A stretch of DNA of 64,000 nucleotides from contig NZ_QQTO01000001.1 of NCBI RefSeq assembly GCF_003351345.1, forward strand, positions 248,001 through 312,000, in the 5' to 3' direction. The translations under genes and the position numbers were made by a program. The notes under the pieces are model-generated. The model saw only the letters and a list, made by a program, of their open reading frames with translations, made no database searches and was not told the origin of the DNA. Of this stretch, positions 1 to 64,000 are shown in pieces. Source of the DNA: Allobosea caraganae. Its GTDB lineage: Bacteria > Pseudomonadota > Alphaproteobacteria > Rhizobiales > Beijerinckiaceae. Position 1 is the stretch's first letter. Each line of letters opens with the position of its first letter.

Positions 1-209
1 TGCCCTCGGCGCAGGCGCATGGCAGCGGCGCGCCGCTCCAGATCATTCCCGGCACGGTGCCGAGCCTGATCGGCGAGATCAGCGGCTGCGCCTTCCGCGA
101 GCGCTGCCCGGAGGCCGAGCCTGCCTGCCGGAGCGATGTCGCCCTGCGCGACCTCGGCGGACGCAGCGCGCGCTGCGTCCATGCGGGACTGGAGGAGGCC
201 GTGGCATGA
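1..209 (+). CDS. Peptide ABC transporter ATP-binding protein, C-terminal end (partial)
   Basis: Only the last 68 or so codons are inside the window; the gene begins upstream. The reading frame starts at base 3. It carries the C-terminal extension typical of OppD/DppD ATPases: an IPGTVPSL motif followed by a cysteine-rich stretch (GCAFRERCP, then a third and fourth Cys). In the family this tail binds an iron-sulfur cluster or structures the C-terminus. The stop codon overlaps the start of the next ATPase gene (ATGA), so the two are translationally coupled. The usual DppD/DppF pair of a dipeptide/oligopeptide importer is therefore present. Assignment to the family is secure; the substrate is not known. 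Confidence 0.85.
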   Translation, partial: PSAQAHGSGAPLQIIPGTVPSLIGEISGCAFRERCPEAEPACRSDVALRDLGGRSARCVHAGLEEAVA

Positions 210-1039
210 GCGCGAAACCTTCCGTCCTCAGCGTGCGGCACGTCAGCAAGACCTACCGGTTGACGGCCGGCATGATGGCGCCGGTGCGCCAGATCAACGC
301 CGTCAACGACGTCTCGCTCGACCTCAGGGAAGGCGAGGTGCTCGGCCTGATCGGCGAGAGTGGCTGTGGCAAGTCGACCCTGTCGCGCCTGCTGCTCGGG
401 CTGGAGGCGCCGAGCGCGGGCGACGTCTTCCTGAACGGCCGGCCGATCTCGTCGCTCTCGCGCAAGGAGATCGCGCGCGTGCTGCAACCGGTCTTCCAGG
501 ACCCCTATTCCTCGCTCAACCCGCGCGAGACGGTCGAGCAGGCGGTCTCGCGTCCGCTGCAGGTCCATGGCATCGGCGACCGCGCCGCGATCCGGCGCAA
601 GGTCGCCGAGACGATCGACGCCGTCGGCCTGCCGCGCCGCGCGCTCGCGAGCTATCCGAGCCAGCTCTCCGGTGGCCAGCGCCAGCGCGTCGCGATCGCG
701 CGGGCGCTGATCCTCGAGCCACGCATCCTGATCTGCGACGAGCCGACCTCGGCGCTCGACGTCTCCGTGCAGGCGCAGATCCTCAACCTGCTCAGCGAGC
801 TGCGCCGCTCCGCCAACATCTCGCTCATCCTGATCAGCCACAACCTCCAGGTCGTGCAGTTCCTCGCCGACCGGGTGGCGGTGATGTATGTCGGCAAGAT
901 CATCGAGGAAGGGCCCGCCGCGCAGATCCTGCGCGCGCCCGCGCAGGCCTATACGCGCCGCCTCCTCGCCTCGGCTCTCGATATCGCGCCCGGCAAGGGC
1001 ATCCCGTTGCTCGACAACGAGGTGGCCGCGGTCGCGTAG
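206..1039 (+). CDS. Peptide ABC transporter ATP-binding protein (DppF/OppF-like)
   Basis: A 277-residue cytoplasmic ATPase of a dipeptide/oligopeptide/nickel-type importer. Walker A GESGCGKST is at about residues 50-58, the signature LSGGQRQR at 154-161 and Walker B with DEPTSALD at 173-181, all intact. The start codon overlaps the stop of the upstream ATPase gene. The substrate-binding protein gene follows after about 97 bp on the same strand, so the order is ATPase, ATPase, binding protein. The permease genes are presumably upstream of the window. The substrate cannot be read from the sequence; the acylase gene further downstream hints at an acylated amine or peptide-like compound. Confidence 0.92.
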   Translation: MSAKPSVLSVRHVSKTYRLTAGMMAPVRQINAVNDVSLDLREGEVLGLIGESGCGKSTLSRLLLGLEAPSAGDVFLNGRPISSLSRKEIARVLQPVFQDPYSSLNPRETVEQAVSRPLQVHGIGDRAAIRRKVAETIDAVGLPRRALASYPSQLSGGQRQRVAIARALILEPRILICDEPTSALDVSVQAQILNLLSELRRSANISLILISHNLQVVQFLADRVAVMYVGKIIEEGPAAQILRAPAQAYTRRLLASALDIAPGKGIPLLDNEVAAVA

Positions 1040-1136
1040 CGATCATTCAACCCATAGCGAGGACCGGACAAGCCGATCGATCGGGAGTGATGATCGGTAC
1101 CACCGGCCCAAAACTTCTCAGAGGAGAGATGGCGTC

Positions 1137-2663
1137 ATGAAAAGGTTCTTGTTGACCGCGGCAGCCGCCGCATTGGGCCTTGTCGGCCTCGGCGCGTCGC
1201 CGGGCCTGGCGAACAAGGCCGACGACACCTTGCGCATCGTCTGGAAGGAGGCGGTCCCCAACGTCGACCCGCACTACAACCAGCTGCGCTCCGGCATCAC
1301 CATCGCCACGCTGGTGATGGACACGCTGGTGATGAAGGACCCGCGCACCGGCAAGTTCGAGCCGCTGCTCGCGACCTCCTGGGAGTGGAAGGACGACACC
1401 ACCATCCGTTTCGTGCTGCGCCAGGGCGTGAAGTTCCATAATGGCGAGGCCTTCGACGCCGACGACGTCGTCTACACGCTGAACTATCTCGTCGACCCCA
1501 AGAACAAGATCCTGACGCCGAACAACAGCAGCTTCATCAAGCAGGCCGTGAAGGTCGACCAGTACACGGTCGACGTCCAGCTCAAGGCGCCGTTCCCGGC
1601 GGCGCTCGAATATTTCTCCGGCGCTCTGTTCATCTACCCGAACGAGTACCATGCCAAGGTCGGCCCCGAGGGCATGGCCAAGAACATGGTCGGCACCGGC
1701 CCCTACGTCATGAAGGAGATCAACGGCGTCAGCCGCTATTTCCTGACCCGCAACAAGGAGTATTTCGGCGGCATCAAGGGCCCGGCCTCGATCGGCAACA
1801 TCGAGATCCGCCTCGTCAACGACGAGTCGACAGAGTTGCTCGAGCTGATGTCGGGCAAGGCCGACTGGATCTGGAAATTCAACGCCGACCAGGCGCCACT
1901 GCTCAACGCGCAGCCCAAGGTCCAGGCCGTGCTGTCTGAATCGATGCGGATCGGCTTCCTCAACCTCAACCTGGTCAGCGGTGACCCGGCGAGCAATCCG
2001 CTCGCCAACGTCAAGGTCCGGCAGGCCATGTCCTACGCGATCAACAAGAAGGACCTGGTCAAGTTCCTGGTCCAGGGCGAGGCGCGCGTCGTCGACACGC
2101 CCTGCTTCCCCGACCAGTTCGGCTGCAACGTCGATGCCGCCGTGAAGTACGAGTACAACCCGGAGAAGGCCAAGGCGCTGCTCGCTGAAGCCGGCTATCC
2201 CAACGGCTTCTCGACCAAGGTGGTCGGAGCCCGCAGCGCCCAATGGGTCGCGGCGGTGCAGGAGGACCTGAAGAAGGTCGGGATCAAGGTCGACGCCTCC
2301 GTGATCCAGGGCGCGACGCTGGTCGACCTCTTCGGCCAGGGCCAGATCCCGATCGGCTATTGGGATTGGGGCGGCTATTCGGTCATGGACGTCTCGGCGA
2401 CGCTGCCGGTCTTCGTCGGCGGCCAGTCCTCCTCCGACAAGGTCGGCGACAAGGAAGTCGCCGAGATCGTCATGAAGGCCGGTTCCGAGATCGACCAGAC
2501 CAAGCGCAAGGCGCTCTACGACCAGGCGATCAAGCTGATCACCGAGCGTGCGCTGATGATCCCGCTGCACTCCTTCGTCGTGCCCTACGCCTTCAGCAAG
2601 GAGCTCGACTTCAAGGCCTTCCCGGACGAGACCCCGCGCTTCTTCTGGGCGAGCTGGAAGTAG
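1137..2663 (+). CDS. ABC transporter substrate-binding protein, family 5
   Basis: A 508-residue periplasmic binding protein of the SBP_bac_5 (DppA/OppA) family. It begins with a clear Sec signal peptide (MKRF, then a long Ala/Leu/Gly core ending near ASPGLA). Typical family segments follow: a DTLVMKDP stretch, FVLRQGVKFHNGEAFDADDVVYTL at about 95-118 and NVKVRQAMSYAINKKDL. The start at 1137 was chosen because it follows a GAGGAGAG ribosome site and gives the signal peptide at once; the frame is open further upstream but overlaps the previous gene. It belongs with the two ATPases before it as one importer operon. The ligand is unknown. Confidence 0.92.
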   Translation: MKRFLLTAAAAALGLVGLGASPGLANKADDTLRIVWKEAVPNVDPHYNQLRSGITIATLVMDTLVMKDPRTGKFEPLLATSWEWKDDTTIRFVLRQGVKFHNGEAFDADDVVYTLNYLVDPKNKILTPNNSSFIKQAVKVDQYTVDVQLKAPFPAALEYFSGALFIYPNEYHAKVGPEGMAKNMVGTGPYVMKEINGVSRYFLTRNKEYFGGIKGPASIGNIEIRLVNDESTELLELMSGKADWIWKFNADQAPLLNAQPKVQAVLSESMRIGFLNLNLVSGDPASNPLANVKVRQAMSYAINKKDLVKFLVQGEARVVDTPCFPDQFGCNVDAAVKYEYNPEKAKALLAEAGYPNGFSTKVVGARSAQWVAAVQEDLKKVGIKVDASVIQGATLVDLFGQGQIPIGYWDWGGYSVMDVSATLPVFVGGQSSSDKVGDKEVAEIVMKAGSEIDQTKRKALYDQAIKLITERALMIPLHSFVVPYAFSKELDFKAFPDETPRFFWASWK

Positions 2664-2770
2664 TGAGCTGAAGACCCGCCGGGCGGCCTGAATAAGGCCG
2701 CCCGGCAATGCCTTGTCAGCCGCGTTCCCCGCTGAAGCCAACCTCACATCGTCGTACGGAAACGCGGACC

Positions 2771-5068
2771 ATGCCTGCTGCGACCATCCCAACCGAAATC
2801 CTCGCCCTTGCGGGGCTCGACGCGCCCGCGGAGATTCTGATCGACCGCTGGGGCGTGCCGCATATCTATGGCGCCACCCAGCACGATGCCTTCTTCCTGC
2901 AAGGGCTGGCCGTGGCGCGCGACCGGCTCTGGCAGATCGACATCTGGCGCAAGCGCGGCCTCGGCCTGCTCGCCGCCGATTATGGCGAGGCCTTTGCCGA
3001 GGCGGACCGCGCCGCGCGCCTCATGCTCTATCGCGGCGATATGGACGCTGAATGGGCCTGCTACGGCCCGAATGCGCGAGCCGCCGCCGAGGCTTTCGTC
3101 GCCGGCATCAACGCCCGGATCGCCATCCTCGAAGCGGAGCTGGACAGGCTGCCGGTTGAGTTCCTGCGCACCGGCACGCGGCCCTCGCGCTGGGCCGCCG
3201 AGGATTGCGTCCGGATCCGCAGCCACGGCCCGCTGTTCAATTTCGGCCGCGAGCTTGCCCGCGCCGACGTGGTCGAGCGTTTCGGCCTGAAGGCCGAGGC
3301 GGCGCGCAAGCGGCTGGAGCCGGACTGGACCCTCATCGCGCCCGAAGGCATCGCCACCGAACCGATTCCGTCGGAGGTGCGGACCATCTTCGCGCTCGCG
3401 ACCGACCAGCCCGCCTTCGACGCTGCGAATATCGCTGCGCCGGAGACTGTCGGCGGCAGCAATAACTGGGCGGTGAGCGCCGCCCGCACCGAGACGGGCA
3501 GGCCGATCCTGGCGAGCGACCCGCACCGCCTGCTCATGCTGCCCTCGCTGCGCTACGTCTCGCATCTCAGCGCGCCGGGGCTCGACGTCATCGGCGCTGG
3601 CGAGCCCGGCGTTCCCGGCGTCGCGCTCGGCCATAACCGCACCAGCGCCTTCTGCTTCACGATCCATCCGGCCGACCAGGCCGACCTCTACGTCTACGAG
3701 CTGCATCCCGATGACTCGACGCGCTACCGCTACGGGGATGGCTGGGAGGGGATGCAGACCGTCTCCGAGACGATCGCGATCGCCGGCGGCGACGATCGGC
3801 CGGTCGAACTGTGCTGGACCCGCCATGGTCCGGTCCTGCATATCGACCAAGAGCGCCGGCGCGCCTATGCCCTGCGCTCGATCTGGTCGGAGCCCGGCTC
3901 CGCGCCCTATCTCAGCGCCCTGCGCTACCAGGCCGCCGAGAGCTGGGACGATTTCGTCGCGGCCCGCTCGCATTGGCTGACGCCGCCGGTGAACCACGTC
4001 TTCGCCAACATCCATGGCGAGATCGGCTGGATCATGTCCGGCTTCGTGCCGGTCAGGCCGAACTGGGACGGGCTGCACCCGGTCGCGGGCGACGGCAGCC
4101 ATGAATGGGCCGGCTTCATGAAGCCGGAGGCGCATCCGCGCATCTACAATCCTGAGGCCGGCTGGGTCGCCACCGCCAACGAGATGAACCTGCCCGAGGG
4201 TTTCGACGTTGCGGCCCATAAGGTCGGCTTCGACTGGTGCGATTCCTCGCGCTATCGGGTCATCGCCGAGGAGCTGCGGCAGGAGAAGCAGCACGGCCTC
4301 GCCGACAGCCGCCGCCTGCAAACCAGCTTTGTCTCCGATCCTGCCCGCCGCCTGGTTGCGCTGCTGGGCGGGCTGTCATTCTCCGAAGCCGTCGTTGAAC
4401 AGGCGCGGGCGTTGCTCGCCGGCTGGAATGGCGAGCTTGGCCGGGCCTCGGCTCCCGCCCTGCTCTTCGAAATCTGGTTCCGCAACCATCTCATCGAGGC
4501 CGTCAGCGAGCACCTGGCTCCCGGCGCCTTCGCCCATTTCGATGCGAACGACATCGCGGCCTACGACACGCTGCAACTCGTCGACCTTCTCGTCGTGCCG
4601 GATGAGCGACTTGATCAGCCGGCGCGCGACGCGCTGCTGGCGCGGACGCTTGTCGCGGCCTGGGGCGAGGCGATGAACCGGGCCGGGGACGACCCGACCA
4701 AATGGCAATGGGGCGACCTGCACCACGCAAAATTCGTCCATCCGCTCGCCGCCCTGCTCGGCGACGAGACCCTGAACACGCGCCGCATGGCCATGGGCGG
4801 CTCGGGCCTGACCCCGAACGCGGCCGACTACCGGCCGGACGACTTCGGGATGACGGTCGGCGCCTCCTTCCGCATGGTCCTCGACATCGGCGAATGGGAT
4901 AACTGCGTCTTCGTCAACGCGCCGGGCCAGTCCGGCGATCCGCAGAGCCGGCATTATGACGACCACCTCGACGCCTGGAGCCGGCAGGCCTACCTGCCGC
5001 TGCTCTATAGCCGCGCCAAGGTAGAGGCGGCGGCTGTGCTGCGCATCGAGGTGACCCCGGGGATGTGA
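2771..5068 (+). CDS. Penicillin acylase family protein (Ntn-hydrolase)
   Basis: A 765-residue member of the penicillin amidase family (peptidase S45), which hydrolyses amide bonds of N-acyl compounds such as beta-lactams, acyl-homoserine lactones or aculeacin-like lipopeptides. The self-processing site is visible as GGSNNW; its Ser, about residue 230, would become the N-terminal nucleophile of the beta chain after cleavage at Gly-Ser. The alpha segment (residues 1-229) and long beta segment have normal family proportions. No signal peptide is visible at this start, nor at the possible upstream start at 2708, which is odd because many relatives are periplasmic. It follows the peptide importer on the same strand by about 107 bp, suggesting uptake then deacylation. 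Substrate unknown. Confidence 0.85.
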   Translation: MPAATIPTEILALAGLDAPAEILIDRWGVPHIYGATQHDAFFLQGLAVARDRLWQIDIWRKRGLGLLAADYGEAFAEADRAARLMLYRGDMDAEWACYGPNARAAAEAFVAGINARIAILEAELDRLPVEFLRTGTRPSRWAAEDCVRIRSHGPLFNFGRELARADVVERFGLKAEAARKRLEPDWTLIAPEGIATEPIPSEVRTIFALATDQPAFDAANIAAPETVGGSNNWAVSAARTETGRPILASDPHRLLMLPSLRYVSHLSAPGLDVIGAGEPGVPGVALGHNRTSAFCFTIHPADQADLYVYELHPDDSTRYRYGDGWEGMQTVSETIAIAGGDDRPVELCWTRHGPVLHIDQERRRAYALRSIWSEPGSAPYLSALRYQAAESWDDFVAARSHWLTPPVNHVFANIHGEIGWIMSGFVPVRPNWDGLHPVAGDGSHEWAGFMKPEAHPRIYNPEAGWVATANEMNLPEGFDVAAHKVGFDWCDSSRYRVIAEELRQEKQHGLADSRRLQTSFVSDPARRLVALLGGLSFSEAVVEQARALLAGWNGELGRASAPALLFEIWFRNHLIEAVSEHLAPGAFAHFDANDIAAYDTLQLVDLLVVPDERLDQPARDALLARTLVAAWGEAMNRAGDDPTKWQWGDLHHAKFVHPLAALLGDETLNTRRMAMGGSGLTPNAADYRPDDFGMTVGASFRMVLDIGEWDNCVFVNAPGQSGDPQSRHYDDHLDAWSRQAYLPLLYSRAKVEAAAVLRIEVTPGM

Positions 5069-5092
5069 GCGAGTCCTCCCGGAGCCCGGTTC

Positions 5093-5881
5093 TCAGGCCA
5101 GCATGACCGCTTCGCGGTCGAGATAGGTGTCGAGGAACTGCGCCAGACGCGGGTGGCGCGGTTTTGCGAAAACCTCCTGCGGCGTGCCGTCGAGCACGAC
5201 GCGGCCATGATCGAGGAAGACGACCTTGCTCGCGACCGAGGCGACGAAGCCGATCTCGTGCGAGACCACGATCATCGACATGCCCTGCTCCGCGAGCTTG
5301 CGCATCACGTTCAGCACCTCGCCGGTCAGCTCCGGGTCGAGCGAGGAGGTCGGCTCGTCGAACAGCATCAGCTTGGGTTCGAGCGCCAGCGCCCGCGCGA
5401 TGGCGACGCGCTGCTGCTGGCCGCCGGACAATTGTGCCGGATAATAATCGCGGCGATGCGCCAGCCCGACCTCGTCGAGCTTCTGCCCGGCGATCTCGTT
5501 GGCCTGCGCCTTCGGCATGCGCCGCACCGTCTTCAGCGCCTCCGCGACATTGCCGAGCGCGGTCATATGCGGCCACAGGTTGAACTGCTGGAAGACCATG
5601 CCGATCTGGCCGCGGACCTCGCGGTTATGCGCGGTCGGCAGCTTGACCCGCTTGCCGTTCTCCAGGCTGAAGCCGAGCGGCCGCCCGCCGACCGAAATGA
5701 TGCCGGCCGAGGGCTCCTCCAGCATGGCGATGCAGCGCAGCAGCGTGCTCTTGCCGGAGCCGGACGGGCCGATCAGGCAGGTGACCTGACCCGCGGGGAT
5801 CGTCAGGTTGATCCGGTCGAGCACTCGGGTGGTGCCGAACTCCTTGTCGAGACCGTCGACCTGGGCGGCGGGAATGATCAT
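5093..5881 (-). CDS. Polar amino acid ABC transporter ATP-binding protein
   Basis: A 262-residue cytoplasmic ATPase of the GlnQ/HisP type. Walker A GPSGSGKST is at 38-46, the LSGGQQQRVAIARAL signature lies near 155 and the Walker B region reads LMLFDEPTSSLDPEL. The D-loop and H-loop (VSHE) are also present. The start at 5881 begins MIIPAAQ, just after the stop of the upstream permease gene; the frame stays open upstream but only through that permease gene. It is the last gene of a five-gene minus-strand run: monooxygenase, binding protein, two permeases, this ATPase. It powers import of whatever the binding protein at 7238-8053 recognises. Confidence 0.92.
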   Translation of the reverse strand: MIIPAAQVDGLDKEFGTTRVLDRINLTIPAGQVTCLIGPSGSGKSTLLRCIAMLEEPSAGIISVGGRPLGFSLENGKRVKLPTAHNREVRGQIGMVFQQFNLWPHMTALGNVAEALKTVRRMPKAQANEIAGQKLDEVGLAHRRDYYPAQLSGGQQQRVAIARALALEPKLMLFDEPTSSLDPELTGEVLNVMRKLAEQGMSMIVVSHEIGFVASVASKVVFLDHGRVVLDGTPQEVFAKPRHPRLAQFLDTYLDREAVMLA

Positions 5882-5889
5882 CGGTGCTG

Positions 5890-6555
5890 TCACGCTGCGA
5901 ACCTGTAGAGGGAGAGGCGCTGTTCGGCCGTGCGCCCGAGGCGCGCGCAGATCTCGACCAGCGCCCAGTAGCAGAGCGAGAGCAGGGTCAGCGCCTCGAC
6001 GAAGGCGTAGGTCTCGGAGCCGATGCCGCTGATCACCGCCGTGAGCTCGGGCACGCCGATCACCGAGAGCACGGCGGTCTCCTTGATCAGGCCCACCGCG
6101 ATATTGGTGCCGGCCGGCAGCACGAGGACCAGCATCTCCGGCAGCAGGATGCGCCTGAGGATCTGCATCTGGCTGAGCCCGACGCATTCGGCCGCCTCGA
6201 TATGGCCGCGGGGCACGGCGCGGATGCCGGTGCGAAAGACCTCGCTCATGTAGCAGCCGCCGAAGAGCGAGAGCGCCAGCAGCCCGGCCGGCAGCCGCTC
6301 CAGCGTGAGCCCGATGAACGGCCCGCCGAAATAGAGCAGGAAGAGCTGGATCAGGAAGGGCGTGCCGCGGATCGCCTCGACCAGCAGGCGCAGCACCGTG
6401 TTGACGATGGCGCCGCCATGCAGCCTGATCACCGCGATGGCGAGCCCGATGACGATGGAGGCCACGAGCGCCACGATCCAGAGCCCGACCGTGGTGATCG
6501 CGGCCCAGCCGATCGCCGGCAGGTAGCTGAGGACGAGGGCGACGTCGAATCTCAT
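5890..6555 (-). CDS. Polar amino acid ABC transporter permease (first)
   Basis: A 221-residue inner-membrane permease of the HisMQ family with several hydrophobic segments. The conserved EAA loop reads HIEAAECVGLSQMQILRRILLPE, with the final Pro and Glu kept. The start at 6555 overlaps the stop of the neighbouring permease by four bases (ATGA), so the two are made together, as expected for a heterodimeric translocation channel. Eight bases separate its stop from the ATPase start. The pair with the permease at 6552-7193 and one ATPase is the normal layout for this importer type. Confidence 0.9.
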   Translation of the reverse strand: MRFDVALVLSYLPAIGWAAITTVGLWIVALVASIVIGLAIAVIRLHGGAIVNTVLRLLVEAIRGTPFLIQLFLLYFGGPFIGLTLERLPAGLLALSLFGGCYMSEVFRTGIRAVPRGHIEAAECVGLSQMQILRRILLPEMLVLVLPAGTNIAVGLIKETAVLSVIGVPELTAVISGIGSETYAFVEALTLLSLCYWALVEICARLGRTAEQRLSLYRFAA

Positions 6556-7193
6556 GCCGTCCTCACGCTGAAGCGCCGCTCGGCCAAGCGGCCGCCATAG
6601 ACCAGCACCATGTTCATCACGAGGTAGAGCGCGCCGGCCATCGCATAGAGCGGCAGGGGTTCGAGCGTGCTGGCGGCGAGGTCGCGCGCGGTCTTGGTCA
6701 GCTCGATCACGCCGACGACGGAGATCAGGGCCGAGGCGTGCAGGATCGCCACCGCCTCGTTCAGCAGCGCCGGGATCGCCAGCCGGAGCGCGATTGGCGC
6801 CTCGATCCGGCGGAAGCGCTGCCACGGCGTCATGCCGACGACATCGGCGGCCTCGACCAGTCCGTTCGGCACCGAGAGGAAGGCGCCGCGCAGGTTCTCG
6901 GCCTGGTAGGCCGCCGTGCACAGGGTCAGCGCGACGAGCGCTGCGGTGGCGCTGGAGACGTTGAGGCCGAGCACCGGAAGCAGATGATAGACCAGCAGCA
7001 GCTGGACCAGCAGCGGCACGCCGCGGAAGAAGCTGACATAGAGCCGGGCCACGCCTGCCGCCGCCCTGAAGCGCGACAGCGCGACGCCGCAGACGAACAG
7101 CCCGAGCGCGATGCCCGCGACGACGGCGAAGGCGCTGAACAGCGCCGTCGCCCCGGCGGCCTGGACGAGAAGGGTGAAGAGCTTCCAACTCAT
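6552..7193 (-). CDS. Polar amino acid ABC transporter permease (second)
   Basis: A 213-residue inner-membrane permease of the HisMQ family. It starts MSWKLFTLLVQAAG and has about five predicted hydrophobic segments. Its EAA loop reads GLVEAADVVGMTPWQRFRRIEAP. It overlaps the next permease gene by four bases and lies 44 bp downstream of the binding-protein gene, so all belong to one transcription unit. It forms the channel together with its partner. The substrate is set by the binding protein and is not readable here. Confidence 0.9.
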   Translation of the reverse strand: MSWKLFTLLVQAAGATALFSAFAVVAGIALGLFVCGVALSRFRAAAGVARLYVSFFRGVPLLVQLLLVYHLLPVLGLNVSSATAALVALTLCTAAYQAENLRGAFLSVPNGLVEAADVVGMTPWQRFRRIEAPIALRLAIPALLNEAVAILHASALISVVGVIELTKTARDLAASTLEPLPLYAMAGALYLVMNMVLVYGGRLAERRFSVRTA

Positions 7194-7237
7194 CGTCGAT
7201 GCCGCGTCTCTATCCCGTCCCGGCGTCTATACGCTGC

Positions 7238-8053
7238 TCAGAGCGCCGGATCGGTGATGGCCGCCGGCGTCTCGAACTCGAGGCCGAACCACTTCTTCTG
7301 CAGCGCCGCCATCCGGCCATCGCCCTTCATCTTCATGATGGCGCCGTTGATGGCCTCGACCAAGCTGGCCGAGTTGGCGTCCTTGCGCAGGATGTAGCCG
7401 AAATAGACCTTGGTGCCGAAGGGCGGCATCACGACCTCGAAGGTATCCGGCCGGCGCTTGGCGGCGAAGGCCGCGTTCGGCAGCGATTGCGAGATGCCGA
7501 CGACGCGGCCGGCCGCGAGATCGGCCATCGCCTCGTTCGAGCCGCCATATTCGCGCACGGTCGGGGCTGGCGAGAGCGTCGCGGCGAAGGTCTTGAGCTG
7601 GGCGAGCTGCGAGGAGGCGCGGCCGCCGCCGACGGTCTTGCCGGCGATGTCCTCGGGCTTCTGCACGGAATTGTCGCCCTTCTTCTTCAGCAGGGCGACG
7701 GTCGCCTCGGCGATCGGGGTCGAGAAGACGTAGCGCTCGAGCCGCGCCTTGGTGATGATCGCGGGGCCCGCGACCATGTCGAACTTGGAAGCTTCGAGGC
7801 CCGGCAGCACGCCGTCCCAGGGCAGGGCGACCCAGGTGATCTTGAGGCCGAGCTCCTTGCCGACTTCGGAGAAGAGGTCGACGTTGAGGCCGGTATGGTC
7901 GCCGGCGTCGATATAGTCGAAGGGCGCGAACTCGGTCTCGGTGCCGATCTTCAGCTCGCCTGCCTTCTTGGCGTCGGAGAGCACGTCGGCCTTCGCTGCC
8001 GCCATCCCGAGCGACAACGTGGCCGCCAGGGCCAGGATCAGTCTTGCGCGCAT
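7238..8053 (-). CDS. Amino acid ABC transporter substrate-binding protein, family 3
   Basis: A 271-residue periplasmic binding protein (SBP_bac_3). It has a Sec signal peptide (MRARLILALAATLSLGMAAAKA) and the family start GELKIGTETEFAPFDYID, followed by GLNVDLFSEVGKELGL. The C-terminal ALQKKWFG segment is also typical. It lies between an LLM monooxygenase gene and the permease genes, all on the minus strand. In related loci such importers bring in sulfur- or nitrogen-containing compounds such as cystine derivatives or aminopolycarboxylates, which the monooxygenase then opens. That link is inferred from context; the ligand itself is unknown. Confidence 0.9.
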   Translation of the reverse strand: MRARLILALAATLSLGMAAAKADVLSDAKKAGELKIGTETEFAPFDYIDAGDHTGLNVDLFSEVGKELGLKITWVALPWDGVLPGLEASKFDMVAGPAIITKARLERYVFSTPIAEATVALLKKKGDNSVQKPEDIAGKTVGGGRASSQLAQLKTFAATLSPAPTVREYGGSNEAMADLAAGRVVGISQSLPNAAFAAKRRPDTFEVVMPPFGTKVYFGYILRKDANSASLVEAINGAIMKMKGDGRMAALQKKWFGLEFETPAAITDPAL

Positions 8054-8107
8054 TGTCGGTACTCCCTCAGAAAGTTGAAAATCATCAGGCTTGAACGGGG
8101 GAACGGC

Positions 8108-9466
8108 TCAGGCGGAGGCCGCGAGCCTGGCGGCGGTGTAGCGGTTTTCCGGATGGCTCAGGCCGAGCTTGTCGCGCAATGTCGGGCCTTCGTACTCGCT
8201 GCGGAACAGGCCGCGGCGCTGCAATTCCGGGACCACGAGCTCGACGAAATCCTTCAGCGCGGCCGGCAGCGTCGGCAGCATCACCATGAAGCCGTCGGCC
8301 GCCTCGCCCAGGAACCATTCCTCCATGAAGTCGGCGACCTGTGTCGGCGTGCCCTTGATGCCGTTGCCGGTCTGCTTCTCCGCATAGAGCCTGACGAGCT
8401 CGCCGACCGTGTTGCCCTTGCTGACGAAATCGACCAGCACCTCGAACAGTGCCTTGGAGCCCTTGGGCTGTTTCGGCAGAAGCTCGACCGGGAAGGGCTT
8501 GTCGAGCGCCACGCCCGAAAGGTCGGTCTCGAGGAATTCCGACAGCGCCTGGAGCCCGACCTTCGGGTGCAGCCGGTCGACCATGTAGTCGATCTTGGCC
8601 TGCGCCTCGGCCTCGGTCGCGCCGACATTGACCATGATGCCGGGCATGACCTTGAGCCCGTCCGGCGAGCGGCCGAACCGTGCCATCCGCCCCTTCAGGT
8701 TGTCGTAGAACGCCTTGTTCTTGTCGAAGGTCGAGGTCAGGCTGAACACGACCTCGGCCGTCTCGGCAGCGAGTTCGAGCCCGGCCTCGGAGCCGCCGGC
8801 CTGCGCGATCACCGGCCGGCCCTGCGGCGAGGCGGCGATGTTGAGCGGGCCGCGGACTTGGAAGTGCTTGCCCTTGTGGTCGAGCGTGTGGAGCTTGTCG
8901 GCGTCGAGATAGAGCCCGGCCTCGCGGTCGAGCACGAGCGCGTCGCGCTCCCAGCCGTCCCAGAGCCCGAAGGCGACGTCGACGAACTCTCTGGCACGCT
9001 CGTAGCGCAGCGCATGCGGGTCGAGCCCCTCGCGGTTGAAGTTGTAGCCGGTCTCCTCATGATCGGAGGTGACGATGTTCCAGCAGGCCCGGCCGCCGCT
9101 GAGATGGTCGAGCGAGGCGAACATGCGGGCGACGTTGAAGGGCTCGGTGTAGCTGGTCGAGACGGTCGCCGCGAGGCCGATCTCCTTGGTCGCGATCGCC
9201 AGCGCCGAGAGCAGCGTCAGCGGTTCGAAGCGGTTCATCTTGTTCGGCAGCCGCTGCAGCGCCTCGACATGGCCGACGCCGGCAGCCGGCGAATCCGCCA
9301 GGAACATGAAGTCGAACTTGCCCCGCTCGGAGATCTCGGCGATCTCCAGCATATGGGCGAAGCTGTTGGCGCCGTTCACGTCGGAGCCGGGATGGCGCCA
9401 GCCGGCGGGGTTGTAGCCGAACGTGTAGACGAACGTTCCGAGCTTCATCTTGTCGTTGCGCGGCAT
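8108..9466 (-). CDS. LLM-class flavin-dependent monooxygenase (NtaA/SnaA/DszA type)
   Basis: A 452-residue two-component monooxygenase of the NtaA/SnaA/SoxA/DszA family, which uses FMNH2 from a separate reductase to oxidise C-N or C-S compounds. Family signatures include KLGTFVYTFG at the start, SGGRACWNIVTS, GRPVIAQAGGSEAGLELAA and a C-terminal LPTLPAALKDFVELVVPELQRRGLFR. The frame stays open to 9511, but those extra codons run straight through a tandem HutC-type operator, so I chose 9466 (MPRNDKMKLG). It is probably the first gene of the importer operon downstream. A paralogue is at 12184-13521 and a flavin reductase at 10748-11278. Confidence 0.88.
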   Translation of the reverse strand: MPRNDKMKLGTFVYTFGYNPAGWRHPGSDVNGANSFAHMLEIAEISERGKFDFMFLADSPAAGVGHVEALQRLPNKMNRFEPLTLLSALAIATKEIGLAATVSTSYTEPFNVARMFASLDHLSGGRACWNIVTSDHEETGYNFNREGLDPHALRYERAREFVDVAFGLWDGWERDALVLDREAGLYLDADKLHTLDHKGKHFQVRGPLNIAASPQGRPVIAQAGGSEAGLELAAETAEVVFSLTSTFDKNKAFYDNLKGRMARFGRSPDGLKVMPGIMVNVGATEAEAQAKIDYMVDRLHPKVGLQALSEFLETDLSGVALDKPFPVELLPKQPKGSKALFEVLVDFVSKGNTVGELVRLYAEKQTGNGIKGTPTQVADFMEEWFLGEAADGFMVMLPTLPAALKDFVELVVPELQRRGLFRSEYEGPTLRDKLGLSHPENRYTAARLAASA

Positions 9467-9482
9467 GGTCTCATACCCATCG

Positions 9483-9510
9483 TTTTGTGTAGACGCTTTT
9501 TGTATAGACA
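9483..9510. promoter_or_regulatory. Tandem HutC-type operator in front of the monooxygenase-importer operon
   Basis: Two similar 13-base units, TTTTGTGTAGACG (from 9483) and TTTTGTATAGACA (from 9498), are repeated at a 15-base interval. The second contains GTATAGAC, an exact match to the published HutC-subfamily operator core GTMTAKAC; the first differs at one core position. It lies in the 84-bp gap between hemC and the LLM gene. The likely ligand-responsive repressor is the GntR/HutC protein at 11371-12153. Confidence 0.65.
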
Positions 9511-9550
9511 TAAGCAAGGCCTGTGCCAGTGAGGCAGCAGGCCCGGCGGC

Positions 9551-10486
9551 TCATTGCAGCAGGGAGGCGTAGAGATCGCCGGCAGCCTCGCGCAGCGCCT
9601 GCCCGGCGGCAAAGCCGATCGCGTGGGCATCCGCGGGGGCGCCTTCGCCCGTCGCGGACCAGCGCTTGAGCCCATCAGGCGTGAACAGCAGGCCGCTCAG
9701 GGACAGCCTGCCATGCTCGATCTCGGCGAGCGCCGCGACCGGCGTGCGGCAGGAGCCGTCGAGCGCCTCCAGCAGCGCGCGCTCGGCCTGGACGCGCTGC
9801 GTCGAGGTCACGCAGCGCAGCGGCGTCAGCAAGTCGATGAGCGCTGAATCGGCAGAGCGACATTCGATGCCGAGCGCGCCTTGCGCCACAGAGGGCAACA
9901 TTTCGGCAGTCGAGATGATTTCTTGGGCAATCTCGGCCATGCCGAGCCGCCGCAGGCCGCAGAGCGCCAGCAGGGTCGCGTCGCATTCGCCCTCGCCGAG
10001 CTTGCGCAGGCGCGTATTGGCATTGCCCCGCAGCGGCGCGATGCGCAGGTCGGGCCGCATTTCGAGGATCTGCGCCGCGCGCCGCAACGACGAGGTGCCG
10101 ACGCTGGAGCCCGCCGGCAGGTCGGCCAGCCGCTTGGCCTTGTGCGACAGGAAGGCCTCGCGCGGATCGTCGCGCGGCAGGATGCAGGCGATCTCCAGCC
10201 CGTCCGGCAGCCAGGTCTCGACATCCTTCATCGAATGCACGGCGAGGTCGATGCGGCCGTCGAGCAGCGCCTGCTCCAGCTCCTTGGTGAAGAGCCCCTT
10301 GCCGCCGATCGCCGAGAGCGGCCGGTCGAGCACGCGGTCGGCGATGGTGTTGATCACCACGATCTCGATCCGGCCGGGTTCCGTTAATTCGGGCCAGGCG
10401 GCCTTGAGGCGGTCGCGGACCAGATGCGTCTGCGCCAGCGCCATGTCGCTGCCGCGGGTGCCGATCCGGAGTCTGTCTGGAATCAT
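9551..10486 (-). CDS. hemC: Hydroxymethylbilane synthase (porphobilinogen deaminase)
   Basis: A 311-residue enzyme that condenses four porphobilinogens to hydroxymethylbilane in haem/tetrapyrrole synthesis. Active residues are kept: the HSMKDV loop with Asp at about 88, the GTSSLRRAAQ substrate loop, and the dipyrromethane-cofactor Cys at about 246 in GSCRTPVA. The usual TTGD segment near residue 45 is altered to NTIADRVLDRP. There is no hemD, hemE or hemH nearby; instead the gene sits between two operons of a monooxygenase locus, with a HutC-type operator upstream and another downstream. It may be a second, locally regulated copy rather than the main hemC; the rest of the genome is not visible. 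Confidence 0.88.
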   Translation of the reverse strand: MIPDRLRIGTRGSDMALAQTHLVRDRLKAAWPELTEPGRIEIVVINTIADRVLDRPLSAIGGKGLFTKELEQALLDGRIDLAVHSMKDVETWLPDGLEIACILPRDDPREAFLSHKAKRLADLPAGSSVGTSSLRRAAQILEMRPDLRIAPLRGNANTRLRKLGEGECDATLLALCGLRRLGMAEIAQEIISTAEMLPSVAQGALGIECRSADSALIDLLTPLRCVTSTQRVQAERALLEALDGSCRTPVAALAEIEHGRLSLSGLLFTPDGLKRWSATGEGAPADAHAIGFAAGQALREAAGDLYASLLQ

Positions 10487-10669
10487 GTCAGGCCTGTCAT
10501 GCGCTCATGCCGGAAAAGCGGGGCGGCATGTAGCTTGCGTCGTTCGAGTCTCGGAGGCCGCAACACAGCTCCTCCCCCCGGAGATTGCCAGCGAACACGA
10601 CGCCGCACCATGCACGCTGCCGCAGGTCGCGCCCGCCATATTGACTGGCATCGCCGATTTCCGTCAATA

Positions 10670-10679
10670 TGTATAGACA
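10670..10679. promoter_or_regulatory. HutC-type operator between hemC and the flavin reductase
   Basis: TGTATAGACA, with the core GTATAGAC matching the HutC-subfamily consensus GTMTAKAC exactly. It lies in the 261-bp divergent region between hemC (start 10486) and the flavin reductase (start 10748), so it could control either or both. It is identical over ten bases to the better of the two units at 9501-9510. Confidence 0.6.
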
Positions 10680-10747
10680 AGTTCGACATGGCCGATCATG
10701 CTGGGCTGCAAGTCGGGCGGCGCGGCCGTCCGGGACGAGACCTATTG

Positions 10748-11278
10748 ATGGCTAGCACGACATCGCTGATCCGCCTGGATCACCCGGCCACGGACACGAG
10801 GCTGTTGCGTGACGCCTTCTCCTGCTTCCCGAGCGGCGTGGTCGCGCTCGGCAGCGTCATCGACGGCGCGCCGGTCGGCATGGTCGCCAGCACCTTCGCC
10901 TGCGTCTCGCTGGCGCCGCCGCTGGTCTCGGTCTGCATCCAGCGCGTCTCCACCACCTGGGCGAAGCTGAAGCACGCCAGGCGGATCGGCGTCAGCTGCC
11001 TCTCGGCGGCGCAGGGCGAGGCCTGCCGCCAGCTCGCCGCGAAAACGGGCGACCGCTTCGCCGGTCTCGACTGGTCGCAGACCGAGGCTGGCGCCGTGCT
11101 GCTCGACGGCGCCACCGCGCTGTTCGATTGCCGCCTCTATCGCGAGATTCCGGCCGGAGACCATGAGATCATCCTGCTCGAGGTCTCGGCCATCCGGATG
11201 CACCCGGAACGGGAGCCGCTGGTCTTCCACGGCAGCACCTTCCGCGCGTTCGAGGCCCGCGACAGCGCTGCCGCGTGA
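10748..11278 (+). CDS. Flavin reductase family protein
   Basis: A 176-residue flavin reductase-like FMN-binding protein (NtaB/HpaC/DszD type). Typical features are DAFSCFPSGVVALGSV near the start, MVASTFACVSLAPPLVSVCI and the end H-E-I-I-L-L-E-V. It would supply FMNH2 to the LLM monooxygenases on either side. The start at 10748 follows GGACGAGA at suitable distance; an upstream ATG at 10688 in the same frame is possible but lies only eight bases from the HutC operator. The regulator gene and the second monooxygenase follow on the same strand, suggesting one operon. Confidence 0.88.
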   Translation: MASTTSLIRLDHPATDTRLLRDAFSCFPSGVVALGSVIDGAPVGMVASTFACVSLAPPLVSVCIQRVSTTWAKLKHARRIGVSCLSAAQGEACRQLAAKTGDRFAGLDWSQTEAGAVLLDGATALFDCRLYREIPAGDHEIILLEVSAIRMHPEREPLVFHGSTFRAFEARDSAAA

Positions 11279-11370
11279 ACGCAGGGTGGAAGAATGGCCA
11301 ATTGCCGGCGAGTGGCATCGTGGTGCAGGCAGGAACCGGCAGGGAACAAGGGACGTTGAGCGCAACCGAC

Positions 11371-12153
11371 ATGGCAGCTGCAAGGACGGCCTCAAAGTCG
11401 CTGCACGAGCGCATCCTGACCGAGCTGCGGCACCAGATCCTGTCGGGCGCATGGCCGCCGGGCCATCGCATCCCCTACGAACTCGACCTCTCCGCGCAGT
11501 ATGGCTGCTCGCGCATGACCATGAACAAGGTCCTGACCGAGCTGGTCACAGCCGGGCTGATCGAGCGCCGCCGCCATGCCGGCAGCTTCGTCCGGCAGCC
11601 GAAATCGCAATCCGCGATCCTTGAGGTCAAGGACGTCGAGTCGGAGGTCTCTGAACTCGGCGTGCCGCATGGCTATGAGCTGCTGGCCCGGCACAAGCGG
11701 CGCAGCACGGCCGCTGACCGCAAGGCGCTTGGCCTCACGGAGGCCGCGCCGGTCCTCGAAGTGATCTGCCGGCATTTTGCCGCCAGCCGGCCCTTCTGCC
11801 TGGAGCAGCGCCTGATCAACCTCGTCGCAGTGCCTGAAGCCGCCGAGCAGAGCTTTTCGGTGATGGCGCCCGGCAGCTGGCTGGTGACGCGCGTGCCCTG
11901 GACCGAGGCCGAGCACCGGGTCCGCGCCGCCGGAGCCGATCCCGAGGCGGCCACGGCGCTGGAGATCACCGAGGGCGCCGCTTGCCTCGTCGTCGAGCGT
12001 CAGACCTGGAATGCCGCCAACCCGGTCACCTTCGCGCGCCTGACCTATCCGAGCGGCGCGCATGAGCTCGTCGCCCATTTCAAGCCGGCCCGGATGAAGG
12101 GCGAGGCGGTAACTCGCCCCACTGATGCCGCCCTGCCCGCGGCGGCCGGCTAA
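11371..12153 (+). CDS. GntR family regulator, HutC subfamily
   Basis: A 260-residue repressor. The N-terminal winged helix contains LRHQILSGAWPPGHRIPYELDLSAQYGCSRMTMNKVLTEL (about residues 15-55). A UTRA ligand-binding domain follows (about 85-240), with the typical RHFAASRPFCLEQRLINL and the conserved ending FARLTYPSGAHELVAHF. This is the HutC branch of GntR proteins. Three copies of a HutC-type operator lie in two promoter regions within 2 kb, so it probably controls the surrounding monooxygenase and importer genes and is relieved by their substrate or a product. The start is uncertain: TTG at 11356 is also possible. Local target set is inferred. Confidence 0.88.
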   Translation: MAAARTASKSLHERILTELRHQILSGAWPPGHRIPYELDLSAQYGCSRMTMNKVLTELVTAGLIERRRHAGSFVRQPKSQSAILEVKDVESEVSELGVPHGYELLARHKRRSTAADRKALGLTEAAPVLEVICRHFAASRPFCLEQRLINLVAVPEAAEQSFSVMAPGSWLVTRVPWTEAEHRVRAAGADPEAATALEITEGAACLVVERQTWNAANPVTFARLTYPSGAHELVAHFKPARMKGEAVTRPTDAALPAAAG

Positions 12154-12183
12154 TCGACCCCACGCTCACCGAGGAGACTACCC

Positions 12184-13521
12184 GTGTCGACCCCGCCCCG
12201 CACCGACAAGCTCAAGCTCGGCGCCTTCTTCCACCCGACCGGAAACCATGTCGCCGCCTGGCTCCATCCGCAGACGCAGATCGATGCCGGCACCAACTTC
12301 GCCCATTACGTCGAGATGGCGGGAATCGCCGAGCGCGGCAAGTTCGACCTGATGTTCCTGGCCGATGCAGTCGCCACCCGCGACGGCAATCTGGAGGCGC
12401 TGAGCCGCTGGCCGCAATACATGAACTTCCTCGATCCGCTGACGCTGCTCGCCGGCCTCACCGCCGTGACGACGCATCTCGGCCTCGTGGCGACAGCGAC
12501 GACCAGCTACAACGAGCCCTACCAGATCGCGCGGCGCCTCGCCTCGTTCGACCACATGACCGGCGGCCGCGTCGGCTGGAACGTCGTCACCTCCGCCAAC
12601 ACCTCGGAGGCCTATAATTTCGGCCGCGACGAGCACTACGCCCATGGCGAGCGCTATGATCGGGCCGAGGAGTTCGTCGAGGTCGTGAAGGGCCTCTGGG
12701 ACAGCTACGACGATGGCGCCTTCGTGCGCGACCGCGAAACCGGGCGCTACTTCAAGCCGGAGGCGCTGCACTTCCTCCGGCACCAGGGCGAGCACTTCAA
12801 GGTGCGCGGCCCGCTCCATATCGAGCGCTCGCCGCAAGGGCATCCGGTAATCGCGCAGGCCAGCGCCTCGGCTGTGGGCACCGAGCTTGCCGGCAGGATC
12901 GCCGAGATCGTCTTCACGCCGCTGCACAGCCTGGCCCAGGGCCAGCAGATCTACCAGCAGCTCAAGGACCTCGCGGTGAAGAACGGCCGCACGCCCGACG
13001 ACATCAAGATCATGCCCGGCCTCAACGCCATCGTCGGCCGCACCGAGGCGGAGGCGCAGGAGAAGCACGCGGCGCTGCAGGCGTTGATCCATCCCGATGT
13101 CGGCCGCGAGCTGCTTCAGAACGCGCTGCGCGGCATGGACCTCTCGCCCTATCGCGACGACGAGCCCTTCCCGGACGAGGTCGTGGCCGGGTTGATCGCG
13201 CAGGACAGGCGCCGCTACGAGCACATGCTCGCCGGGAAGCCGACCGTGCGCGAAATCTACCAGAAATTCGCCGGCGCCCGCGGCCAGCGTACGCTGATCG
13301 GCTCGCCGACCCAGGTCGCCGACGACATCGAGTACTGGTTCGCCAACCGCGCCGTCGACGGCTTCCTGATCCAGCCGGCCGATGCGCCTGGCGGTCTCGA
13401 CGATTTCGTCACGCTGGTCGTGCCTGAGCTCCAGCGCCGCGGCCTGTTCCGCACGGAGTACGAAGGCAGGACGCTGCGCGAGAACCTCGGCCTGCGCCGC
13501 CCGCCGAGCCGCTATGCTTAG
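12184..13521 (+). CDS. LLM-class flavin-dependent monooxygenase, second copy
   Basis: A 445-residue NtaA/SnaA/DszA-family monooxygenase, paralogous to the product of 8108-9466. It shares KLGAFFHPTGNHVAAW, SFDHMTGGRVGWNVVTS, GHPVIAQASASAVGTELA and the C-terminal DFVTLVVPELQRRGLFRTEYEG. It begins with GTG after a GAGGAGA ribosome site. It follows the GntR gene by 30 bp and probably shares its transcript. Two divergent monooxygenases suggest either two substrates or successive steps. It needs reduced flavin from the reductase at 10748-11278. The substrate is unknown; sulfonates, thioethers and aminopolycarboxylates are typical for the family. Confidence 0.9.
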   Translation: MSTPPRTDKLKLGAFFHPTGNHVAAWLHPQTQIDAGTNFAHYVEMAGIAERGKFDLMFLADAVATRDGNLEALSRWPQYMNFLDPLTLLAGLTAVTTHLGLVATATTSYNEPYQIARRLASFDHMTGGRVGWNVVTSANTSEAYNFGRDEHYAHGERYDRAEEFVEVVKGLWDSYDDGAFVRDRETGRYFKPEALHFLRHQGEHFKVRGPLHIERSPQGHPVIAQASASAVGTELAGRIAEIVFTPLHSLAQGQQIYQQLKDLAVKNGRTPDDIKIMPGLNAIVGRTEAEAQEKHAALQALIHPDVGRELLQNALRGMDLSPYRDDEPFPDEVVAGLIAQDRRRYEHMLAGKPTVREIYQKFAGARGQRTLIGSPTQVADDIEYWFANRAVDGFLIQPADAPGGLDDFVTLVVPELQRRGLFRTEYEGRTLRENLGLRRPPSRYA

Positions 13522-13579
13522 CAACGCCGGGCGATCGGAGCATTCTGCCGTCCTGCGCGACTTGCCAGAATTAGGCTCC

Positions 13580-13685
13580 GTCATCCCGGACGGAGCGAAG
13601 CGGAGCTCCGGGATCCATCGTAAAACGCCGGAGCCTTACGATGGACCCCGGAGCGGCGCCGCAAACGCGGCTTGTCCGGGATGAC
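13580..13685. repeat. Nested palindromic intergenic repeat
   Basis: Outer arms GTCATCCCGGAC (13580-13591) and GTCCGGGATGAC (13674-13685) are perfect inverted repeats. Inner arms TCCATCGTAA (13614-13623) and TTACGATGGA (13636-13645) also pair. This composite structure, about 106 bp, sits between two convergent genes and resembles rhizobial RIME-type mosaic elements. It may also act as a bidirectional transcription stop. Confidence 0.75.
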
Positions 13686-13716
13686 GCGGAGAGGTTCCAG
13701 CGCCCACTCGGGCGCG

Positions 13717-15099
13717 TCAGCGTCGGCGCATCAGGATCATCTTCTCCTGCGTCATGTCGCGCATGGTGAAGGGGATGCCGCCGGTGCCGTAGCCGGATTC
13801 CTTGCGGCCGGCGAAGGGCATCCAGTCGGTGCGGAAGGTGGTCGGGTCGTTGATCATCACCGCGGAGGCGTCGAGCCGCTCGGCGGCGCGCAGGGCGATG
13901 TCGATGTCCTGCGCGAAGATGCTGGCCTGGAAGGCGACCGGCAGCGAATTCGCCTGCGCGATCGCGTCGTCGAGCTTGGAATAGCGGTAGACGCAGACCA
14001 GCGGCCCGAAGACCTCGAGCTGCGAGACCTTCGCGTCGGCCGCGGGATCGAGCAGCACGGTCGGCTCCAGCACCGTCTCGGAGAGGCGCTTGCCGCCTAT
14101 CGCCTTTTTGGCGCCGCCCTTGACGGCCTCGTCGATCCAGCTCGCGACCCGGTCGGCCTCTTTCGGCAGGATCAGCGGGCCGACCTCGGTGTCCTTCAGC
14201 ACGGGATCGCCGACGCGCAGCTTGGCGACGCGCGCCACCAGCCGCTCGGTGAAATCGGCGGCGATGTCCTGGTGCACGAAGATGCGCTGCGTCGACACGC
14301 AGACCTGGCCGGCATGGTAGTAGCCGCCCTTCACCACCGGCTCGACGATCTGGTCGAGATCGGCGCTGCGGTCGACGATCGCGGGCGCCGCGCCACCATG
14401 CTCCAGCGCCGAGCGCGCGCCATGGGCGAGCTTCGAGTGCAGGTACCAGCCGACCTTGGCCGAGCCGATGAAGCTCAGGAAGGCGACGCGCCGGTCGGTC
14501 GCGAGCGTCTCGGCCAGCTCGGTCGTCTCCGGAATGAAGAGCTGGCACCACGCCTCGGGCAGCCCGGCCTCGTGCACCAGCGCGACGAAGTCGCGGCAGC
14601 ATAGCGGCGTCGTGCCGGCCGGCTTGATGATCACCGGGCAGCCGGTCGCGATAGCGGGCGCGACCTGGTGCACGATCAGGTTCAGCGGATGGTTGAAGGC
14701 CGAGATCGCGGCGACGATGCCGATCGGCTCCTTGGTGGTGAAGGCCCAGCGCCCCACCGCCGCCGGCGACAGCCCCATTGGAATCTCGCGGCCGGCGAAG
14801 TTGCGCAGCTCGTCGGCGGCATTGTGCACGCCGTCGATGGCGCGGGTCGTCTCGACGATCGCATCCGGCAGCGGCTTGCCGCCCTCGCGCGCGATCTGCA
14901 TGGCGAAATGGTCGCGCTTGCCTTCCAGCAGTCCGGCGAGCTTGCGCAGGATCGCCATCCGCTCATGGGGTTTGAGCCAGCGGTCGCGGTCGCGAAAGAC
15001 CTTCTCGGCGGCTTGCAGCTTGGCTTCGAGCGCGGCCGCATCGTCGGTCGCGATCTCCTCGATCGGCGCGCGATCGAATGCCTGCACGACTTGCAGCAT
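13717..15099 (-). CDS. Aldehyde dehydrogenase family protein
   Basis: A 460-residue NAD(P)-dependent aldehyde dehydrogenase. The catalytic Cys is at about 267 in GQVCVSTQ and the general-base Glu at about 233 in LEHGGAAP. The Asn of the oxyanion hole is in SAFNHPLN near 136, and the C-terminal PFAGRKESGYGTGG is typical. It resembles the phosphonoacetaldehyde/lactaldehyde dehydrogenase branch, which is as far as sequence allows. It lies 26 bp downstream of the ThDP-enzyme gene on the same strand, so the pair probably acts in one pathway: the ThDP enzyme could release or consume an aldehyde that this enzyme oxidises. The true substrate is not known. Confidence 0.9.
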   Translation of the reverse strand: MLQVVQAFDRAPIEEIATDDAAALEAKLQAAEKVFRDRDRWLKPHERMAILRKLAGLLEGKRDHFAMQIAREGGKPLPDAIVETTRAIDGVHNAADELRNFAGREIPMGLSPAAVGRWAFTTKEPIGIVAAISAFNHPLNLIVHQVAPAIATGCPVIIKPAGTTPLCCRDFVALVHEAGLPEAWCQLFIPETTELAETLATDRRVAFLSFIGSAKVGWYLHSKLAHGARSALEHGGAAPAIVDRSADLDQIVEPVVKGGYYHAGQVCVSTQRIFVHQDIAADFTERLVARVAKLRVGDPVLKDTEVGPLILPKEADRVASWIDEAVKGGAKKAIGGKRLSETVLEPTVLLDPAADAKVSQLEVFGPLVCVYRYSKLDDAIAQANSLPVAFQASIFAQDIDIALRAAERLDASAVMINDPTTFRTDWMPFAGRKESGYGTGGIPFTMRDMTQEKMILMRRR

Positions 15100-15125
15100 G
15101 GAACTCTCCTTGAAAGGCTCTTCGG

Positions 15126-16781
15126 CTACGCCAACTCGACATCCGGCGAGCGGTTGCGCAGCTCCTCGACGAGCACGCGGGTATTCTCGGAATAGTCGAT
15201 GGGAACGTCGACCAGATGCACGCCGCCGCCGGCGAAGGCGGCCTCCAGCGTCGGCAGCAGCTCCTCGACCTTCGTCACCCGCGAGCCCTTGGCGCCGTAG
15301 GCCTCGGCATAGCGGACGAAGTCGGGATTGCCGAAGGTCAGGCCGAAATCCGGAAACTTGTCGACCGCCTGCTTCCAGCGGATCATGCCGTAGGCGTTGT
15401 CGTTGAGAATGACGACGATGAGGTTGAGGCCCAGCCGGATCGCGGTTTCCATCTCCTGCGAATTCATCATGAAACCGCCATCGCCGCAGACCGCCATGAC
15501 GCGGCGCTCAGGGTAGAGCATCGCCGCCATCATCGCCGAGGGCAGGCCGGCGCCCATCGTGGCCAGCGCATTGTCGAGCAGCAGCGTGTTGGCGACATGG
15601 GTGCGGTAGTTCCGCGCGAACCAGATCTTGTACATGCCGTTGTCGAGGCAGACGATGCCGTCTTCGGGCATCACCGCGCGCACGTCGTGGACGATGCGCT
15701 GCGGCGTCGGCGGGAAGCGGTCCTCCTCGGCGCGGTCGTTGATCCGGGTCAGGATCGTCTGGCGCAGGTCGAGCATCGCCACGTCCGGATCGAGCTTGCC
15801 GCCGAGCCGCTCGGCGAGCGCGGTCACGGTCGCGCCGATATCGCCGATCACCTCGGCATCGGGATGATAGACCTGCTCGACGCTGGCCGATTGGTAGCCG
15901 ATATGGATCACCTTCGGCCCGCCCTGGCTCTTCATCAGGAAGGGCGGCTTCTCGATGGTGTCGTGGCCGATCGAGATGATCAGGTCGGCCCGGTCGACGG
16001 CTTCATGGACATAGTCGCGCTCGGACAGCGCCGCCGTGCCCATGTAGAGGTTCGAGCCGCCGGTGACGGCGCCCTTGCCCATCTGCGTGTTGAAGAAGGG
16101 CAGCCGCGTGCGCCGCACGAAGGCCGAGAGCGCCTCGACCAGGCGCGGCCGGTTGCCGGCGGCGCCGATCATCACCAGCGGCCGCTTGGCTGAAAGGATC
16201 ATGTCTGCGGCACGGTCGAGCGCCGTTACCTGTGCAACGGGCCGCTCCAGCGGGTGGACCGGGATCACCGGCACGTCCTCGATCTCCTCGCCCGCGATAT
16301 CCTCGGGCAGTTCGAGATGGACCGGGCCCGGCCGCTCCTCCATCGCGACGCGGAAGGCGTCTCGCACCATCGAGGGGATGCTGGCGGCGCTGACGATCTG
16401 CCGGGTCATCTTGGTCAGGGGCTTCATCGAGGCGACGACGTCGACGATCTGGAAGCGCGCCTGCTTGGCGGTCATGATCGCCTTCTGGCCGGTGATCAGG
16501 ATCATCGGCATGGCGCCGAGATGGGCATAGGCCGCCCCGGTCGAGAAGTTCAGCGCGCCCGGCCCCAGCGTGGCGATGCAGACGCCAGGCTTGCCGGTCA
16601 GCCTGCCATGGGTCGCGGCCATGAAGGCGGCGGCCTGCTCGTGCCGCGTCAGCACCAGCTGGATGCTGGACTTGCGAAGCGACTCGACCACGTCGAGATT
16701 CTCCTCGCCGGGCACGCCGAAGATGCGGTCGACGCCCTCGTTCTCGAGCGCCGCAACCAGGAGGTCAGACCCCTTCTTCAT
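15126..16781 (-). CDS. ThDP-dependent enzyme, acetolactate synthase large-subunit family
   Basis: A 551-residue member of the acetolactate synthase/acetohydroxyacid synthase large-subunit family. Near the N-terminus FGVPGEEN carries the catalytic Glu motif and TRHEQAAAFMA follows. The ThDP/Mg site is GDGGFMMNSQEM followed about 25 residues later by NDNAYG. No regulatory small subunit (ilvN) is adjacent, and the partner gene is an aldehyde dehydrogenase. A biosynthetic IlvB is therefore less likely than a catabolic acetolactate synthase or another decarboxylase/ligase of the family. Its promoter would lie in the 166-bp gap toward the pilus operon, where nothing specific is visible. Confidence 0.82.
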   Translation of the reverse strand: MKKGSDLLVAALENEGVDRIFGVPGEENLDVVESLRKSSIQLVLTRHEQAAAFMAATHGRLTGKPGVCIATLGPGALNFSTGAAYAHLGAMPMILITGQKAIMTAKQARFQIVDVVASMKPLTKMTRQIVSAASIPSMVRDAFRVAMEERPGPVHLELPEDIAGEEIEDVPVIPVHPLERPVAQVTALDRAADMILSAKRPLVMIGAAGNRPRLVEALSAFVRRTRLPFFNTQMGKGAVTGGSNLYMGTAALSERDYVHEAVDRADLIISIGHDTIEKPPFLMKSQGGPKVIHIGYQSASVEQVYHPDAEVIGDIGATVTALAERLGGKLDPDVAMLDLRQTILTRINDRAEEDRFPPTPQRIVHDVRAVMPEDGIVCLDNGMYKIWFARNYRTHVANTLLLDNALATMGAGLPSAMMAAMLYPERRVMAVCGDGGFMMNSQEMETAIRLGLNLIVVILNDNAYGMIRWKQAVDKFPDFGLTFGNPDFVRYAEAYGAKGSRVTKVEELLPTLEAAFAGGGVHLVDVPIDYSENTRVLVEELRNRSPDVELA

Positions 16782-16947
16782 CGCACGTCGCCTTTCCTAG
16801 GAGCATGTCTTGCCAGAGCATCAAGCTATGGTGCCGGGTCGCGCGGGAAAAGGATACCGCCAGGAGGGGCTGTCATGCGCCTGCGTTCCGCAGCGGGCGA
16901 TTGACCAACGGCCGAGGCCGTCCGGACGCGCTTCAGGGAGATGCGGC

Positions 16948-17913
16948 TCAGTAAGTCAGCGTGACGACGATCGTGTCGCCATAGATCCCTGGCGACGGCG
17001 TCGCCTGCGGCGGCACCCGCCCGTAGACCGTGGCAGTTTGCGCGAGACCGGTCCCGCTCCCCGCGAGGGTATCGGCGCCCAGCGCCCCGCCGAAGGGCTG
17101 TACCCGCCCCGCGTCGCGATAGAGCCCGTAGGTGACGAACTCCGCACCCTTCGTCATCCGCCGCAGGGTCGGGTTGGCCGCATTGGAGACGCCACCGTCG
17201 AGCCCGACCTGATAGGCCGTGCCGTTCGTGCAGGTCGGCGCGAGGTTGGTGCTGGCGTCGCGCTGGCCGGAGAGGACGCCGACCGAGCCGAAATTGAGAT
17301 CGTTCGCGGTCACCCGGCAGGTCGGCGGCACGTTCGCCGAGACGGTGAATGAGCTGGTCTGCGAAATCGTCAGCAGGTTGCAGCCGAGCAGGAAGGAGAG
17401 CAGGCCATAGCGGATGCGGGCGTCGATCCCCGAGAGCGTGCTCGCATAGGCCAGCGGTGCGACGGTCGGCTGGCCGCCGAAGACGCGGCCGGTGATGATC
17501 ACCGATTGACTGCCCGTGCCGCCGAGCGACAGGTTGACGTTGAGGCCCACGGGAGCCGCGCCGCCCGCGGCCCAGGCGCTGGAGCCCCAGGGCGTCGCGC
17601 CGGCATTGCTGAACAGCCCATAGCGCAACTGGTTGGCGCCATTGACCATGAAGCGGTTGGTCGCATCGGTCGCGCCGCCGGAGCCAGGCCCGAGGTCGAT
17701 GCAGACGCCGACGAGTTGCAGTGGCAGGCCGGTGCAGGTCACCGTCGCCGTCGCCGTGCTGTCGACCTGCGCATTGGCTGTTACATCGACCGGGGCGAAG
17801 ACCAGCGGCGTGATGCTGAGCGAGCAGGATTGCGCCGAAGCGCCGCCCGCCGTCAGCAGCAGGCCGAGCCAGAGCGCGAGGATGGCCGCTGCGATGACGC
17901 GGAACGCTCTCAT
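16948..17913 (-). CDS. Spore coat U domain protein, tandem domains (Csu-type pilus tip or subunit)
   Basis: A 321-residue secreted protein with signal peptide (MRAFRVIAAAILALWLGLLL, cleavage near ASA) and two spore coat protein U (SCPU) domains, each of about 140 residues. The second begins around PPTCRVTANDLNFGSVGVL and ends with the usual YGDTIVVTLTY. The start overlaps the usher stop by four bases (ATGA), so it is the last gene of the operon. Double-domain proteins at this position correspond to the CsuE-like tip adhesin of archaic chaperone-usher pili. The role in surface attachment is inferred from the family. Confidence 0.85.
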   Translation of the reverse strand: MRAFRVIAAAILALWLGLLLTAGGASAQSCSLSITPLVFAPVDVTANAQVDSTATATVTCTGLPLQLVGVCIDLGPGSGGATDATNRFMVNGANQLRYGLFSNAGATPWGSSAWAAGGAAPVGLNVNLSLGGTGSQSVIITGRVFGGQPTVAPLAYASTLSGIDARIRYGLLSFLLGCNLLTISQTSSFTVSANVPPTCRVTANDLNFGSVGVLSGQRDASTNLAPTCTNGTAYQVGLDGGVSNAANPTLRRMTKGAEFVTYGLYRDAGRVQPFGGALGADTLAGSGTGLAQTATVYGRVPPQATPSPGIYGDTIVVTLTY

Positions 17914-20375
17914 TGGCATGGCACCGGCCCGAGCGTGACCTGGATGTTCTCGCGCGGGGCGAAGGCGAAGCGGGCGCGGCACTCGCCGCCGTCGCCAAGG
18001 CGGATGCCGACCTCGTTCTCCGGCCCGAGATGCTCGATGAAGGCGCGGCCGTCATAGCCGACGGCGAAGCCGGGCGCCTGCGCCACCGTGCCGCGCAGGC
18101 CTGGCAGCAGCGCGCCGCGCAAGCCCGCACCGAGCGGCTTTCCGTCGCGTCCGTGCAGGATGACGATCGCCGCATTCGCTGCCGACCTGACCCCGAAATC
18201 GACGACCACGCCGGCGCGGTCGGGCGGCGCCGTCACCTCCTGCGTCGTCTCCGCCACCGCGGTGACGGGCAGCCCGCGCGGATCGATCGAGATCCGGTTG
18301 GCCTGGTAGGAGCGCAGGCTCGGGATCAGCGCGCTGCCGCTGGCATTGGTGCGGGCGACGACGCGGTTCTCGAACAGCACGTCGACATCGGGCGCGCCGA
18401 CCTTGGCGATGGCGAAGGCGTCGTCGATGCGGTTGGCCAGGAAGACGCCGCCGCCTGCGGCGGCGATGGCGCCGTCGAGCTGCATCGTGCCGGAGACGTG
18501 GTTGTCGCTCTGGGCGATGCCGCCTTCGATCTGGCCGTAATCGCCGCGATAGGCCAGCGAGGCGGAGCGCCGACCCTGGCCGCTGGCACCCTCGACGTCG
18601 CGGATGCGCCAGCCGACGCTGCCCGATTCCTGCTGGATCGGCTTGGCGACGTCGGCGGCGAACGCCCAGGCCGAGCCCGAACGGGTTGCGCCGGCCGAGG
18701 AGACGATGTTCCCGCCGAAGGGAAAGGACAGGCCAGCGAAGATGCCGGCCGAGCCGCGATCCTCCAGGTCGCTGAACACCGTGGCGTAGAACGAGCCGCC
18801 GCTCGGCAGCGCGCGCGTATAGCTCGCATTGACGATCCTGGTCGCGCGGCCCGCGACGTCCTTGGCGCGGGCGAAGCCGAAATTGAGGCCGCCGCCGACG
18901 ATCGGCATGGGAAAGCCGACCGAGAGCCGGTCGAGCGCGCGCGGCGGCAGCAGGAAGCGGGTCCAGGCATCGGCGGAGGCGATTGTCGCGACATAGTCGC
19001 CGACGACAGGGGCATTCGGACCGGCGAAGATCGGCGAGGCCGTCACCGAGGCGAGGTCCTGGTAGTTGCCGAAGCTGCGTTGCGTCGAGGCGAGGAAGGA
19101 GATGTCGCGGAAGCGGGTCTCGAACGCGGCATAGGCCTGCGCGCCGGTCGATCCGTCGCGCCAGCTGCCCGAGCCGGCGGCGCTGAGCAGGCCGAGCGAG
19201 CCGAGCCCGACCACGGCGCCGAGCCCGCCGCCGCCGAAGCCGCTGCTACCCTCGCCATGCGCCAGCAGCGTGATGCGCTCGTTCACACCGTAGCGCGCGC
19301 TGCCCGAGGCTGCCGGCTCGTCGGCATAGATGCTGGAGCGCAGCCCGTATTGCAGGCGCGGCATGCCGATCTCGGCCGAGAAGTCGAGGAGGCCCGGCTG
19401 CAGCAGCTTGCTGGAGACGATGAAGGGCAGGGTCGTCTCGGTCTGCTGGCCTGAGGCGTCGCGCACGACGATGCTGGCATTGCCGTTGCCGGAGAGGATC
19501 GGGACGTTGTTGATGCGGAACGGCCCGCTGCCGACATCCTGCGAGATCGTCCTGACGCCGTTGACGAAGACGTCGACCGTCGAGGGCACGGCTGCGCTGC
19601 CGTTGACGCTCGGCAGGGGCAGGGTGATCAGGTCAGGCCTGAGCGCGAAGTTGCGCTGGACCTGCAATCCGCCGAGCCGGATCGGCCGCGTCCAGGCGAG
19701 CCCTCCCGAGATCGTGTCGCCGGCGCGGTAGGAGAGCAGCGTCGCCGGGTCGGAATAGCTCCAGGTCGAGTCGAGCCTGAGCGCCTCGGCCTTGTCGTCG
19801 AGCAGCGAGCGGTTGCTGACGATGCCGGTCTGGGAGAGCACGCCGAAGCTGCTGAAGAGGCGCGCGTCGAGGCTGGCCGAGAGGCCGGGATAGCGCCAGA
19901 ATTCGTGGAACCGCTTGCCTTCCGAGTTTCCGAACAACGTGTAGTTCAGCACGGCCCCGATCGTGGAATAGCCGGCCGCCGGAGCGGCTGCCTGGGCCGG
20001 GCTGGCGTCGTAGACCTTCGGCAGGCGGCCCGCCTCCGGCAGGTGGAGGTCGATGCGCTGCGCGTTCTCGTCATAGCGGTAGCTCAGGCCGGGAATCGCC
20101 GCGAGCGGCACCTCGTCCCCCGGCTTGAACGCGGGCGGCACCTTGATGCCGAGCTCTTCCAGCTCGGCCCTCCGCGCCGAGAGCGCGCCGGTCTCGCTCT
20201 GGTGGAAGGCGCCGATCAGGCCGAGCGCATGGCCGCCGAGCTGGACGTCGAGCTGCAGGTCCCGCCCGACGCGGCTGGCGGCTGCGCCGCGCGGGACGGC
20301 AAGACAGGCCTGGGCGATCATCAGGGCAGCCACCAGCCAGGCGCTACGGCGCAGGCTGGACGACGGCGGTCGCAT
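17910..20375 (-). CDS. Outer-membrane usher of a Csu-type chaperone-usher pilus
   Basis: An 821-residue fimbrial usher. It begins with a signal sequence (SSLRRSAWLVAALMIAQACLA). A large beta-barrel region includes GDTISGGLAWTRPIRLGGLQVQRNF and the plug-region motif VDVFVNGVRTISQDVGSGPFRINNVP. A C-terminal segment follows with PDRAGVVVDFGVRSAANAAIVILHGRDGKPLGAG. It forms the pore that assembles and exports pilus subunits. The chosen start overlaps the chaperone stop by 32 bases; later ATGs would lose the signal peptide. Its position between chaperone and tip-like genes matches csuD-like ushers of the archaic (sigma) class. Confidence 0.9.
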   Translation of the reverse strand: MRPPSSSLRRSAWLVAALMIAQACLAVPRGAAASRVGRDLQLDVQLGGHALGLIGAFHQSETGALSARRAELEELGIKVPPAFKPGDEVPLAAIPGLSYRYDENAQRIDLHLPEAGRLPKVYDASPAQAAAPAAGYSTIGAVLNYTLFGNSEGKRFHEFWRYPGLSASLDARLFSSFGVLSQTGIVSNRSLLDDKAEALRLDSTWSYSDPATLLSYRAGDTISGGLAWTRPIRLGGLQVQRNFALRPDLITLPLPSVNGSAAVPSTVDVFVNGVRTISQDVGSGPFRINNVPILSGNGNASIVVRDASGQQTETTLPFIVSSKLLQPGLLDFSAEIGMPRLQYGLRSSIYADEPAASGSARYGVNERITLLAHGEGSSGFGGGGLGAVVGLGSLGLLSAAGSGSWRDGSTGAQAYAAFETRFRDISFLASTQRSFGNYQDLASVTASPIFAGPNAPVVGDYVATIASADAWTRFLLPPRALDRLSVGFPMPIVGGGLNFGFARAKDVAGRATRIVNASYTRALPSGGSFYATVFSDLEDRGSAGIFAGLSFPFGGNIVSSAGATRSGSAWAFAADVAKPIQQESGSVGWRIRDVEGASGQGRRSASLAYRGDYGQIEGGIAQSDNHVSGTMQLDGAIAAAGGGVFLANRIDDAFAIAKVGAPDVDVLFENRVVARTNASGSALIPSLRSYQANRISIDPRGLPVTAVAETTQEVTAPPDRAGVVVDFGVRSAANAAIVILHGRDGKPLGAGLRGALLPGLRGTVAQAPGFAVGYDGRAFIEHLGPENEVGIRLGDGGECRARFAFAPRENIQVTLGPVPCQ

Positions 20376-21063
20376 TGAACGGGCCGGTTTCTGTCGCGCC
20401 GGTGATCGTGACCTTGGCGCCGGCGGCCGGGGCGCCGCCCGGCGAGGCCAGCGTCCAGCGCATCGAGGAGCGCCCGAGCGAATAGCCGACCAGGCCGGCA
20501 TTGGCCGAGACCGCTTTCCCCGCGGCGTCGCGGATGCTGACCGAGGCGAGCCGCAGCCGCGCGTCGCCGGCATTGGCGGCGCCGAGCAGCAGGCCCTTGC
20601 CGTGCCGGCTGACGCTCCAGGCGATCTCCGGCGGCAAGACCTCGCGGCCGGTGAAGAACACCGGCACGACATGCCGCAGCACGAGCGCCACGGTGCCCGA
20701 GCGCTGCTGCGGCCGGGGCAACTCGTCGATGACGAGGCGGTAGGCCTCCTGCTTCGCGACCGGGCCTCCGGAGACCCGCACCACGCGCACCGTATAGTCC
20801 TGGCGCGAGCGCAGATCGATCAGCGGCGGGCTGGCGACGACGTCGCTGGTCGGCTCGAGCCGGTCCTCGCCCGCCGATTGCGTCCAGCGAAAGACGCGAA
20901 TCTGCGCCGTGATCGGCTGGAGATCGGTGTTGCGCAAGGTGATCGTCGTGGCAGCGCCAGGCGCCGGGATGTCCAGCAGCACGGGCGCGACCTGCAGGGA
21001 GGCGGCGGAGGCGAAGCTCGTCGTCAGGCAGAAGGCAGAGGACAGAGCAAATCCGGCTTTCAT
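20344..21063 (-). CDS. Periplasmic fimbrial chaperone (Csu type)
   Basis: A 239-residue periplasmic chaperone of the PapD-like superfamily. The signal peptide MKAGFALSSAFCLTTSFASA is followed by the Ig-like domain SLQVAPVLLDIPAPGAATTITLRN, then RVFRWTQ and a DYTVRVVRVSGG segment. The start at 21063 was chosen for the good AAGAGGGA ribosome site and immediate signal sequence; the frame is open 42 codons further up without sense. It would fold pilus subunits by donor-strand complementation and hand them to the usher encoded next. Confidence 0.9.
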   Translation of the reverse strand: MKAGFALSSAFCLTTSFASAASLQVAPVLLDIPAPGAATTITLRNTDLQPITAQIRVFRWTQSAGEDRLEPTSDVVASPPLIDLRSRQDYTVRVVRVSGGPVAKQEAYRLVIDELPRPQQRSGTVALVLRHVVPVFFTGREVLPPEIAWSVSRHGKGLLLGAANAGDARLRLASVSIRDAAGKAVSANAGLVGYSLGRSSMRWTLASPGGAPAAGAKVTITGATETGPFNATAVVQPAP

Positions 21064-21205
21064 GACTAGTCCCTCTTGAATTTGGCGCAGTTTCTCCTCG
21101 GGCGGCCCATCCACATGGCGCTGCCCTGCTTGGTCTTGAGTCTTGGCGCTTCTGATCTGGCTTGAGCGGGCCGGTGCCGCCGGCTTCAACGGTCGGCAGT
21201 GAAGC

Positions 21206-21682
21206 TCAATAGGTCACGGTCACAGTAATCAGGTCGGTATAGAGGGCCGGACTTGGAGTCGTCTGCGGCGGAACCCTGCCATAAACCAGATAGGCCTGGC
21301 CCGCCCCATTGCCCGTGCCGGCGATCGTGTCGGAGCCGATCGTCTCGCCCCAGTTCTGGAGCCGGCCGGCATCGCGGGACAGCGAGTAGTTCACCAATCC
21401 GCCGGAGCCGCTCATCTGGCGCGTGGTGACGCTGCCGCCATGCGCTCCCGCATTGAGGCTGATCGTGTAGGGGGTCGTGGTCGTGCACTGCACGGTGATC
21501 GTGCTGGTCGAGTCGATATTGCTGGCCAGGACGCCGACATTGCCGAAATTCATGTCGGTCGCGCTCGCGACGATGCAGGTCGCCTGGATGTTGATCTGGA
21601 CCTGGAATGTACTGGTGGCCGTTGCGGCCTGGGCTTCGGCCGCGAGCAAGAAAAGGCACAGCGAGATCAATGCTGGGCGCAT
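21206..21682 (-). CDS. Spore coat U domain protein, single domain (Csu-type major pilin)
   Basis: A 158-residue secreted protein with signal peptide (MRPALISLCLFLLAAEAQA) and one SCPU domain: an N-terminal FQVQINIQATCIVASATDMNFG donor strand and core, and C-terminal YTDLITVTVTY. It is the first gene of the minus-strand operon pilin, chaperone, usher, tip protein, with 142 bp between it and the chaperone gene. By position it corresponds to the CsuA/B rod subunit of archaic chaperone-usher pili. The upstream 274 bp to the glutaminase gene are unusually AT-rich for this genome and presumably hold the promoter; I could not define its elements. Confidence 0.88.
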   Translation of the reverse strand: MRPALISLCLFLLAAEAQAATATSTFQVQINIQATCIVASATDMNFGNVGVLASNIDSTSTITVQCTTTTPYTISLNAGAHGGSVTTRQMSGSGGLVNYSLSRDAGRLQNWGETIGSDTIAGTGNGAGQAYLVYGRVPPQTTPSPALYTDLITVTVTY

Positions 21683-21956
21683 GTCGACACCTTTGAAAAG
21701 CTAATCGAGGGTTCGGCCTAGGCAATCCATCGCGTCAGTTTCCAAGTTTAGCCTGATCGAATCTAAGGCGTTGTGGTTAACGATGGTTTAATTGCAATCA
21801 GCAGGTTGTGCCGCACAACTATTTGGAGAAAGGCTAGACTTTAAATGCTGATCGACCGGCCTATGTTGCGTTGCCACAAAAGAATCTACTCAGCGGAAGG
21901 TGGGCGAACGTCAACCGCCGGCGCCAATGAGTCCGGCGCCGCGTCCGCCCCGCAAG

Positions 21957-22904
21957 TTATGCTCGCCTCTCTTCCGCCGGGCTGAACACCGACCAGCCGG
22001 TCGCCTCGGCGATGCGCTCCAGCGCCAGCGTGCCGAGCTTGGAGTTGCCGTTCTCGTTCAGCCCCGGCGACCAGGCGGCGATCGAGGCCTTGCCCGGCGC
22101 GATCGCCAGGATGCCGCCGCCGACGCCGGATTTGCCGGGCAGGCCGACGCGGAAGGCAAAATCGCCGGAGGCATCGTAATGGCCGCAGGTCAGCATCAGC
22201 GCGTTGATCCGCCGCGCCCGCTGGGCCGAGATCACCCGGGCGCCGCCGGGTTCGAGCAGGCCGCCGAGCATCAGGTAGCGCCCGGCCATGGCGAGCTGCC
22301 GGCAGCTCATCGCGATGGCGCATTGGTGGAAGTAGACGCCTAGCGTCAGCTCGGGCGGATGCGTCAGGTTGGCGAAGGCGCGCATGTAGTTGGCCAGCGC
22401 CACGTTGCGGAAGCCGGTCTCCTGCTCGGAGCGCGCGACATGCTCGTCGATCAGGATGGTCTCGTCCTCGGCGAGGTAGCGCACGAAGCGCAGCAACTCG
22501 CCGATGGCGACGCGCGGCGCATGGCCGGCGAGGTTGACGTCGGCGACGACCAGCGCGCCGGCATTGATGAACGGGTTGCGCGGGATGCCCTGCTCGCGCT
22601 CGAGCTGGACGATCGAGTTGAACGGCGTGCCCGAGGGCTCGCGCCCGACCCGGCGCCAGAGCGTGTCGCCGATCTTGCCGAGCGCCTGCGTCAGGGCGAA
22701 GACCTTCGAGACGCTCTGGATCGAGAACGCCTCCTCGGCCTCGCCGGCACTGTGGATCTCGCCATCGGCCGTGACGACGCAGAGGCCGAACTGTTTCGGA
22801 TCGATCCTGGCCAGCGGCGGGATATAGGTCGCGACGGCGCCGCGCTCGGTCTCCGTCGCCATCTCCTGCGCCACGTCGCGGACGATTGTCGCGATATCTG
22901 CCAC
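21957..22904 (-). CDS. glsA: Glutaminase
   Basis: A 315-residue serine-dependent glutaminase (beta-lactamase fold) that hydrolyses glutamine to glutamate and ammonia in the cytoplasm. The catalytic SxxK is S64-V-S-K67 in [12 protein letters not shown]. Other family blocks are [14 protein letters not shown], the [17 protein letters not shown] segment and [29 protein letters not shown]. Length is normal. It is transcribed alone, divergent from the small secreted protein gene at 23025. Glutaminases of this type often support acid resistance or nitrogen release; there is no sequence sign of special regulation here. Confidence 0.93.
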
Positions 22905-23024
22905 GTCCGCTCTCCGCTGCCTCGCGCCGGCACCAAGCCCGAGCCCGGCTGGACGGTCAAGGGCGTGGCAACAGGCGGAACGGTGGCTATGCTGCCGCTA
23001 TCGGGCCTGCTGGGAGATCAGTCG

Positions 23025-23546
23025 ATGCGTTCAGCCGCCTTCTTGTCCGCCATGTTCCTGCCTGCGCTGGCCAACCCGGCCGCTGCACGGCCGCTCGAAC
23101 GCGAATTGCCCCTGAAGCGCGATGCCTGCTGGGAGCGCGTCTACGATGAGCCCCATCTCAAGGGCCATCCCGGCCAGAAGGTCACGCGCATCCGCCTGCT
23201 GCATCTGCCGAGCAAATGGCCCGACGGGCAAATGAACGGCTTCTACGTCCAGCTCTATTTCAACCTGCGCCAGCGCAACGCCGCCGGCGGCTTCGACTAC
23301 CAGCTCGGCGGCTTCTGCAAGCCGAGCGGCGATGGCCTGCGCTGCGAGCCGGAATGGGAGGCCGGAACCTGGCGGATCGAGCGCGGCCCCAATGGCACGC
23401 TGCGGGTCAGGAACAACGGCATCACAGCCAATCCCAACCCCTATGACGCCGAGGAGATCGCCGACGGCGCGGCCAGGATACCGGCGCAGCCCGATGACGG
23501 AATCTGGCAATTATCGCCGGCGAGCGGGCCCTGCGAGCTGGAATAG
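23025..23546 (+). CDS. Secreted protein of unknown function
   Basis: A 173-residue protein with a likely signal peptide (MRSAAFLSAMFLPALANPAAA). The mature part contains KVTRIRLLHLPSKWPDGQ and a GGFDYQLGGFCKPSGDGLRCEPEWEAGTW region with Cys residues that could form a disulfide. The end reads WQLSPASGPCELE. I do not recognise a named domain. The start was chosen for the GGGAG ribosome site seven bases upstream; the frame remains open upstream as antisense to the glutaminase gene. It ends two bases from the convergent diguanylate cyclase gene. Confidence 0.7.
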   Translation: MRSAAFLSAMFLPALANPAAARPLERELPLKRDACWERVYDEPHLKGHPGQKVTRIRLLHLPSKWPDGQMNGFYVQLYFNLRQRNAAGGFDYQLGGFCKPSGDGLRCEPEWEAGTWRIERGPNGTLRVRNNGITANPNPYDAEEIADGAARIPAQPDDGIWQLSPASGPCELE

Positions 23547-23548
23547 GG

Positions 23549-24751
23549 TCAATGCAACTGCGGAACGCCTGACGGCAGCGTCGCCGCGGCGAACGGGTTG
23601 GCGTGCAGGCCCGGCGGCGCGATCACGCAGCGCGACTTGCCCTTCGACTTCGCCTGGTAGAGCGCCATGTCGGCGGCGCTGAGTAGGCTCGCCATGTCCG
23701 TGCCGTGCTCGGGTGCCAGCGCGATCCCGATTGAGGCGCCGACCGTGACCGCATTGCGATTGTCGAGCTCGTAGGGCAGCGAGATCTCGCGGATGAGGCG
23801 CTCGCCGAAGCCGAGCAGCTGCGCCGTCTCAGTCTGCCCGGAGAGCACGATGAACTCGTCGCCGCCGATCCGCGCCGCGAGGTCGCCGGCGCGGACCATG
23901 CCGCGCAGGCGCTCGGCGACGAGCTGCAGCAATCGGTCGCCGGCCATGTGGCCATGCGTGTCGTTGACGGCCTTGAAGCCGTCGAGGTCGAGATAGATCA
24001 GGGCGAGCCGGCGTGACCCCGCATCCCGTGCGAAGCGAAGATCGAGCGCCTTGGACAGGCCGGAGCGGTTCGACAGGCCGGTCAGCATGTCGTGGCGGGC
24101 ATGGAACTCGTGCTCGCGCTCGGCCCGCATGGTCGAGACCAGCATGGCGTTGAGCTTGTAGGCGGCCGCCGTCATGCTGAGCAGATAGGCCGGGATCTGG
24201 AAGAAGACGATCAGCATGATCGGCTCGCCCAGGAAGGGCGCGGCGAGGCAGCAGGCGCCGAGCACCAGGAAGATCATCAGGCCCGCCATGCGCGGGGCCG
24301 CGAAATTCCGGAAGCAGGTGCCCCCTACCATGGCTGCGGCGGAGAGGCAGGCGAGCGCCGCGATGACCCAGTCCCCGCTCGTCAGGCTGATGAAGGTGCC
24401 GTAGCCGATGCCCGCGGCCCAGGCGAGCCCGAGCAGGACGAAGAGGTCGGTCGGTGTCGGTTGGCCGCGCTCGGCCTGCTTCCGCGCGCTGACCAGCACG
24501 GCAAGCCTGGCCAGGCAGCAGGCGATCTCGAAGCCGCACCAGAAGATGAAGGGCGCTGTGGGGATGCGCAGGGCGATGAGCAGCGACACCGCCATGGTGT
24601 TGATTACGCCGCCGGCGAAGATTGGCAAGGTGCCGAACAGCGAGCCGATCAGCGCGATCCTGATGTCGGCGGGCACGTCATGGCCGGCATCGGTCAGCCA
24701 GCGCGTCCAGCGCCAGCGCGGCAAACTGTAGCTCGGAGCCTCGACACCCAC
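23549..24751 (-). CDS. Membrane-bound diguanylate cyclase (GGDEF)
   Basis: A 400-residue inner-membrane enzyme that makes cyclic di-GMP from two GTP. About six hydrophobic segments fill residues 30-205, with no recognisable periplasmic sensor domain. The C-terminal GGDEF domain runs from about 220 and has the intact active site IGGDEFIVL. An RxxD inhibitory site (RAGD) sits exactly five residues before it, so product feedback inhibition is expected. YLDLDGFKAVNDTHGHMAGD supplies the metal- and GTP-binding region. No EAL domain is present. It lies near the pilus operon and might affect attachment, but that is only positional inference. Confidence 0.93.
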   Translation of the reverse strand: MGVEAPSYSLPRWRWTRWLTDAGHDVPADIRIALIGSLFGTLPIFAGGVINTMAVSLLIALRIPTAPFIFWCGFEIACCLARLAVLVSARKQAERGQPTPTDLFVLLGLAWAAGIGYGTFISLTSGDWVIAALACLSAAAMVGGTCFRNFAAPRMAGLMIFLVLGACCLAAPFLGEPIMLIVFFQIPAYLLSMTAAAYKLNAMLVSTMRAEREHEFHARHDMLTGLSNRSGLSKALDLRFARDAGSRRLALIYLDLDGFKAVNDTHGHMAGDRLLQLVAERLRGMVRAGDLAARIGGDEFIVLSGQTETAQLLGFGERLIREISLPYELDNRNAVTVGASIGIALAPEHGTDMASLLSAADMALYQAKSKGKSRCVIAPPGLHANPFAAATLPSGVPQLH

Positions 24752-24905
24752 GCCTGCACGGCCTCGCGTTCAGGTTGCAGGCAGTGGGCCGGCAATCCTG
24801 ATCGGCTGATAGATCGCAGGCGTTACGATTCTGTATGACCCATCGTTATCTTTTCAGGAATCGCACGGCCGCGCGCTTATGTCCCAGCCGTGCCGAGGCC
24901 GCCGT

Positions 24906-25475
24906 TCAGACGCCCTTGCCGGCGAGCTTGACCAGCCGCGCCACCTGCGCGTCGAGGAAGCCGCTGCTGCGTGCGTCGGTGAGCTCGCCGTCCCCATCGA
25001 AGGCCTTGTCGGCCAGGCCGACGGCGACCATCTCGGGCACCAGCAGCGCGCCGAAGCCGAGCTCCAGCGAGGTCCGGAGCTGGGTCAGGCCGCGATAGGC
25101 GCCGAGCGCGCCGGGCGAGGCGCCGCCGAGCGCCACGACCTTGCCGGCAAGGCCGGAGGCGGGAGCGCCGGGCTTGGCGGTCGAGGCCCAGTCGAGCGCG
25201 TTCTTCAGCGCCGGAGCGTAGCCGGCATTGTATTCCGGGCTGGCGATGTAGAGCCCGTCATGGGCGTCGATCAGCGCCCGCAGGTCATGCGCGGCCTGGG
25301 GGGCGTTGCCGAAGCCGGTGGCGTCGACCAGCGGCAGCGGATAGTCGCCGAGCGAGATCTGCCTCACCTCGGCGCCGGCCGCCCGGAGCTTCCTGGCCGC
25401 CAGGGTGGCCAGCTTGGTGTTGAGCGAACCCTCGCGCCAGGAGCCGGCGAAAACAAGAATCTTGGGAGCGGACAT
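24906..25475 (-). CDS. NADPH-dependent FMN reductase family protein
   Basis: A 189-residue flavodoxin-like reductase (ChrR/azoreductase-type). The FMN phosphate-binding loop GSWREGSLNTKLA is near residues 11-23 and the isoalloxazine-contact motif SPEYNAGYAPALKNALDW near 79-96. A GGASPGALGAYRGLTQLR segment follows, typical of the family. Such proteins reduce quinones, chromate or azo compounds by two electrons and protect against redox cycling. It stands alone on the minus strand with 154 bp to the diguanylate cyclase gene. The natural substrate is unknown. Confidence 0.9.
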   Translation of the reverse strand: MSAPKILVFAGSWREGSLNTKLATLAARKLRAAGAEVRQISLGDYPLPLVDATGFGNAPQAAHDLRALIDAHDGLYIASPEYNAGYAPALKNALDWASTAKPGAPASGLAGKVVALGGASPGALGAYRGLTQLRTSLELGFGALLVPEMVAVGLADKAFDGDGELTDARSSGFLDAQVARLVKLAGKGV

Positions 25476-25626
25476 CGTTGCCTCTCGGAATATCGGGGCA
25501 GGAGGAAACCTGCCGGGAGAGGTCTAAGGCTTTGCAGCCGCGCCACCAAGACACGCTCTCGCCAGAGGGCGATTGCGCAGATGCAATGGCACGATGCTGT
25601 GAGCGGCAGTCTTTGAGCGAGGCGGC

Positions 25627-26427
25627 TCAGACGTGCTGGCGGTAGACCCAGACGCGCGCCGGCGGGATGTTGCGCAGCACCCAGTCCGAGACGAAGGCCT
25701 TCAAGCCCGAGCCCTTGCGCTGCACCGGCGAGATCACCGAATAGGTGAACTGGATGAAGGGCGCCCCTTCGACGACGAGCGTGAACGCGTCCTTGACCAG
25801 CGCGCTGCGCACGGCCGGCGGCCGCGTGAACAGCGGCAGGCTGGAGACGATCGCGATCGCCTTCTCGCCCAGATGGTCCTTCAGCGTCGTCGAGAGCGCG
25901 TAGGCATCGCCTTCGACCACGGTGGCGCGCGGGAAGCGCTCGCGCAGCAGCTTGCAGAATTCCGGGCTGTACTCGACCAGGATCAGCCTGGATTCATCGA
26001 CGCCGCGCTCGATCAGCGCCTCGGTGACGGGGCCGGTGCCGGGGCCGATCTCGATCACCGGGCCTGGCTGCTCGGGATCGACGAAGGAGGCCATGCGCCG
26101 GGCCAGGAACGGGCTCGACGGCGTCACCGATCCCGTGCGCAGCGGCGCGTCGATCCAGGACTTGAGGAAGCGGGCATCGTCGCCGAGCTTGGCCTTGGCC
26201 TCGCCGGCCGCGCGCGTCACCCGCGTCTTCAGCTTGCCGGCATGGCTGCGGAACTCGTCCTCGACCTTGAAGCGCACGGCGGCGACCTTGAGCCGGGCTT
26301 CGGCCACGCTGTCGACCAATTCGGCGGCGGTGACCCGCATCTCGCCTTCGATTCGCGCGGCAACGCTGGATTGGCCGAAGCGGGAGGCAAGCGAGCGGGG
26401 CGCCCGTGGGGTCGAAGAGCGTGTCAT
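25627..26427 (-). CDS. SAM-dependent methyltransferase resembling phospholipid N-methyltransferase PmtA
   Basis: A 266-residue protein. The C-terminal two thirds form a class I SAM methyltransferase with motif I VIEIGPGTGPVTEALI (about 124-139), an acidic LVEYSPEF motif II and VVEGDAYAL. The segment FLKSWIDAPLRTGSVTPSSPFLAR is like that of rhizobial PmtA, which methylates phosphatidylethanolamine toward phosphatidylcholine. The first 80 or so residues are extra: Ala/Arg/Lys-rich and helical, perhaps an amphipathic membrane-binding part. The start at 26427 follows an AGAGG site. An rRNA dimethyltransferase-like function is a less likely alternative. Confidence 0.75.
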   Translation of the reverse strand: MTRSSTPRAPRSLASRFGQSSVAARIEGEMRVTAAELVDSVAEARLKVAAVRFKVEDEFRSHAGKLKTRVTRAAGEAKAKLGDDARFLKSWIDAPLRTGSVTPSSPFLARRMASFVDPEQPGPVIEIGPGTGPVTEALIERGVDESRLILVEYSPEFCKLLRERFPRATVVEGDAYALSTTLKDHLGEKAIAIVSSLPLFTRPPAVRSALVKDAFTLVVEGAPFIQFTYSVISPVQRKGSGLKAFVSDWVLRNIPPARVWVYRQHV

Positions 26428-26551
26428 CAAAGGCCTCTTGCCGCCGGCAGCGCAAACGCACGTCGGGCCGGTTCTTCGCCAGCGGCGCGACGTTAGCCGC
26501 CGGAATGAGGCCGTTCAAGGGCGGAATGAGATGGGCCCGGCCAATCCGCCG

Positions 26552-27307
26552 TTAAATCAACGGCCTGTGGACCGGCGCTTCGTCGAAGAGCAGCGCCATT
26601 CGCTCGGTCAGGCGCGGGTTGAGCAGGGTCAGCCGGCCATTGGCGATCGAGAACAGCCCGGCGCGGCGCAGCTTCGCCCAGGTCTTGTTGGTGTGGACGA
26701 GCGAGAGCCCGAGCGCATCGGCGAATTGCTGCTGCTTGAGCGGGAACTCGAAGCTGTTCTCGCTCACGAGCCCGAGCGCCTCGGCGCGCCGGTAGAGCGA
26801 GATCACCAGCGCCGCGATGCGCTCGCCGGCATTGCGCTGGCCGACGGAGGTCAGGTTCTCGTCGATCAGGCATTCCTCGCGCGAACCGAGCCAGGCGATC
26901 TCGTAGGACAGGGCCGGCCGGTGCTGGAACAGCTCCCAGACGCGCTTGCGCGGGAAGACGCAGAGTTCGACATCGGTCAGCGCCTCGATGCCGTGCTGGG
27001 CGGCGTTGAGCAGAGCGGCCTGTAGGCCTGCGAGATCGCCCGGCAGCAGGATGTTGAGGATCTGGCGCCGCCCGTCCGGCAGCGATTTGTAGCGGAAAGC
27101 CCAGCCGGAGAAGAGCGTGTAGAGCTCGGCATCCTCCTGGCCGGGGTGGATGATGTCGGCGCCGGCCGGCAGCCAGCGATGGTCGAGCTTCATCGACTGG
27201 ATGAAGCGCACCTCCTCGTCGGATTTGTCCTTGAAGGCGGGCCTGAGCCGGAGCGGGCATGCCAAGCAGGGCGCGCCAGGGCGGGGCTGGCTGCCGGGAC
27301 CGATCAT
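26552..27307 (-). CDS. Crp/Fnr family transcriptional regulator
   Basis: A 251-residue regulator. A short N-terminal Cys pair (PCLACPLR) precedes a cyclic-nucleotide-binding-like domain (WLPAGADIIHPGQEDAELYTLFSGWAFRYKSLPDGRRQILNILLPGD). The C-terminal helix-turn-helix is in FADALGLSLVHTNKTWAKLRRAGL. The nucleotide-contact residues of true CRP are not obvious. With only one Cys pair it is not a canonical four-Cys Fnr. The start at 27307 was chosen from a GGGGGAG site and because an exact EcfG promoter (27342-27366) places the RNA start about 28 bases upstream. It is thus a likely second-tier regulator of the general stress response. Confidence 0.87.
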   Translation of the reverse strand: MIGPGSQPRPGAPCLACPLRLRPAFKDKSDEEVRFIQSMKLDHRWLPAGADIIHPGQEDAELYTLFSGWAFRYKSLPDGRRQILNILLPGDLAGLQAALLNAAQHGIEALTDVELCVFPRKRVWELFQHRPALSYEIAWLGSREECLIDENLTSVGQRNAGERIAALVISLYRRAEALGLVSENSFEFPLKQQQFADALGLSLVHTNKTWAKLRRAGLFSIANGRLTLLNPRLTERMALLFDEAPVHRPLI

Positions 27308-27341
27308 CTTTTGTACGCACTCCCCCACATCGTGCCCATCA

Positions 27342-27366
27342 AACGCAGGTGTCGTGGCCTTGTTCC
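27342..27366 (-). promoter_or_regulatory. EcfG promoter of the Crp/Fnr gene
   Basis: On the minus strand GGAAC (27366-27362), 16 bases, then CGTT (27345-27342): an exact match to the alphaproteobacterial EcfG/SigT consensus. The expected transcript start is about 28 bases before the Crp/Fnr start codon. Confidence 0.75.
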
Positions 27367-27400
27367 CGCGCGCCGCGCTGTAATGATCTCCGCGAGGGCC

Positions 27401-27426
27401 GGAACTGGGCTGCTCGCACCGGCGTT
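27401..27426 (+). promoter_or_regulatory. Probable EcfG promoter of the ABC exporter gene
   Basis: GGAAC (27401-27405), 17 bases, CGTT (27423-27426) on the plus strand. The 17-base spacer is within the range reported for EcfG promoters. It precedes the ABC transporter gene at 27518 by about 90 bases and diverges from the promoter at 27342-27366. Confidence 0.6.
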
Positions 27427-27517
27427 CCTGCAATGCGGCTCTGGACCGCGAGAAGTCTGGGGCCGGGCTCGCTGCGACCTGGTCCGACCGTGACGTGACT
27501 GGAGGGGCCCCGAGAGC

Positions 27518-29323
27518 ATGACCGAGACGCCTGTCGCCGCACGCTCGCGCATGCGCCGCTTCTTCCGCCTGGCGCTGCGATTCTGGACGGGCGGGACGCG
27601 GCTGCGCGCCTGGCTCCTCACCATCACGGTGCTCGGCTTCATCGCCGCCCAGCTCGCCGCTGCCGTCGGCATCAACACCTGGAACAGGTTGTTCTTCGAT
27701 GCGCTCGACAAGCGCGACGTCGCCGCGGTCTGGAGCGTCGTCGCCTGGCTGCCGGTCCTGGTCGCCGCCTCGGCGCTGTCCTTGTCGGGCGTGGTGATCA
27801 GCCGGATGCTGCTGCAGGTGCGCTGGCGCGAATACCTCACCCACCGCATCGCCGGCTGGTGGATCGCGGACCAGCGCTATTACCGCATGCAGTTCATCGT
27901 GAAGGAGCAGGCGGCGCCCGAGTACCGCATCGCCGAGGATGTCCGCCTCGCCATCGAGCCGCTCGCCGAGTTCGCCATCGGGCTGATCAGCGCCTTCGTC
28001 ACCGCCGCGACCTTCGCTGCCATCCTCTGGCAGGTCGCGGGCTCCGCCCATTTCACGCTTGCCGGCATGCAGGTCGTCATTCCCAGCTACATGGCGCTCG
28101 CCGCGATCCTTTACGCGGTCGTCGCCTCGCTCGCGGCCTATGTCACCGGCAGGCCGCTGGTCGGCCGCATCGCCGCCAAGAACGAGGCCGAGGCCCAGTT
28201 CCGCGCCGAGATGACGCGCCTGCGCGAGAACGCCGAGAGCATCGCGTTGATCAAGGGCGATGCCGACGAGCGCTCCTCCGTCGGCGAGAACTACGGCCGC
28301 GTCGTCGCCGCCTGGCTGCGCGTCGTCCGCCAGCAGGGCGTAATCGCGCTCGTGCTCAACACCAACGGAGCGCTCTTCCCGATCGTGCCGCTGCTGCTGA
28401 TCGCGCCGAAATACCTCGCGGGCGAGGTCACGTTAGGAGCCGTCATGCAGGTGGTCGCGGCCTTCAGCGCGGTGCAGGCGGCGCTGATCTGGTTCGTCGA
28501 CAATTTCGTCAGGCTGGCCGAATGGTTCGCCTCGGTGACCCGCGTCGACGAACTGGCCGAGGCCTTGGAAGGCCTGGACGTCGGCACCATCATGGAGAGC
28601 GACACGCAGATCCATCTCGGCGAGAGCGACGACGGCGCCATCCACATCGAGAGCCTCTCGGTGGCCCACAGCAATGGCCGCGTCGTCATCGCCGACGCCT
28701 CGGTGGTGATCGGCCTCGGCGAGAAGGTGCTGATCGTCGGCGAGAGCGGCACCGGCAAGTCGACCTTGATCCGGGCGCTCGCCGGGCTCTGGCCCTGGGG
28801 CTCCGGCGCGATCAGCCTGCCGCGCGGCAAGACCGTCGCCTTCGTGCCGCAGAAGCCCTATTTGCCGATGGGCACCCTGCGCACCGTGCTGCTCTACCCG
28901 GAGGCCCAGAGCCCGGCCGATGACGAGACCGTCATCGCCGCGCTCAAGCGCTGCGGCCTCGCCTATCTCGCCAAGCGCCTGGACGAGGACGACAAATGGG
29001 ACCGCATCCTCTCCGGCGGCGAGCGTCAGCGCGTCGCCTTCGCCCGCCTGCTGATCCAGAAGCCCGACATCATCATCATGGACGAGGCGACCTCGGCGCT
29101 GGACGAGGACAGCCAGAACTCGCTGCTCGGCCTGTTCGAGGCGGAACTGGCGCGGTCGACCATGATCAGCGTCGGCCATCGCCCCGGCCTCGAGGAGTTC
29201 CACGACCGCAAGATCACGCTGGAGAAGCGGCTCGCGGGCGCGCACCTGACCTCGCGCCGCCTCGGCAAGTCGCTCTGGCGTCTGTTCCGCAGCCGGCTGC
29301 CGGCCAATGACGAGGAATCCTGA
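27518..29323 (+). CDS. ABC transporter with fused membrane and ATPase domains (YddA/ABCD-like)
   Basis: A 601-residue half-transporter. The N-terminal membrane domain (about 30-345) has the family segment RWREYLTHRIAGWWIADQRYYRMQF and an EEA-like loop in FRAEMTRLRENAESIALIKGDADE. The C-terminal ATPase has Walker A GESGTGKST (about 407-415), signature LSGGERQRVAFARL and Walker B IIIMDEATSALDEDS. This matches the ABC_membrane_2 branch that includes YddA, the BacA-related family and peroxisomal ABCD transporters of very-long-chain acyl groups. It would act as a homodimer in the inner membrane. A possible EcfG promoter lies upstream. The cargo is unknown; fatty-acid or lipid-like compounds and peptides are the family options. 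Confidence 0.88.
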   Translation: MTETPVAARSRMRRFFRLALRFWTGGTRLRAWLLTITVLGFIAAQLAAAVGINTWNRLFFDALDKRDVAAVWSVVAWLPVLVAASALSLSGVVISRMLLQVRWREYLTHRIAGWWIADQRYYRMQFIVKEQAAPEYRIAEDVRLAIEPLAEFAIGLISAFVTAATFAAILWQVAGSAHFTLAGMQVVIPSYMALAAILYAVVASLAAYVTGRPLVGRIAAKNEAEAQFRAEMTRLRENAESIALIKGDADERSSVGENYGRVVAAWLRVVRQQGVIALVLNTNGALFPIVPLLLIAPKYLAGEVTLGAVMQVVAAFSAVQAALIWFVDNFVRLAEWFASVTRVDELAEALEGLDVGTIMESDTQIHLGESDDGAIHIESLSVAHSNGRVVIADASVVIGLGEKVLIVGESGTGKSTLIRALAGLWPWGSGAISLPRGKTVAFVPQKPYLPMGTLRTVLLYPEAQSPADDETVIAALKRCGLAYLAKRLDEDDKWDRILSGGERQRVAFARLLIQKPDIIIMDEATSALDEDSQNSLLGLFEAELARSTMISVGHRPGLEEFHDRKITLEKRLAGAHLTSRRLGKSLWRLFRSRLPANDEES

Positions 29324-29352
29324 CGCTCGCGCTGCCGTGATGCAGGAAAATC

Positions 29353-29377
29353 GGAACTTTGTGAGTTAGATCACGTT
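29353..29377 (+). promoter_or_regulatory. EcfG promoter of the small gene at 29435
   Basis: GGAAC (29353-29357), exactly 16 bases, CGTT (29374-29377) on the plus strand. The small ORF begins about 57 bases downstream after a GGGAGAGA ribosome site. Confidence 0.75.
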
Positions 29378-29434
29378 CTTCCCGATGGAAACCATGCGAC
29401 GTCGCACGGTCATCATGGCGTCGGGAGAGACAGT

Positions 29435-29713
29435 ATGTTGAACGACAGCCTTGCCCCCATCGGGCGCGCCTTCGCCTTCTTCGGAATCATGGCTGCCGTC
29501 ATCGGCGCGCTGACCCTCGGCGCCGACGTCCAGGGCTCCGCCGACCAGAGCTCGGCGACGATCGCCCAGCTCAAGCAGCGCCAGAACTTGCCGGCCGAGA
29601 CCGAGTTCGCCTCAGTCGACCCGGCCCATCGCACCGCCGACCGCACCAAGCGCGCGATCGCGACCTCACAGGAGGCGCATCTCGCGAATCCGGATCGCGC
29701 CATCCTGCGCTGA
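29435..29713 (+). CDS. Small protein of unknown function with one membrane segment
   Basis: A 92-residue protein. Residues 10-30 (GRAFAFFGIMAAVIGALTLGA) are hydrophobic and could be a membrane anchor or an uncleaved signal. The remainder is polar and Gln/Ala/Thr-rich with no Cys, and I recognise no domain. It has a good ribosome site (GGGAGAGACAGT then ATG) and an exact EcfG promoter, which together argue that it is a real stress-induced gene. A second EcfG promoter lies 12 bases after its stop. Confidence 0.72.
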   Translation: MLNDSLAPIGRAFAFFGIMAAVIGALTLGADVQGSADQSSATIAQLKQRQNLPAETEFASVDPAHRTADRTKRAIATSQEAHLANPDRAILR

Positions 29714-29724
29714 GCCTGGCCCCG

Positions 29725-29749
29725 GGAACTTTTCCGCCTTCGCAGCGTT
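29725..29749 (+). promoter_or_regulatory. EcfG promoter directly upstream of a terminator (sRNA promoter)
   Basis: GGAAC (29725-29729), 16 bases, CGTT (29746-29749). There is no ORF before the intrinsic terminator that starts 36 bases later, so the promoter appears to serve a short non-coding RNA or an attenuated leader. Confidence 0.7.
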
Positions 29750-29753
29750 CTCG

Positions 29754-29813
29754 ACCTAGCGCTCCCCTCGCGCGACGCACTTGATAAGCCGCCTCCGGGC
29801 GGCTTGTTTTTTG
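29754..29813 (+). ncRNA. Candidate EcfG-dependent small RNA, GsrN-like
   Basis: From an expected start near 29754-29758, transcription would run about 55-60 bases into an intrinsic terminator. The 5' part can form a short hairpin: GCGC (29759-29762), loop TCCCCTC (29763-29769), GCGC (29770-29773). The C-rich loop could pair with Shine-Dalgarno sequences. The 3' part is the terminator stem. A C-rich exposed loop plus EcfG/SigT control is the pattern described for GsrN of Caulobacter. Homology is not shown here; architecture and promoter are what I see. The alternative is an attenuated leader for the gene at 29844. Confidence 0.5.
29786..29813 (+). terminator. Intrinsic terminator
   Basis: An 8-bp stem AAGCCGCC (29786-29793) and GGCGGCTT (29798-29805), loop TCCG, followed by GTTTTTTGT. 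This is a strong Rho-independent terminator between the small gene/sRNA promoter and the transglutaminase gene. Confidence 0.85.
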
Positions 29814-29843
29814 TGTCGCGGCGGGCGTGTAAGAGGTTGAGAC

Positions 29844-30722
29844 ATGTATCTGCGCATCCGCCACGCCACCACCTACCGCTATGCCGAGCCCGTCCAGTTC
29901 GGGCCGCACCGGCTGATGCTGCGGCCGCGCGACAGCTTCGACCTGCGCGTCGTCGACACCGCGCTGACGATCACGCCGCGGGCGCGGCTGCGCTGGATGC
30001 ACGACGCCTATGGCAACTCGGTCGCGGTCGCGAATTTCGATGCGCCGTCCGACACGCTCGACATCGTCAGCGAACTCGTGATCCAGCGCTTCGGCTCGGC
30101 CCTGCCGCGCTCCGAGGTCGAAGCGGAGACGGCCGTGACCGGCGTCGCCTACAGCCCGGCCGAGAATGCGGTGCTCCAGCCCTATCTCGACCTCGCCGCC
30201 GCCGATCCCGACGGCGTGCTCGACCAATGGCTCGCCGATTTCAGCGCCCGCATCGGCCAGGGCTCCGGCCATCTCCTGCGCGACCTGGCCCACGCCATCT
30301 ATACCGGGCTGAGCTATGCGGTGCGCTATGACGAGGGCACGCAGCACCCGGCCGACACGATCCGCGGGGGCAGCGGCTCCTGCCGCGACTATGCCTGGCT
30401 CTTCATCGAGCTGGCGCGGCGCCTGGGCTTCGCCGCGCGCTTCGTCACCGGCTATATCCATGACCGGACGATGGCGGGCGGCAACCTCGTCTCGGCGGTC
30501 GGACTGACCCATGCCTGGGCCGATGTCTTCATCCCCAGCGACGGCTGGGTCGAGTTCGACCCGACCAATGACCTCGTCGCCGACCGGCAGCTCCTGCGCG
30601 TCGCGGTGGCGCGCGTGCCGGAGGACGCCTCGCCGGTCTCCGGCAGCTATACCGGCCGGGCGGGCTCCTTCCTGGGCCTGAGCGTCGGCGTCAGCATCGA
30701 GCAGGCGGAGCTGGTGGGGTAG
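29844..30722 (+). CDS. Transglutaminase-like cysteine protease family protein
   Basis: A 292-residue cytoplasmic-looking protein without signal peptide. The N-terminal domain (about 1-90) is the bacterial transglutaminase-like N-terminal region (MYLRIRHATTYRYAEPV). The core carries the catalytic triad Cys180 (GGSGSCRDYAWLF), His223 (GLTHAWADVF) and Asp239 (WVEFDPTND). Family members act as proteases or amidases more often than cross-linkers. Its ribosome site AGAGG is clear. It lies 31 bp after a strong terminator; read-through from the EcfG promoter at 29725 would be its only visible stress link. Substrate unknown. Confidence 0.88.
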   Translation: MYLRIRHATTYRYAEPVQFGPHRLMLRPRDSFDLRVVDTALTITPRARLRWMHDAYGNSVAVANFDAPSDTLDIVSELVIQRFGSALPRSEVEAETAVTGVAYSPAENAVLQPYLDLAAADPDGVLDQWLADFSARIGQGSGHLLRDLAHAIYTGLSYAVRYDEGTQHPADTIRGGSGSCRDYAWLFIELARRLGFAARFVTGYIHDRTMAGGNLVSAVGLTHAWADVFIPSDGWVEFDPTNDLVADRQLLRVAVARVPEDASPVSGSYTGRAGSFLGLSVGVSIEQAELVG

Positions 30723-32372
30723 TCACCCCCGGTGCACCACCCGCCACGAGCCGAGCACCCGCCCTTCCGGCTTCCTCACCTGCACGGCCTCGATCTGCGC
30801 CAGCAGCCCGGCGAAGAGCTTGGGCGGCTCGCTATAGGTGATCGCGCGGTCGGCTTCGATCGTGATCTCGATCGTCCCGGCGTCGGTATCGCCAACCATC
30901 ACCATGATGCTGACATCGGGCGTGCTGCGGAGCGCGCGCGAGACCACGTCGACGATCATGAAGCCGAGCGGGATGATCCGGTCGACCGCAAGCGAGGACA
31001 CCGTCTCGATCTTGCTGGTCACCCATTGGTCGCGGCGGCGGATCAGGTTGAAGATCATCGTCATGACGTCGTCGAGGAAGAGGTCGACGCGCACCGGCTG
31101 CATCTCGCCATCGGCCAGGGTGAAGCGATAGGCGGCCGAGAGCACGTGGACGCGGCACTCGGCGTCGGAGAGCGCGAGGCGCGCCTCGCCGCGATAGTCG
31201 CGCTTGGACAGGCCGATATAGCTCTGCACGACTTGCAGGCTGTTCTTCACCCGGTGGTGCAGCTCGCGCACCAGGAAGCGGTTGTCGTCGAGCGCGGTCT
31301 GCAGCCGGCGCTGGCGCACCTCCTGGTCGTCGACCATGGTGTTGAACGCCTCGGCGACGCTGCGGATGTCGCTCGGCATGTCGTCGGCGACGGCGGCGCG
31401 CGCGCTCGACAGCGTCGCGCGGGCCCGCGCCGCGGCCTCGATGCCGCGCAGCCAGCGCACGCAATGCCGGTCGATGGCGCGCAGGTAGACGAAGCAGAGC
31501 AGCGCCAGCGTCAGCAGCGGCGTCAGCAGCAGGGCGAGGAACTGCGTCCGCGCCGCCCGCTCGGCCATGTCGTCGAAGTTGGCGATGACGTAGAGGTCCG
31601 GCTCGGCCACCAGCCGGGCCGCGTAGGAGCGCATATCGCCCTTGCGGTTCGGCGCTTCCCACCGCTCGGTGCGCTGGGGCACGATCTCCTGTGCCGGGAG
31701 CCAGGAATCGTCCTGCTCGTCCACCCCGCGGCTGGTGATGACATCGCCGCCGCGATTCACCAGCGCGACGGCAATGCCGCTATCGCTGCCGCTGACGTCG
31801 AAGACCTGGTTCAGCAGATCGGGGTCGACGAGCAGCAGCGCGTCCTGCATCGGGCCGGCCGTGGTGTTCTGCGCGTAGACCGCCAGGTAGCGCTGACCTC
31901 CCACGCGGATCTGGTCGTAGCGCGCCCGGGCAAGCTCGGTGCCGCCCCAGACCTGGATCACCTGCCGCCCCTTCAGGCCTTCCGCCGAGGAATCCAGATC
32001 GGCCGTGCTGATCCGGTCGTCGAGCGAGGCCGAGCAAATCCGCCCGTCGCGCATCCTGATATGGACGGCGCGGTAGCCGGCGATCTGCGTGAGCATCTCG
32101 CGCTCGATCTGCCCGCAATCGCCATCGCCCGTCTTCATGGCGGCGAGCGTCGTCCCCGTCGCCAGCAGCGAGCGCAGTGCGCCGCGATACCAGACGCGCG
32201 TGCGCACCGCGAAATCATCCGCCGTGCGCGCCTGGAAGGACTGGATCGAGGCGATGACCGTCCGATAGGTCGTGATCGCGGCGATCGCCGTCAGGAAGGC
32301 GATCGGCAGGACGATGGCGACCAGCAGGGCCAGAAGCCGGCCTCTGACGGTCTTGAACCGCGCCAGCCGCAT
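30723..32372 (-). CDS. HisKA_2 sensor kinase with degenerate ATPase domain, cotranscribed with ecfG
   Basis: A 549-residue membrane protein. Two membrane segments (about 12-36 and 277-297) enclose a periplasmic sensory region of about 240 residues, followed by a HAMP-like linker. The H-box is intact (VRELHHRVKNSLQVVQSYI, His at about 372-373). The ATPase domain is not: where the N-box should read like NELVTNALKHAF it reads VDVVSRALRSTP, without the Mg-binding Asn, and no DxGxG box is visible. Its start overlaps the ecfG stop by one base (TGATG), so it is made with EcfG. It probably acts on PhyR, perhaps as a phosphatase, like PhyP of Sphingomonas, rather than as a kinase. That function is inference. 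Confidence 0.8.
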   Translation of the reverse strand: MRLARFKTVRGRLLALLVAIVLPIAFLTAIAAITTYRTVIASIQSFQARTADDFAVRTRVWYRGALRSLLATGTTLAAMKTGDGDCGQIEREMLTQIAGYRAVHIRMRDGRICSASLDDRISTADLDSSAEGLKGRQVIQVWGGTELARARYDQIRVGGQRYLAVYAQNTTAGPMQDALLLVDPDLLNQVFDVSGSDSGIAVALVNRGGDVITSRGVDEQDDSWLPAQEIVPQRTERWEAPNRKGDMRSYAARLVAEPDLYVIANFDDMAERAARTQFLALLLTPLLTLALLCFVYLRAIDRHCVRWLRGIEAAARARATLSSARAAVADDMPSDIRSVAEAFNTMVDDQEVRQRRLQTALDDNRFLVRELHHRVKNSLQVVQSYIGLSKRDYRGEARLALSDAECRVHVLSAAYRFTLADGEMQPVRVDLFLDDVMTMIFNLIRRRDQWVTSKIETVSSLAVDRIIPLGFMIVDVVSRALRSTPDVSIMVMVGDTDAGTIEITIEADRAITYSEPPKLFAGLLAQIEAVQVRKPEGRVLGSWRVVHRG

Positions 32373-32932
32373 CAGAGTCTGACGATTTCGGCCCCGGTCC
32401 TCTGCACGGCCGCCGCGCTCTGCCGGTCAGGCCCGAGATCGTCGAGACCGCCGATGGAGAGAAGCTCGGCCAGCTTGGTCCGGGCGCGATTGACCCGGCT
32501 CTTGATCGTCCCGATGGCGACGCCGCAGATCTCGGCCGCCTCCTCGTAGGACAGCCCGGTGGCGCCGACCATGATCAGCACCTCGCGCTGCTCCTCCGGC
32601 AGCTTTGCCAGCGCCTTGCGGAAATCGGCCAGGTCGAGATGGCTCTCCTGGTTGCCGTGCACGGCGATGCGCTCGGCATAGGTGCCCTCGGAATCCTGCA
32701 CCTCCCGCCCGCGCTTGCGGTAGAGCGAGTAGTAGGTGTTGCGCAGGATGGTGAAGAGCCAGGCGCGCAGGCTCGTGCCCGGCTCGAACTTGTCGGAATT
32801 GCCCCAGGCCTTCAGCAAGGTGTCCTGGACCAGGTCGTCGGCGAGCTGCATCGAGCCCGACAGCGAGGCCGCGAAGGCTCGCAGGTTCGGGATCTCCTTG
32901 ATCAGCCCGTCCTTGAAGTCAGAGGCGCTCAT
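32372..32932 (-). CDS. ecfG: General stress response ECF sigma factor EcfG
   Basis: A 186-residue ECF sigma factor of the EcfG family. Region 2 contains SMQLADDLVQDTLLKAWGN and SLRAWLFTILRNTYYSLYRK. Region 4 has LPEEQREVLIMVGATGLSYEEAAEICGVAIGTIKSRVNRARTKL. It directs RNA polymerase to GGAAC-N16/17-CGTT promoters, many of which are found in this window. The start MSASDF at 32932 overlaps the nepR stop by 14 bases; an ATG at 32956 is also in frame. In unstressed cells NepR holds it inactive; phosphorylated PhyR removes NepR. Confidence 0.95.
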   Translation of the reverse strand: MSASDFKDGLIKEIPNLRAFAASLSGSMQLADDLVQDTLLKAWGNSDKFEPGTSLRAWLFTILRNTYYSLYRKRGREVQDSEGTYAERIAVHGNQESHLDLADFRKALAKLPEEQREVLIMVGATGLSYEEAAEICGVAIGTIKSRVNRARTKLAELLSIGGLDDLGPDRQSAAAVQRTGAEIVRL

Positions 32933-33140
32933 CGGACGTTCCTCCGGCGGACGCACGTTGTTCCTGTGCTTCCAACTGCGCCAGCAGGACCAGAAATTTG
33001 TCGGGAATCGGGGCGCTCACGAGGTCGTCATAATGAGCCTTCAGCGACCGGCCGATCGATTCCTGGACCTTCGGGTCCAGGACCGGCTCCTGCTCGTCGC
33101 CCCGGTCGGGCTCCGTCATCCCCAGATCCGCGTTGCTCAT
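32919..33140 (-). CDS. nepR: Anti-sigma factor NepR
   Basis: A 73-residue protein with the conserved NepR core: a helix in PKVQESIGRSLKAHYDDLV followed by APIPDKFLVLLAQLEAQE. It binds and inhibits EcfG and is itself sequestered by the sigma-like domain of phosphorylated PhyR. It is the first gene of the nepR-ecfG-kinase operon, overlaps ecfG, and faces phyR across a 238-bp divergent region. An exact EcfG promoter lies about 135 bases upstream, giving positive autoregulation of the operon. Confidence 0.93.
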   Translation of the reverse strand: MSNADLGMTEPDRGDEQEPVLDPKVQESIGRSLKAHYDDLVSAPIPDKFLVLLAQLEAQEQRASAGGTSDERL

Positions 33141-33275
33141 CTTGCCCTCACGCCCGCTCGCAGGCCCGCTTTTGGCACGGGTCCCGTTGATATTTCACTA
33201 TTCAGTCGCCGTTCGCCCCGGGCGGTCAAGACCGATTCTAAAGGCTGTGCGTACCGACACTCATCCGGCCAAAGT

Positions 33276-33300
33276 AACGGTCGGTTTCCGGAAAAGTTCC
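33276..33300 (-). promoter_or_regulatory. EcfG promoter of the nepR-ecfG operon
   Basis: Minus strand: GGAAC (33300-33296), 16 bases, CGTT (33279-33276), an exact consensus match. The untranslated leader to nepR would be about 130 bases. A comparable exact promoter for phyR on the plus strand is not found; the GGAAC at 33305 lacks a partner at 16 or 17 bases. Confidence 0.85.
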
Positions 33301-33378
33301 CGCCGGAACAAAAAATAAATCGCTTGTCAGAAAGCCGTTCCCGGTGCTCATTTTCGGCAGTTTAAAAAGGACGTATCC

Positions 33379-34173
33379 ATGTCGATTGCGAAAGAAATTG
33401 CGCCGAATCTGCCTTATCTGCGTCGCTTCGGCCGGGCACTCAGCGGCACGCAAGCAAGTGGCGACGCCTATGTGGTGGCGATGCTGGAAGCGCTTGTCGT
33501 CGATCCCAGCGTCTTCCCGCGCGACGTCAATTCCCGCATCGGCCTGTACCGGACCTTCCTGAAGCTCTGGTCGTCGGTGGGCCTCAACATCAACGCCGCA
33601 ACCTCGGGGTTCGAGCGCTCCTCCGCCGAGCGCAACCTCGAGGCGCTGACGCCGCGCCCGCGCCAGGCCTTCCTGCTGCGCACGGTCGAGGGCTTCTCGA
33701 TCGAGGACGTCGCGTCGATCATGGAGGTCTCTGCGGCCGAGGCGGCCAACCTCGTGCAGCTTGCCGGCCAGGAGATCGCCGAGCAGGTCGCGACCGACGT
33801 GCTGATCATCGAGGACGAGCCGATCATCGCGCTCGACATCGAGACCATGGTCGAGGAGCTCGGCCATACCGTGACCGGCGTCGCCCGCACGCACCGCGAG
33901 GCGATCGCCTCGGTGGCCAAGAAGCGGCCCGGCCTCGTATTGGCCGATATCCAGCTCGCCGATGGCAGCTCGGGGCTGGACGCGGTGAACGAGATCCTCG
34001 CCGCCATCGACGTTCCCGTGATCTTCATCACCGCCTATCCCGAGCGCCTCCTGACCGGCGACCGGCCGGAGCCGGCCTTCCTGATCACCAAGCCGTTCCA
34101 GCCAGAGGCGGTGAAGGCCGCGATCAGCCAGGCGCTGTTCTTCGACCGGCGCGCCGGCCGCAAGGCGGCCTGA
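33379..34173 (+). CDS. phyR: General stress response regulator PhyR
   Basis: A 264-residue response regulator with the hallmark PhyR layout. The N-terminal sigma-factor-like domain (about 1-135, with LEALTPRPRQAFLLRTVEGFSIEDVASIM) mimics EcfG. The C-terminal receiver (about 140-260) has the acidic pair E145/D146, phospho-acceptor D190 in LVLADIQLAD, T218 in FITAYPE and K238. When phosphorylated, the sigma-like domain is exposed and binds NepR. It is divergent from nepR-ecfG and followed by a strong terminator, so it is monocistronic. It has no visible perfect EcfG promoter. Confidence 0.96.
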   Translation: MSIAKEIAPNLPYLRRFGRALSGTQASGDAYVVAMLEALVVDPSVFPRDVNSRIGLYRTFLKLWSSVGLNINAATSGFERSSAERNLEALTPRPRQAFLLRTVEGFSIEDVASIMEVSAAEAANLVQLAGQEIAEQVATDVLIIEDEPIIALDIETMVEELGHTVTGVARTHREAIASVAKKRPGLVLADIQLADGSSGLDAVNEILAAIDVPVIFITAYPERLLTGDRPEPAFLITKPFQPEAVKAAISQALFFDRRAGRKAA

Positions 34174-34194
34174 CCAATTTTCTGATGTTTTTTC

Positions 34195-34223
34195 AACCCG
34201 CGGCCTTCGGGCCGCGGGTTTTT
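34195..34223 (+). terminator. Intrinsic terminator of phyR
   Basis: An 11-bp perfect stem AACCCGCGGCC (34195-34205) and GGCCGCGGGTT (34210-34220) with a TTCG tetraloop and a short T-tract. It lies 22 bases after the phyR stop. Confidence 0.88.
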
Positions 34224-34238
34224 GATGTCGAGGCCGCG

Positions 34239-34313
34239 TCACCAACCCATGAAGTAGATCACGAGCAGCACAGGAAACGGCAGCACCACCATCGCGAGCC
34301 CGACCCAACGCAT
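34239..34313 (-). CDS. Possible 24-residue membrane peptide
   Basis: A very short ORF, ATG at 34313 and TGA at 34239. It begins MRWVGLAMVV and is hydrophobic over almost its whole length, ending IYFMGW, so it would be a single membrane helix. A GAGAG-containing stretch precedes the start by about 11 bases. It lies downstream of the small membrane-protein gene at 34367-34534 on the same strand and could share its stress-induced transcript. Support is limited to its composition and position. Confidence 0.35.
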   Translation of the reverse strand: MRWVGLAMVVLPFPVLLVIYFMGW

Positions 34314-34366
34314 CTCATCCACTCTCACATCCCCGTCCCTTCGCTTGCCGCGTTGCGCCGCCGGAT

Positions 34367-34534
34367 TCACCGGGGCTTGCGTAGCAAGGCGATCAACCCG
34401 GTCAACGCCGCAGCTGCGAGCGCCATCGCGAACATCACCCGCGCGACCGATACGGCCAGCCCGGGCACGCCGCCGAAGGCCAGCATCGCCGCAACCAGCG
34501 CAACGATCAGAAAAGTCACGGCCCAGCCGGCCAT
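34367..34534 (-). CDS. Small DUF1328-like membrane protein
   Basis: A 55-residue protein with two hydrophobic helices: MAGWAVTFLIVALVAAMLAFGG, then a turn with a conserved-looking GVPGLA, then VARVMFAMALAAAALTGLIAL and a basic tail. This is the pattern of the DUF1328 (YtjA-like) family, often induced by stress in proteobacteria. The start MAGWAV was chosen to match the family; the frame is open 24 codons upstream. A near-consensus EcfG promoter lies upstream. Function unknown. Confidence 0.7.
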   Translation of the reverse strand: MAGWAVTFLIVALVAAMLAFGGVPGLAVSVARVMFAMALAAAALTGLIALLRKPR

Positions 34535-34571
34535 CGGATATCCCTCGACGTTCGAATCGCTGCCTTTGGGA

Positions 34572-34597
34572 AACAGTTGCCTGCCGGCAAAGGTTCC
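34572..34597 (-). promoter_or_regulatory. Near-consensus EcfG promoter of the DUF1328-like gene
   Basis: Minus strand: GGAAC (34597-34593), 17 bases, TGTT (34575-34572). It differs from the consensus only in the first base of the second element. It diverges from the promoter at 34627-34652. Confidence 0.5.
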
Positions 34598-34626
34598 GGT
34601 TTCCAACCGGCCTTATGCTTCCCGGC

Positions 34627-34652
34627 GGAACAGCTTCCCGCGTGAAGCCGTT
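34627..34652 (+). promoter_or_regulatory. Probable EcfG promoter of the extensin-like gene
   Basis: GGAAC (34627-34631), 17 bases, CGTT (34649-34652). It lies about 50 bases before the chosen ATG at 34703. Confidence 0.6.
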
Positions 34653-34702
34653 GCCTTCTCGAAGCCGGCGGCGTGAGCCCTCGCGCAAAAGCGACGGAGC
34701 GG

Positions 34703-35512
34703 ATGAAGCGATTGCGAGCCAGCGCCAGGGTCGTTGGAACGGGCGCTATCTTCATGGCGTTGAGCCTGAGCGCGGCCGGAGCAGCGCCCCGTCCTGCGCC
34801 CGCCCCTTTGCCACCTGTGCGCCCGCCCGAGTTCGCCCGGCCGCAGCTGCCTGCGGCCCCGCCTCCAGCGCCGGAGCGCGGACATCAAATTGTCGTCGAG
34901 CCCTCCAGCGAAACCGCGAACCCGGCGGGAAGCGCATGCCTGCGCGCGCTTGCGTCGGTGCCGGGCAACCGCGTTCGCCCGGCCGAGCCGAAGTCGGTCT
35001 CGTCAGCCGATCCGGCCTGTCAGATCACTGACGCCGTCACGGTCGAGGCGCTCGCCGTTCGCAAGGCGGATGGTCCGGGGGAGGTCGCCTTCAATCCGCC
35101 CGTTACGATCGGCTGCGACATGGCGCGCACGCTGGCCGATTGGCTCGACGGCAGCCTGGAGCCGCTGGTGCGCGGCCATTTCGGCAAGGAGCTGTCGCGC
35201 CTGCGGGTCGGCGGCGGCTATGAATGCCGCCGCCGCAACCGGCAAAGCGCCGGGCCGGTCAGCGAGCATGCGACCGGCCGGGCGCTCGACATCTTCGCCT
35301 TTACGGTCGGGGAGCCGAAGGCCGGTGGCTTCGACGTGGTGGTGGAGAAACATGACGGCCTGGCGCAGGGCCGCTTCGTCCAGGCGGTGCGCCATTCGGC
35401 CTGCGGCGCCTTCTCGACCAGCCTCGGGCCGGGCTCGGACGCCGCCCACGCCAACCACCTGCACGTCGATATCCAGGCGCGGCGCTCGGCCTCGACACGA
35501 TTCTGCCAATAA
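34703..35512 (+). CDS. Extensin-like C-terminal domain protein (M15-like fold)
   Basis: A 269-residue exported protein. A signal sequence (VVGTGAIFMALSLSAAGAAP) precedes a Pro-rich linker (about 30-62), followed by the extensin-like C-terminal domain. That domain has zinc-peptidase M15-like motifs SEHATGRALDIFAF and HANHLHVDI, suggesting a murein-acting hydrolase or a related metal-binding fold. Several Cys residues are conserved. The start ATG at 34703 follows GGAG; a GTG at 34673 is also possible. An EcfG promoter with a 17-base spacer suggests induction as part of envelope stress protection. Confidence 0.85.
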   Translation: MKRLRASARVVGTGAIFMALSLSAAGAAPRPAPAPLPPVRPPEFARPQLPAAPPPAPERGHQIVVEPSSETANPAGSACLRALASVPGNRVRPAEPKSVSSADPACQITDAVTVEALAVRKADGPGEVAFNPPVTIGCDMARTLADWLDGSLEPLVRGHFGKELSRLRVGGGYECRRRNRQSAGPVSEHATGRALDIFAFTVGEPKAGGFDVVVEKHDGLAQGRFVQAVRHSACGAFSTSLGPGSDAAHANHLHVDIQARRSASTRFCQ

Positions 35513-35525
35513 GGACGGCGATGGG

Positions 35526-35774
35526 CTAGAAGACGATGTCCGAGAGGTCGTCGACACTGGCGGGGAGGGCGGGCTCGGAGAGGTCAGGCGGGAGGGATCT
35601 GGTCCGGCTGCGCTCGCGTCGCTCCCGGCGGAGCGCCAGGACGGCAAGGGCCGCATCCCCGTCCAGCCCCGACGCGATCAGGTCTTCCAGCTCCCAGAAG
35701 GGCGGAAGTTCGTCCTGGCCGCGCTGCATCGGCAGGGGTTTTGCGTACGGGGCTTGGGGGGTACGGATGGACAT
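35526..35774 (-). CDS. Small protein of unknown function
   Basis: An 82-residue soluble protein, rich in Leu, Arg and Asp. It contains FWELEDLIASGLDGDAALAVLALRRERRERSR, which looks helical, and ends PASVDDLSDIVF. It is convergent with the extensin-like gene, leaving 13 bases between stops. No family is recognised and no strong ribosome site is seen. It is listed because its composition is protein-like and no other gene explains the stretch. Confidence 0.5.
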   Translation of the reverse strand: MSIRTPQAPYAKPLPMQRGQDELPPFWELEDLIASGLDGDAALAVLALRRERRERSRTRSLPPDLSEPALPASVDDLSDIVF

Positions 35775-35836
35775 CTGGATTTCCGGCCGAAGTAGAATGT
35801 TAACGTATGATCTCCGCTGGGGTTCCAGATTGGTTA

Positions 35837-35861
35837 GGAACTGTGGAGCGAATGCGGCGTT
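35837..35861 (+). promoter_or_regulatory. EcfG promoter of the DUF992-like gene
   Basis: GGAAC (35837-35841), 16 bases, CGTT (35858-35861), an exact match. The start codon at 35894 is 32 bases after the second element. Confidence 0.78.
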
Positions 35862-35893
35862 TTCAGGTAACCATCTTGTCTAGGAGATTCGTG

Positions 35894-36400
35894 ATGAGCC
35901 ATCGGATTGCCAATGTCGCGACCGCGGTCGCGTTTGCCTTCGCCGCTTTCGGCGCAGCGCCCACCATGGCTCAGGCTCAGACGGGTGCTCCCGCCGGCCG
36001 GCTTTCTTGCAGTGTCGGCCCCGGCCTCGGGCTGGTCGTGACCTCGCAGCGCCCGATGGAATGCCGCTTTTCGCCGCGCCGCGGGCCCGTGCAGGCCTAT
36101 AGCGGCGTGGTTCGCAGCTTCGGCCTCGATGTCGGCACGATCCGGCGCAGCACCATGTCCTGGCGCGTCTACGGACCCTATGCGCGCGCACCGCTCGGCG
36201 CCCTTGCCGGCACCTATGCCGGCGCGGCCGCGGGTGCTTCGGCCGGCGCGTCGGGTGGCTCCGGCAACTTCCTGGTCGGCGGCGTCAACAACGAGGTAAC
36301 CCTTCAGCCCCTCTCCCTGCAGAGCCGCCGCGGCTACAATGTCGCCGTCGGCGTCACCGGCTTCGAGCTCTCGCTGGTGCCGCCGCGCCGCCGGCGCTGA
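35894..36400 (+). CDS. DUF992-like secreted protein
   Basis: A 168-residue exported protein with signal peptide (VATAVAFAFAAFGAAPTMAQA). The mature part has RLSCSVGPGLGLVVTSQRPMECRF, with two Cys that could pair, and a Gly/Ala-rich segment GTYAGAAAGASAGASGGSG, then NFLVGG. This arrangement fits the alphaproteobacterial DUF992 family of unknown role. The start follows TAGGAGATT. An exact EcfG promoter marks it as a likely stress-induced envelope protein. The palindromic repeat just after its stop may help end transcription. Confidence 0.8.
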   Translation: MSHRIANVATAVAFAFAAFGAAPTMAQAQTGAPAGRLSCSVGPGLGLVVTSQRPMECRFSPRRGPVQAYSGVVRSFGLDVGTIRRSTMSWRVYGPYARAPLGALAGTYAGAAAGASAGASGGSGNFLVGGVNNEVTLQPLSLQSRRGYNVAVGVTGFELSLVPPRRRR

Positions 36401-36406
36401 GCCCTG

Positions 36407-36455
36407 GAGCATGGTGCGAAAAAGCGGGCACCGGGTTTTCGCGTAAGCCGTGCTC
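36407..36455. repeat. GAGCATG-type palindromic repeat, copy 1
   Basis: A 49-base imperfect palindrome beginning GAGCATGGTGCGAAAA and ending GCCGTGCTC. It has the same ends and inner GAAAA/TTTTC pairing as the copies at 36631, 48824 and 52496. It lies seven bases after the DUF992-like gene. Confidence 0.7.
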
Positions 36456-36576
36456 TGAATTTTAGCCGAAAACCTGCGCGGAGGCCGGCCTTCGCGCCAT
36501 GGTTACGATTCGATAACCTTCCTGGCGCAAGTTTAGTCTAATTTGATGCTTTCGGCCCGCCCACCGCTCGCGGGCC

Positions 36577-36601
36577 GGAACAACGCCATATCTGCGACGT
36601 T
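36577..36601 (+). promoter_or_regulatory. EcfG promoter of the single-domain response regulator
   Basis: GGAAC (36577-36581), 16 bases, CGTT (36598-36601), an exact match. The leader to the start codon at 36720 is about 110 bases and contains a palindromic repeat. Confidence 0.75.
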
Positions 36602-36630
36602 CCCCCCGCCTGGGGCCGAGTTTTGAGTCG

Positions 36631-36678
36631 AGCATGGCGCGAAATGTGGGAACCGGTTTCTCGCGAAAGGCCATGCTC
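36631..36678. repeat. GAGCATG-type palindromic repeat, copy 2
   Basis: A 48-base imperfect palindrome from GAGCATGGCGCGAAA to GGCCATGCTC. It lies inside the predicted untranslated leader of the response-regulator gene, where it would form a hairpin in the RNA. Confidence 0.7.
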
Positions 36679-36719
36679 CCGCTTTTGGTGACGTGATCTA
36701 GGAAAGGACGCCGGATTCG

Positions 36720-37079
36720 ATGCCTGACATCCGCATCCTGATAGTCGAAGACGATCCGTTCATCGCCATGGACATCGAATACGCCGTCATGGAGAAGCTT
36801 GGCGACAGTGCCGAGCTGATCGTGGTGGAATCCGTCGAGGAGGCGCGCCGCGCCGCCGCCTCGCCTCTCTCCTGCGCCCTGCTCGACATCGACGTGGTCG
36901 GCGGCAAGACCTTCGACGTCGCCGCCAGCCTGCTCGACAAGGGCACGCCGATCGCCTTCGTCTCGGGCTCGACGCCGTCGGACGTGCCGCTGGCGCTGCG
37001 GGCCGTGCGCTTCCTGCGCAAGCCCTTCTCGACCCGCGAGATCGTCAGCTTCGTCTCGGGCGCGCTGAAGGTCCACTGA
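36720..37079 (+). CDS. Single-domain response regulator
   Basis: A 119-residue receiver domain without output domain. Acidic residues E10/D11, phospho-acceptor D56 (LLDIDVVGG), S82 in FVSGS and K101 are present. The PIAFVSG segment resembles the FATGUY motif of regulators such as SdrG and MrrA, which relay phosphate within the alphaproteobacterial general stress response. The ribosome site is AGGAAAGGA. It is driven by an exact EcfG promoter and is convergent with a HisKA_2 kinase gene 28 bp away. A role as phosphate relay or sink for PhyR is inferred. Confidence 0.85.
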   Translation: MPDIRILIVEDDPFIAMDIEYAVMEKLGDSAELIVVESVEEARRAAASPLSCALLDIDVVGGKTFDVAASLLDKGTPIAFVSGSTPSDVPLALRAVRFLRKPFSTREIVSFVSGALKVH

Positions 37080-37107
37080 CGCGGCATCGGCCGCGGGCCG
37101 CCCGTCA

Positions 37108-38475
37108 TCAGCGCTTCGGGAAAATCAACGTCACCCGCGTGCCCGGCCGCTCGGCGCCGGGCGAGACCGCATCCGTCTCCATCGTCGCGCGCATGCTGCG
37201 CAGCAGGCTGGCGATCACGGTCTGGCCGAGCCCCTTGGTCTCGAGCTCGGCCGGCGTGCCGACGCCGTCATCCTCGACGCTCAGGACGAGCGCCGCGTTC
37301 TCGGCATCGCCGTTCTGCCGCATGCCGATGACGATCCGCCCGGGCATGGTGCCGGGAAAGGCGTGCTTGATTGCGTTGGTGACGAGCTCGTTGACGATCA
37401 CCACGAAGGAGACGGCGTCGCGCCCGGGCAGGCGGATCGCATCCAGGTCGAGCGTGATCTCGATCGGCCGCCCCTCCGCCGCCTTGCCGATCTCGGTAAG
37501 CAGGTCCTCCAGATAGGCCCGCGCGTCGATCTCGTCGGTCTCGATGTCCAGGCGCAGGCGGCGCTGGCCGGCGGCGATCGCCTGGATGCGCGACTGCGCC
37601 TGCGCGAGCGCGGCCTTGACGGCAGGCTCGCGGGTCTGGCGGCTCTGCACGTTCAGCAGCGCCGAGACCATGGCGAGGTTGTTGCCGACGCGGTGGTTGA
37701 CGTCGCGCAGCAGCGCCTCGATGCGGATGCGCTCGCCCTCGAGCTGCTGCGTGCGCTCGCTGACGATCTGCTCCAGCTCGGCATTGGTCATGGCGAGCAT
37801 GGTGCTGCGGCGCTGGCGCGCGCGCAATTGCAGCCAGGCCGCGAAGGCGAGGCCAGCCAGCGCCACGATGATGCCGGCGCTGGCCCAGAGCCGGCGCCGC
37901 TCCTCGCGGTTGTTGAGCGCGACCAGCCGGATGTTCTCGGCGAGCTGGATCTGCTGGATCGTGCCACGCAGCTCGTCCATCGCCGCGACGCCGCTGCCGG
38001 CGCGCATCAGCGCCAGCGCCGCGCTGTTTCGGCCCTCGCGCATCAACGTGACGGTGGTCTCGAGTTCGGCGAGCTTGCGCGTCGCCTGCGTGCGCGCGAC
38101 TTCGGCCCGCTCCTTCTGCTGGCGGTCCTTGCCGACCAGAGCTTCCAGGGCGTCGAGTTCGGGTATGGCGGCGGCGCGGCCGCTGGTGAACGGCGCCAGA
38201 TAGGCGGCATCTCCAGTCAGCAGATAGCCCCGCTGGCCGGTCTCAGCGTCGCGGACATGGCCGAGGAAGCGCTCGGCCCGCTCGCGGATCTCGATGGACA
38301 GCGAGACCTGCCGCGCCGCTTCGATCGCCCAGCTGTTGATCCAGGCGGCCAGCACGATCGCCACGCCGACGACGCCGATCGCGACGATCGTCGTGGTGGC
38401 GGAGCGCAGCCTCGCGCTGAGCTGCGTCATCGGAAGCAAGGACAACCGACCGCGTTGCGTTGCATGGGCGAGCAT
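37108..38475 (-). CDS. HisKA_2 sensor histidine kinase with CHASE3 domain
   Basis: A membrane kinase of about 455 residues. Two membrane segments flank a periplasmic CHASE3-type sensor with the typical VRDAETGQRGYLLTGD. A coiled-coil linker (ELEQIVSERTQQLEGERIRIEALL) leads to the H-box LLRDVNHRVGNNLAMVSALL. Unlike the kinase beside ecfG, the ATPase domain is complete: N-box NELVTNAIKHAF and G-box SVEDDGVGTP. It could phosphorylate the single-domain regulator next door and/or PhyR. The start is uncertain: TTG 38505, ATG 38475 and ATG 38430 are in frame. Confidence 0.88.
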   Translation of the reverse strand: MLAHATQRGRLSLLPMTQLSARLRSATTTIVAIGVVGVAIVLAAWINSWAIEAARQVSLSIEIRERAERFLGHVRDAETGQRGYLLTGDAAYLAPFTSGRAAAIPELDALEALVGKDRQQKERAEVARTQATRKLAELETTVTLMREGRNSAALALMRAGSGVAAMDELRGTIQQIQLAENIRLVALNNREERRRLWASAGIIVALAGLAFAAWLQLRARQRRSTMLAMTNAELEQIVSERTQQLEGERIRIEALLRDVNHRVGNNLAMVSALLNVQSRQTREPAVKAALAQAQSRIQAIAAGQRRLRLDIETDEIDARAYLEDLLTEIGKAAEGRPIEITLDLDAIRLPGRDAVSFVVIVNELVTNAIKHAFPGTMPGRIVIGMRQNGDAENAALVLSVEDDGVGTPAELETKGLGQTVIASLLRSMRATMETDAVSPGAERPGTRVTLIFPKR

Positions 38476-38707
38476 GGACACCGTGATAAATGACGGAGTC
38501 GACAATCCCTACGTAAAAAGACGCGCCCAGTCCATGCGCGGGTTACCGTGACGGAAAGTCGCTCAGAGACCATTTGAGAATTCGCTGGCGTGAGCCGATT
38601 GGCGTGGTTGTCGAGAACCGGAGCGCCGCGGGCTTTTCGTCCGCGAGCATCGGAAGCGCAGGCAACCGCGTTGGCCGGCCGCGCTGGTAGAACTCTCAAA
38701 CGGTCTC

Positions 38708-39139
38708 TCACGCCTCCTCGTCTTCTCCGCTCCCGCCGGTCGCCTTGAAGATCTGCCGGCCCAGCACGGCGCCCAGCGCCACGACAGCGCCGGCCAAACC
38801 CATGCGCCAAGCCATGCGCGAGCCCATCATCTTGGCGGCGATCGGCGCTCCGACAAGCGCTGCCGTCGCCAGCGGGCGGGAGGGTCGTGGCCGGCCCTTG
38901 AGATAGGCGGCAACGCCGAACGCGATCAGCGCCAGCACCAAGAGCGCGCCGGCGATGATCAGGCTGGCCGACACCGAGCCGTAGTGGGCGGCAAGCGCCG
39001 TATGCAGCGCGCCCAGCGCAAAGCCGAGCGCCCCGAACAGGAGCAGGCCGGCGAGCCCGTAAAGGCTGTAGATCGTGACGTTGCGCCTGACTGCGCCGCC
39101 GACTTCCGACGCGATGAACGCTCCCAGGCCCCCCAGCAT
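38708..39139 (-). CDS. Phage-holin-superfamily-like small membrane protein (DUF1469 type)
   Basis: A 143-residue protein with two closely spaced membrane helices (about 23-50 and 58-80) and probably one more near 112-128. The pattern resembles the Actinobacteria/alphaproteobacteria phage holin family (DUF1469), chromosomal proteins not linked to phage here. It lies two bases after the DUF883-like gene and shares its EcfG promoter. In many alphaproteobacteria these two genes occur together; the function is unknown but probably concerns the envelope under stress. Confidence 0.75.
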   Translation of the reverse strand: MLGGLGAFIASEVGGAVRRNVTIYSLYGLAGLLLFGALGFALGALHTALAAHYGSVSASLIIAGALLVLALIAFGVAAYLKGRPRPSRPLATAALVGAPIAAKMMGSRMAWRMGLAGAVVALGAVLGRQIFKATGGSGEDEEA

Positions 39140-39141
39140 GG

Positions 39142-39504
39142 TCAGCGCGCCGACAGGAAGCCGACGAACAGCCCGACCGCCGCCGCCAAGCCGAGCGCGC
39201 GCAGCGGCCGCTCGCGGATCTCCTCGACGATCAGGCGCTGCAGGTCGGTGGCCTGTTCCTTGGCGACATCGGCCATCTTGTCGGTATCGACGCCGACCGC
39301 CTTGAGCTTGCTGCTGACATTGGCCACCAGCTCCTCGGCGCTGTGCATCAGGCTGTCCTGCAGCGCCTCGGCCTCGCGGCTGGCGCGGCGCCCGGCCGTC
39401 GTGGCGCGTTCGGCCACATCCTCAGCGCCGGAGGCGGCCTCGTCCTTGGCGCGTTTGACGGCGGCACTCGCCTGGCGTTTCGCGGAAGCGGCGGTGGTGG
39501 CCAT
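39142..39504 (-). CDS. DUF883/ElaB-YqjD-like membrane-anchored protein
   Basis: A 120-residue protein. A long Ala/Glu/Lys-rich helical region (residues 1-95, with ALQDSLMHSAEELVANVSSKL) is followed by a C-terminal anchor after the typical ERP motif (EIRERPLRALGLAAAVGLFVGF). This is the ElaB/YqjD/DUF883 layout; E. coli members bind ribosomes at the membrane in stationary phase. It is the first gene of a two-gene operon with the holin-like protein and has an exact EcfG promoter. Confidence 0.85.
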   Translation of the reverse strand: MATTAASAKRQASAAVKRAKDEAASGAEDVAERATTAGRRASREAEALQDSLMHSAEELVANVSSKLKAVGVDTDKMADVAKEQATDLQRLIVEEIRERPLRALGLAAAVGLFVGFLSAR

Positions 39505-39567
39505 GTCTGTCGTCCCCTGTGCGTGAAATGCTGTGCCCGCCGAGGAGCCCGGCGTTCATGCAGTGCC

Positions 39568-39592
39568 AACGTTCCAATGGAACTCCGGTTCC
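39568..39592 (-). promoter_or_regulatory. EcfG promoter of the DUF883/holin-like operon
   Basis: Minus strand: GGAAC (39592-39588), 16 bases, CGTT (39571-39568), an exact match, with the start codon at 39504 about 63 bases downstream. Confidence 0.8.
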
Positions 39593-39601
39593 GCGCCAGG
39601 T

Positions 39602-40741
39602 TCAAGCAGACTTGCCCGCGGCCTGCCCGCCCGCGTCGGACTCTTCGGCCTGGGCTCGCCGGTATCTGGCGAATTCCTCCTGCGCCACCAGTGCGACCAG
39701 GACGATCGGCGTCGACAGCACGGCCCCGATCGGCCCCCAGAGCCAGAGCCAGAAGATGAAGGCGATGAAGATCAGGAAGGGCGAGATCGTCAGCCCGCGG
39801 CCGACGAAGAGCGGCGTGACCGCGTTGCCCTCGACGAGGTGCATTACATAGTAGATCGCCGCTGGCCAGATCGCGTTGATCAGCAGGGGTGCGGTGAGCA
39901 GGGCTGCCGCGAACAGCATGACCGCCACGATGATCGGGCCGATGAAGGCGAGGTAGTTCAGCAGGAAGGCGATCGCACCCCAGAAGACCGGGAAGGGCAG
40001 GCCCGCCAGCCAGGCGATCAGCGTCGTCAGCACGCCCATGCCGAAGTTGATCAGCGTGACCAGGCCGAAATAGCGCGCCACCCGGGTCTCGATCTCCTGG
40101 AAGAACGAGCCGGCCGAGCGCCGCGCGCTGCGCCCGAGGCAGAACCTGAGCGCCCGGGCCTTGAGATGCCGGCGCGTCGCGAGCCAGAAATAGACGGTCG
40201 CGACGAAGATCAGCAGGCCGCCGGCGGCCGTCGAGGAACTCATCGCGATGTCGACCAGCGGATTGCCCTGGGAGACGTTGAGCTCGACGCCCTCCTTGCC
40301 GGAGAGGCTGGCGGTCGCCTTCTTGAAGTCTTCCATGAAGGCGAAGACGCCGGAGAGCTTGGCGCGCAAGGCCGCCAGCATCGCCGGGAACTGGTCGCTC
40401 CAGGCGGCGATGGGGACCGCCAGCACGGTCACGGCGGACAGCAGCACGAACACGCCGAGCAGGACGATCAGCGCCGCCGCCAGAAGCTGCGGCACGCCAC
40501 GGCGCACCAGCCAATCGACGGACGGGCCCAGGACGAGGCCGAAGATCACGCCTGCCGTCACCGGCAGGGCGATGACCCGCGTGAGATAGAGCGCTGCGGT
40601 GGCGAGGATGACGAAGATGCCGACGATCGCATAGCGCAGGATCAGGTCGTGCTCGTAGGGCGTGACCTCGCCAGTGTCCTCGGCGGTCTCGGTCTCCGCC
40701 ATATAGCGTGGGAACGGCTTCCAGGCAGATGTGCTGAGCAT
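39602..40741 (-). CDS. AI-2E family transporter (PerM-like)
   Basis: A 379-residue polytopic inner-membrane protein of the AI-2E (UPF0118/PerM) family. Hydrophobic segments occur near residues 33-55, 60-80 and 90-115, followed by a central soluble stretch (about 125-185). A C-terminal bundle contains NFGMGVLTTLIAWLAGLPFPVFWG and the family signature FLLNYLAFIGPIIVA. Members have been proposed as exporters or Na/Li-proton antiporters. The start at 40741 agrees with an EcfG promoter 45 bases upstream; an ATG at 40702 is the alternative. The transported compound is unknown. Confidence 0.88.
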   Translation of the reverse strand: MLSTSAWKPFPRYMAETETAEDTGEVTPYEHDLILRYAIVGIFVILATAALYLTRVIALPVTAGVIFGLVLGPSVDWLVRRGVPQLLAAALIVLLGVFVLLSAVTVLAVPIAAWSDQFPAMLAALRAKLSGVFAFMEDFKKATASLSGKEGVELNVSQGNPLVDIAMSSSTAAGGLLIFVATVYFWLATRRHLKARALRFCLGRSARRSAGSFFQEIETRVARYFGLVTLINFGMGVLTTLIAWLAGLPFPVFWGAIAFLLNYLAFIGPIIVAVMLFAAALLTAPLLINAIWPAAIYYVMHLVEGNAVTPLFVGRGLTISPFLIFIAFIFWLWLWGPIGAVLSTPIVLVALVAQEEFARYRRAQAEESDAGGQAAGKSA

Positions 40742-40785
40742 GGTCCGGCCCCCGCGCGCCACGCTCAAGGGCGCGTCAGGACCTA

Positions 40786-40811
40786 AACGGCTCGGCGTTG
40801 GGGAAGGTTCC
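40786..40811 (-). promoter_or_regulatory. Probable EcfG promoter of the AI-2E transporter gene
   Basis: Minus strand: GGAAC (40811-40807), 17 bases, CGTT (40789-40786). It lies in the 94-bp gap between polA and the transporter gene. Confidence 0.6.
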
Positions 40812-40835
40812 GGCCGGCGCTCCCGGCTGGAAGCC

Positions 40836-43800
40836 TCAGTGCGCCTCGTCCCAGTTGCCGGCGGCGCGGGCATCGACCTGCAGCGGCACGCGCAGCTGCA
40901 CGGCCGGGTGCGGCGCGTCGACCATCACCCTGGTGATGACCGGCAAGGTCGCCTCGACTTGGGCGTCCGGCACCTCGAACACCAGTTCGTCGTGCACTTG
41001 CAGCAGCATGCGCGCGTCGAGCTTCGCGGCGGCCAGTGCATCGTCCATCCGCACCATGGCGCGGCGGATGATGTCGGCGGCCGAGCCTTGGATCGGCGCG
41101 TTGATCGCCTGGCGCTCGACGAAGGCGCGCTCGGACGGGTTCTTCGAGGCTACCGCCGGGAAATGGCAGACGCGGCCGAAGATCGTGGTCACCAGCCCGT
41201 TGGCGCGCACCGCCGTCTTGGTCTGGTCCATGTAGTCGCGGATGCCGGGGAAGCGCTCGAAATATTTGCGGATATAGGCGCCGGCCTCCTCGCGCCCGAT
41301 GCCAAGCTGGTTGGCGAGGCCGAAGGCCGAGATGCCGTAGATGATGCCGAAATTGATCGCCTTGGCCCGGCGGCGCACCTCGCTCGGCATGCCCGCGACG
41401 GGTACGCCGAACATCTCGGACGCGGTCATCGCGTGGATGTCGACGCCATCGGCGAAGGCCTGCCGGAGTTGCGGGATGTCGGCGATATGGGCGAGGATGC
41501 GCAGCTCGATCTGGCTGTAGTCGGCCGAGATCAGCTTGTGGCCCTTCTCGGCGACGAAGGCGGTCCTGATCTTGCGGCCGGCCTCGGTGCGGATCGGGAT
41601 GTTCTGCAGGTTCGGCTCGGAGGAGGAGAGCCGGCCGGTGGTCGTCGCAGCCAAAGCGTAAGACGTATGCACGCGATGGGTCTGCGGGTTCACATAGCCC
41701 GGCAGCGAGTCGGTATAGGTCGATTTCAGCTTGGCGAGCTGGCGCCATTCCAGGATCTTCGCGGGCAGCTCGTGGCCCTGCTCGGCCAGGTCCTCCAGCA
41801 CGCCGGCGCCGGTCGCCCACTGCCCGGTCGCGGTCTTCTGCGCGCCGGCCAGGCCCATCTTGCCGAACAGGATGTCGCCGAGCTGCTTGGGCGAGCCGAT
41901 CGTGAATTTTTCGCCGGCGAGCGTGTAGATCTCGTCCTCCAGCCGCGCCAGCCCCTGCGCGAAATCGCCGGAGAGACGCGACAGGATCTGCCGGTCGATG
42001 GCGATGCCGCGCCGCTCCATCTTGGCGAGCACGTCGACCAGCGGCCGCTCCAGCACCTCGTAGACGCCGGTCTTGCCCTCGGCCGCGAGCCGCGGCTTCA
42101 GCGCTCGCCACAGGCGCAGCGTGACGTCGGCATCCTCGGCGGCATAGGCGGTCGCCTTGTCGAGTTCGACCTTGTCGAAGGTGATCTGCGCCTTGCCGGT
42201 GCCGGCGACCTCGGAATAGGGGATCGTCTTGTGGCCGAGATGCAGCTCGGAGAGGCGGTCCATGCCGTGGTTGTTCCGGCCGGCATCGAGCGCATAGGAG
42301 ATCAGCATCGTGTCCTCGACCGGGAACACGGTCAGGCCGTGCCGTTCGAGGATCAGCAGGTCGTATTTCAGGTTCTGGCCGATCTTGAGGATGCTTGCAT
42401 CTGCGAGAAGGGGCTTCAGCGCCGTCACCACGTCGGTGAGCGGAATCTGGCCCTCGACCATGCCGCCGCCGAACAGGTCGGTGCCGCCGCGATGCTGCAG
42501 CGGGATGTAGCAGGCCTTGCCGGGCGCGACCGCGAGCGAGATGCCGACGAGGTCGGCCTGCATGGCGTCGAGCGAATTGGTCTCGGTGTCCAGCGCAACG
42601 TAGCCGGCTTCATAGGCCCAGCCGATCCAGCGGGTGAGGTCGGCCAAACTGCGCACGCATTCATAGGTCGAGCGGTCGACCGGCAGCTTGGCCACCTCGT
42701 CGCGGCGCTGCGCCACCAGATCCGCGGGCGTCATCAGTCCGTCCGCGGAGACGGAGGCCGTGGCCGGGACGGCGCCGTTTGCGACCGGCGCGCCCTCGTT
42801 TGCTGCTACTGGGGCGGCGGCGAATGTTGCGACGGCATCACCGCCGACATAGAGCGCCTTCAACTCGGCCGCGCGCGAGCCGCCGGGCGCCAGCGCCGCA
42901 TCGGCCTCGACGGCGGAGACATCGACCTCGTAGGCCTCGGAGACGCGCTTGGTGATGGTGGTGAACTCCATCGCCTTGAGGAAGGCGACGAGCCTGGCCG
43001 GGTCGGGCTGGCCGAGCGTCAGATGCGAGAGCGGCGTCTCGACCGCGACGTCGTCGACCAGCGTCACCAGCTTGTGCGAGATGCGGATTTTCTCGATCAC
43101 CTCGGGATTGGTCAGCGTCTCCCGGCGCTTGGGCTGCTTGATCTCGCCGGCCCGCGCCAGCAGCGTCTCGATGTCGCCGAATTCCCCGATCAGCTGCGCC
43201 GCCGTCTTGATGCCGATGCCCGGCGCGCCCGGCACGTTGTCGGTGGCGTCGCCCGCCAGCGCCTGCACGTCGACGACCTTATTGGGCATGACGCCGAAAT
43301 ATTCGACCACTTCGGGCTCGCCGATACGCCGCTCCGCCCGGAAGCCTGCGCCCTTCTTGGCGTCGCCCGAGGCGGGGTCGTACATGGCGACGCCCGGCCT
43401 GACGAGCTGCATCAGGTCCTTGTCGGCCGAGACGATCAGCACGTCGGCCCCGGCCTCGCGCGCCTGCTTGGCATAGGTCGCGATCAGGTCGTCGGCCTCG
43501 TAGACGTCCTGCTCGACCGGGATCAGCCCGAAGGCGCGCACGGCTTCGCGCATCAGCGGAAATTGCGGGATCAGATCGGCCGGCGGCTCGGAGCGGTTGC
43601 CCTTGTAGGCGGGATAGAGCGTCTTGCGGAACGAGTTCTCGGACTTGTCGAAGATGATGGCGAGATGGGTCGGCTTCACGCCGAGCACGCCCTCGCGCAC
43701 GAACTGGAAGAGCTTTGTGGCGAAGAGCCGGACTGCGCCCGAGGGCAGGCCATCCGAGCGCGAGAGGTATTTCCGGTCCTGGTTGATCGACTGGAAATAG

Positions 43801-43877
43801 GCGCGGAAGATGAAGTTCGAGCCATCGACCAGGAAGAGATGGTCGCCGGGCTTCAGATCGGGTGCGGTCGTGCTCAT
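40836..43877 (-). CDS. polA: DNA polymerase I
   Basis: A 1013-residue repair and Okazaki-processing polymerase with all three domains. The 5'-3' exonuclease starts HLFLVDGSNFIFRAYFQ. The 3'-5' exonuclease region has YVALDTETNSLDAMQADLVG, with Asp and Glu of motif I kept. The polymerase has motif A LISADYSQIELRILAH, motif B RRRAKAINFGIIYGISAFG and motif C LLQVHDELVFE. Length is slightly above the E. coli enzyme (928), mainly from a variable linker near 330-400 rich in Ala and Val. The start MSTTAPDLK at 43877 was chosen from domain alignment; the frame runs on upstream through repeat DNA. Confidence 0.96.
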   Translation of the reverse strand: MSTTAPDLKPGDHLFLVDGSNFIFRAYFQSINQDRKYLSRSDGLPSGAVRLFATKLFQFVREGVLGVKPTHLAIIFDKSENSFRKTLYPAYKGNRSEPPADLIPQFPLMREAVRAFGLIPVEQDVYEADDLIATYAKQAREAGADVLIVSADKDLMQLVRPGVAMYDPASGDAKKGAGFRAERRIGEPEVVEYFGVMPNKVVDVQALAGDATDNVPGAPGIGIKTAAQLIGEFGDIETLLARAGEIKQPKRRETLTNPEVIEKIRISHKLVTLVDDVAVETPLSHLTLGQPDPARLVAFLKAMEFTTITKRVSEAYEVDVSAVEADAALAPGGSRAAELKALYVGGDAVATFAAAPVAANEGAPVANGAVPATASVSADGLMTPADLVAQRRDEVAKLPVDRSTYECVRSLADLTRWIGWAYEAGYVALDTETNSLDAMQADLVGISLAVAPGKACYIPLQHRGGTDLFGGGMVEGQIPLTDVVTALKPLLADASILKIGQNLKYDLLILERHGLTVFPVEDTMLISYALDAGRNNHGMDRLSELHLGHKTIPYSEVAGTGKAQITFDKVELDKATAYAAEDADVTLRLWRALKPRLAAEGKTGVYEVLERPLVDVLAKMERRGIAIDRQILSRLSGDFAQGLARLEDEIYTLAGEKFTIGSPKQLGDILFGKMGLAGAQKTATGQWATGAGVLEDLAEQGHELPAKILEWRQLAKLKSTYTDSLPGYVNPQTHRVHTSYALAATTTGRLSSSEPNLQNIPIRTEAGRKIRTAFVAEKGHKLISADYSQIELRILAHIADIPQLRQAFADGVDIHAMTASEMFGVPVAGMPSEVRRRAKAINFGIIYGISAFGLANQLGIGREEAGAYIRKYFERFPGIRDYMDQTKTAVRANGLVTTIFGRVCHFPAVASKNPSERAFVERQAINAPIQGSAADIIRRAMVRMDDALAAAKLDARMLLQVHDELVFEVPDAQVEATLPVITRVMVDAPHPAVQLRVPLQVDARAAGNWDEAH

Positions 43878-43986
43878 GGCGCGGACCTTATGCGGGCGAG
43901 GCGGACCGGTCCATTGGTGTTGCGCGGGTTGGCGCAAAAGCCTGTCAGCAGTCTGGCGCTGCCCTACCAGTAAGAGGCGCGGGGAA

Positions 43987-44007
43987 CCCTCTCCCGTAGG
44001 GAGAGGG
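43987..44007. repeat. CCCTCTCCC hairpin repeat
   Basis: Perfect 9-bp inverted repeat CCCTCTCCC (43987-43995) and GGGAGAGGG (43999-44007) followed by a GTGAGGGG tail. Similar hairpins are at 44180 and 60502, so it belongs to a dispersed family. Confidence 0.7.
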
Positions 44008-44054
44008 CAGGGTGAGGGGTAGGCCGTTGGACCAGTTAGGCAAAAAGCCAACCG

Positions 44055-44135
44055 CGTCATTGCGAGCGCAGCGAAGCAATCCAGGGGGACGTCGAGCGCT
44101 TCAGTCTGGATTGCCTCGCTGCGCTCGCAATGACG
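44055..44135. repeat. CGTCATTGCGAGC-type inverted repeat element
   Basis: 30-base arms (44055-44084 and 44106-44135) pair with a single mismatch around a 21-base centre. Arms begin CGTCATTGCGAGCGCAGCGA. Elements with this sequence are common between genes in Hyphomicrobiales. It lies in the 360-bp gap between polA and the aldo/keto reductase gene, which otherwise holds only short hairpin repeats. Confidence 0.8.
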
Positions 44136-44179
44136 GGTAGGTCACGGCTACAATGTCAAACGACCGACACCTCACCCAA

Positions 44180-44207
44180 CCCTCTCCTTGCAGGAGAGGG
44201 CTTTTCC
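44180..44207. repeat. CCCTCTCCT hairpin repeat, terminator-like
   Basis: CCCTCTCCT (44180-44188) pairs with AGGAGAGGG (44192-44200) over a three-base loop, followed by CTTTTCC. It lies downstream of the aldo/keto reductase gene (on the minus strand) and belongs to the same hairpin family as 43987-44007. Confidence 0.6.
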
Positions 44208-44237
44208 GGCGGGCTTCCGCATCCGATCGATACGGCT

Positions 44238-45176
44238 TCACTTCGTGATCGTATCGATCTCCGCAAGCTCTTCAGCCGTCAGCGCCCACTCTGCCGCCTT
44301 CACATTGGCCTCGACCTGCTCGGGCTTGGTCGCCCCCGCAATGACGCTGGAGACGACCGGCTGGGCCGCCAGCCAGGAGAAGGCGAGCTCGATCAGGGTC
44401 TTGCCGCGCGCCTCGCAGAAGGCGGTCAGCTTCTCGGTCTTCTCCCAGTTGACCTCGGTCAGCACCTCGGTCGCGCGCTGCGATTCCCGGGTCATGCGCG
44501 CGCCTTCCGGCAGCGGCGCGTTGCGCTTGTACTTGCCGGTCAGCAGGCCGTTGGCGAGCGGGAAATAGGGCAGCAGGCCCATGTCGTAGTGCATGGCGGC
44601 CGGGATCAGCTCCTTCTCGGCGCCGCGCACCATCAGGCTGTACTCGTCCTGGCAGGAGACGAAGCGCTCGGTGCCGAGCGTCTTGGCGGTCCAGGCCGCA
44701 TCCGCGACCTGCCAGCTCGGGAAGTTGGAGCAGCCGATATAGCGCACCTTGCCCTGGCTGATCAGGTCTTCGAGCGCGCGCAGCGTCTCGTCGATCGGCG
44801 TCAGCGGGTCGGCGCGGTGGATCTGGTAGAGGTCGATCCAGTCGGTCTTCAGCCGCGTCAGCGAAGCCTCGACCGCCTCGATGATGTAGCGGCGCGAGCC
44901 GCCCTTCTTGATGCCGGCCTCATCCATGTTCATGCCGAACTTGGTCGCGAGCACGATCTGCTTGCGGCGGTCGCCGAGCAACTGGCCCATCACGTCCTCC
45001 GAACCGCCGCGATTGCCGTAGACGTCGGCGGTGTCGAACAGGGTGATGCCGCAGTCGATCGCCTTGTCGATGACCTTGCGGGCCGACTCGAAGTCGATCC
45101 GGCCGCCGAAATTGTTGCAGCCGAGGCCGACGAGCGAGACGCGCAGGCCGGAGCGGCCGAGATTGCGGGTGAGCAT
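44238..45176 (-). CDS. Aldo/keto reductase
   Basis: A 312-residue NADPH-dependent oxidoreductase with the TIM-barrel AKR fold. The catalytic Asp/Tyr are in FDTADVYGNRGGSE, the Lys in VLATKFGMNM and the His in YQIHRADPLTPIDET. The family blocks KVRYIGCSNFPSWQ and VSSVIAGATKPEQVEANVKA follow. It is transcribed alone between repeat-rich gaps. Such proteins reduce various aldehydes and ketones; the specific substrate is not readable. A second, unrelated AKR gene lies at 55140-55985. Confidence 0.92.
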   Translation of the reverse strand: MLTRNLGRSGLRVSLVGLGCNNFGGRIDFESARKVIDKAIDCGITLFDTADVYGNRGGSEDVMGQLLGDRRKQIVLATKFGMNMDEAGIKKGGSRRYIIEAVEASLTRLKTDWIDLYQIHRADPLTPIDETLRALEDLISQGKVRYIGCSNFPSWQVADAAWTAKTLGTERFVSCQDEYSLMVRGAEKELIPAAMHYDMGLLPYFPLANGLLTGKYKRNAPLPEGARMTRESQRATEVLTEVNWEKTEKLTAFCEARGKTLIELAFSWLAAQPVVSSVIAGATKPEQVEANVKAAEWALTAEELAEIDTITK

Positions 45177-45300
45177 GGGGAGGAGTCCTTCGATGGGAAG
45201 GACCGTAGAGGATCAGAGCCGGCGCACCGGCGCAACGGCTGCCAGCGCAAGGCCGGGCTGACGCGAATGGAGGGCGTCGGGGATAGGCTCCGCCGTCGGG

Positions 45301-45400
45301 GTCGTCCTCGGGCTTGGCCCGAGGATCATCCCGACCATCCACGTCTTCGCTTGCGATGAACGGTCAAGACGTGGTGCTCGGCACAAGGCCGAGCATGACG
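45301..45400. repeat. Composite palindromic repeat
   Basis: Three consecutive inverted repeats: CCTCGGGC/GCCCGAGG (45306-45324), CCACGTCTT/AAGACGTGG (45339-45374) and GCTCGGC/GCCGAGC (45376-45394). It fills most of the 279-bp gap between the typA stop and the aldo/keto reductase start and ends with CATGACG, like other rhizobial intergenic elements. Confidence 0.7.
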
Positions 45401-45455
45401 TCGAGGGCGTTGTTATCGAGGGCGTTATTCCTGACAGCGCCAGAAGTGCGGTGGC

Positions 45456-47279
45456 TCAGGCCACGGCTTCCTTCTGCTTCTGCGAGCGCTTGCGCTCGTT
45501 CGGGTCGAGCACGCCCTTGCGCAGGCGGATCGACTTCGGCGTGACTTCGACCAGTTCGTCATCGTCGATCCAAGCCAGCGAGCGCTCCAGCGTCATCCGG
45601 ATCGGCGGCGTCAGGCGGACGGCCTCGTCCTTCGAGGTGGTGCGGATGTTGGTGAGCTTCTTGCCCTTGAGCACGTTCACCTCGAGGTCGTTCTCGCGGG
45701 TGTGCTCGCCGACGATCATGCCCTGGTAGACCTTCCAGCCGGGCTCGATCATCATCGGGCCGCGATCTTCCAGGTTCCACAGCGCATAGGCCACGGCCTC
45801 GCCGGTCTCCATCGCGATCAGCACGCCGTTGCGGCGCCCGCCGATCTCGCCCTTGTAGGGCAGGTAGTCGTGGAACAGCCGGTTCATGATCGCGGTGCCG
45901 CGCGTGTCGGTCAGGAGCTCGCCCTGGTAGCCGATCAGGCCGCGGGTCGGGGCGTGGAAGACCAGGCGCAGGCGGTTGCCGCCGGAGGGACGCATCTCCA
46001 GCATGTCGGCCTTGCGCTCGCTCATCTTCTGCACGACGACGCCGGAATGCTCCTCGTCGACGTCGATGATGACCTCCTCGATCGGCTCCAGCAGCTGGCC
46101 TGACTCATCGCGCTTCAGCACGACGCGCGGACGCGAGACGCCGAGCTCGAAGCCCTCGCGGCGCATCTGCTCGATCAGGATGGCGAGCTGGAGTTCGCCG
46201 CGGCCGGAGACGATGTAGCTGTCCTTGTCCTTGGCTTCCTCGATCTTCAGCGCGACATTGCCCTCGGCCTCCTTGAGCAGGCGGTCGCGGATGACGCGGG
46301 TGGTGACCTTGTCGCCCTCGGTGCCGGCGAGCGGCGAGTCGTTGACCATGAAGGTCATCGACACCGTCGGCGGGTCGATCGGCTGGGCCTTGATCGCGGT
46401 CTCGACCGCCGGGTCGCAGAAGGTATCGGCGACCGAGCCCTTCACCAGGCCGGCAATGGAGACGATGTCGCCCGGAATGGCCTCTTCGATCGGCGTGCGC
46501 TCGAGCCCGCGGAAGGCCAGGATCTTGGTGATGCGGCCGGTCTCGACCAGCGAACCGTCGCCCGCGAGCACCTTGATCATCTGGTTGGGCTTGGCCGAAC
46601 CGGAGACGACGCGGCCGGTGATGATGCGGCCGAGATAGGGGTTGGCTTCGAGCAGGGTGCCGAGCATGCGGAACGGACCTTCCTCGATGCGCGGCTCCGG
46701 CACATGCGAGAGGATCAGGTCGTACATCGGCGCGAGGCCCTGATCCTGCGGACCAGCCGGGTCATGCGCCATCCAGCCCTGCTTGCCCGAGCCGTAGAGG
46801 ATCGGGAAGTCGAGCTGCTCGTCGCTGGCGTCGAGCGCGGCGAAGAGATCGAAGACTTCGTTGATCACCTCGGTGACGCGGGCGTCGGGCTTGTCGACCT
46901 TGTTGATCGCCACGATCGGGCGAAGGCCGAGCTTCAGCGCCTTGGAGACCACGAACTTGGTCTGCGGCATCGGGCCCTCGGCCGCATCGACCAGCACGAT
47001 GGCTGAATCGACCATGTTGAGGATGCGCTCGACCTCGCCGCCGAAATCGGCGTGGCCGGGAGTGTCGACGATGTTGATGCGGACGTCCTTCCAGACCACC
47101 GAGGTGGCCTTGGCCAGGATGGTGATGCCGCGCTCCTTCTCCAGCTCGTTGGAGTCCATCACGCGCTCGATCACGCGCTGGTTGTCGCGATAGGTGCCCG
47201 ACTGCTGCAGCAGCTTGTCGACGAGGGTGGTCTTGCCATGGTCGACGTGGGCGATGATGGCGATGTTGCGCATTGACAT
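45456..47279 (-). CDS. typA: Translational GTPase TypA/BipA
   Basis: A 607-residue ribosome-associated GTPase. G1 is [15 protein letters not shown], the switch region has [10 protein letters not shown]3 is [14 protein letters not shown] and G4 NKVDKPDAR. The EF-G-like domains and the TypA-specific C-terminal domain ([32 protein letters not shown]) are complete. TypA assists ribosome assembly and growth under cold and other stresses. The start MSMRNIAII at 47279 follows AAAGGCCC; an ATG two codons later is also possible. Confidence 0.96.
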
Positions 47280-47436
47280 CGAAAGGGCCTTTTCATGACC
47301 GCAAGCCGGCACGGAAAAGCCCGGCCGGCGCAGCCCCTCTACAAGAGAATCTGGAATTCGCTGCGCTGCACATAAACGTTGGAAGCCGTTTGGGCAACCT
47401 CGTCCGCGCGAGGGACGCCGTTGTGCTTAAGGCGCG

Positions 47437-48738
47437 TCAGTCATTTTGCGCCTGCGCCTCGACCAGGACGAGCCGCCGCTCGGCCACGGCGCGGCCGACC
47501 TGGTCCATGGCGAGCCTGTAGGCGGCGAGCCCGGCCGCGTCGACGTCGCCCTGCGAGAAATTCGACAGCACGTCGGCGAGGACGGCGTCGGCCTCGCGCT
47601 CATAGGTGATCAGCGCCCTGTCATCCTCCTCGGCCCGGATGGCGGAGAGCATGGCGACCAGCCGGTCTAGCCCCGCCATCGCCTTGCGCCGCCGCGCCGC
47701 GCTTTCCTGGCTGAGCAGCCCGGCGAAGCCGGTGCCGACCACCGAGAGCACCATCACGCCGAGATAGAACCAGTCGCCATAGCGCTCGAAGAAGGTTTCC
47801 TGCTCGCCGTCGATGAAGGCCGCGGCACCGGAATGGACCGAGAGCGGCGCGTCCTTGTCGGTCGAGGGCGCCTCCAGCCCCTGGATCGAGGGCAACTCGC
47901 CGGCGAGCGTCATGCGCAGGCCGAGCAGCGCCTTGACGAGGTCGCCGACCGTGCCGTCGTCGAGCGACTGCGCCGCCATCAGCCGCGAGGTGATCGCGAT
48001 CGTCGGCAGGTTCTCGGCCGGGCGCGGCGGGTCGCCGCCGAGCGCGCCGCGCACGATCTCGCCGGTCTCGATCGGCCGGTGGCGGGCCGCGATGGCGTCG
48101 GCCTCGCGGATCGGGATCAGGACGGGGTCGTTGCCCCAGGCCGAGCGCAGCCGGGCGAGGCCCTCGTTATTGGTGCGCGAACCGACGGCGTTGATGGAGA
48201 AGAAGGCGTCGATGCGCTTCTCCTGCGCCGCGGCCACGACCTCGTCGCGCCCGAGGGCGACGATCTCGATCTCCTCCGCGCGGACCTCGTATTGCTCCAG
48301 CACCAGCTTCAGCAGCGCCAGATTGCCCTTCGGGTCGCGGACGACGCCGATCTTGCGCCCGCGCAGGTCGGCAATGCGGCCGATCGCGCTGTCCTTGCTG
48401 GTGATGAAGAACGGAAAGGAGCGGCGGATGATCAGCGCCGTGTCGGCCTGCTCGGGCAGGGCGATGTCGGGCCTGACGATGGCGAGCTCCGCCTGGCCCT
48501 CGTCGATCCGCTTGGCGCTCTCCTCCGAGCCCTCGGTCAGGACGAGGCGGACGCGGATCTGCGACTTCTCGCGGCTCAGGCCCTGCACGAAGCCGGCCGC
48601 CAGGCGCGCATCCTCCGAGCCGAGCGGGCCGACGGCGAGGCGCAGGGTCTTCGGCTGGTTCAGGACGTAGAAGACCGACGCGGCGATGCCGAAGATCGCC
48701 AGCACGCCCGCCAGAGCCATGAAACCGCGCCGCCCCAT
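47437..48738 (-). CDS. TAXI-family solute-binding protein with C-terminal membrane anchor
   Basis: A 433-residue protein. After an N-terminal membrane segment (about 7-26) comes a TAXI (TRAP-associated extracytoplasmic immunogenic) binding domain (about 30-300; e.g. LRLAVGPLGSEDARLAAGF). A conserved SVHSGAAAFIDGEQETFFERYGDW leads to a second membrane helix (about 324-343) and an 85-residue cytoplasmic, helical, acidic tail. No TRAP permease genes (DctM/DctQ type) are adjacent. It may therefore be a membrane-anchored sensor or partner rather than a soluble transporter component; that is inference. Confidence 0.85.
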   Translation of the reverse strand: MGRRGFMALAGVLAIFGIAASVFYVLNQPKTLRLAVGPLGSEDARLAAGFVQGLSREKSQIRVRLVLTEGSEESAKRIDEGQAELAIVRPDIALPEQADTALIIRRSFPFFITSKDSAIGRIADLRGRKIGVVRDPKGNLALLKLVLEQYEVRAEEIEIVALGRDEVVAAAQEKRIDAFFSINAVGSRTNNEGLARLRSAWGNDPVLIPIREADAIAARHRPIETGEIVRGALGGDPPRPAENLPTIAITSRLMAAQSLDDGTVGDLVKALLGLRMTLAGELPSIQGLEAPSTDKDAPLSVHSGAAAFIDGEQETFFERYGDWFYLGVMVLSVVGTGFAGLLSQESAARRRKAMAGLDRLVAMLSAIRAEEDDRALITYEREADAVLADVLSNFSQGDVDAAGLAAYRLAMDQVGRAVAERRLVLVEAQAQND

Positions 48739-48823
48739 GCCGGATCAGATGCCCCTGTGCTGCTACTTCTGCGCGCAAGCATTGCGTTGCCCGTCAACAT
48801 GTCGCAAGTGCGGCGCTGCTCAC

Positions 48824-48870
48824 AGCATGATGCCGAAAAGTGCGTAGCGGTTTTCGGGCGACATCATGCT
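48824..48870. repeat. GAGCATG-type palindromic repeat, copy 3
   Basis: A 47-base imperfect palindrome from AGCATGATGCCGAAAAG to GACATCATGCT. In reverse complement it is nearly identical to the copy at 52496-52544. It lies between the divergent TAXI gene and trpF, 31 bases before the trpF start. Confidence 0.78.
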
Positions 48871-48901
48871 CCGGCCCTAACTGATATGATATGGCGTGCA
48901 C

Positions 48902-49561
48902 ATGTCCCGACCGGTCGCTCCTTTCCTCGTCAAGATCTGCGGGCTCTCCACGCCGGAGACGCTCGAAGCGGCGCTTTCTGCCGGCGCCGACATGATCGGC
49001 CTCAACTTCCATCCGAAGAGCCCGCGCTTCGTCACGCGGGAGAAGGCGCGGGAGCTGGCGGCGATCGCGCGCGGCCGGGCCGAGATCGTCGCGCTGATCG
49101 TCGATTTCGATGTGCAGCAGGCGGCAGAGCTGGTGGCCGACCTCAATCCGGAGTGGGTGCAGCTGCATGGCCGCGAGACGCCCGAGCAGGTCGAGGCCAT
49201 TCGTGCCGCCACCGGCAGGCGCGTGATGAAGGCGCTCGGCGTCGCCGGCGCGGCCGATCTCGTCGCCATTTCCGCCTATGCCGCCGTCGCCGACCTCATC
49301 CTGCTCGACGCCAAGCCGCCGAAGGACGCGGCCTATCCCGGCGGCCACGGCAAACCCTTCGACTGGAGCATCCTGGCCGAACTCGACCCCGGCTTGCCCT
49401 TCATGCTATCGGGCGGGCTCGACCCGGCAAATGTCGCGGACGCCGTCCGCACCATCCGGCCGGCGGGCGTCGATGTCTCCTCCGGCGTCGAGACCGCGCC
49501 TGGTATCAAGGATATCGGCCGGATCAGTGATTTCGTCGCAGCCGCACGTCGCGCGGCGTAG
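48902..49561 (+). CDS. trpF: Phosphoribosylanthranilate isomerase
   Basis: A 219-residue TIM-barrel enzyme for the third step after anthranilate in tryptophan synthesis. The catalytic Cys is in [16 protein letters not shown] and the Asp in the VALIVDFD segment; the phosphate-binding part [16 protein letters not shown] and [15 protein letters not shown] complete it. An in-frame GTG two codons upstream is the alternative start. It is the first of trpF-trpB-(SIMPL)-trpA-accD-folC on the plus strand, with only 25 bp to trpB. Confidence 0.95.
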
Positions 49562-49586
49562 GATTTGTAAGAAGGCAGGCTTGAGC

Positions 49587-50804
<1,218 letters not shown>

Positions 50805-50824
50805 GCTCCGCCGAGAAGGAGCAG

Positions 50825-51556
50825 ATGATGAAGAAGGCGATCCTGTTTGCGGCCATGCTGGCCTTGTCTAGCCAGGCGCAGGCCCAGAACCGCGACGCGG
50901 CTCCCGCCGAAGGCATCGTCATCCGCACCGAAGGCGAGGTCCGGGTGAAGCCGGATATCGCGACGATCCAGGCCGGATTGGTCAGCGAGGGCAAGACCGC
51001 GGCCGAGGCTTTGTCCAAGAACACGCCCGCGCTGGCGAAGCTGGTCGAGGCGGTCAAGGCCGCCGGCGTCGCGCCGGCCGACCTCGTCACCTCGCAGGTC
51101 TCGCTGATTCCGCGCATGACCCAGCCGCCGGTGACGCCAGGTCCGCGCCCGCCCCGCGCCGCCACGATCGACGGCTACGAGGCCCGCACCGGACTGACGA
51201 TCACCATGCGCGACCTCGCCAAGGCCGGCCCGCTGATCGACGCGCTGGTCGCCGCCGGCTCCAACGAGATGTCCGGGATCAGCTTCGGCCTCGCCGACGA
51301 GAGCAAGGCCAAGGACGCAGCTCGCAAGAAGGCCGCCGAGGCGGCAAGAGCCCGCGCCGCGCTCTATGCCGAGGCGCTTGGCGTCAAGGTCGGCGACCTC
51401 GTGTCGATCGTCGAGGCGGAAGCCGAAGCTGTTGGCCGCGCCTCCGGCGACATGCGGGCCTTCCGCATGGCGGCGAGCGCCGCGCCGATCTCGGTCGAAC
51501 CCGGCGAGCTGACGGTCACCAGCTCGCTGCGCACGGTTTGGCGGATTGCGCCCTGA
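50825..51556 (+). CDS. SIMPL-domain (DUF541) exported protein
   Basis: A 243-residue secreted or periplasmic protein with a clear signal peptide ([19 protein letters not shown]). The SIMPL/DUF541 domain follows: [32 protein letters not shown] near the start, and the C-terminal [38 protein letters not shown]. coli YggE of this family lowers oxidative stress. It lies 20 bp after trpB and 40 bp before trpA on the same strand, splitting the usual trpBA pair. No link to tryptophan synthesis is known to me. The ribosome site GAGAAGGAG is strong; ATG at 50828 is the alternative start. Confidence 0.9.
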
Positions 51557-51596
51557 GCCCTCGCCAGCCCGCCCCCTTCATGCTAACCGCAAGCCC

Positions 51597-52463
51597 ATGA
51601 CAGAGACCGGCCAGACCCGCATCCAATCCCGCTTCAAGGCCTGTGCAGCCGAGGGCCGCGCGGCGCTCGTGACCTTCGTCACCGCCGGCGATCCGGATTT
51701 CGACACCGCCAGCGCGATCCTCAACGCCTTGCCGCAGGCCGGCGCGGACGTGATCGAGCTCGGCGTGCCCTTCACCGACCCGATGGCCGACGGCATCCCG
51801 GTCCAGCTCGCCGGCCAGCGCGCGCTGAAGGCTGGCCAGTCGCTGAAGAAGACGCTCGCGATGGTCGGGGCCTTCCGTGCGGCGGGCCACGACACGCCGA
51901 TCGTGCTGATGGGCTACTACAATCCGATCTGGGCCTATGGCGTCGAGCGCTTCCTTCAGGATGCCCGCGCCATCGGCGTCGACGGCCTGATCGTCGTCGA
52001 CCTGCCGCCGGAGGAGGATGCCGAGCTCTGCATCCCAGCGCTGGCGGCCGGGATCAGCTTCATCCGCCTGGCGACCCCCACCACCGACGACAAGCGTCTG
52101 CCCAAAGTGCTCAGCAACACCTCGGGCTTCGTCTATTACGTCTCGATGACCGGCGTCACCGGCGGCGCCATCGCGAATTATGATGCGGTCGGCGATGCCG
52201 TGGCCCGCATCAAGCGCCATACCGACCTGCCCGTCGCGGTCGGCTTCGGCGTCAAGACGCCGGCCGATGCCGCCGCCATTGCCAAGGGTGCCGACGGCGT
52301 CGTCGTCGGCTCGGCTTTGGTCGAGCGTATCAGGCTTTCGCTCGATGCCGAGGGCAAGGCCACGGAAAAGACGGTTTCGGCTGTCACCTCGCTGGTCAGC
52401 GAGCTTGCCGCCGGCGTCCGCTCGGTGGCACGAGCCGGATCGCTTCAGGCTGAATCAGCCTGA
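51597..52463 (+). CDS. trpA: Tryptophan synthase alpha subunit
   Basis: A 288-residue TIM-barrel enzyme that cleaves indole-3-glycerol phosphate. The catalytic Glu54 and Asp65 are in [17 protein letters not shown] with the usual 11-residue spacing. Phosphate-binding segments VSMTGVTGG and [11 protein letters not shown], and later GVVVGSALV, are intact. The start ATG at 51597 lies 40 bp after the SIMPL gene with no strong ribosome site. Its last codons and stop lie inside a perfect hairpin. It works with TrpB encoded two genes upstream. Confidence 0.96.
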
Positions 52464-52467
52464 AGCG
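52441..52467. repeat. Perfect hairpin spanning the trpA stop codon
   Basis: CGCTTCAGGCTG (52441-52452) and CAGCCTGAAGCG (52456-52467) pair perfectly around a three-base loop. No T-tract follows, so it is more likely an RNA 3'-end stabiliser or repeat fragment than an intrinsic terminator. The GAGCATG-type repeat begins 28 bases later. Confidence 0.75.
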
Positions 52468-52495
52468 TGAATCCGTCTCTCGCTAGAAATACTGA

Positions 52496-52544
52496 GAGCA
52501 TGATGTCGTCCGAAAACCGCTTCGCACTTTTCGGCATCATGCTC
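52496..52544. repeat. GAGCATG-type palindromic repeat, copy 4
   Basis: A 49-base imperfect palindrome, GAGCATGATGTCG to CGGCATCATGCTC, in the 137-bp gap between trpA and accD. It is nearly identical, inverted, to the copy at 48824-48870, so the trpF-trpA segment is flanked by two copies. Confidence 0.8.
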
Positions 52545-52600
52545 GAAGGCAGCGGCCTGAACCGGCCTCTGCTTCAGTCTCACGTTTCAAGGATGATCCG

Positions 52601-53506
52601 ATGAACTGGATTTCCGAAGTCGTCCGCCCGCGCATCAAGACGCTGTTCAAGCGCGAGAGCCCGGAGAACCTCTGGATCAAGTGCCCCGATTCCGGGCAGA
52701 TGGTCTTCCACAAGGATGTCGAGGCCAATGGCTTCGTCATCCCCGGCTCGAACCACCACATGCGCGTCACCGCGACCGACCGGCTGCGCCTGACCTTCGA
52801 CGAGGGCAAGTGGCTCGACGTGCCGCTGCCCGAGGTCGCGGTCGACCCGCTCAAGTTCCGCGACGAGAAGCGCTATACCGACCGCCTCAAGGACGCCCGC
52901 GCCAAGACCGGCGCGCAGGACGCCTTCAAGGTCGGCTATGGCCGGGTCAAGGGCCTGCCGCTGACCATTGCTGCGCAGGATTTCCACTTCATGGGCGGTT
53001 CGCTCGGCATGGCCGCGGGCGAGGCCTTCGTGAAGGGGGCTGAGACCGCGCTCGAGAAGAGGACGCCCTTTGTCGTCTTTGCAGCCTCCGGCGGCGCGCG
53101 CATGCAGGAAGGCATCCTTTCGCTGATGCAGCTGCCGCGCACCACCGTCGCCGTGCGCCGCCTGCGCAAGGCCGGGCTGCCCTATTTCGTCGTGCTGACC
53201 AACCCGACCACCGGCGGCGTCACCGCCTCCTACGCCATGCTGGGCGATGTCCACATCGCCGAGCCGGGCGCGCTGATCGGCTTCGCCGGCCCGCGCGTCA
53301 TCGAGCAGACCATCCGCGAGAAGCTGCCCGACGGCTTCCAGCGCGCCGAGTACCTCAAGGATCACGGCATGGTCGACATGGTCGTCCACCGCCACGACAT
53401 CCCCGAGACCCTGGCGCGTCTCGGCCGCCTGCTGACCAAGCAGCCCGCCGTCGAGGCGCCGGAGGCGGCTCCGAAGCCGGAGCAGCCGGTCACCGAAGCC
53501 GCCTGA
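52601..53506 (+). CDS. accD: Acetyl-CoA carboxylase carboxyltransferase beta subunit
   Basis: A 301-residue subunit that, with AccA, transfers carboxyl from biotin to acetyl-CoA to make malonyl-CoA. The crotonase-like core is complete ([62 protein letters not shown]). The N-terminal zinc ribbon found in E. coli AccD is not: [23 protein letters not shown] keeps only Cys28 of the four ligands. This loss seems usual in Hyphomicrobiales. The trpA-accD-folC order is conserved in alphaproteobacteria. Confidence 0.96.
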
Positions 53507-53534
53507 TCGGTTCGGCGGGCGGTTCGAGCGCAAC

Positions 53535-54857
53535 ATGGGGTCTTCCGACACGCTTCTGGCGCGCTTCCTGGCGCTGCACCCCAAGCTGATCGACCTTTCG
53601 CTCGGCCGCATCCTGCGCCTGCTGGAGCGGCTGGGCGATCCGCACCACCACCTGCCGCCGGTGATCCATGTCGCCGGCACCAACGGCAAGGGCTCGACCA
53701 TCGCCTTCATGCGGGCGATCCTCGAGGCGGCCGGCCTCAGCGTCCACGTCTACACCTCGCCGCATCTGGTGCGCTTCCACGAGCGCATCCGGCTCGGCGC
53801 CCCCGGCGGCGGCCGCTTCGTCGACGAGGCCGTGCTGGTCGAGGCGCTGGAGCGCTGCGAAAAGGCCAATGCCGGCGATGCCATTACCTTCTTCGAGATC
53901 ACCACCTCGGCCGCCTTCCTGCTCTTCGCCGAGCACAAGGCCGACGTGCTGCTGCTCGAAGTCGGACTGGGTGGCCGGTTCGACACCACCAATGTCGTCG
54001 CTCACCCGGCTTGCACGGTGGTGACGCCGGTCTCGCTCGACCATTCCGAATATCTCGGCGACACCGTCACCAAGATCGCCGGCGAGAAGGCGGGCATCTT
54101 CAAGCGCGGCGCGCCCGCGGTGATCGCGCCGCAGGAGCCGGAGCCGACCGCGGTGCTGGAGGCCGTTGCCGAGCGCGTTCACGCCTCCAAGGTTCTGATC
54201 GGCGCGCAGGATTTCAACGTCCACGAGGATGGCGGCAGGCTGGTCTACGAGGATGGCGACGGCCTGCTCGACCTGCCGCTGCCGCGCCTCGCCGGCCGGC
54301 ACCAACATATCAACGCCGGCACGGCCATCGCAGCGCTCCGCGCCGCCGGCTATGGCGGATTGCCGGCCAAGGCCTTCGAGCAGGGCATGCTCACCGCCGA
54401 ATGGCCGGCCCGGCTGCAGCGGCTGGCGCGCGGCCAGCTCGCCGAACTCGTGCCGGCGGGTAGCGAACTCTGGCTCGATGGCGGCCATAATCCCGATGGC
54501 GGCCGCGTCCTCGCCCAGGCCATGGCCGACCTCGAAGAGAAGAACCCGGCCCCGCTGGTGATGATCGCCGGCCTGCTCTCGACCAAGGACGCCAAGGCGA
54601 CGCTCGGTCATTTCAAGGGCCTGGCGCACGCGCTCTTCGCGGTGCCGATCCAGAACCAGCTCGTCGCCCGCCCGGCCGAGGAGGTCGCGGCGCTGGCGCG
54701 CGAGGCGGGGCTCAATGCCGAGGTCTCCGGCTCGGTCGAGCAGGCACTCCGCGAAATATCGGCGCGCTCCTGGCCGGCGCCGCCGCGCGTCCTGATCTGC
54801 GGTTCGCTCTATCTCGCGGGCGAGGTGCTCTCGGCGAACGGCACGCCGCCGGTATAG
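53535..54857 (+). CDS. folC: Bifunctional folylpolyglutamate/dihydrofolate synthase
   Basis: A 440-residue Mur-ligase-like enzyme that adds glutamate to dihydropteroate and to folates. The ATP-binding loop is VAGTNGKGSTIAFM, followed by the folate-contact YTSPHLVRFHERIRL. The central DVLLLEVGLGGRFDTTNVV and the Mg/ATP segment ITPVSLDHSEYLG-like (read here as TPVSLDHSEYLGDTV) are intact, as is the C-terminal LDGGHNPDGGR. It begins 28 bp after accD. Its 3' end overlaps by 49 bases an opposite-strand antitoxin-like ORF. Confidence 0.95.
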   Translation: MGSSDTLLARFLALHPKLIDLSLGRILRLLERLGDPHHHLPPVIHVAGTNGKGSTIAFMRAILEAAGLSVHVYTSPHLVRFHERIRLGAPGGGRFVDEAVLVEALERCEKANAGDAITFFEITTSAAFLLFAEHKADVLLLEVGLGGRFDTTNVVAHPACTVVTPVSLDHSEYLGDTVTKIAGEKAGIFKRGAPAVIAPQEPEPTAVLEAVAERVHASKVLIGAQDFNVHEDGGRLVYEDGDGLLDLPLPRLAGRHQHINAGTAIAALRAAGYGGLPAKAFEQGMLTAEWPARLQRLARGQLAELVPAGSELWLDGGHNPDGGRVLAQAMADLEEKNPAPLVMIAGLLSTKDAKATLGHFKGLAHALFAVPIQNQLVARPAEEVAALAREAGLNAEVSGSVEQALREISARSWPAPPRVLICGSLYLAGEVLSANGTPPV

Positions 54858-55033
54858 GCGGGCTCAGCCAAGCTCTGGTATCTGGCCACCAGCTTGCTGT
54901 ATTCCGCCACCGTCAGCAGCATATGCGATACTTTTCCGCGCTCCGTTATGAAAACAGGGGCGCTTTGAGCGTGCTGCTTCACACGCCCGGTGTGCCGCCA
55001 GAGTTCGTGGCTAGGTACGGTCGTCAATGTCAC
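54809..55033 (-). CDS. Orphan Phd/YefM-type antitoxin-like protein
   Basis: A 74-residue protein, using the GTG at 55033 as start. It contains LTTVPSHELWRHTGRVKQHAQSAPVFITERGKVSHMLLTVAEYSKLV, which follows the Phd/YefM pattern: an N-terminal DNA-binding part with a short PVFITERG segment and the L-L-T-V-x-E-Y end. The expected toxin (PIN/VapC or RelE/Doc) is not next to it; its 3' end runs 49 bases into folC on the other strand. It is probably a solitary or decaying remnant. The TTG at 55054 is an alternative start. Confidence 0.6.
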   Translation of the reverse strand: MTLTTVPSHELWRHTGRVKQHAQSAPVFITERGKVSHMLLTVAEYSKLVARYQSLAEPAYTGGVPFAESTSPAR

Positions 55034-55139
55034 GATGCCCCACAGGCTATGCAACCCAAGGTAGCGATATTTCCTTGTCGATCAAGCGGTGCAGTACATT
55101 TATCGTTGCCCGTCGATGCCTGTCTCGGAGGAGTAGCCT

Positions 55140-55985
55140 ATGCCCAAGCAGCGTTTCGGAACGAACGGCCCCGAGGTCGTCACCATCGGCCAGGGCACCT
55201 GGAACATCGAGCACGCCGACCGGCAGACGGCCATTGCCGCCCTGCGCCGCGGCCTCGATCTCGGCCTCTCCCATATCGACACCGCCGAGATGTACGGTTC
55301 CGGCGCCTCGGAGGAGATCATCGGCGAGGCGATCGCCGGGCGGCGCGACGAGGTCTTCCTCGTCTCCAAGGTGCTGCCGCATAATGCCTCGCATAGCGGC
55401 ATGCGTGCTGCTTGCGAGCGCATCCTGGCTCGGCTGAAGACCGACCGGCTCGATTGCTACCTGCTGCATTGGCGCGGCTCGTATGATCTGGAAGAGACCT
55501 TCGGCGCCTTCGAGGAGCTGAAGCGCGAGGGCAAGATCCTGTCCTGGGGCGTCAGCAATTTCGACACCGACGATCTCACGGAAGCGCTTGCCGTTGCCGG
55601 CGAAGGCAAGATCGCCTGCAACCAGGTACTCTACCATCTGCGCGAGCGCGCGATCGAGCACGCCGTCATCCCCTGGTGCGAGCGCCATGGCGTCGCCGTG
55701 ACCGCCTACAGCCCCTTCGGCCAGGACGATTTTCCGGCGCCGGGCAGCGCGCATGGCATCCTGCTGTCCGGGATAGGCAAGACCTATGGCGCCACCGCCC
55801 GGCAGGTCGCGCTCGCCTTCCTGACGCGCCGCTCCTCGGTCTTCGTCATTCCCAAGGCGGCCAATCCCGCCCATGCCGAGGACAATGCCGGTGCGCTCAA
55901 GCTGACCTTGTCGGAGCGCGACATCGCGCTGATCGACGACGCTTTCCCGCGCGGCCCGCGCCCGCGCTCGCTGCCGATGCTCTAA
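55140..55985 (+). CDS. Aldo/keto reductase, second
   Basis: A 281-residue AKR-family oxidoreductase. Catalytic Asp and Tyr lie in SHIDTAEMYGSGASEEIIGEAI, Lys in VFLVSKVLPHNAS and His in LLHWRGSYDLEETFGAFEEL. The block WGVSNFDTDDLTEAL and the NADPH-binding FVIPKAANPAHAEDNA follow. It resembles the YeaE/DkgA-like group that reduces methylglyoxal and small carbonyls. It follows a GGAGGAG ribosome site and is convergent with the TauE/SafE gene, overlapping it by four bases. Confidence 0.92.
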   Translation: MPKQRFGTNGPEVVTIGQGTWNIEHADRQTAIAALRRGLDLGLSHIDTAEMYGSGASEEIIGEAIAGRRDEVFLVSKVLPHNASHSGMRAACERILARLKTDRLDCYLLHWRGSYDLEETFGAFEELKREGKILSWGVSNFDTDDLTEALAVAGEGKIACNQVLYHLRERAIEHAVIPWCERHGVAVTAYSPFGQDDFPAPGSAHGILLSGIGKTYGATARQVALAFLTRRSSVFVIPKAANPAHAEDNAGALKLTLSERDIALIDDAFPRGPRPRSLPML

Positions 55986-56740
55986 TCCCAAAGCCCGGCG
56001 GCGCGGCGCAGCAGGTCGAGCCCGACCAGCGTCAGCACGATCTTGATCGTCGCCAGGAACCAGCGCTCCGGCAGGTTCTCCAGCAGCTTCGTCCCGGCCA
56101 TCGTGCCGGCGAAGCCGGAGAGGATCATCGCCGCGATCAGCGGCAGCCAGTCGCCATAGGCGAAACCGAGCGCCCCGAAGGCGAACACCTTGAGCAGGTG
56201 CTGCATCGTCGTGCAGGCGGCGTGGGTTGCGATGAGCTGGCGCTTCTCCAGCTTGAGCGGCAGCAGCAGCGCCTGCACGAACGGCCCGGTCGCGCCGACG
56301 AACATGGTGATGAAGGTCGAGATGCCGCCGCCGATGACGATGCCGCCCTTGGCGAGGCCGGGGATCTGCGGCTTCGGCACCCAGGCCATCAGCAGGATGA
56401 AGCCGCCGAGCACGCCGAGCAGCACCCGCTCCGGCAGCGCCACGACGAAGGCGGCGCCGAGCAGCACGCCGATCAGCGAGCCGATGCTGAAGCGCAGGAC
56501 CAGCGGCCAGACCGCATGCGCCCGCTGGACATAGGTCCGCCCGACATTGGAGCCGACCTGCACCAGCCCGTGCACGGCGATGATCAGCGCAGGCGACACC
56601 GTGCCCGCGAGTGCGCCGAGCATCGCCACGCCGCCACCGACGCCGAAGGCGGCAGTGAAGGCCGAGGTCAGGAAGCTGACGCCGATCAGCAGCAGGGCGA
56701 TGGCGGGCGAGACGCCGGCCGGCAGGATTGATTCAAGCAT
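55982..56740 (-). CDS. Sulfite exporter TauE/SafE family permease
   Basis: A 252-residue polytopic membrane protein with about eight hydrophobic segments and the family repeats FTAAFGVGGGVAML (near 30-43) and IVIGGGISTFITMFVGATGPFV (near 140-161), which carry the TauE Gly-rich motifs. Members move sulfite, sulfoacetate or related organosulfur anions across the inner membrane. There is no adjacent sulfur gene; the monooxygenase locus at 8-13 kb is distant. The ligand is unknown. Confidence 0.9.
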   Translation of the reverse strand: MLESILPAGVSPAIALLLIGVSFLTSAFTAAFGVGGGVAMLGALAGTVSPALIIAVHGLVQVGSNVGRTYVQRAHAVWPLVLRFSIGSLIGVLLGAAFVVALPERVLLGVLGGFILLMAWVPKPQIPGLAKGGIVIGGGISTFITMFVGATGPFVQALLLPLKLEKRQLIATHAACTTMQHLLKVFAFGALGFAYGDWLPLIAAMILSGFAGTMAGTKLLENLPERWFLATIKIVLTLVGLDLLRRAAGLWD

Positions 56741-56984
56741 GGGGGAGGCGCGCGGGAGGGAAGACGGACGGCATCCCTGTTACAGCGTCGCCCGCGTCGC
56801 GACAAAGCCCGGATCGGCAGGGCGGCCCCGCCGGTAACCCATCCCGGAAACCACGTTACCTCTTGGCCCTTTACACGCGCCGGCCAAGTGGCGTTTTCTT
56901 GTCGCAATGGCGGCGGAGCTTTCGGCCCGACAACGCCTGTGAGCAACAGTTGCGTTTTCAGAGCTGCGTTTTCGGGAGTTTGTG

Positions 56985-57665
56985 ATGCGTCGCGTCCTCG
57001 GCATCCTGTCCGTTCTATTCCTGTCGCTCGTCGGCGTGGCCTCGGCTCAGGCCGGCGTGCAGGTCCGCGTCGACATCGCCGCCCAGCGCATGCAGGTGAC
57101 GACGGATGACGGCGAAATCTACAATTGGGCGATCTCGTCCGGCCGCAAGGGCTTCCGCTCGCCGAACGGCGTCTATCGCCCGACCCGGCTGGAACGCTCC
57201 TGGTACTCGCGGAAGTATGGCGGCGCGATGCCCTATGCCGTGTTCTTCCGCGGCGGCTATGCCATCCATGGCACGACCGCCGTCGGTGCGCTCGGTCGCC
57301 CGGCCTCGCATGGCTGCATCCGCCTGCACCCGGCCAATGCCGCCAAGCTCTTCGCGCTGGTCAAGAAGCATGGCGCCAGCCAGACCCGGATCGCGCTGAA
57401 CGGCGCCGCCTCCGATGGTCTGTCGCAGTTCGCCAAGGCCTCGGGCGGCTCGAAGACCAAGCTCGCCAAGGCGAAGTATCGCAGCAAGGCCGTGATTGCC
57501 CAGGCCAAGGCCAAGCAGAAGGCCGCCGCGATCGCCCAGCAGAGGCGCGCGCCGAACTGGGATGCCGCCCGCGACCAGCTCTTCATGCGCCCGAGCCTGC
57601 CGCCCGATGCGCTGGGCTATCAGCCGCATCAGCCAGTTCGCTACGGCCCGACGGGTTGGCGCTGA
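56985..57665 (+). CDS. L,D-transpeptidase (YkuD domain)
   Basis: A 226-residue periplasmic cell-wall enzyme that forms 3-3 peptidoglycan cross-links or anchors proteins. The signal peptide RRVLGILSVLFLSLVGVASAQA is followed by the YkuD domain (about 25-135) with H95 in YAIHGTT and the catalytic H109-G-C111 in ASHGCIRLHP. The C-terminal tail (about 140-226) is Lys/Ala-rich then Pro-rich and probably contacts the wall. The ATG at 56985 follows GGGAG; a GTG one codon earlier is open. It stands alone with 244 bp of featureless DNA upstream. Confidence 0.92.
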   Translation: MRRVLGILSVLFLSLVGVASAQAGVQVRVDIAAQRMQVTTDDGEIYNWAISSGRKGFRSPNGVYRPTRLERSWYSRKYGGAMPYAVFFRGGYAIHGTTAVGALGRPASHGCIRLHPANAAKLFALVKKHGASQTRIALNGAASDGLSQFAKASGGSKTKLAKAKYRSKAVIAQAKAKQKAAAIAQQRRAPNWDAARDQLFMRPSLPPDALGYQPHQPVRYGPTGWR

Positions 57666-57666
57666 G

Positions 57667-58557
57667 TTAGAGCGTCTCGGCGCTGATCCGGAACCAGCCT
57701 GACAGCGTCTCGCCCGGCTGAAGCCGTTTCAGCGGCGCGATCTCCCGCACCACCGGCTCGCTCGGCGCGCCGATCGCGTGGCTCTGCGGCTCGACGCAGA
57801 CGAATTCGGCCCCGGCCGGCGCCCAGACCACCGGCACGCGCAGGCTCTCGCCGGCGCTGAGCATGATCGCCAACCCGCGCGAGGGCGTCTCCATCCGCGC
57901 CTTGCCGTCCCAGTCGAGGAAGTTCCAGGCCTGCTCGGCACCGGTCGCGAAGACCGGGTTTTCTGCATATGGCCCGCTGCTTTCGAGCGAATGCGAGCCT
58001 GTCGGCCGAAAGGCGTCGTCGAGCGTGAGCGCCCGCGTCGCGGTCATACCGAGCGTCGTGTCCTCGGCGCAGGGAAACCAGGGATGATGGCCCAGCCCGA
58101 ACGGTAGTGCCGTGTCGGCCTCGTTGGTGACCGAGAGCGTGACGGTCATACCGTCCTCGGCAAGCGTGATCTCCTGCCAGGCGAGGTAGCGATAGGGGTC
58201 TTCGCCCTCCGTCCGCTGGTGCTCCAGCACGGTATGGCCCTGGCTCTGCCGCACGACCTCCCAGGCCGACTGCCAGCCGAAGCCGTGGATGTTGCCGCCG
58301 CCGCGCGGGTTGTTATGGGCGACGTGGAAGCAGCGCTCGCCATCGTCGACCAGCCCGCCGAAGGCGCGGTTGGCGAAGGGCACCATCGGCCAGGTGCCGA
58401 ACATGTTGGGCGCCGCGGTCGAGGGCGTCGCGCCGAAGGGCGCGTGCAGGAGCGGATGCTGGCGCCCGTCCGGCGCCGTCCAGTCGAGCCTGCTGATGAT
58501 GCCGCCGCTTGCCGGCGCGATCCGCGCGGCGTAGCCGCCGCCCTGCAATGTGATCAT
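57667..58557 (-). CDS. Aldose 1-epimerase family protein
   Basis: A 296-residue galactose-mutarotase-like protein of the beta-sandwich fold. The catalytic His pair is likely in NIHGFGW and LGLGHHPWF (read as FGLGHHPWF), and the catalytic Glu in FVCVEPQSHAIG. It interconverts anomers of a hexose or related sugar. It is convergent with the L,D-transpeptidase gene (one base apart) and lies 75 bp downstream of the IclR regulator gene on the same strand. Sugar-acid kinase genes at 62.9 kb could belong to the same physiology, but that is only proximity. Confidence 0.88.
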   Translation of the reverse strand: MITLQGGGYAARIAPASGGIISRLDWTAPDGRQHPLLHAPFGATPSTAAPNMFGTWPMVPFANRAFGGLVDDGERCFHVAHNNPRGGGNIHGFGWQSAWEVVRQSQGHTVLEHQRTEGEDPYRYLAWQEITLAEDGMTVTLSVTNEADTALPFGLGHHPWFPCAEDTTLGMTATRALTLDDAFRPTGSHSLESSGPYAENPVFATGAEQAWNFLDWDGKARMETPSRGLAIMLSAGESLRVPVVWAPAGAEFVCVEPQSHAIGAPSEPVVREIAPLKRLQPGETLSGWFRISAETL

Positions 58558-58632
58558 TCCTGTATCCCTAAAGGGTCATTTCTGCCGAAATGCTCCCTAG
58601 GATCAGCGCTTAAAAGAGTTTCCGAAGGGTTT

Positions 58633-59406
58633 CTACTTGATCAGCGGGCGCAGCATGGTCTGCATCGCCTGCATGCGCGGCAGGAACTGGGCGGCGATGT
58701 CTTGAGCCGAGGTGCGCTGCACCTGCCCCGACAGGTTGAACGCCGCGACGACCTCGTTGCGCGGGTTGATCAAGGGCACGGCGATCGAGACCAGCCCGAG
58801 CTCCAGCTCCTGGTCGACGATGGCATAGCCCTGCCCGCGCACCTTGGCGAGCAGCGTCATCAGCCGATCGACATCGACGACGGTTTGCGCGGTGCGCATG
58901 CGCGGCTGCCCGGTCAAGATGCGCCGCCTCGCCTCGTCCGGCGGTAGTGCCGCCAGCAGGACCCGGCCCATCGAGGTGCAGAAGGCCGGCAGCCGCGTGC
59001 CGACCGACAGCCCTACCGACATGATCCGCCGTTGCTGCGAGCGGGCGATGTAGACGATCTCGTGCCCGTCGAGCAGCGAGGCCGAGGACGACTCGTGGGT
59101 CTCCTCCGAGAGGCGTTCGAGGAAGGGCTGGACCATTTGCGGTAGTGCCGAGGAGGCCAGCCAGGCATGGCCGAGCCGGAGCACGCGGGGCGTCAGCCGG
59201 AAGAACTTGCCGTCGAACTCGGCATAGCCGATCCTGGTCAGCGTCAGCAGGCAGCGCCGCGCCGCGGCGCGAGAGAGCTCGGTGGCGCGCGCCACCTCGG
59301 CGATGGTGAGCTTGTCATGGGCCGCATCGAAGCACTCGATCACGGCGAGTCCTTTTTCGAGCGCCGCCATGTGGTCGCGGTCGGGAGCTGCGCTGCCCTC
59401 GTCCAA
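58633..59406 (-). CDS. IclR family regulator, PcaR/PcaU-like
   Basis: A 257-residue regulator. The N-terminal helix-turn-helix is in KLTIAEVARATELSRAAARRCLLTLTRIGYAEFDGKFF. The IclR effector domain follows, with FCTSMGRVLLAALPPDEARRRI and GYAIVDQELELGLVSIAVPL. It resembles PcaR/PcaU/CatR-type activators of aromatic degradation. The TTG start at 59406 was chosen because GAGGGGG lies six bases upstream and gives the usual family length; ORFs further up run through the operator. It is divergent from pcaI with a shared 82-bp control region and most likely activates the pca genes in response to 3-oxoadipate or protocatechuate. Confidence 0.88.
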   Translation of the reverse strand: MDEGSAAPDRDHMAALEKGLAVIECFDAAHDKLTIAEVARATELSRAAARRCLLTLTRIGYAEFDGKFFRLTPRVLRLGHAWLASSALPQMVQPFLERLSEETHESSSASLLDGHEIVYIARSQQRRIMSVGLSVGTRLPAFCTSMGRVLLAALPPDEARRRILTGQPRMRTAQTVVDVDRLMTLLAKVRGQGYAIVDQELELGLVSIAVPLINPRNEVVAAFNLSGQVQRTSAQDIAAQFLPRMQAMQTMLRPLIK

Positions 59407-59435
59407 GCTTGACCCCCTCGCTATCGCGTCATAAA

Positions 59436-59470
59436 GTGCGAAAATCAAAACGATGTGCGATAAACGCACA
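59436..59470. promoter_or_regulatory. PcaR-like operator: three GTGCG half-sites
   Basis: A direct half-site GTGCGAAAA starts at 59436, and TGTGCG-ATAAA-CGCACA (59454-59470) is a perfect 6-bp inverted repeat with five-base spacer. The 15-base core matches the reported PcaR site (GTTCGATAATCGCAC, from memory) at 13 of 15 positions. The palindrome plus extra half-site recalls PcaU operators. Confidence 0.7.
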
Positions 59471-59488
59471 ATATGAGGAGATGTCAAG

Positions 59489-60346
59489 GTGGCGGAATTC
59501 CTCTCCCTGGCCCAGGGAATCGAGGCGGTTCTGAGCGATGGCTGTTCCGTCGCGATGGAAGGCTTCACCCATCTGATCCCGCACGCCGCCGGCCACGAGG
59601 CGATCCGCCAGGGCCGCAAGCGCCTGACGTTGATCCGCATGACGCCGGACCTGGTCTACGACCAGATGATCGGCATGGGCTGCGCCGAGAAGCTCGTCTT
59701 TTCCTGGGGCGGCAATCCCGGCGTCGGCTCGTTGCACCGGCTGCGCGACGCGGTCGAGAATGGCTGGCCGAACAAGCTCGAGCTGGAAGAGCACAGCCAT
59801 GCCGCCATGGCCAATGCCTATGAGGCCGGTGCCGCCAACCTGCCCTTCGCGGTCTTCCGCGGCTACAAGGGCGTCGACCTGCCCAAGGTCAATCCGAAGA
59901 TCAAATCCGTGACCTGCCCCTATACCGGCGAGGTGCTGGCGACCGTGCCGGCCTTGCGCCCGGACGCGGCGATCATTCACGCGTTGAAGGCGGATCGCGA
60001 GGGCAACGTCCTGCTCGAAGGCATCGTCGGCGTGCAGAAGGAGGCGGTGCTCGCCGCCAAGCGCTCGCTGGTGACGGTCGAGGAGATCGTCGATGATTTC
60101 GGTGAGCGCAACGCCAATGCCGTCATCCTGCCGTCCTGGACGGTGACCGCGATCGCCCATGTCCCCGGCGGCGCCTACCCGTCCTATGCCCACGGCTACT
60201 ACAAGCGCGGCAACGATTTCTACATCGCCTGGGACAAGATAGCCCGCGAGCGCGACACATTCGCGGCCTGGATGAAGGCCAATGTGCTGGAGCAGGGGCC
60301 GGAGGCTTTTGCGCGCTATGCCGAGGCTAGGAAGGTGGCGGCGTGA
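59489..60346 (+). CDS. pcaI: 3-oxoadipate CoA-transferase subunit A
   Basis: A 285-residue class I CoA-transferase alpha subunit that, with PcaJ, moves CoA from succinyl-CoA to 3-oxoadipate in the beta-ketoadipate pathway. Family segments are VAMEGFTHLIPHAAGHEAIRQG and DLVYDQMIGMGCAEKLVFSWGGNPGVGSLHR. The start is GTG at 59489 preceded by GAGGAG. It is the first gene of pcaI-pcaJ-pcaH-pcaG, divergent from the IclR regulator with a PcaR-like operator between. It is separated from pcaJ by a 205-bp repeat. Alternative CoA-transferases (e.g. glutaconate type) are possible, but the pcaHG context favours PcaI. Confidence 0.88.
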   Translation: MAEFLSLAQGIEAVLSDGCSVAMEGFTHLIPHAAGHEAIRQGRKRLTLIRMTPDLVYDQMIGMGCAEKLVFSWGGNPGVGSLHRLRDAVENGWPNKLELEEHSHAAMANAYEAGAANLPFAVFRGYKGVDLPKVNPKIKSVTCPYTGEVLATVPALRPDAAIIHALKADREGNVLLEGIVGVQKEAVLAAKRSLVTVEEIVDDFGERNANAVILPSWTVTAIAHVPGGAYPSYAHGYYKRGNDFYIAWDKIARERDTFAAWMKANVLEQGPEAFARYAEARKVAA

Positions 60347-60370
60347 TCATGCAGTCAGCGACAGGGCGCG

Positions 60371-60526
60371 CCTTCCCTTCTCCCCTTGCGGGAGAAGGTG
60401 GCTCGGCGAAGCCGAGACGGATGAGGGGTCGCGCGACCTCTCGGGCTGGCGAACAGAGGCGGCAACGGTGTCCGGAAGGCACGGCGCGACCCCTCACCCC
60501 AACCCTCTCCCGCAGGGGGAGAGGGG
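60371..60526. repeat. Mosaic palindromic repeat inside the pca operon
   Basis: Hairpin CCTTCTCCC/GGGAGAAGG (60376-60398), then GCTCGGC/GCCGAG, outer arms TGAGGGGTCGCGC (60422-60434) and GCGCGACCCCTCA (60484-60496), and a last hairpin CCCTCTCCC with GGGAGAGGG near 60502-60525. It fills almost the whole gap between pcaI and pcaJ and belongs to the same family as the hairpins at 43987 and 44180. Confidence 0.78.
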
Positions 60527-60551
60527 GCAGGTCGAGCGTGAGGAGACTGGT

Positions 60552-61322
60552 ATGAGCCACACCCCCACCGAGATGATGACCGTCGCCGCGGCGCGCCTGC
60601 TGACCAATGACGAGGTCTGCTTCGTCGGCATCGGCGCGCCCTCGGCCGCCTGCAACCTCGCCCGCCTGACCCATGCGCCAAAAATCACGCTGATCTACGA
60701 ATCCGGCACGCTCTCGACGCGCCCCTCGGTGCTGCCGCTCTCGATCGGCGACGGCGAGCTCTGCGATACGGCGCTCACCACCGTCTCGGTGCCGGAGATG
60801 TTCCGCTACTGGCTGCAGGGCGGGCGCATCACCATCGGCTTTCTGGGCGGCGCCCAGATCGACCGCTTCGCCAACCTGAACACCACCGTCGTCGGCCCCT
60901 ACGACGCGCCGAAGGTTCGCCTGCCCGGTGGCGGCGGCGCGCCCGAGATCGCCAGCAACTGCGGCCAGATCTTCATCACCATGGCGATGGGCACGCGCGC
61001 CTTCGTCGAAAAGCTGCCCTTCATCACGTCCTTCGGCCACGGCACCGGCAAGGGCGACCGCGAGAAGCTCGGCGTCCGAACCAAGGGCCCGACCAAGGTC
61101 ATCACCGATCTCTGCGTGATGGAGCCGGATTCGGAGACCTCCGAACTCACCGTCGTCTCGCTGCATCCCGGCGTCACCCGCGAGCAGGTCGCGGCTGGCT
61201 GCGCCTGGCCCTTGCGCTTCGCCGAAACGGTCTCCGAGACCCCGCCGCCGACCGCCCAGGAGCTGGACGTCCTGCGCGATCTCCACGCCCGCACCCGCAA
61301 AGCCCATGGAGTCGCGGCATGA
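60552..61322 (+). CDS. pcaJ: 3-oxoadipate CoA-transferase subunit B
   Basis: A 256-residue class I CoA-transferase beta subunit. The likely catalytic Glu is in IYESGTLSTRP, at the position of the SENG motif of the family. LGGAQIDRFANLNTTVVGPYDAPKVRLPGGGGAPEIA and GPTKVITDLCVMEPD are typical. The start MSHTPTEMM at 60552 follows an AGGAG site. It overlaps pcaH by four bases (ATGA). With PcaI it makes 3-oxoadipyl-CoA; the thiolase PcaF is not in the window. Confidence 0.9.
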   Translation: MSHTPTEMMTVAAARLLTNDEVCFVGIGAPSAACNLARLTHAPKITLIYESGTLSTRPSVLPLSIGDGELCDTALTTVSVPEMFRYWLQGGRITIGFLGGAQIDRFANLNTTVVGPYDAPKVRLPGGGGAPEIASNCGQIFITMAMGTRAFVEKLPFITSFGHGTGKGDREKLGVRTKGPTKVITDLCVMEPDSETSELTVVSLHPGVTREQVAAGCAWPLRFAETVSETPPPTAQELDVLRDLHARTRKAHGVAA

Positions 61323-62029
61323 GCCCGATCTATCCGCGCGATGGCCTCAACGCCCATCCGCTCAACGCGTCGCCTGAGTACAAGAGCACGCTGAAGCGCG
61401 CGCCATCGCAGCCGCTGATCCTGCTGCCGCACACGCTCTCCGAGACGTCTGGCCCGGTCTTCGGCCATGTCGCGGTTCAGGCGGGCGATTCCGACCTTAC
61501 CCGCCAGCATGAGGGCGAGCCGCTCGGCGAGCGCATCATCGTCTTCGGCCGCGTGCTCGACGAGGACGGCCGCCCGGTGCCGCATACGCTGATCGAAATC
61601 TGGCAGGCCAATGCGGCCGGGCGCTACGTCCATGTCCGCGACCAGCACCCGGCGCCGCTCGACCCGAACTTCACCGGCGCCGGCCGCGTCGTCACCGATG
61701 CCGAGGGCCGCTATCGCTTCACCACGGTCAAGCCCGGCGCCTATCCCTGGCGCAACCACCATAATGCCTGGCGCCCGGCCCATATCCATTTCTCGCTGTT
61801 CGGGCCGAGCTTCCTGTCGCGCGTGATCACCCAGATGTACTTTCCGGGCGATCCCCTGTTTCCCTTCGACCCGATCTTCCAGACGGTCACCGACGAGAAG
61901 GCCCGCAACCGTCTGATCTCGCGCTTCGACCTCGCCACGACCGAGCCGGAATGGGCGCTCGGCTATCAGTTCGACATCGTGCTGCGCGGCCGCAACGCCA
62001 CGCCGATCGAGGAGCCCCATGATGACTGA
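61319..62029 (+). CDS. pcaH: Protocatechuate 3,4-dioxygenase beta subunit
   Basis: A 236-residue intradiol dioxygenase subunit carrying the non-haem Fe(III). Ligands are visible: a Tyr in WQANAAGRYVH, a Tyr in GAYPWRN and the two His of RPAHIHFSLFG. It opens protocatechuate between the hydroxyls to 3-carboxy-cis,cis-muconate. The N-terminal PLNASPEYKSTLKRAPSQPLI and the QTVTDEKARNRLISRFD segment are typical. It overlaps pcaJ by four and pcaG by eleven bases. The next enzymes PcaB, PcaC and PcaD are not in the window. Confidence 0.96.
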   Translation: MSPIYPRDGLNAHPLNASPEYKSTLKRAPSQPLILLPHTLSETSGPVFGHVAVQAGDSDLTRQHEGEPLGERIIVFGRVLDEDGRPVPHTLIEIWQANAAGRYVHVRDQHPAPLDPNFTGAGRVVTDAEGRYRFTTVKPGAYPWRNHHNAWRPAHIHFSLFGPSFLSRVITQMYFPGDPLFPFDPIFQTVTDEKARNRLISRFDLATTEPEWALGYQFDIVLRGRNATPIEEPHDD

Positions 62030-62600
62030 GCGCAAGGACGATCTCGGCCTCACCCCGTCGCAGACGATCGGCCCGTTCTTCGCCTATGCGCTGACGCCGC
62101 GGGCTTATGGCGGCGTCGAGCTTGCCAACGAGCAGGTCGCGACCGAGGCCGTCGCCGGCGAGCGCATCAGCATCCGCGGCCATGTCTATGATGGCGACGG
62201 TGTGCCGGTCGGCGATGCGATGATCGAGATCTGGCAGGCCGATGCCGACGGGCGCTTCCACGCCCAGGGCAATGCCGGCTTCACCGGCTTTGGCCGCGCC
62301 GAGACCACGGCTGAGGGCGGCTACCATTTCGACACGATCCGGCCGGGCGCCTTACCGGGGCCGAATGGAGCGCAACAGGCACCCCACCTGACGGTCTCGC
62401 TCTTCGCCCGGGGCGTGCTGACCCGGCTGGCGACGCGGATCTACTTCTCGGATGAGACGGGGAATGAGACCGATCCGGTCCTGGCCCTGGTTCCGGCGGA
62501 AAGGCGGGGGACCTTGATCGCCAAGCGCGGCACTGACGGCGTCTTTCGCTTCGACATCCGCCTGCAAGGCGAGGGCGAGACAGTCTTCTTCGACATGTGA
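62019..62600 (+). CDS. pcaG: Protocatechuate 3,4-dioxygenase alpha subunit
   Basis: A 193-residue structural subunit that pairs with PcaH. It starts near LGLTPSQTIGPFFAYAL, the alpha-subunit signature, then IEIWQADADGRFHAQGNAGFTGFGRAET. The iron-ligand His pair of the beta subunit is absent, as expected (APHLTVSLFARG here). A second in-frame ATG one codon later is equally possible. It is the last complete gene of the pca operon; the following 285 bp hold only a gene remnant before dgoK. Confidence 0.94.
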   Translation: MMTERKDDLGLTPSQTIGPFFAYALTPRAYGGVELANEQVATEAVAGERISIRGHVYDGDGVPVGDAMIEIWQADADGRFHAQGNAGFTGFGRAETTAEGGYHFDTIRPGALPGPNGAQQAPHLTVSLFARGVLTRLATRIYFSDETGNETDPVLALVPAERRGTLIAKRGTDGVFRFDIRLQGEGETVFFDM

Positions 62601-62609
62601 GGGCGGGTC

Positions 62610-62814
62610 TCCTGCGCCCATGATCGCTGGCCTTGCGTCATTCAGCGCGGCGATGCCGATGGGCGTTCTCTGGTGTCGCCGCCGCGCTGGTGCTCGACCC
62701 CAAGGCCGGGCGCGCCCACACGGTGCACGGCGACATCTTCGCCCGGACCGGCCGCGAGTCCGAGGCGGTGCCGATTTCGGGGAAGCGTTGAAGCGGCTCG
62801 GCGTTGAGCCTTGA
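62610..62814 (+). pseudogene. Frameshifted remnant of an unidentified gene's 3' end
   Basis: Frame 2 (from about 62669) reads AAALVLDPKAGRAHTVHGDI, continues protein-like to EAVPISGKR and stops at 62791. One frame over, the text continues as GEALKRLGVEP and stops at 62814. Joining the frames near 62775-62785 gives one smooth C-terminus, so this looks like the frameshifted tail of a deleted gene. I could not identify the parent. Confidence 0.4.
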
Positions 62815-62885
62815 AGCTGGGCGAGATCGCGCTATTCACATGCTGAGTGGCCGCCCGTCCGGCAGCCACCTTGCCGGAGCCTGCC

Positions 62886-63782
62886 ATGCCTAGACCCGTG
62901 ATCGCGCTCGACTGGGGCACGACCCGCGCCCGCGCCTTCCTGATCGGCGAAGATGGCGCCGTGCTCGACCGGAAGATCGCCGACCAGGGCATCCAGTCGG
63001 TGCCATCCGGCGGCTTTCCGGCGGCTTTCGAAGCGATTGCCGGCGATTTCCGCCGCGCCAGGCCTGATGCCGCGATCGTGCTCGCCGGCATGGTCGGCAG
63101 CCGCAACGGCTGGGTCGAGGCGCCCTATGTCGCCTGCCCGGCCTCGGTCGAGCAGATTGCCTCGGCCGGCATCACCGTCGCGCTGGGGGAGGGCACCACG
63201 GTGACGATCCTGCCCGGCCTGTCCTCGGACGAGGGCGCCTTCGACGTCATGCGCGGCGAGGAAACCCTGATCGTCGGCCTCGGCCTGGACGACGGCATCG
63301 CCTGCCTGCCCGGCACCCATTCGAAATGGGCCAGGCTCGAAGGTGGCCGCATCACCGGCTTCGCCAGCTTCATGACCGGCGAGATCTATGGCCTGCTGCG
63401 CCAGCATTCGATTCTTGCGCGCCTCGCCGAGGAGCCGGGCGAGGGCGATGCCACTGAGGGCGCCAGGCGCGGCTTTGCCGGCGCTGCCAGGCCGGGCGGT
63501 CTGCTCAGCGCCGCCTTCGCGGCGCGCACCGAGGTTCTGGCCGGCCGCATGAGCGGCGGCGCGGTCGGGCCCTATCTCTCGGCGTTGCTGGTCGGGCAGG
63601 AGATCGCCGGGGCACGGGCGCTCTATGGCGAGCCCGGCACCGTCCATCTCGTCGCCGACGGCGCTCTCGCGGAAAGCTATGGCCAGGCCTTTGACGCGAC
63701 GGGGCTGTCCTACACGTTGACCACGCCCGAAGCAGCCTTCATCGCCGGCATCAAGCGGCTCGCGGGAGGGCTTGCGGCGTGA
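62886..63782 (+). CDS. dgoK: 2-dehydro-3-deoxygalactonokinase
   Basis: A 298-residue sugar-acid kinase that phosphorylates 2-keto-3-deoxygalactonate in the De Ley-Doudoroff pathway. The family start VIALDWGTTRARAFLIGEDG carries the phosphate-1 loop. LAGMVGSRNGWVEAPYVACPAS and CLPGTHSKWARLEGGRITGFASFMTGEIYGLL are typical of DgoK. The start MPRPVIALDW at 62886 follows GGAG. It overlaps the next kinase gene by four bases (GTGA). The dgoA aldolase and galactonate dehydratase genes are not seen in the window. Confidence 0.92.
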   Translation: MPRPVIALDWGTTRARAFLIGEDGAVLDRKIADQGIQSVPSGGFPAAFEAIAGDFRRARPDAAIVLAGMVGSRNGWVEAPYVACPASVEQIASAGITVALGEGTTVTILPGLSSDEGAFDVMRGEETLIVGLGLDDGIACLPGTHSKWARLEGGRITGFASFMTGEIYGLLRQHSILARLAEEPGEGDATEGARRGFAGAARPGGLLSAAFAARTEVLAGRMSGGAVGPYLSALLVGQEIAGARALYGEPGTVHLVADGALAESYGQAFDATGLSYTLTTPEAAFIAGIKRLAGGLAA

Positions 63783-64000
63783 TCGTGGTCTTCGGTTCGC
63801 TGAACGTCGATCTGGTCACCATCGTCGAGCACCTGCCTGAGCCCGGCGAGACCGTGATGGGCCCGGACTATCAGCTGCATCCGGGCGGCAAGGGCGGCAA
63901 CCAGGCGCTTGCGGCGCGTCGGGCCGGAGCGCAAGTCGTCCTCGTCGGTGCGGTCGGGCGCGATGCCTTCGCCGGCACCGCGCTCTCGCTGCTCGCCTGG
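63779..64000 (+). CDS. PfkB-family sugar kinase, ribokinase-like (partial, 5' end)
   Basis: The first 74 codons of a PfkB carbohydrate kinase; the gene runs off the window. It begins with GTG overlapping the dgoK stop. VVFGSLNVDLVTIVEHLPEPGET is followed by the PfkB signature 1 region LHPGGKGGNQALAARRAGA and VVLVGAVGRDAFAG, which is the ribokinase pattern. It is translationally coupled to dgoK and so probably in the same sugar-catabolic operon. The substrate (ribose or a deoxy-sugar acid) is not decided by this part. Confidence 0.88.
   Translation, partial: MIVVFGSLNVDLVTIVEHLPEPGETVMGPDYQLHPGGKGGNQALAARRAGAQVVLVGAVGRDAFAGTALSLLAW

Follow-up and report, generated by a model that had tools for sequence, protein, structure and literature searches.

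A predicted EcfG-dependent small RNA of Bosea, GsrN-like in kind, with nepR as its tentative leading target

In alphaproteobacteria, the general stress response (GSR) is known as a switch made of three proteins, PhyR, NepR and EcfG. Among small RNAs, the Cuckoo and CcsR RNAs belong together. Two reports describe them as anti-Shine-Dalgarno RNAs (PMC3927594, PMC10253847). The Caulobacter RNA GsrN is reported to act on katG through six tandem cytosines (PMC5869019). Relatives of GsrN were sought there by an EcfG site, proximity to the GSR genes and transcription, and exposed C-rich loops were found; predicted GsrN-like RNAs are given for Rhizobiaceae, Brucella, Rhodopseudomonas and Bradyrhizobium. 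According to the same text, GsrN pulls down nepR and sigT mRNA, with a predicted nepR site GGGGGGCG. The enriched nepR stretch is marked as internal to the gene, and a GSR reporter was unmoved by deletion or overexpression of gsrN (PMC5869019). For Caulobacter, these data are support for a contact with nepR and evidence against feedback.

The element described here lies on the forward strand of the window (the whole stretch of DNA analysed, 64,000 nt). An exact consensus promoter of EcfG, the ECF general-stress sigma factor (GGAAC-N16-CGTT), is located at 29725–29749; direct reading gives GGAAC at 29725–29729, a spacer of 16 nt and CGTT at 29746–29749. The predicted small RNA of about 57 nt (29755–29812) scores 75.3 bits at its own locus with the covariance model R1. 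Its start is placed about 6 nt past the -10 box and its 3' end at the T run. A hairpin with a C-rich loop, GCGC-UCCCCUC-GCGC (29759–29773), is formed by the arms GCGC at 29759–29762 and GCGC at 29770–29773 and exposes TCCCCTC (29763–29769). The terminator scan places an intrinsic terminator with a U tail at 29783–29812, with 11 pairs in a stem that starts at 29783 and the run TTTTTT at 29807–29812. Folding of the 58-nt RNA yields two elements, the loop hairpin and the terminator (minimum free energy (MFE) −25.8 kcal/mol, z −3.4), and z ranges from −2.95 to −5.49 in eight folded sequences, that of the window included. No ATG and no GTG is present in 29750–29812, which holds two TTG codons. A TTG-started frame of 175 aa, a purely mechanical call, starts at 29804 inside the terminator and overlaps the downstream transglutaminase gene in another frame. 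The earlier note had proposed the exact promoter, the hairpin exposing TCCCCTC, a strong terminator and the lack of an ORF after the promoter; direct reading, folding and the scan bear out all four.

In the whole window, 13 exact GGAAC-N16/17-CGTT sites are found (0.5 expected in shuffles). Twelve of the 13 exact EcfG-type matches fall within 27342–40811, and some of these may be chance or intragenic matches. Terminator-like sites number 12 in 24000–36000, with 4.6 expected.

An ABC transporter gene (27518–29323, assigned by Pfam) lies upstream. A second exact EcfG promoter (29353–29377, forward strand) precedes a small ORF of 92 aa (29435–29713, forward strand), which has no Pfam match and is kept in the GSR locus of Bosea. 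The constant downstream neighbour of the RNA is a transglutaminase-like gene (29844–30722, forward strand; PF08379, PF01841). Three genes on the reverse strand follow: a histidine kinase gene (30723–32372, Pfam), ecfG for the general stress sigma factor (32372–32956, Pfam) and nepR for the anti-sigma factor (32919–33140, PF18557). A promoter pattern scan detects an EcfG-type promoter upstream of nepR-ecfG (33276–33300, reverse strand), and phyR, encoding the GSR response regulator, is located at 33379–34173 (forward strand; PF22029, PF22233, PF00072). With these genes identified by Pfam, the distance between the RNA and nepR-ecfG is 2.6–3.3 kb, in agreement with the approximately 3 kb estimated before. 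The RNA is linked to GSR genes in nine of ten RNA-bearing 9-kb loci; in G064 the two are about 200 kb apart.

A transcript from the promoter at 29353 would stop at the same terminator as the small RNA. The RNA could thus be a 3'-UTR product, made mainly from the mRNA of the 92-aa ORF with the inner promoter as a minor source. The second promoter itself speaks for this origin, as does the lack of any other terminator-like site between the ORF and the transglutaminase gene in the window. A like promoter is found before the 92-aa ORF in nine of nine Bosea loci that lack both the RNA and an intact transglutaminase gene. The inner promoter, however, is present at fixed spacing in 30 of 30 orthologues and would be needless for a pure 3'-UTR product, which makes this origin quite improbable.

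R1 was built from 18 orthologues and contains the -10 box, not the -35 box. Thirty of the 67 genus genomes searched have a match of at least 57.9 bits, and 12 of these 30 strong orthologues were absent from the training set. GGAAC is positioned exactly 16 nt before the -10 box in all 30 (form GGAAC-N16-[CG][GA]TT). Weaker matches are present in G019, G065 and G061 (42–46 bits) and, at the same place, in G087 (36.1 bits). All 34 matches in the 67 genomes sit 5' of the transglutaminase gene. An orthologue of this gene (E≤1e-80) is found in 47 of the 67 genomes, and no strong match occurs in the 20 genomes without it. A DNA search matched 21 of 61 relatives, own genome counted; one of the matches lies outside the genus, and that in G035 is off target. 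By pattern scan, the orthologous element was located in Bosea sp. OK403, B. psychrotolerans, B. lathyri, two Bosea MAGs and one Beijerinckiaceae MAG. Chance does not account for the element, since 30 of the 67 genomes share its promoter, hairpin and terminator with unchanged promoter spacing. These sequence features make it very probable that the small RNA exists and depends on EcfG.

The RNA is absent from many Bosea. The C-loop hairpin is missing from 13 other transglutaminase-bearing genomes (G003, G005, G007, G014, G029, G036, G062, G063, G068, G069, G077, G086 and G088). Twelve of these retain GGAAC-N16-CGTA/CGTC and a terminator; G088 has neither. The loci L143, L145–L148, L151 and L152 represent a Bosea clade with this promoter variant and a terminator at the same place and no C-loop hairpin, which suggests a decayed or different short transcript. 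A locus tree was calculated from 33 loci (29 Bosea and 4 divergent; L161, which has no GSR genes nearby, was left out). A Bosea clade of 20 loci (support 0.86) includes ten scattered RNA loci, and its sister clade of nine includes none. Since the RNA loci are scattered through the clade of 20, the RNA seems to be old there, with several losses, some of them together with the transglutaminase gene. In the sister clade it was either lost or never present. L163 (G017) retains a remnant of the transglutaminase gene (a match of 48 aa), flanked by the small ORF on one side and the GSR genes on the other; this lineage is losing the gene.

The position directly 5' of the transglutaminase gene is constant (the gap from terminator to gene is 30 nt), and of the 13 syntenic genomes that lack the C-loop hairpin, 12 retain the promoter variant and a terminator. 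Both observations would suit a leader or attenuator, with an EcfG promoter that belongs to the transglutaminase gene and a hairpin and terminator that only tune read-through. Changes in the stem and the common core of the loop point instead to a function of the RNA itself. Both-sided changes affect three of five stem pairs of the hairpin, and the pairs 14–28, 15–27 and 16–26 of alignment A3 vary (G-C, A-U, G-U and similar). An alignment of 34 rows has 11 cells with both-sided changes, of which the loop hairpin holds ten; shuffling gives 5.2 on average and reaches 11 in 0 of 500 rounds, although this alignment was fitted to the model and kinship raises counts of this type. Counted by pairs, both-sided changes are ordinary in the same alignment (113 of 500 shuffles). 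A slide control (+2) gave nine both-sided cells, yet with 46% of positions paired compared to 95.9%. In an 18-row MAFFT alignment, 87.0% are paired versus 84.6% after shuffling (2 of 500). L014 (degenerate) and L019, L021 and L022 (off target) were removed from alignments A1, A3 and A4.

Free folding recovers a loop holding CCUC or CCC in 28 of 34 sequences, and the commonest loops (UCCCUC, AUCCUC, UCCCCUC and UCCUC) account for 17 of the 34. In the eight folded sequences the MFE structure matches the centroid structure, and nothing there points to a rival fold. The 30 orthologues have similar terminators, but the model by which they were chosen includes the terminator. On balance, a leader or attenuator is improbable, and the RNA likely acts through its C-rich loop.

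At gathering scores, Rfam, with its suhB/mmgR and BjrC1505 families, has no match in the whole window. Seven sub-threshold matches have E-values of 0.7–3.6 and are all far below their gathering scores. BjrC1505 (RF02356) is an alphaproteobacterial small RNA whose terminator, GCCGCC-N4-GGCGGC, is similar and which has a CCUCCC stretch. It occupies a separate locus in the same genome, and the RNA of the window reaches 14.8 with this model versus a gathering score of 50. The BjrC1505 copy of the own genome is found at L103:1942–2080 (G000:C38) with 94 bits. R1 matches of 30–40 bits and similar length are found repeatedly across the genus. In a sample of 297 genomes of the order, searched with stricter filters owing to the number of genomes, R1 has matches with E≤0.01 in 152, the own genome included, and nothing above 39.3 bits outside the genus. 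Nineteen inspected matches of this sample are other elements; those in L074, L091 and the own L103 are BjrC1505 according to Rfam.

The RNA shares with Cuckoo and CcsR the small ORF upstream, the C-rich anti-Shine-Dalgarno loop, the terminator and a stress promoter (PMC3927594, PMC10253847). It differs in the promoter class (EcfG versus RpoH), in its single loop hairpin and in the loop itself: the loop motif CCUCCUCCC given there occurs in none of 34 folds, and the loop of the window is UCCCCUC. Since the upstream 92-aa ORF has no Pfam match, it lacks the DUF1127 of its counterpart in Cuckoo/CcsR. Among the titles listed for Bosea small RNAs and for Bosea together with EcfG, none concerns this RNA. 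Those listed for GsrN, for EcfG or NepR together with small RNAs and for small RNAs of Methylobacterium include none on this RNA or on a small RNA acting on nepR, subscription journals being outside the scope. Together with the absence of an Rfam match, this agrees with the suggestion that the RNA is possibly undescribed.

GsrN is the closest described system. The Bosea RNA has a near-consensus EcfG site, lies near ecfG and phyR and exposes a C-rich loop in its 5' part. An EcfG-type promoter, the exposed C-rich 5' loop and Hfq in the genome (hfq is present in the genome of the window) are common to both RNAs. Proximity to the GSR locus is shared with GsrN-like RNAs in most lineages listed for them (PMC5869019). 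The RNAs predicted there for Rhizobiaceae, Brucella, Rhodopseudomonas and Bradyrhizobium were chosen by EcfG site and GSR proximity, some also by expression, and C-rich loops are reported for the Rhizobiaceae set; these are genera other than Bosea. The differences concern the loop (CCUC/CCCUC versus the six cytosines described for GsrN), the architecture (one short loop hairpin plus terminator, unlike GsrN) and the predicted pairing at the nepR Shine-Dalgarno site, again unlike GsrN.

The earlier note had regarded the RNA as an equivalent of GsrN. Promoter class, neighbourhood and C-rich 5' loop uphold this in part, as a likeness in kind; the katG target does not, because no katG is present in the genome of the window (99.86% complete). 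GsrN's best-proved action can thus not be the action of the Bosea RNA here, and katG was rejected as a target for this genome. Among 29 genomes, katG is missing from 7 of 15 with the RNA and present in 14 of 14 without it. Promoter class, location and loop type (PMC5869019) would speak for a true orthologue of GsrN with katG as its main target, a reading that is highly improbable given the lack of katG in this and other RNA-bearing genomes.

A different target is suggested by complementarity. The segment CCCUCGCGC (29765–29773, forward strand), which comprises the 3' half of the loop and the 3' stem arm, is complementary with one G:U to the Shine-Dalgarno site of nepR, GCGTGAGGG (33145–33153, reverse strand). 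In most RNA-bearing species the nepR start region reads GCGCGAGGGCUGACAUG or near it. In 28 of the 30 genomes compared, the best contiguous pairing overlaps the Shine-Dalgarno region of nepR, and the complementary run is 8–13 nt (G:U counted) in 24 of 30. Within 234 Shine-Dalgarno-bearing starts, nepR is in the top 5% in 25 of 30 genomes (median 2.6%); this pool consists mostly of Bosea GSR and katG loci, so that orthologous genes recur. G087, G065 and G061 (degenerate) and G073 (nepR not found) were dropped from these counts. The mean pairing score is 22.5 for nepR (n=9) versus 12.2–15.9 for six neighbouring genes (L158 has no nepR and four loci have no ABC transporter start). Among 804 ATG-started ORFs of at least 60 aa, many of which are not genes, nepR ranks 12; in an energy ranking of the ORFs of the window it fell below the length cut. 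Cofolding was compared over 90 sampled starts in 14 genomes: nepR falls into the best 15% in ten of these genomes, and its percentile is poor in G008, G004, G064 and G028. Many Bosea, e.g. L155 and L236, have a hairpin of the type CCUGCU-GGAAA-AGCAGG in the nepR leader, 5' of the Shine-Dalgarno site.

Matched changes on both sides are found in the close relatives G084, G009 and G083 (CACGAGGG with CCCUCGUG) and in G064 (UGUGGGG with CCCCGCG, two G:U included). Changes are unmatched in G032, G028 and G013, and G015 and G035 have one mismatch each. When the nepR sites were swapped between genomes, the own partners formed 253 of 290 canonical pairs versus 249.6 in the shuffled sets, which is not significant (P 0.16; G019 was additionally left out and the row of G025 is out of register). 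Only half of the genomes (15 of 30) have an own duplex energy better than the mean of the swaps. CGAGGG is present in the nepR leader of 17 of 22 Bosea without the RNA. As the leader site is kept in most of these, the RNA does not hold nepR in place; the RNA may rather have been fitted to nepR during evolution.

These results have to be weighed against a generalist anti-Shine-Dalgarno RNA, whose CCUC loop, as in other small RNAs with C-rich loops, would compete for many G-rich ribosome-binding sites and for which nepR would not be special. The core common to most loops is just CCUC or CCCUC, sites of the form GCGYGAGGG-N3-9-ATG number 24–43 per genome in eight of eight genomes (24 in the own genome, nepR included), and the test of own versus swapped partners gave no significant difference. 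A generalist RNA is a serious possibility, somewhat below even odds; the long nepR matches in 24 of 30 genomes and the mean score above that of six neighbours argue against it, as does a different loop that fits a different nepR site in a sister genus (see below). The target pattern occurs 11 times in 513,665 bases, nine times at nepR orthologues; of the permuted control patterns in the same bases, one occurs 10 times and five others 2–3 times. Eight other target sites were inspected, four of them with one string and the remainder in one genome each. An apparent second conserved target, GCGCGAGGGCTTCATG, was rejected: in four of the listed genomes it precedes frames of 143, 390, 33 and 101 aa, and the 33- and 101-aa frames are alike and look like the wrong frame of a common gene. 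Taken together, the complementarity makes nepR the leading candidate target of the RNA, if tentatively so.

The sister genus, g28 of the same family, has no ecfG within 6 kb of phyR in five of five genomes. A report on Methylobacterium extorquens likewise describes ecfG apart from phyR and suggests that one EcfG paralogue there might be under the control of a small RNA (PMC4814048); g28 would be Methylobacterium-like. All five g28 genomes (loci L177 and L179–L182) have a C-rich double hairpin with an EcfG promoter and a terminator; the unit is convergent with phyR and lies no more than about 250 bases from the 3' end of this gene. Rfam has no match to this RNA in the two loci scanned, L177 and L181. 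The model R2, built for the g28 RNA, has matches with E≤0.01 in 39 of 297 genomes, and only the five g28 genomes exceed 34.4 bits. In three of the five genomes, the inner loop UCCCCUUG is exactly complementary over 8 nt to CAAGGGGA, which precedes the likely nepR start. In the fourth, 8 nt with one G:U (GCAUUCCC:GGGGAUGC) pair elsewhere at the site, the nepR start being assigned by position. In these four genomes, the nepR score is reached by 0 of 33 other starts with the loop hairpin alone and by 2 of 33 with the whole RNA. In the fifth the loop does not fit nepR, and 15 of 33 (loop hairpin) and 28 of 33 (whole RNA) other starts score as high. The whole g28 RNA also scores 18.5–23 against the nepR sites of Bosea, so that pairing across the genera is not cleanly separated.

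Near phyR (G057, G150 and G196 were left out of 43), a script for EcfG promoter, C-rich hairpin and terminator matched in 12 of 47 loci; five of these are g28 and two look coding. Candidates in other genera of the order are located at L259:2385, L262:6885, L275:4378, L278:8157 and L282:8179. The fit to nepR is 7 nt with G:U in L278 and 7 nt, from another hairpin, in L259. L275 has no fit, and nepR was not found in L262. In L282 there is no fit at the likely nepR start, and 10 nt pair only before alternative starts far upstream. Pairing with nepR is thus weak or absent in these candidates. A broader proposal is that EcfG-dependent C-rich-loop RNAs of alphaproteobacteria share the nepR start as a target, with the loop refitted in each lineage; it would unite CCCUCGCGC:GCGCGAGGG in Bosea, UCCCCUUG:CAAGGGGA in the sister genus and the binding of nepR mRNA by Caulobacter GsrN. 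We consider it speculative and rather unlikely in this general form.

Our preferred reading, with a probability of roughly 0.7, is a compact base-pairing small RNA of Bosea of about 57 nt that is transcribed by EcfG, is GsrN-like in kind and has nepR as its most likely single target. When the GSR is on, EcfG RNA polymerase would start from the promoter at 29725–29749 and stop at the terminator at 29783–29812, and the U tail of the RNA would bind Hfq. The exposed CCCUC loop would meet G-rich Shine-Dalgarno sites, and pairing would spread from the loop to the 3' arm of the stem (CCCUCGCGC). Of single targets, the start region of nepR, at a distance of about 3.3 kb, would be the likeliest; further mRNAs are probably hit as well. 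Pairing may possibly cover the nepR Shine-Dalgarno site, so that less NepR is made and EcfG activity becomes longer or sharper, a step put forward tentatively.

If an EcfG-made RNA is indeed fitted to nepR, the PhyR/NepR/EcfG switch of the general stress response would gain an RNA arm, and silencing of nepR would create a positive loop on EcfG. Targeting of nepR would also suggest why such RNAs adjoin GSR genes and why nepR mRNA co-purified with Caulobacter GsrN. Should the target be shared between lineages, a stress sigma factor would silence its own anti-sigma factor via a small RNA.
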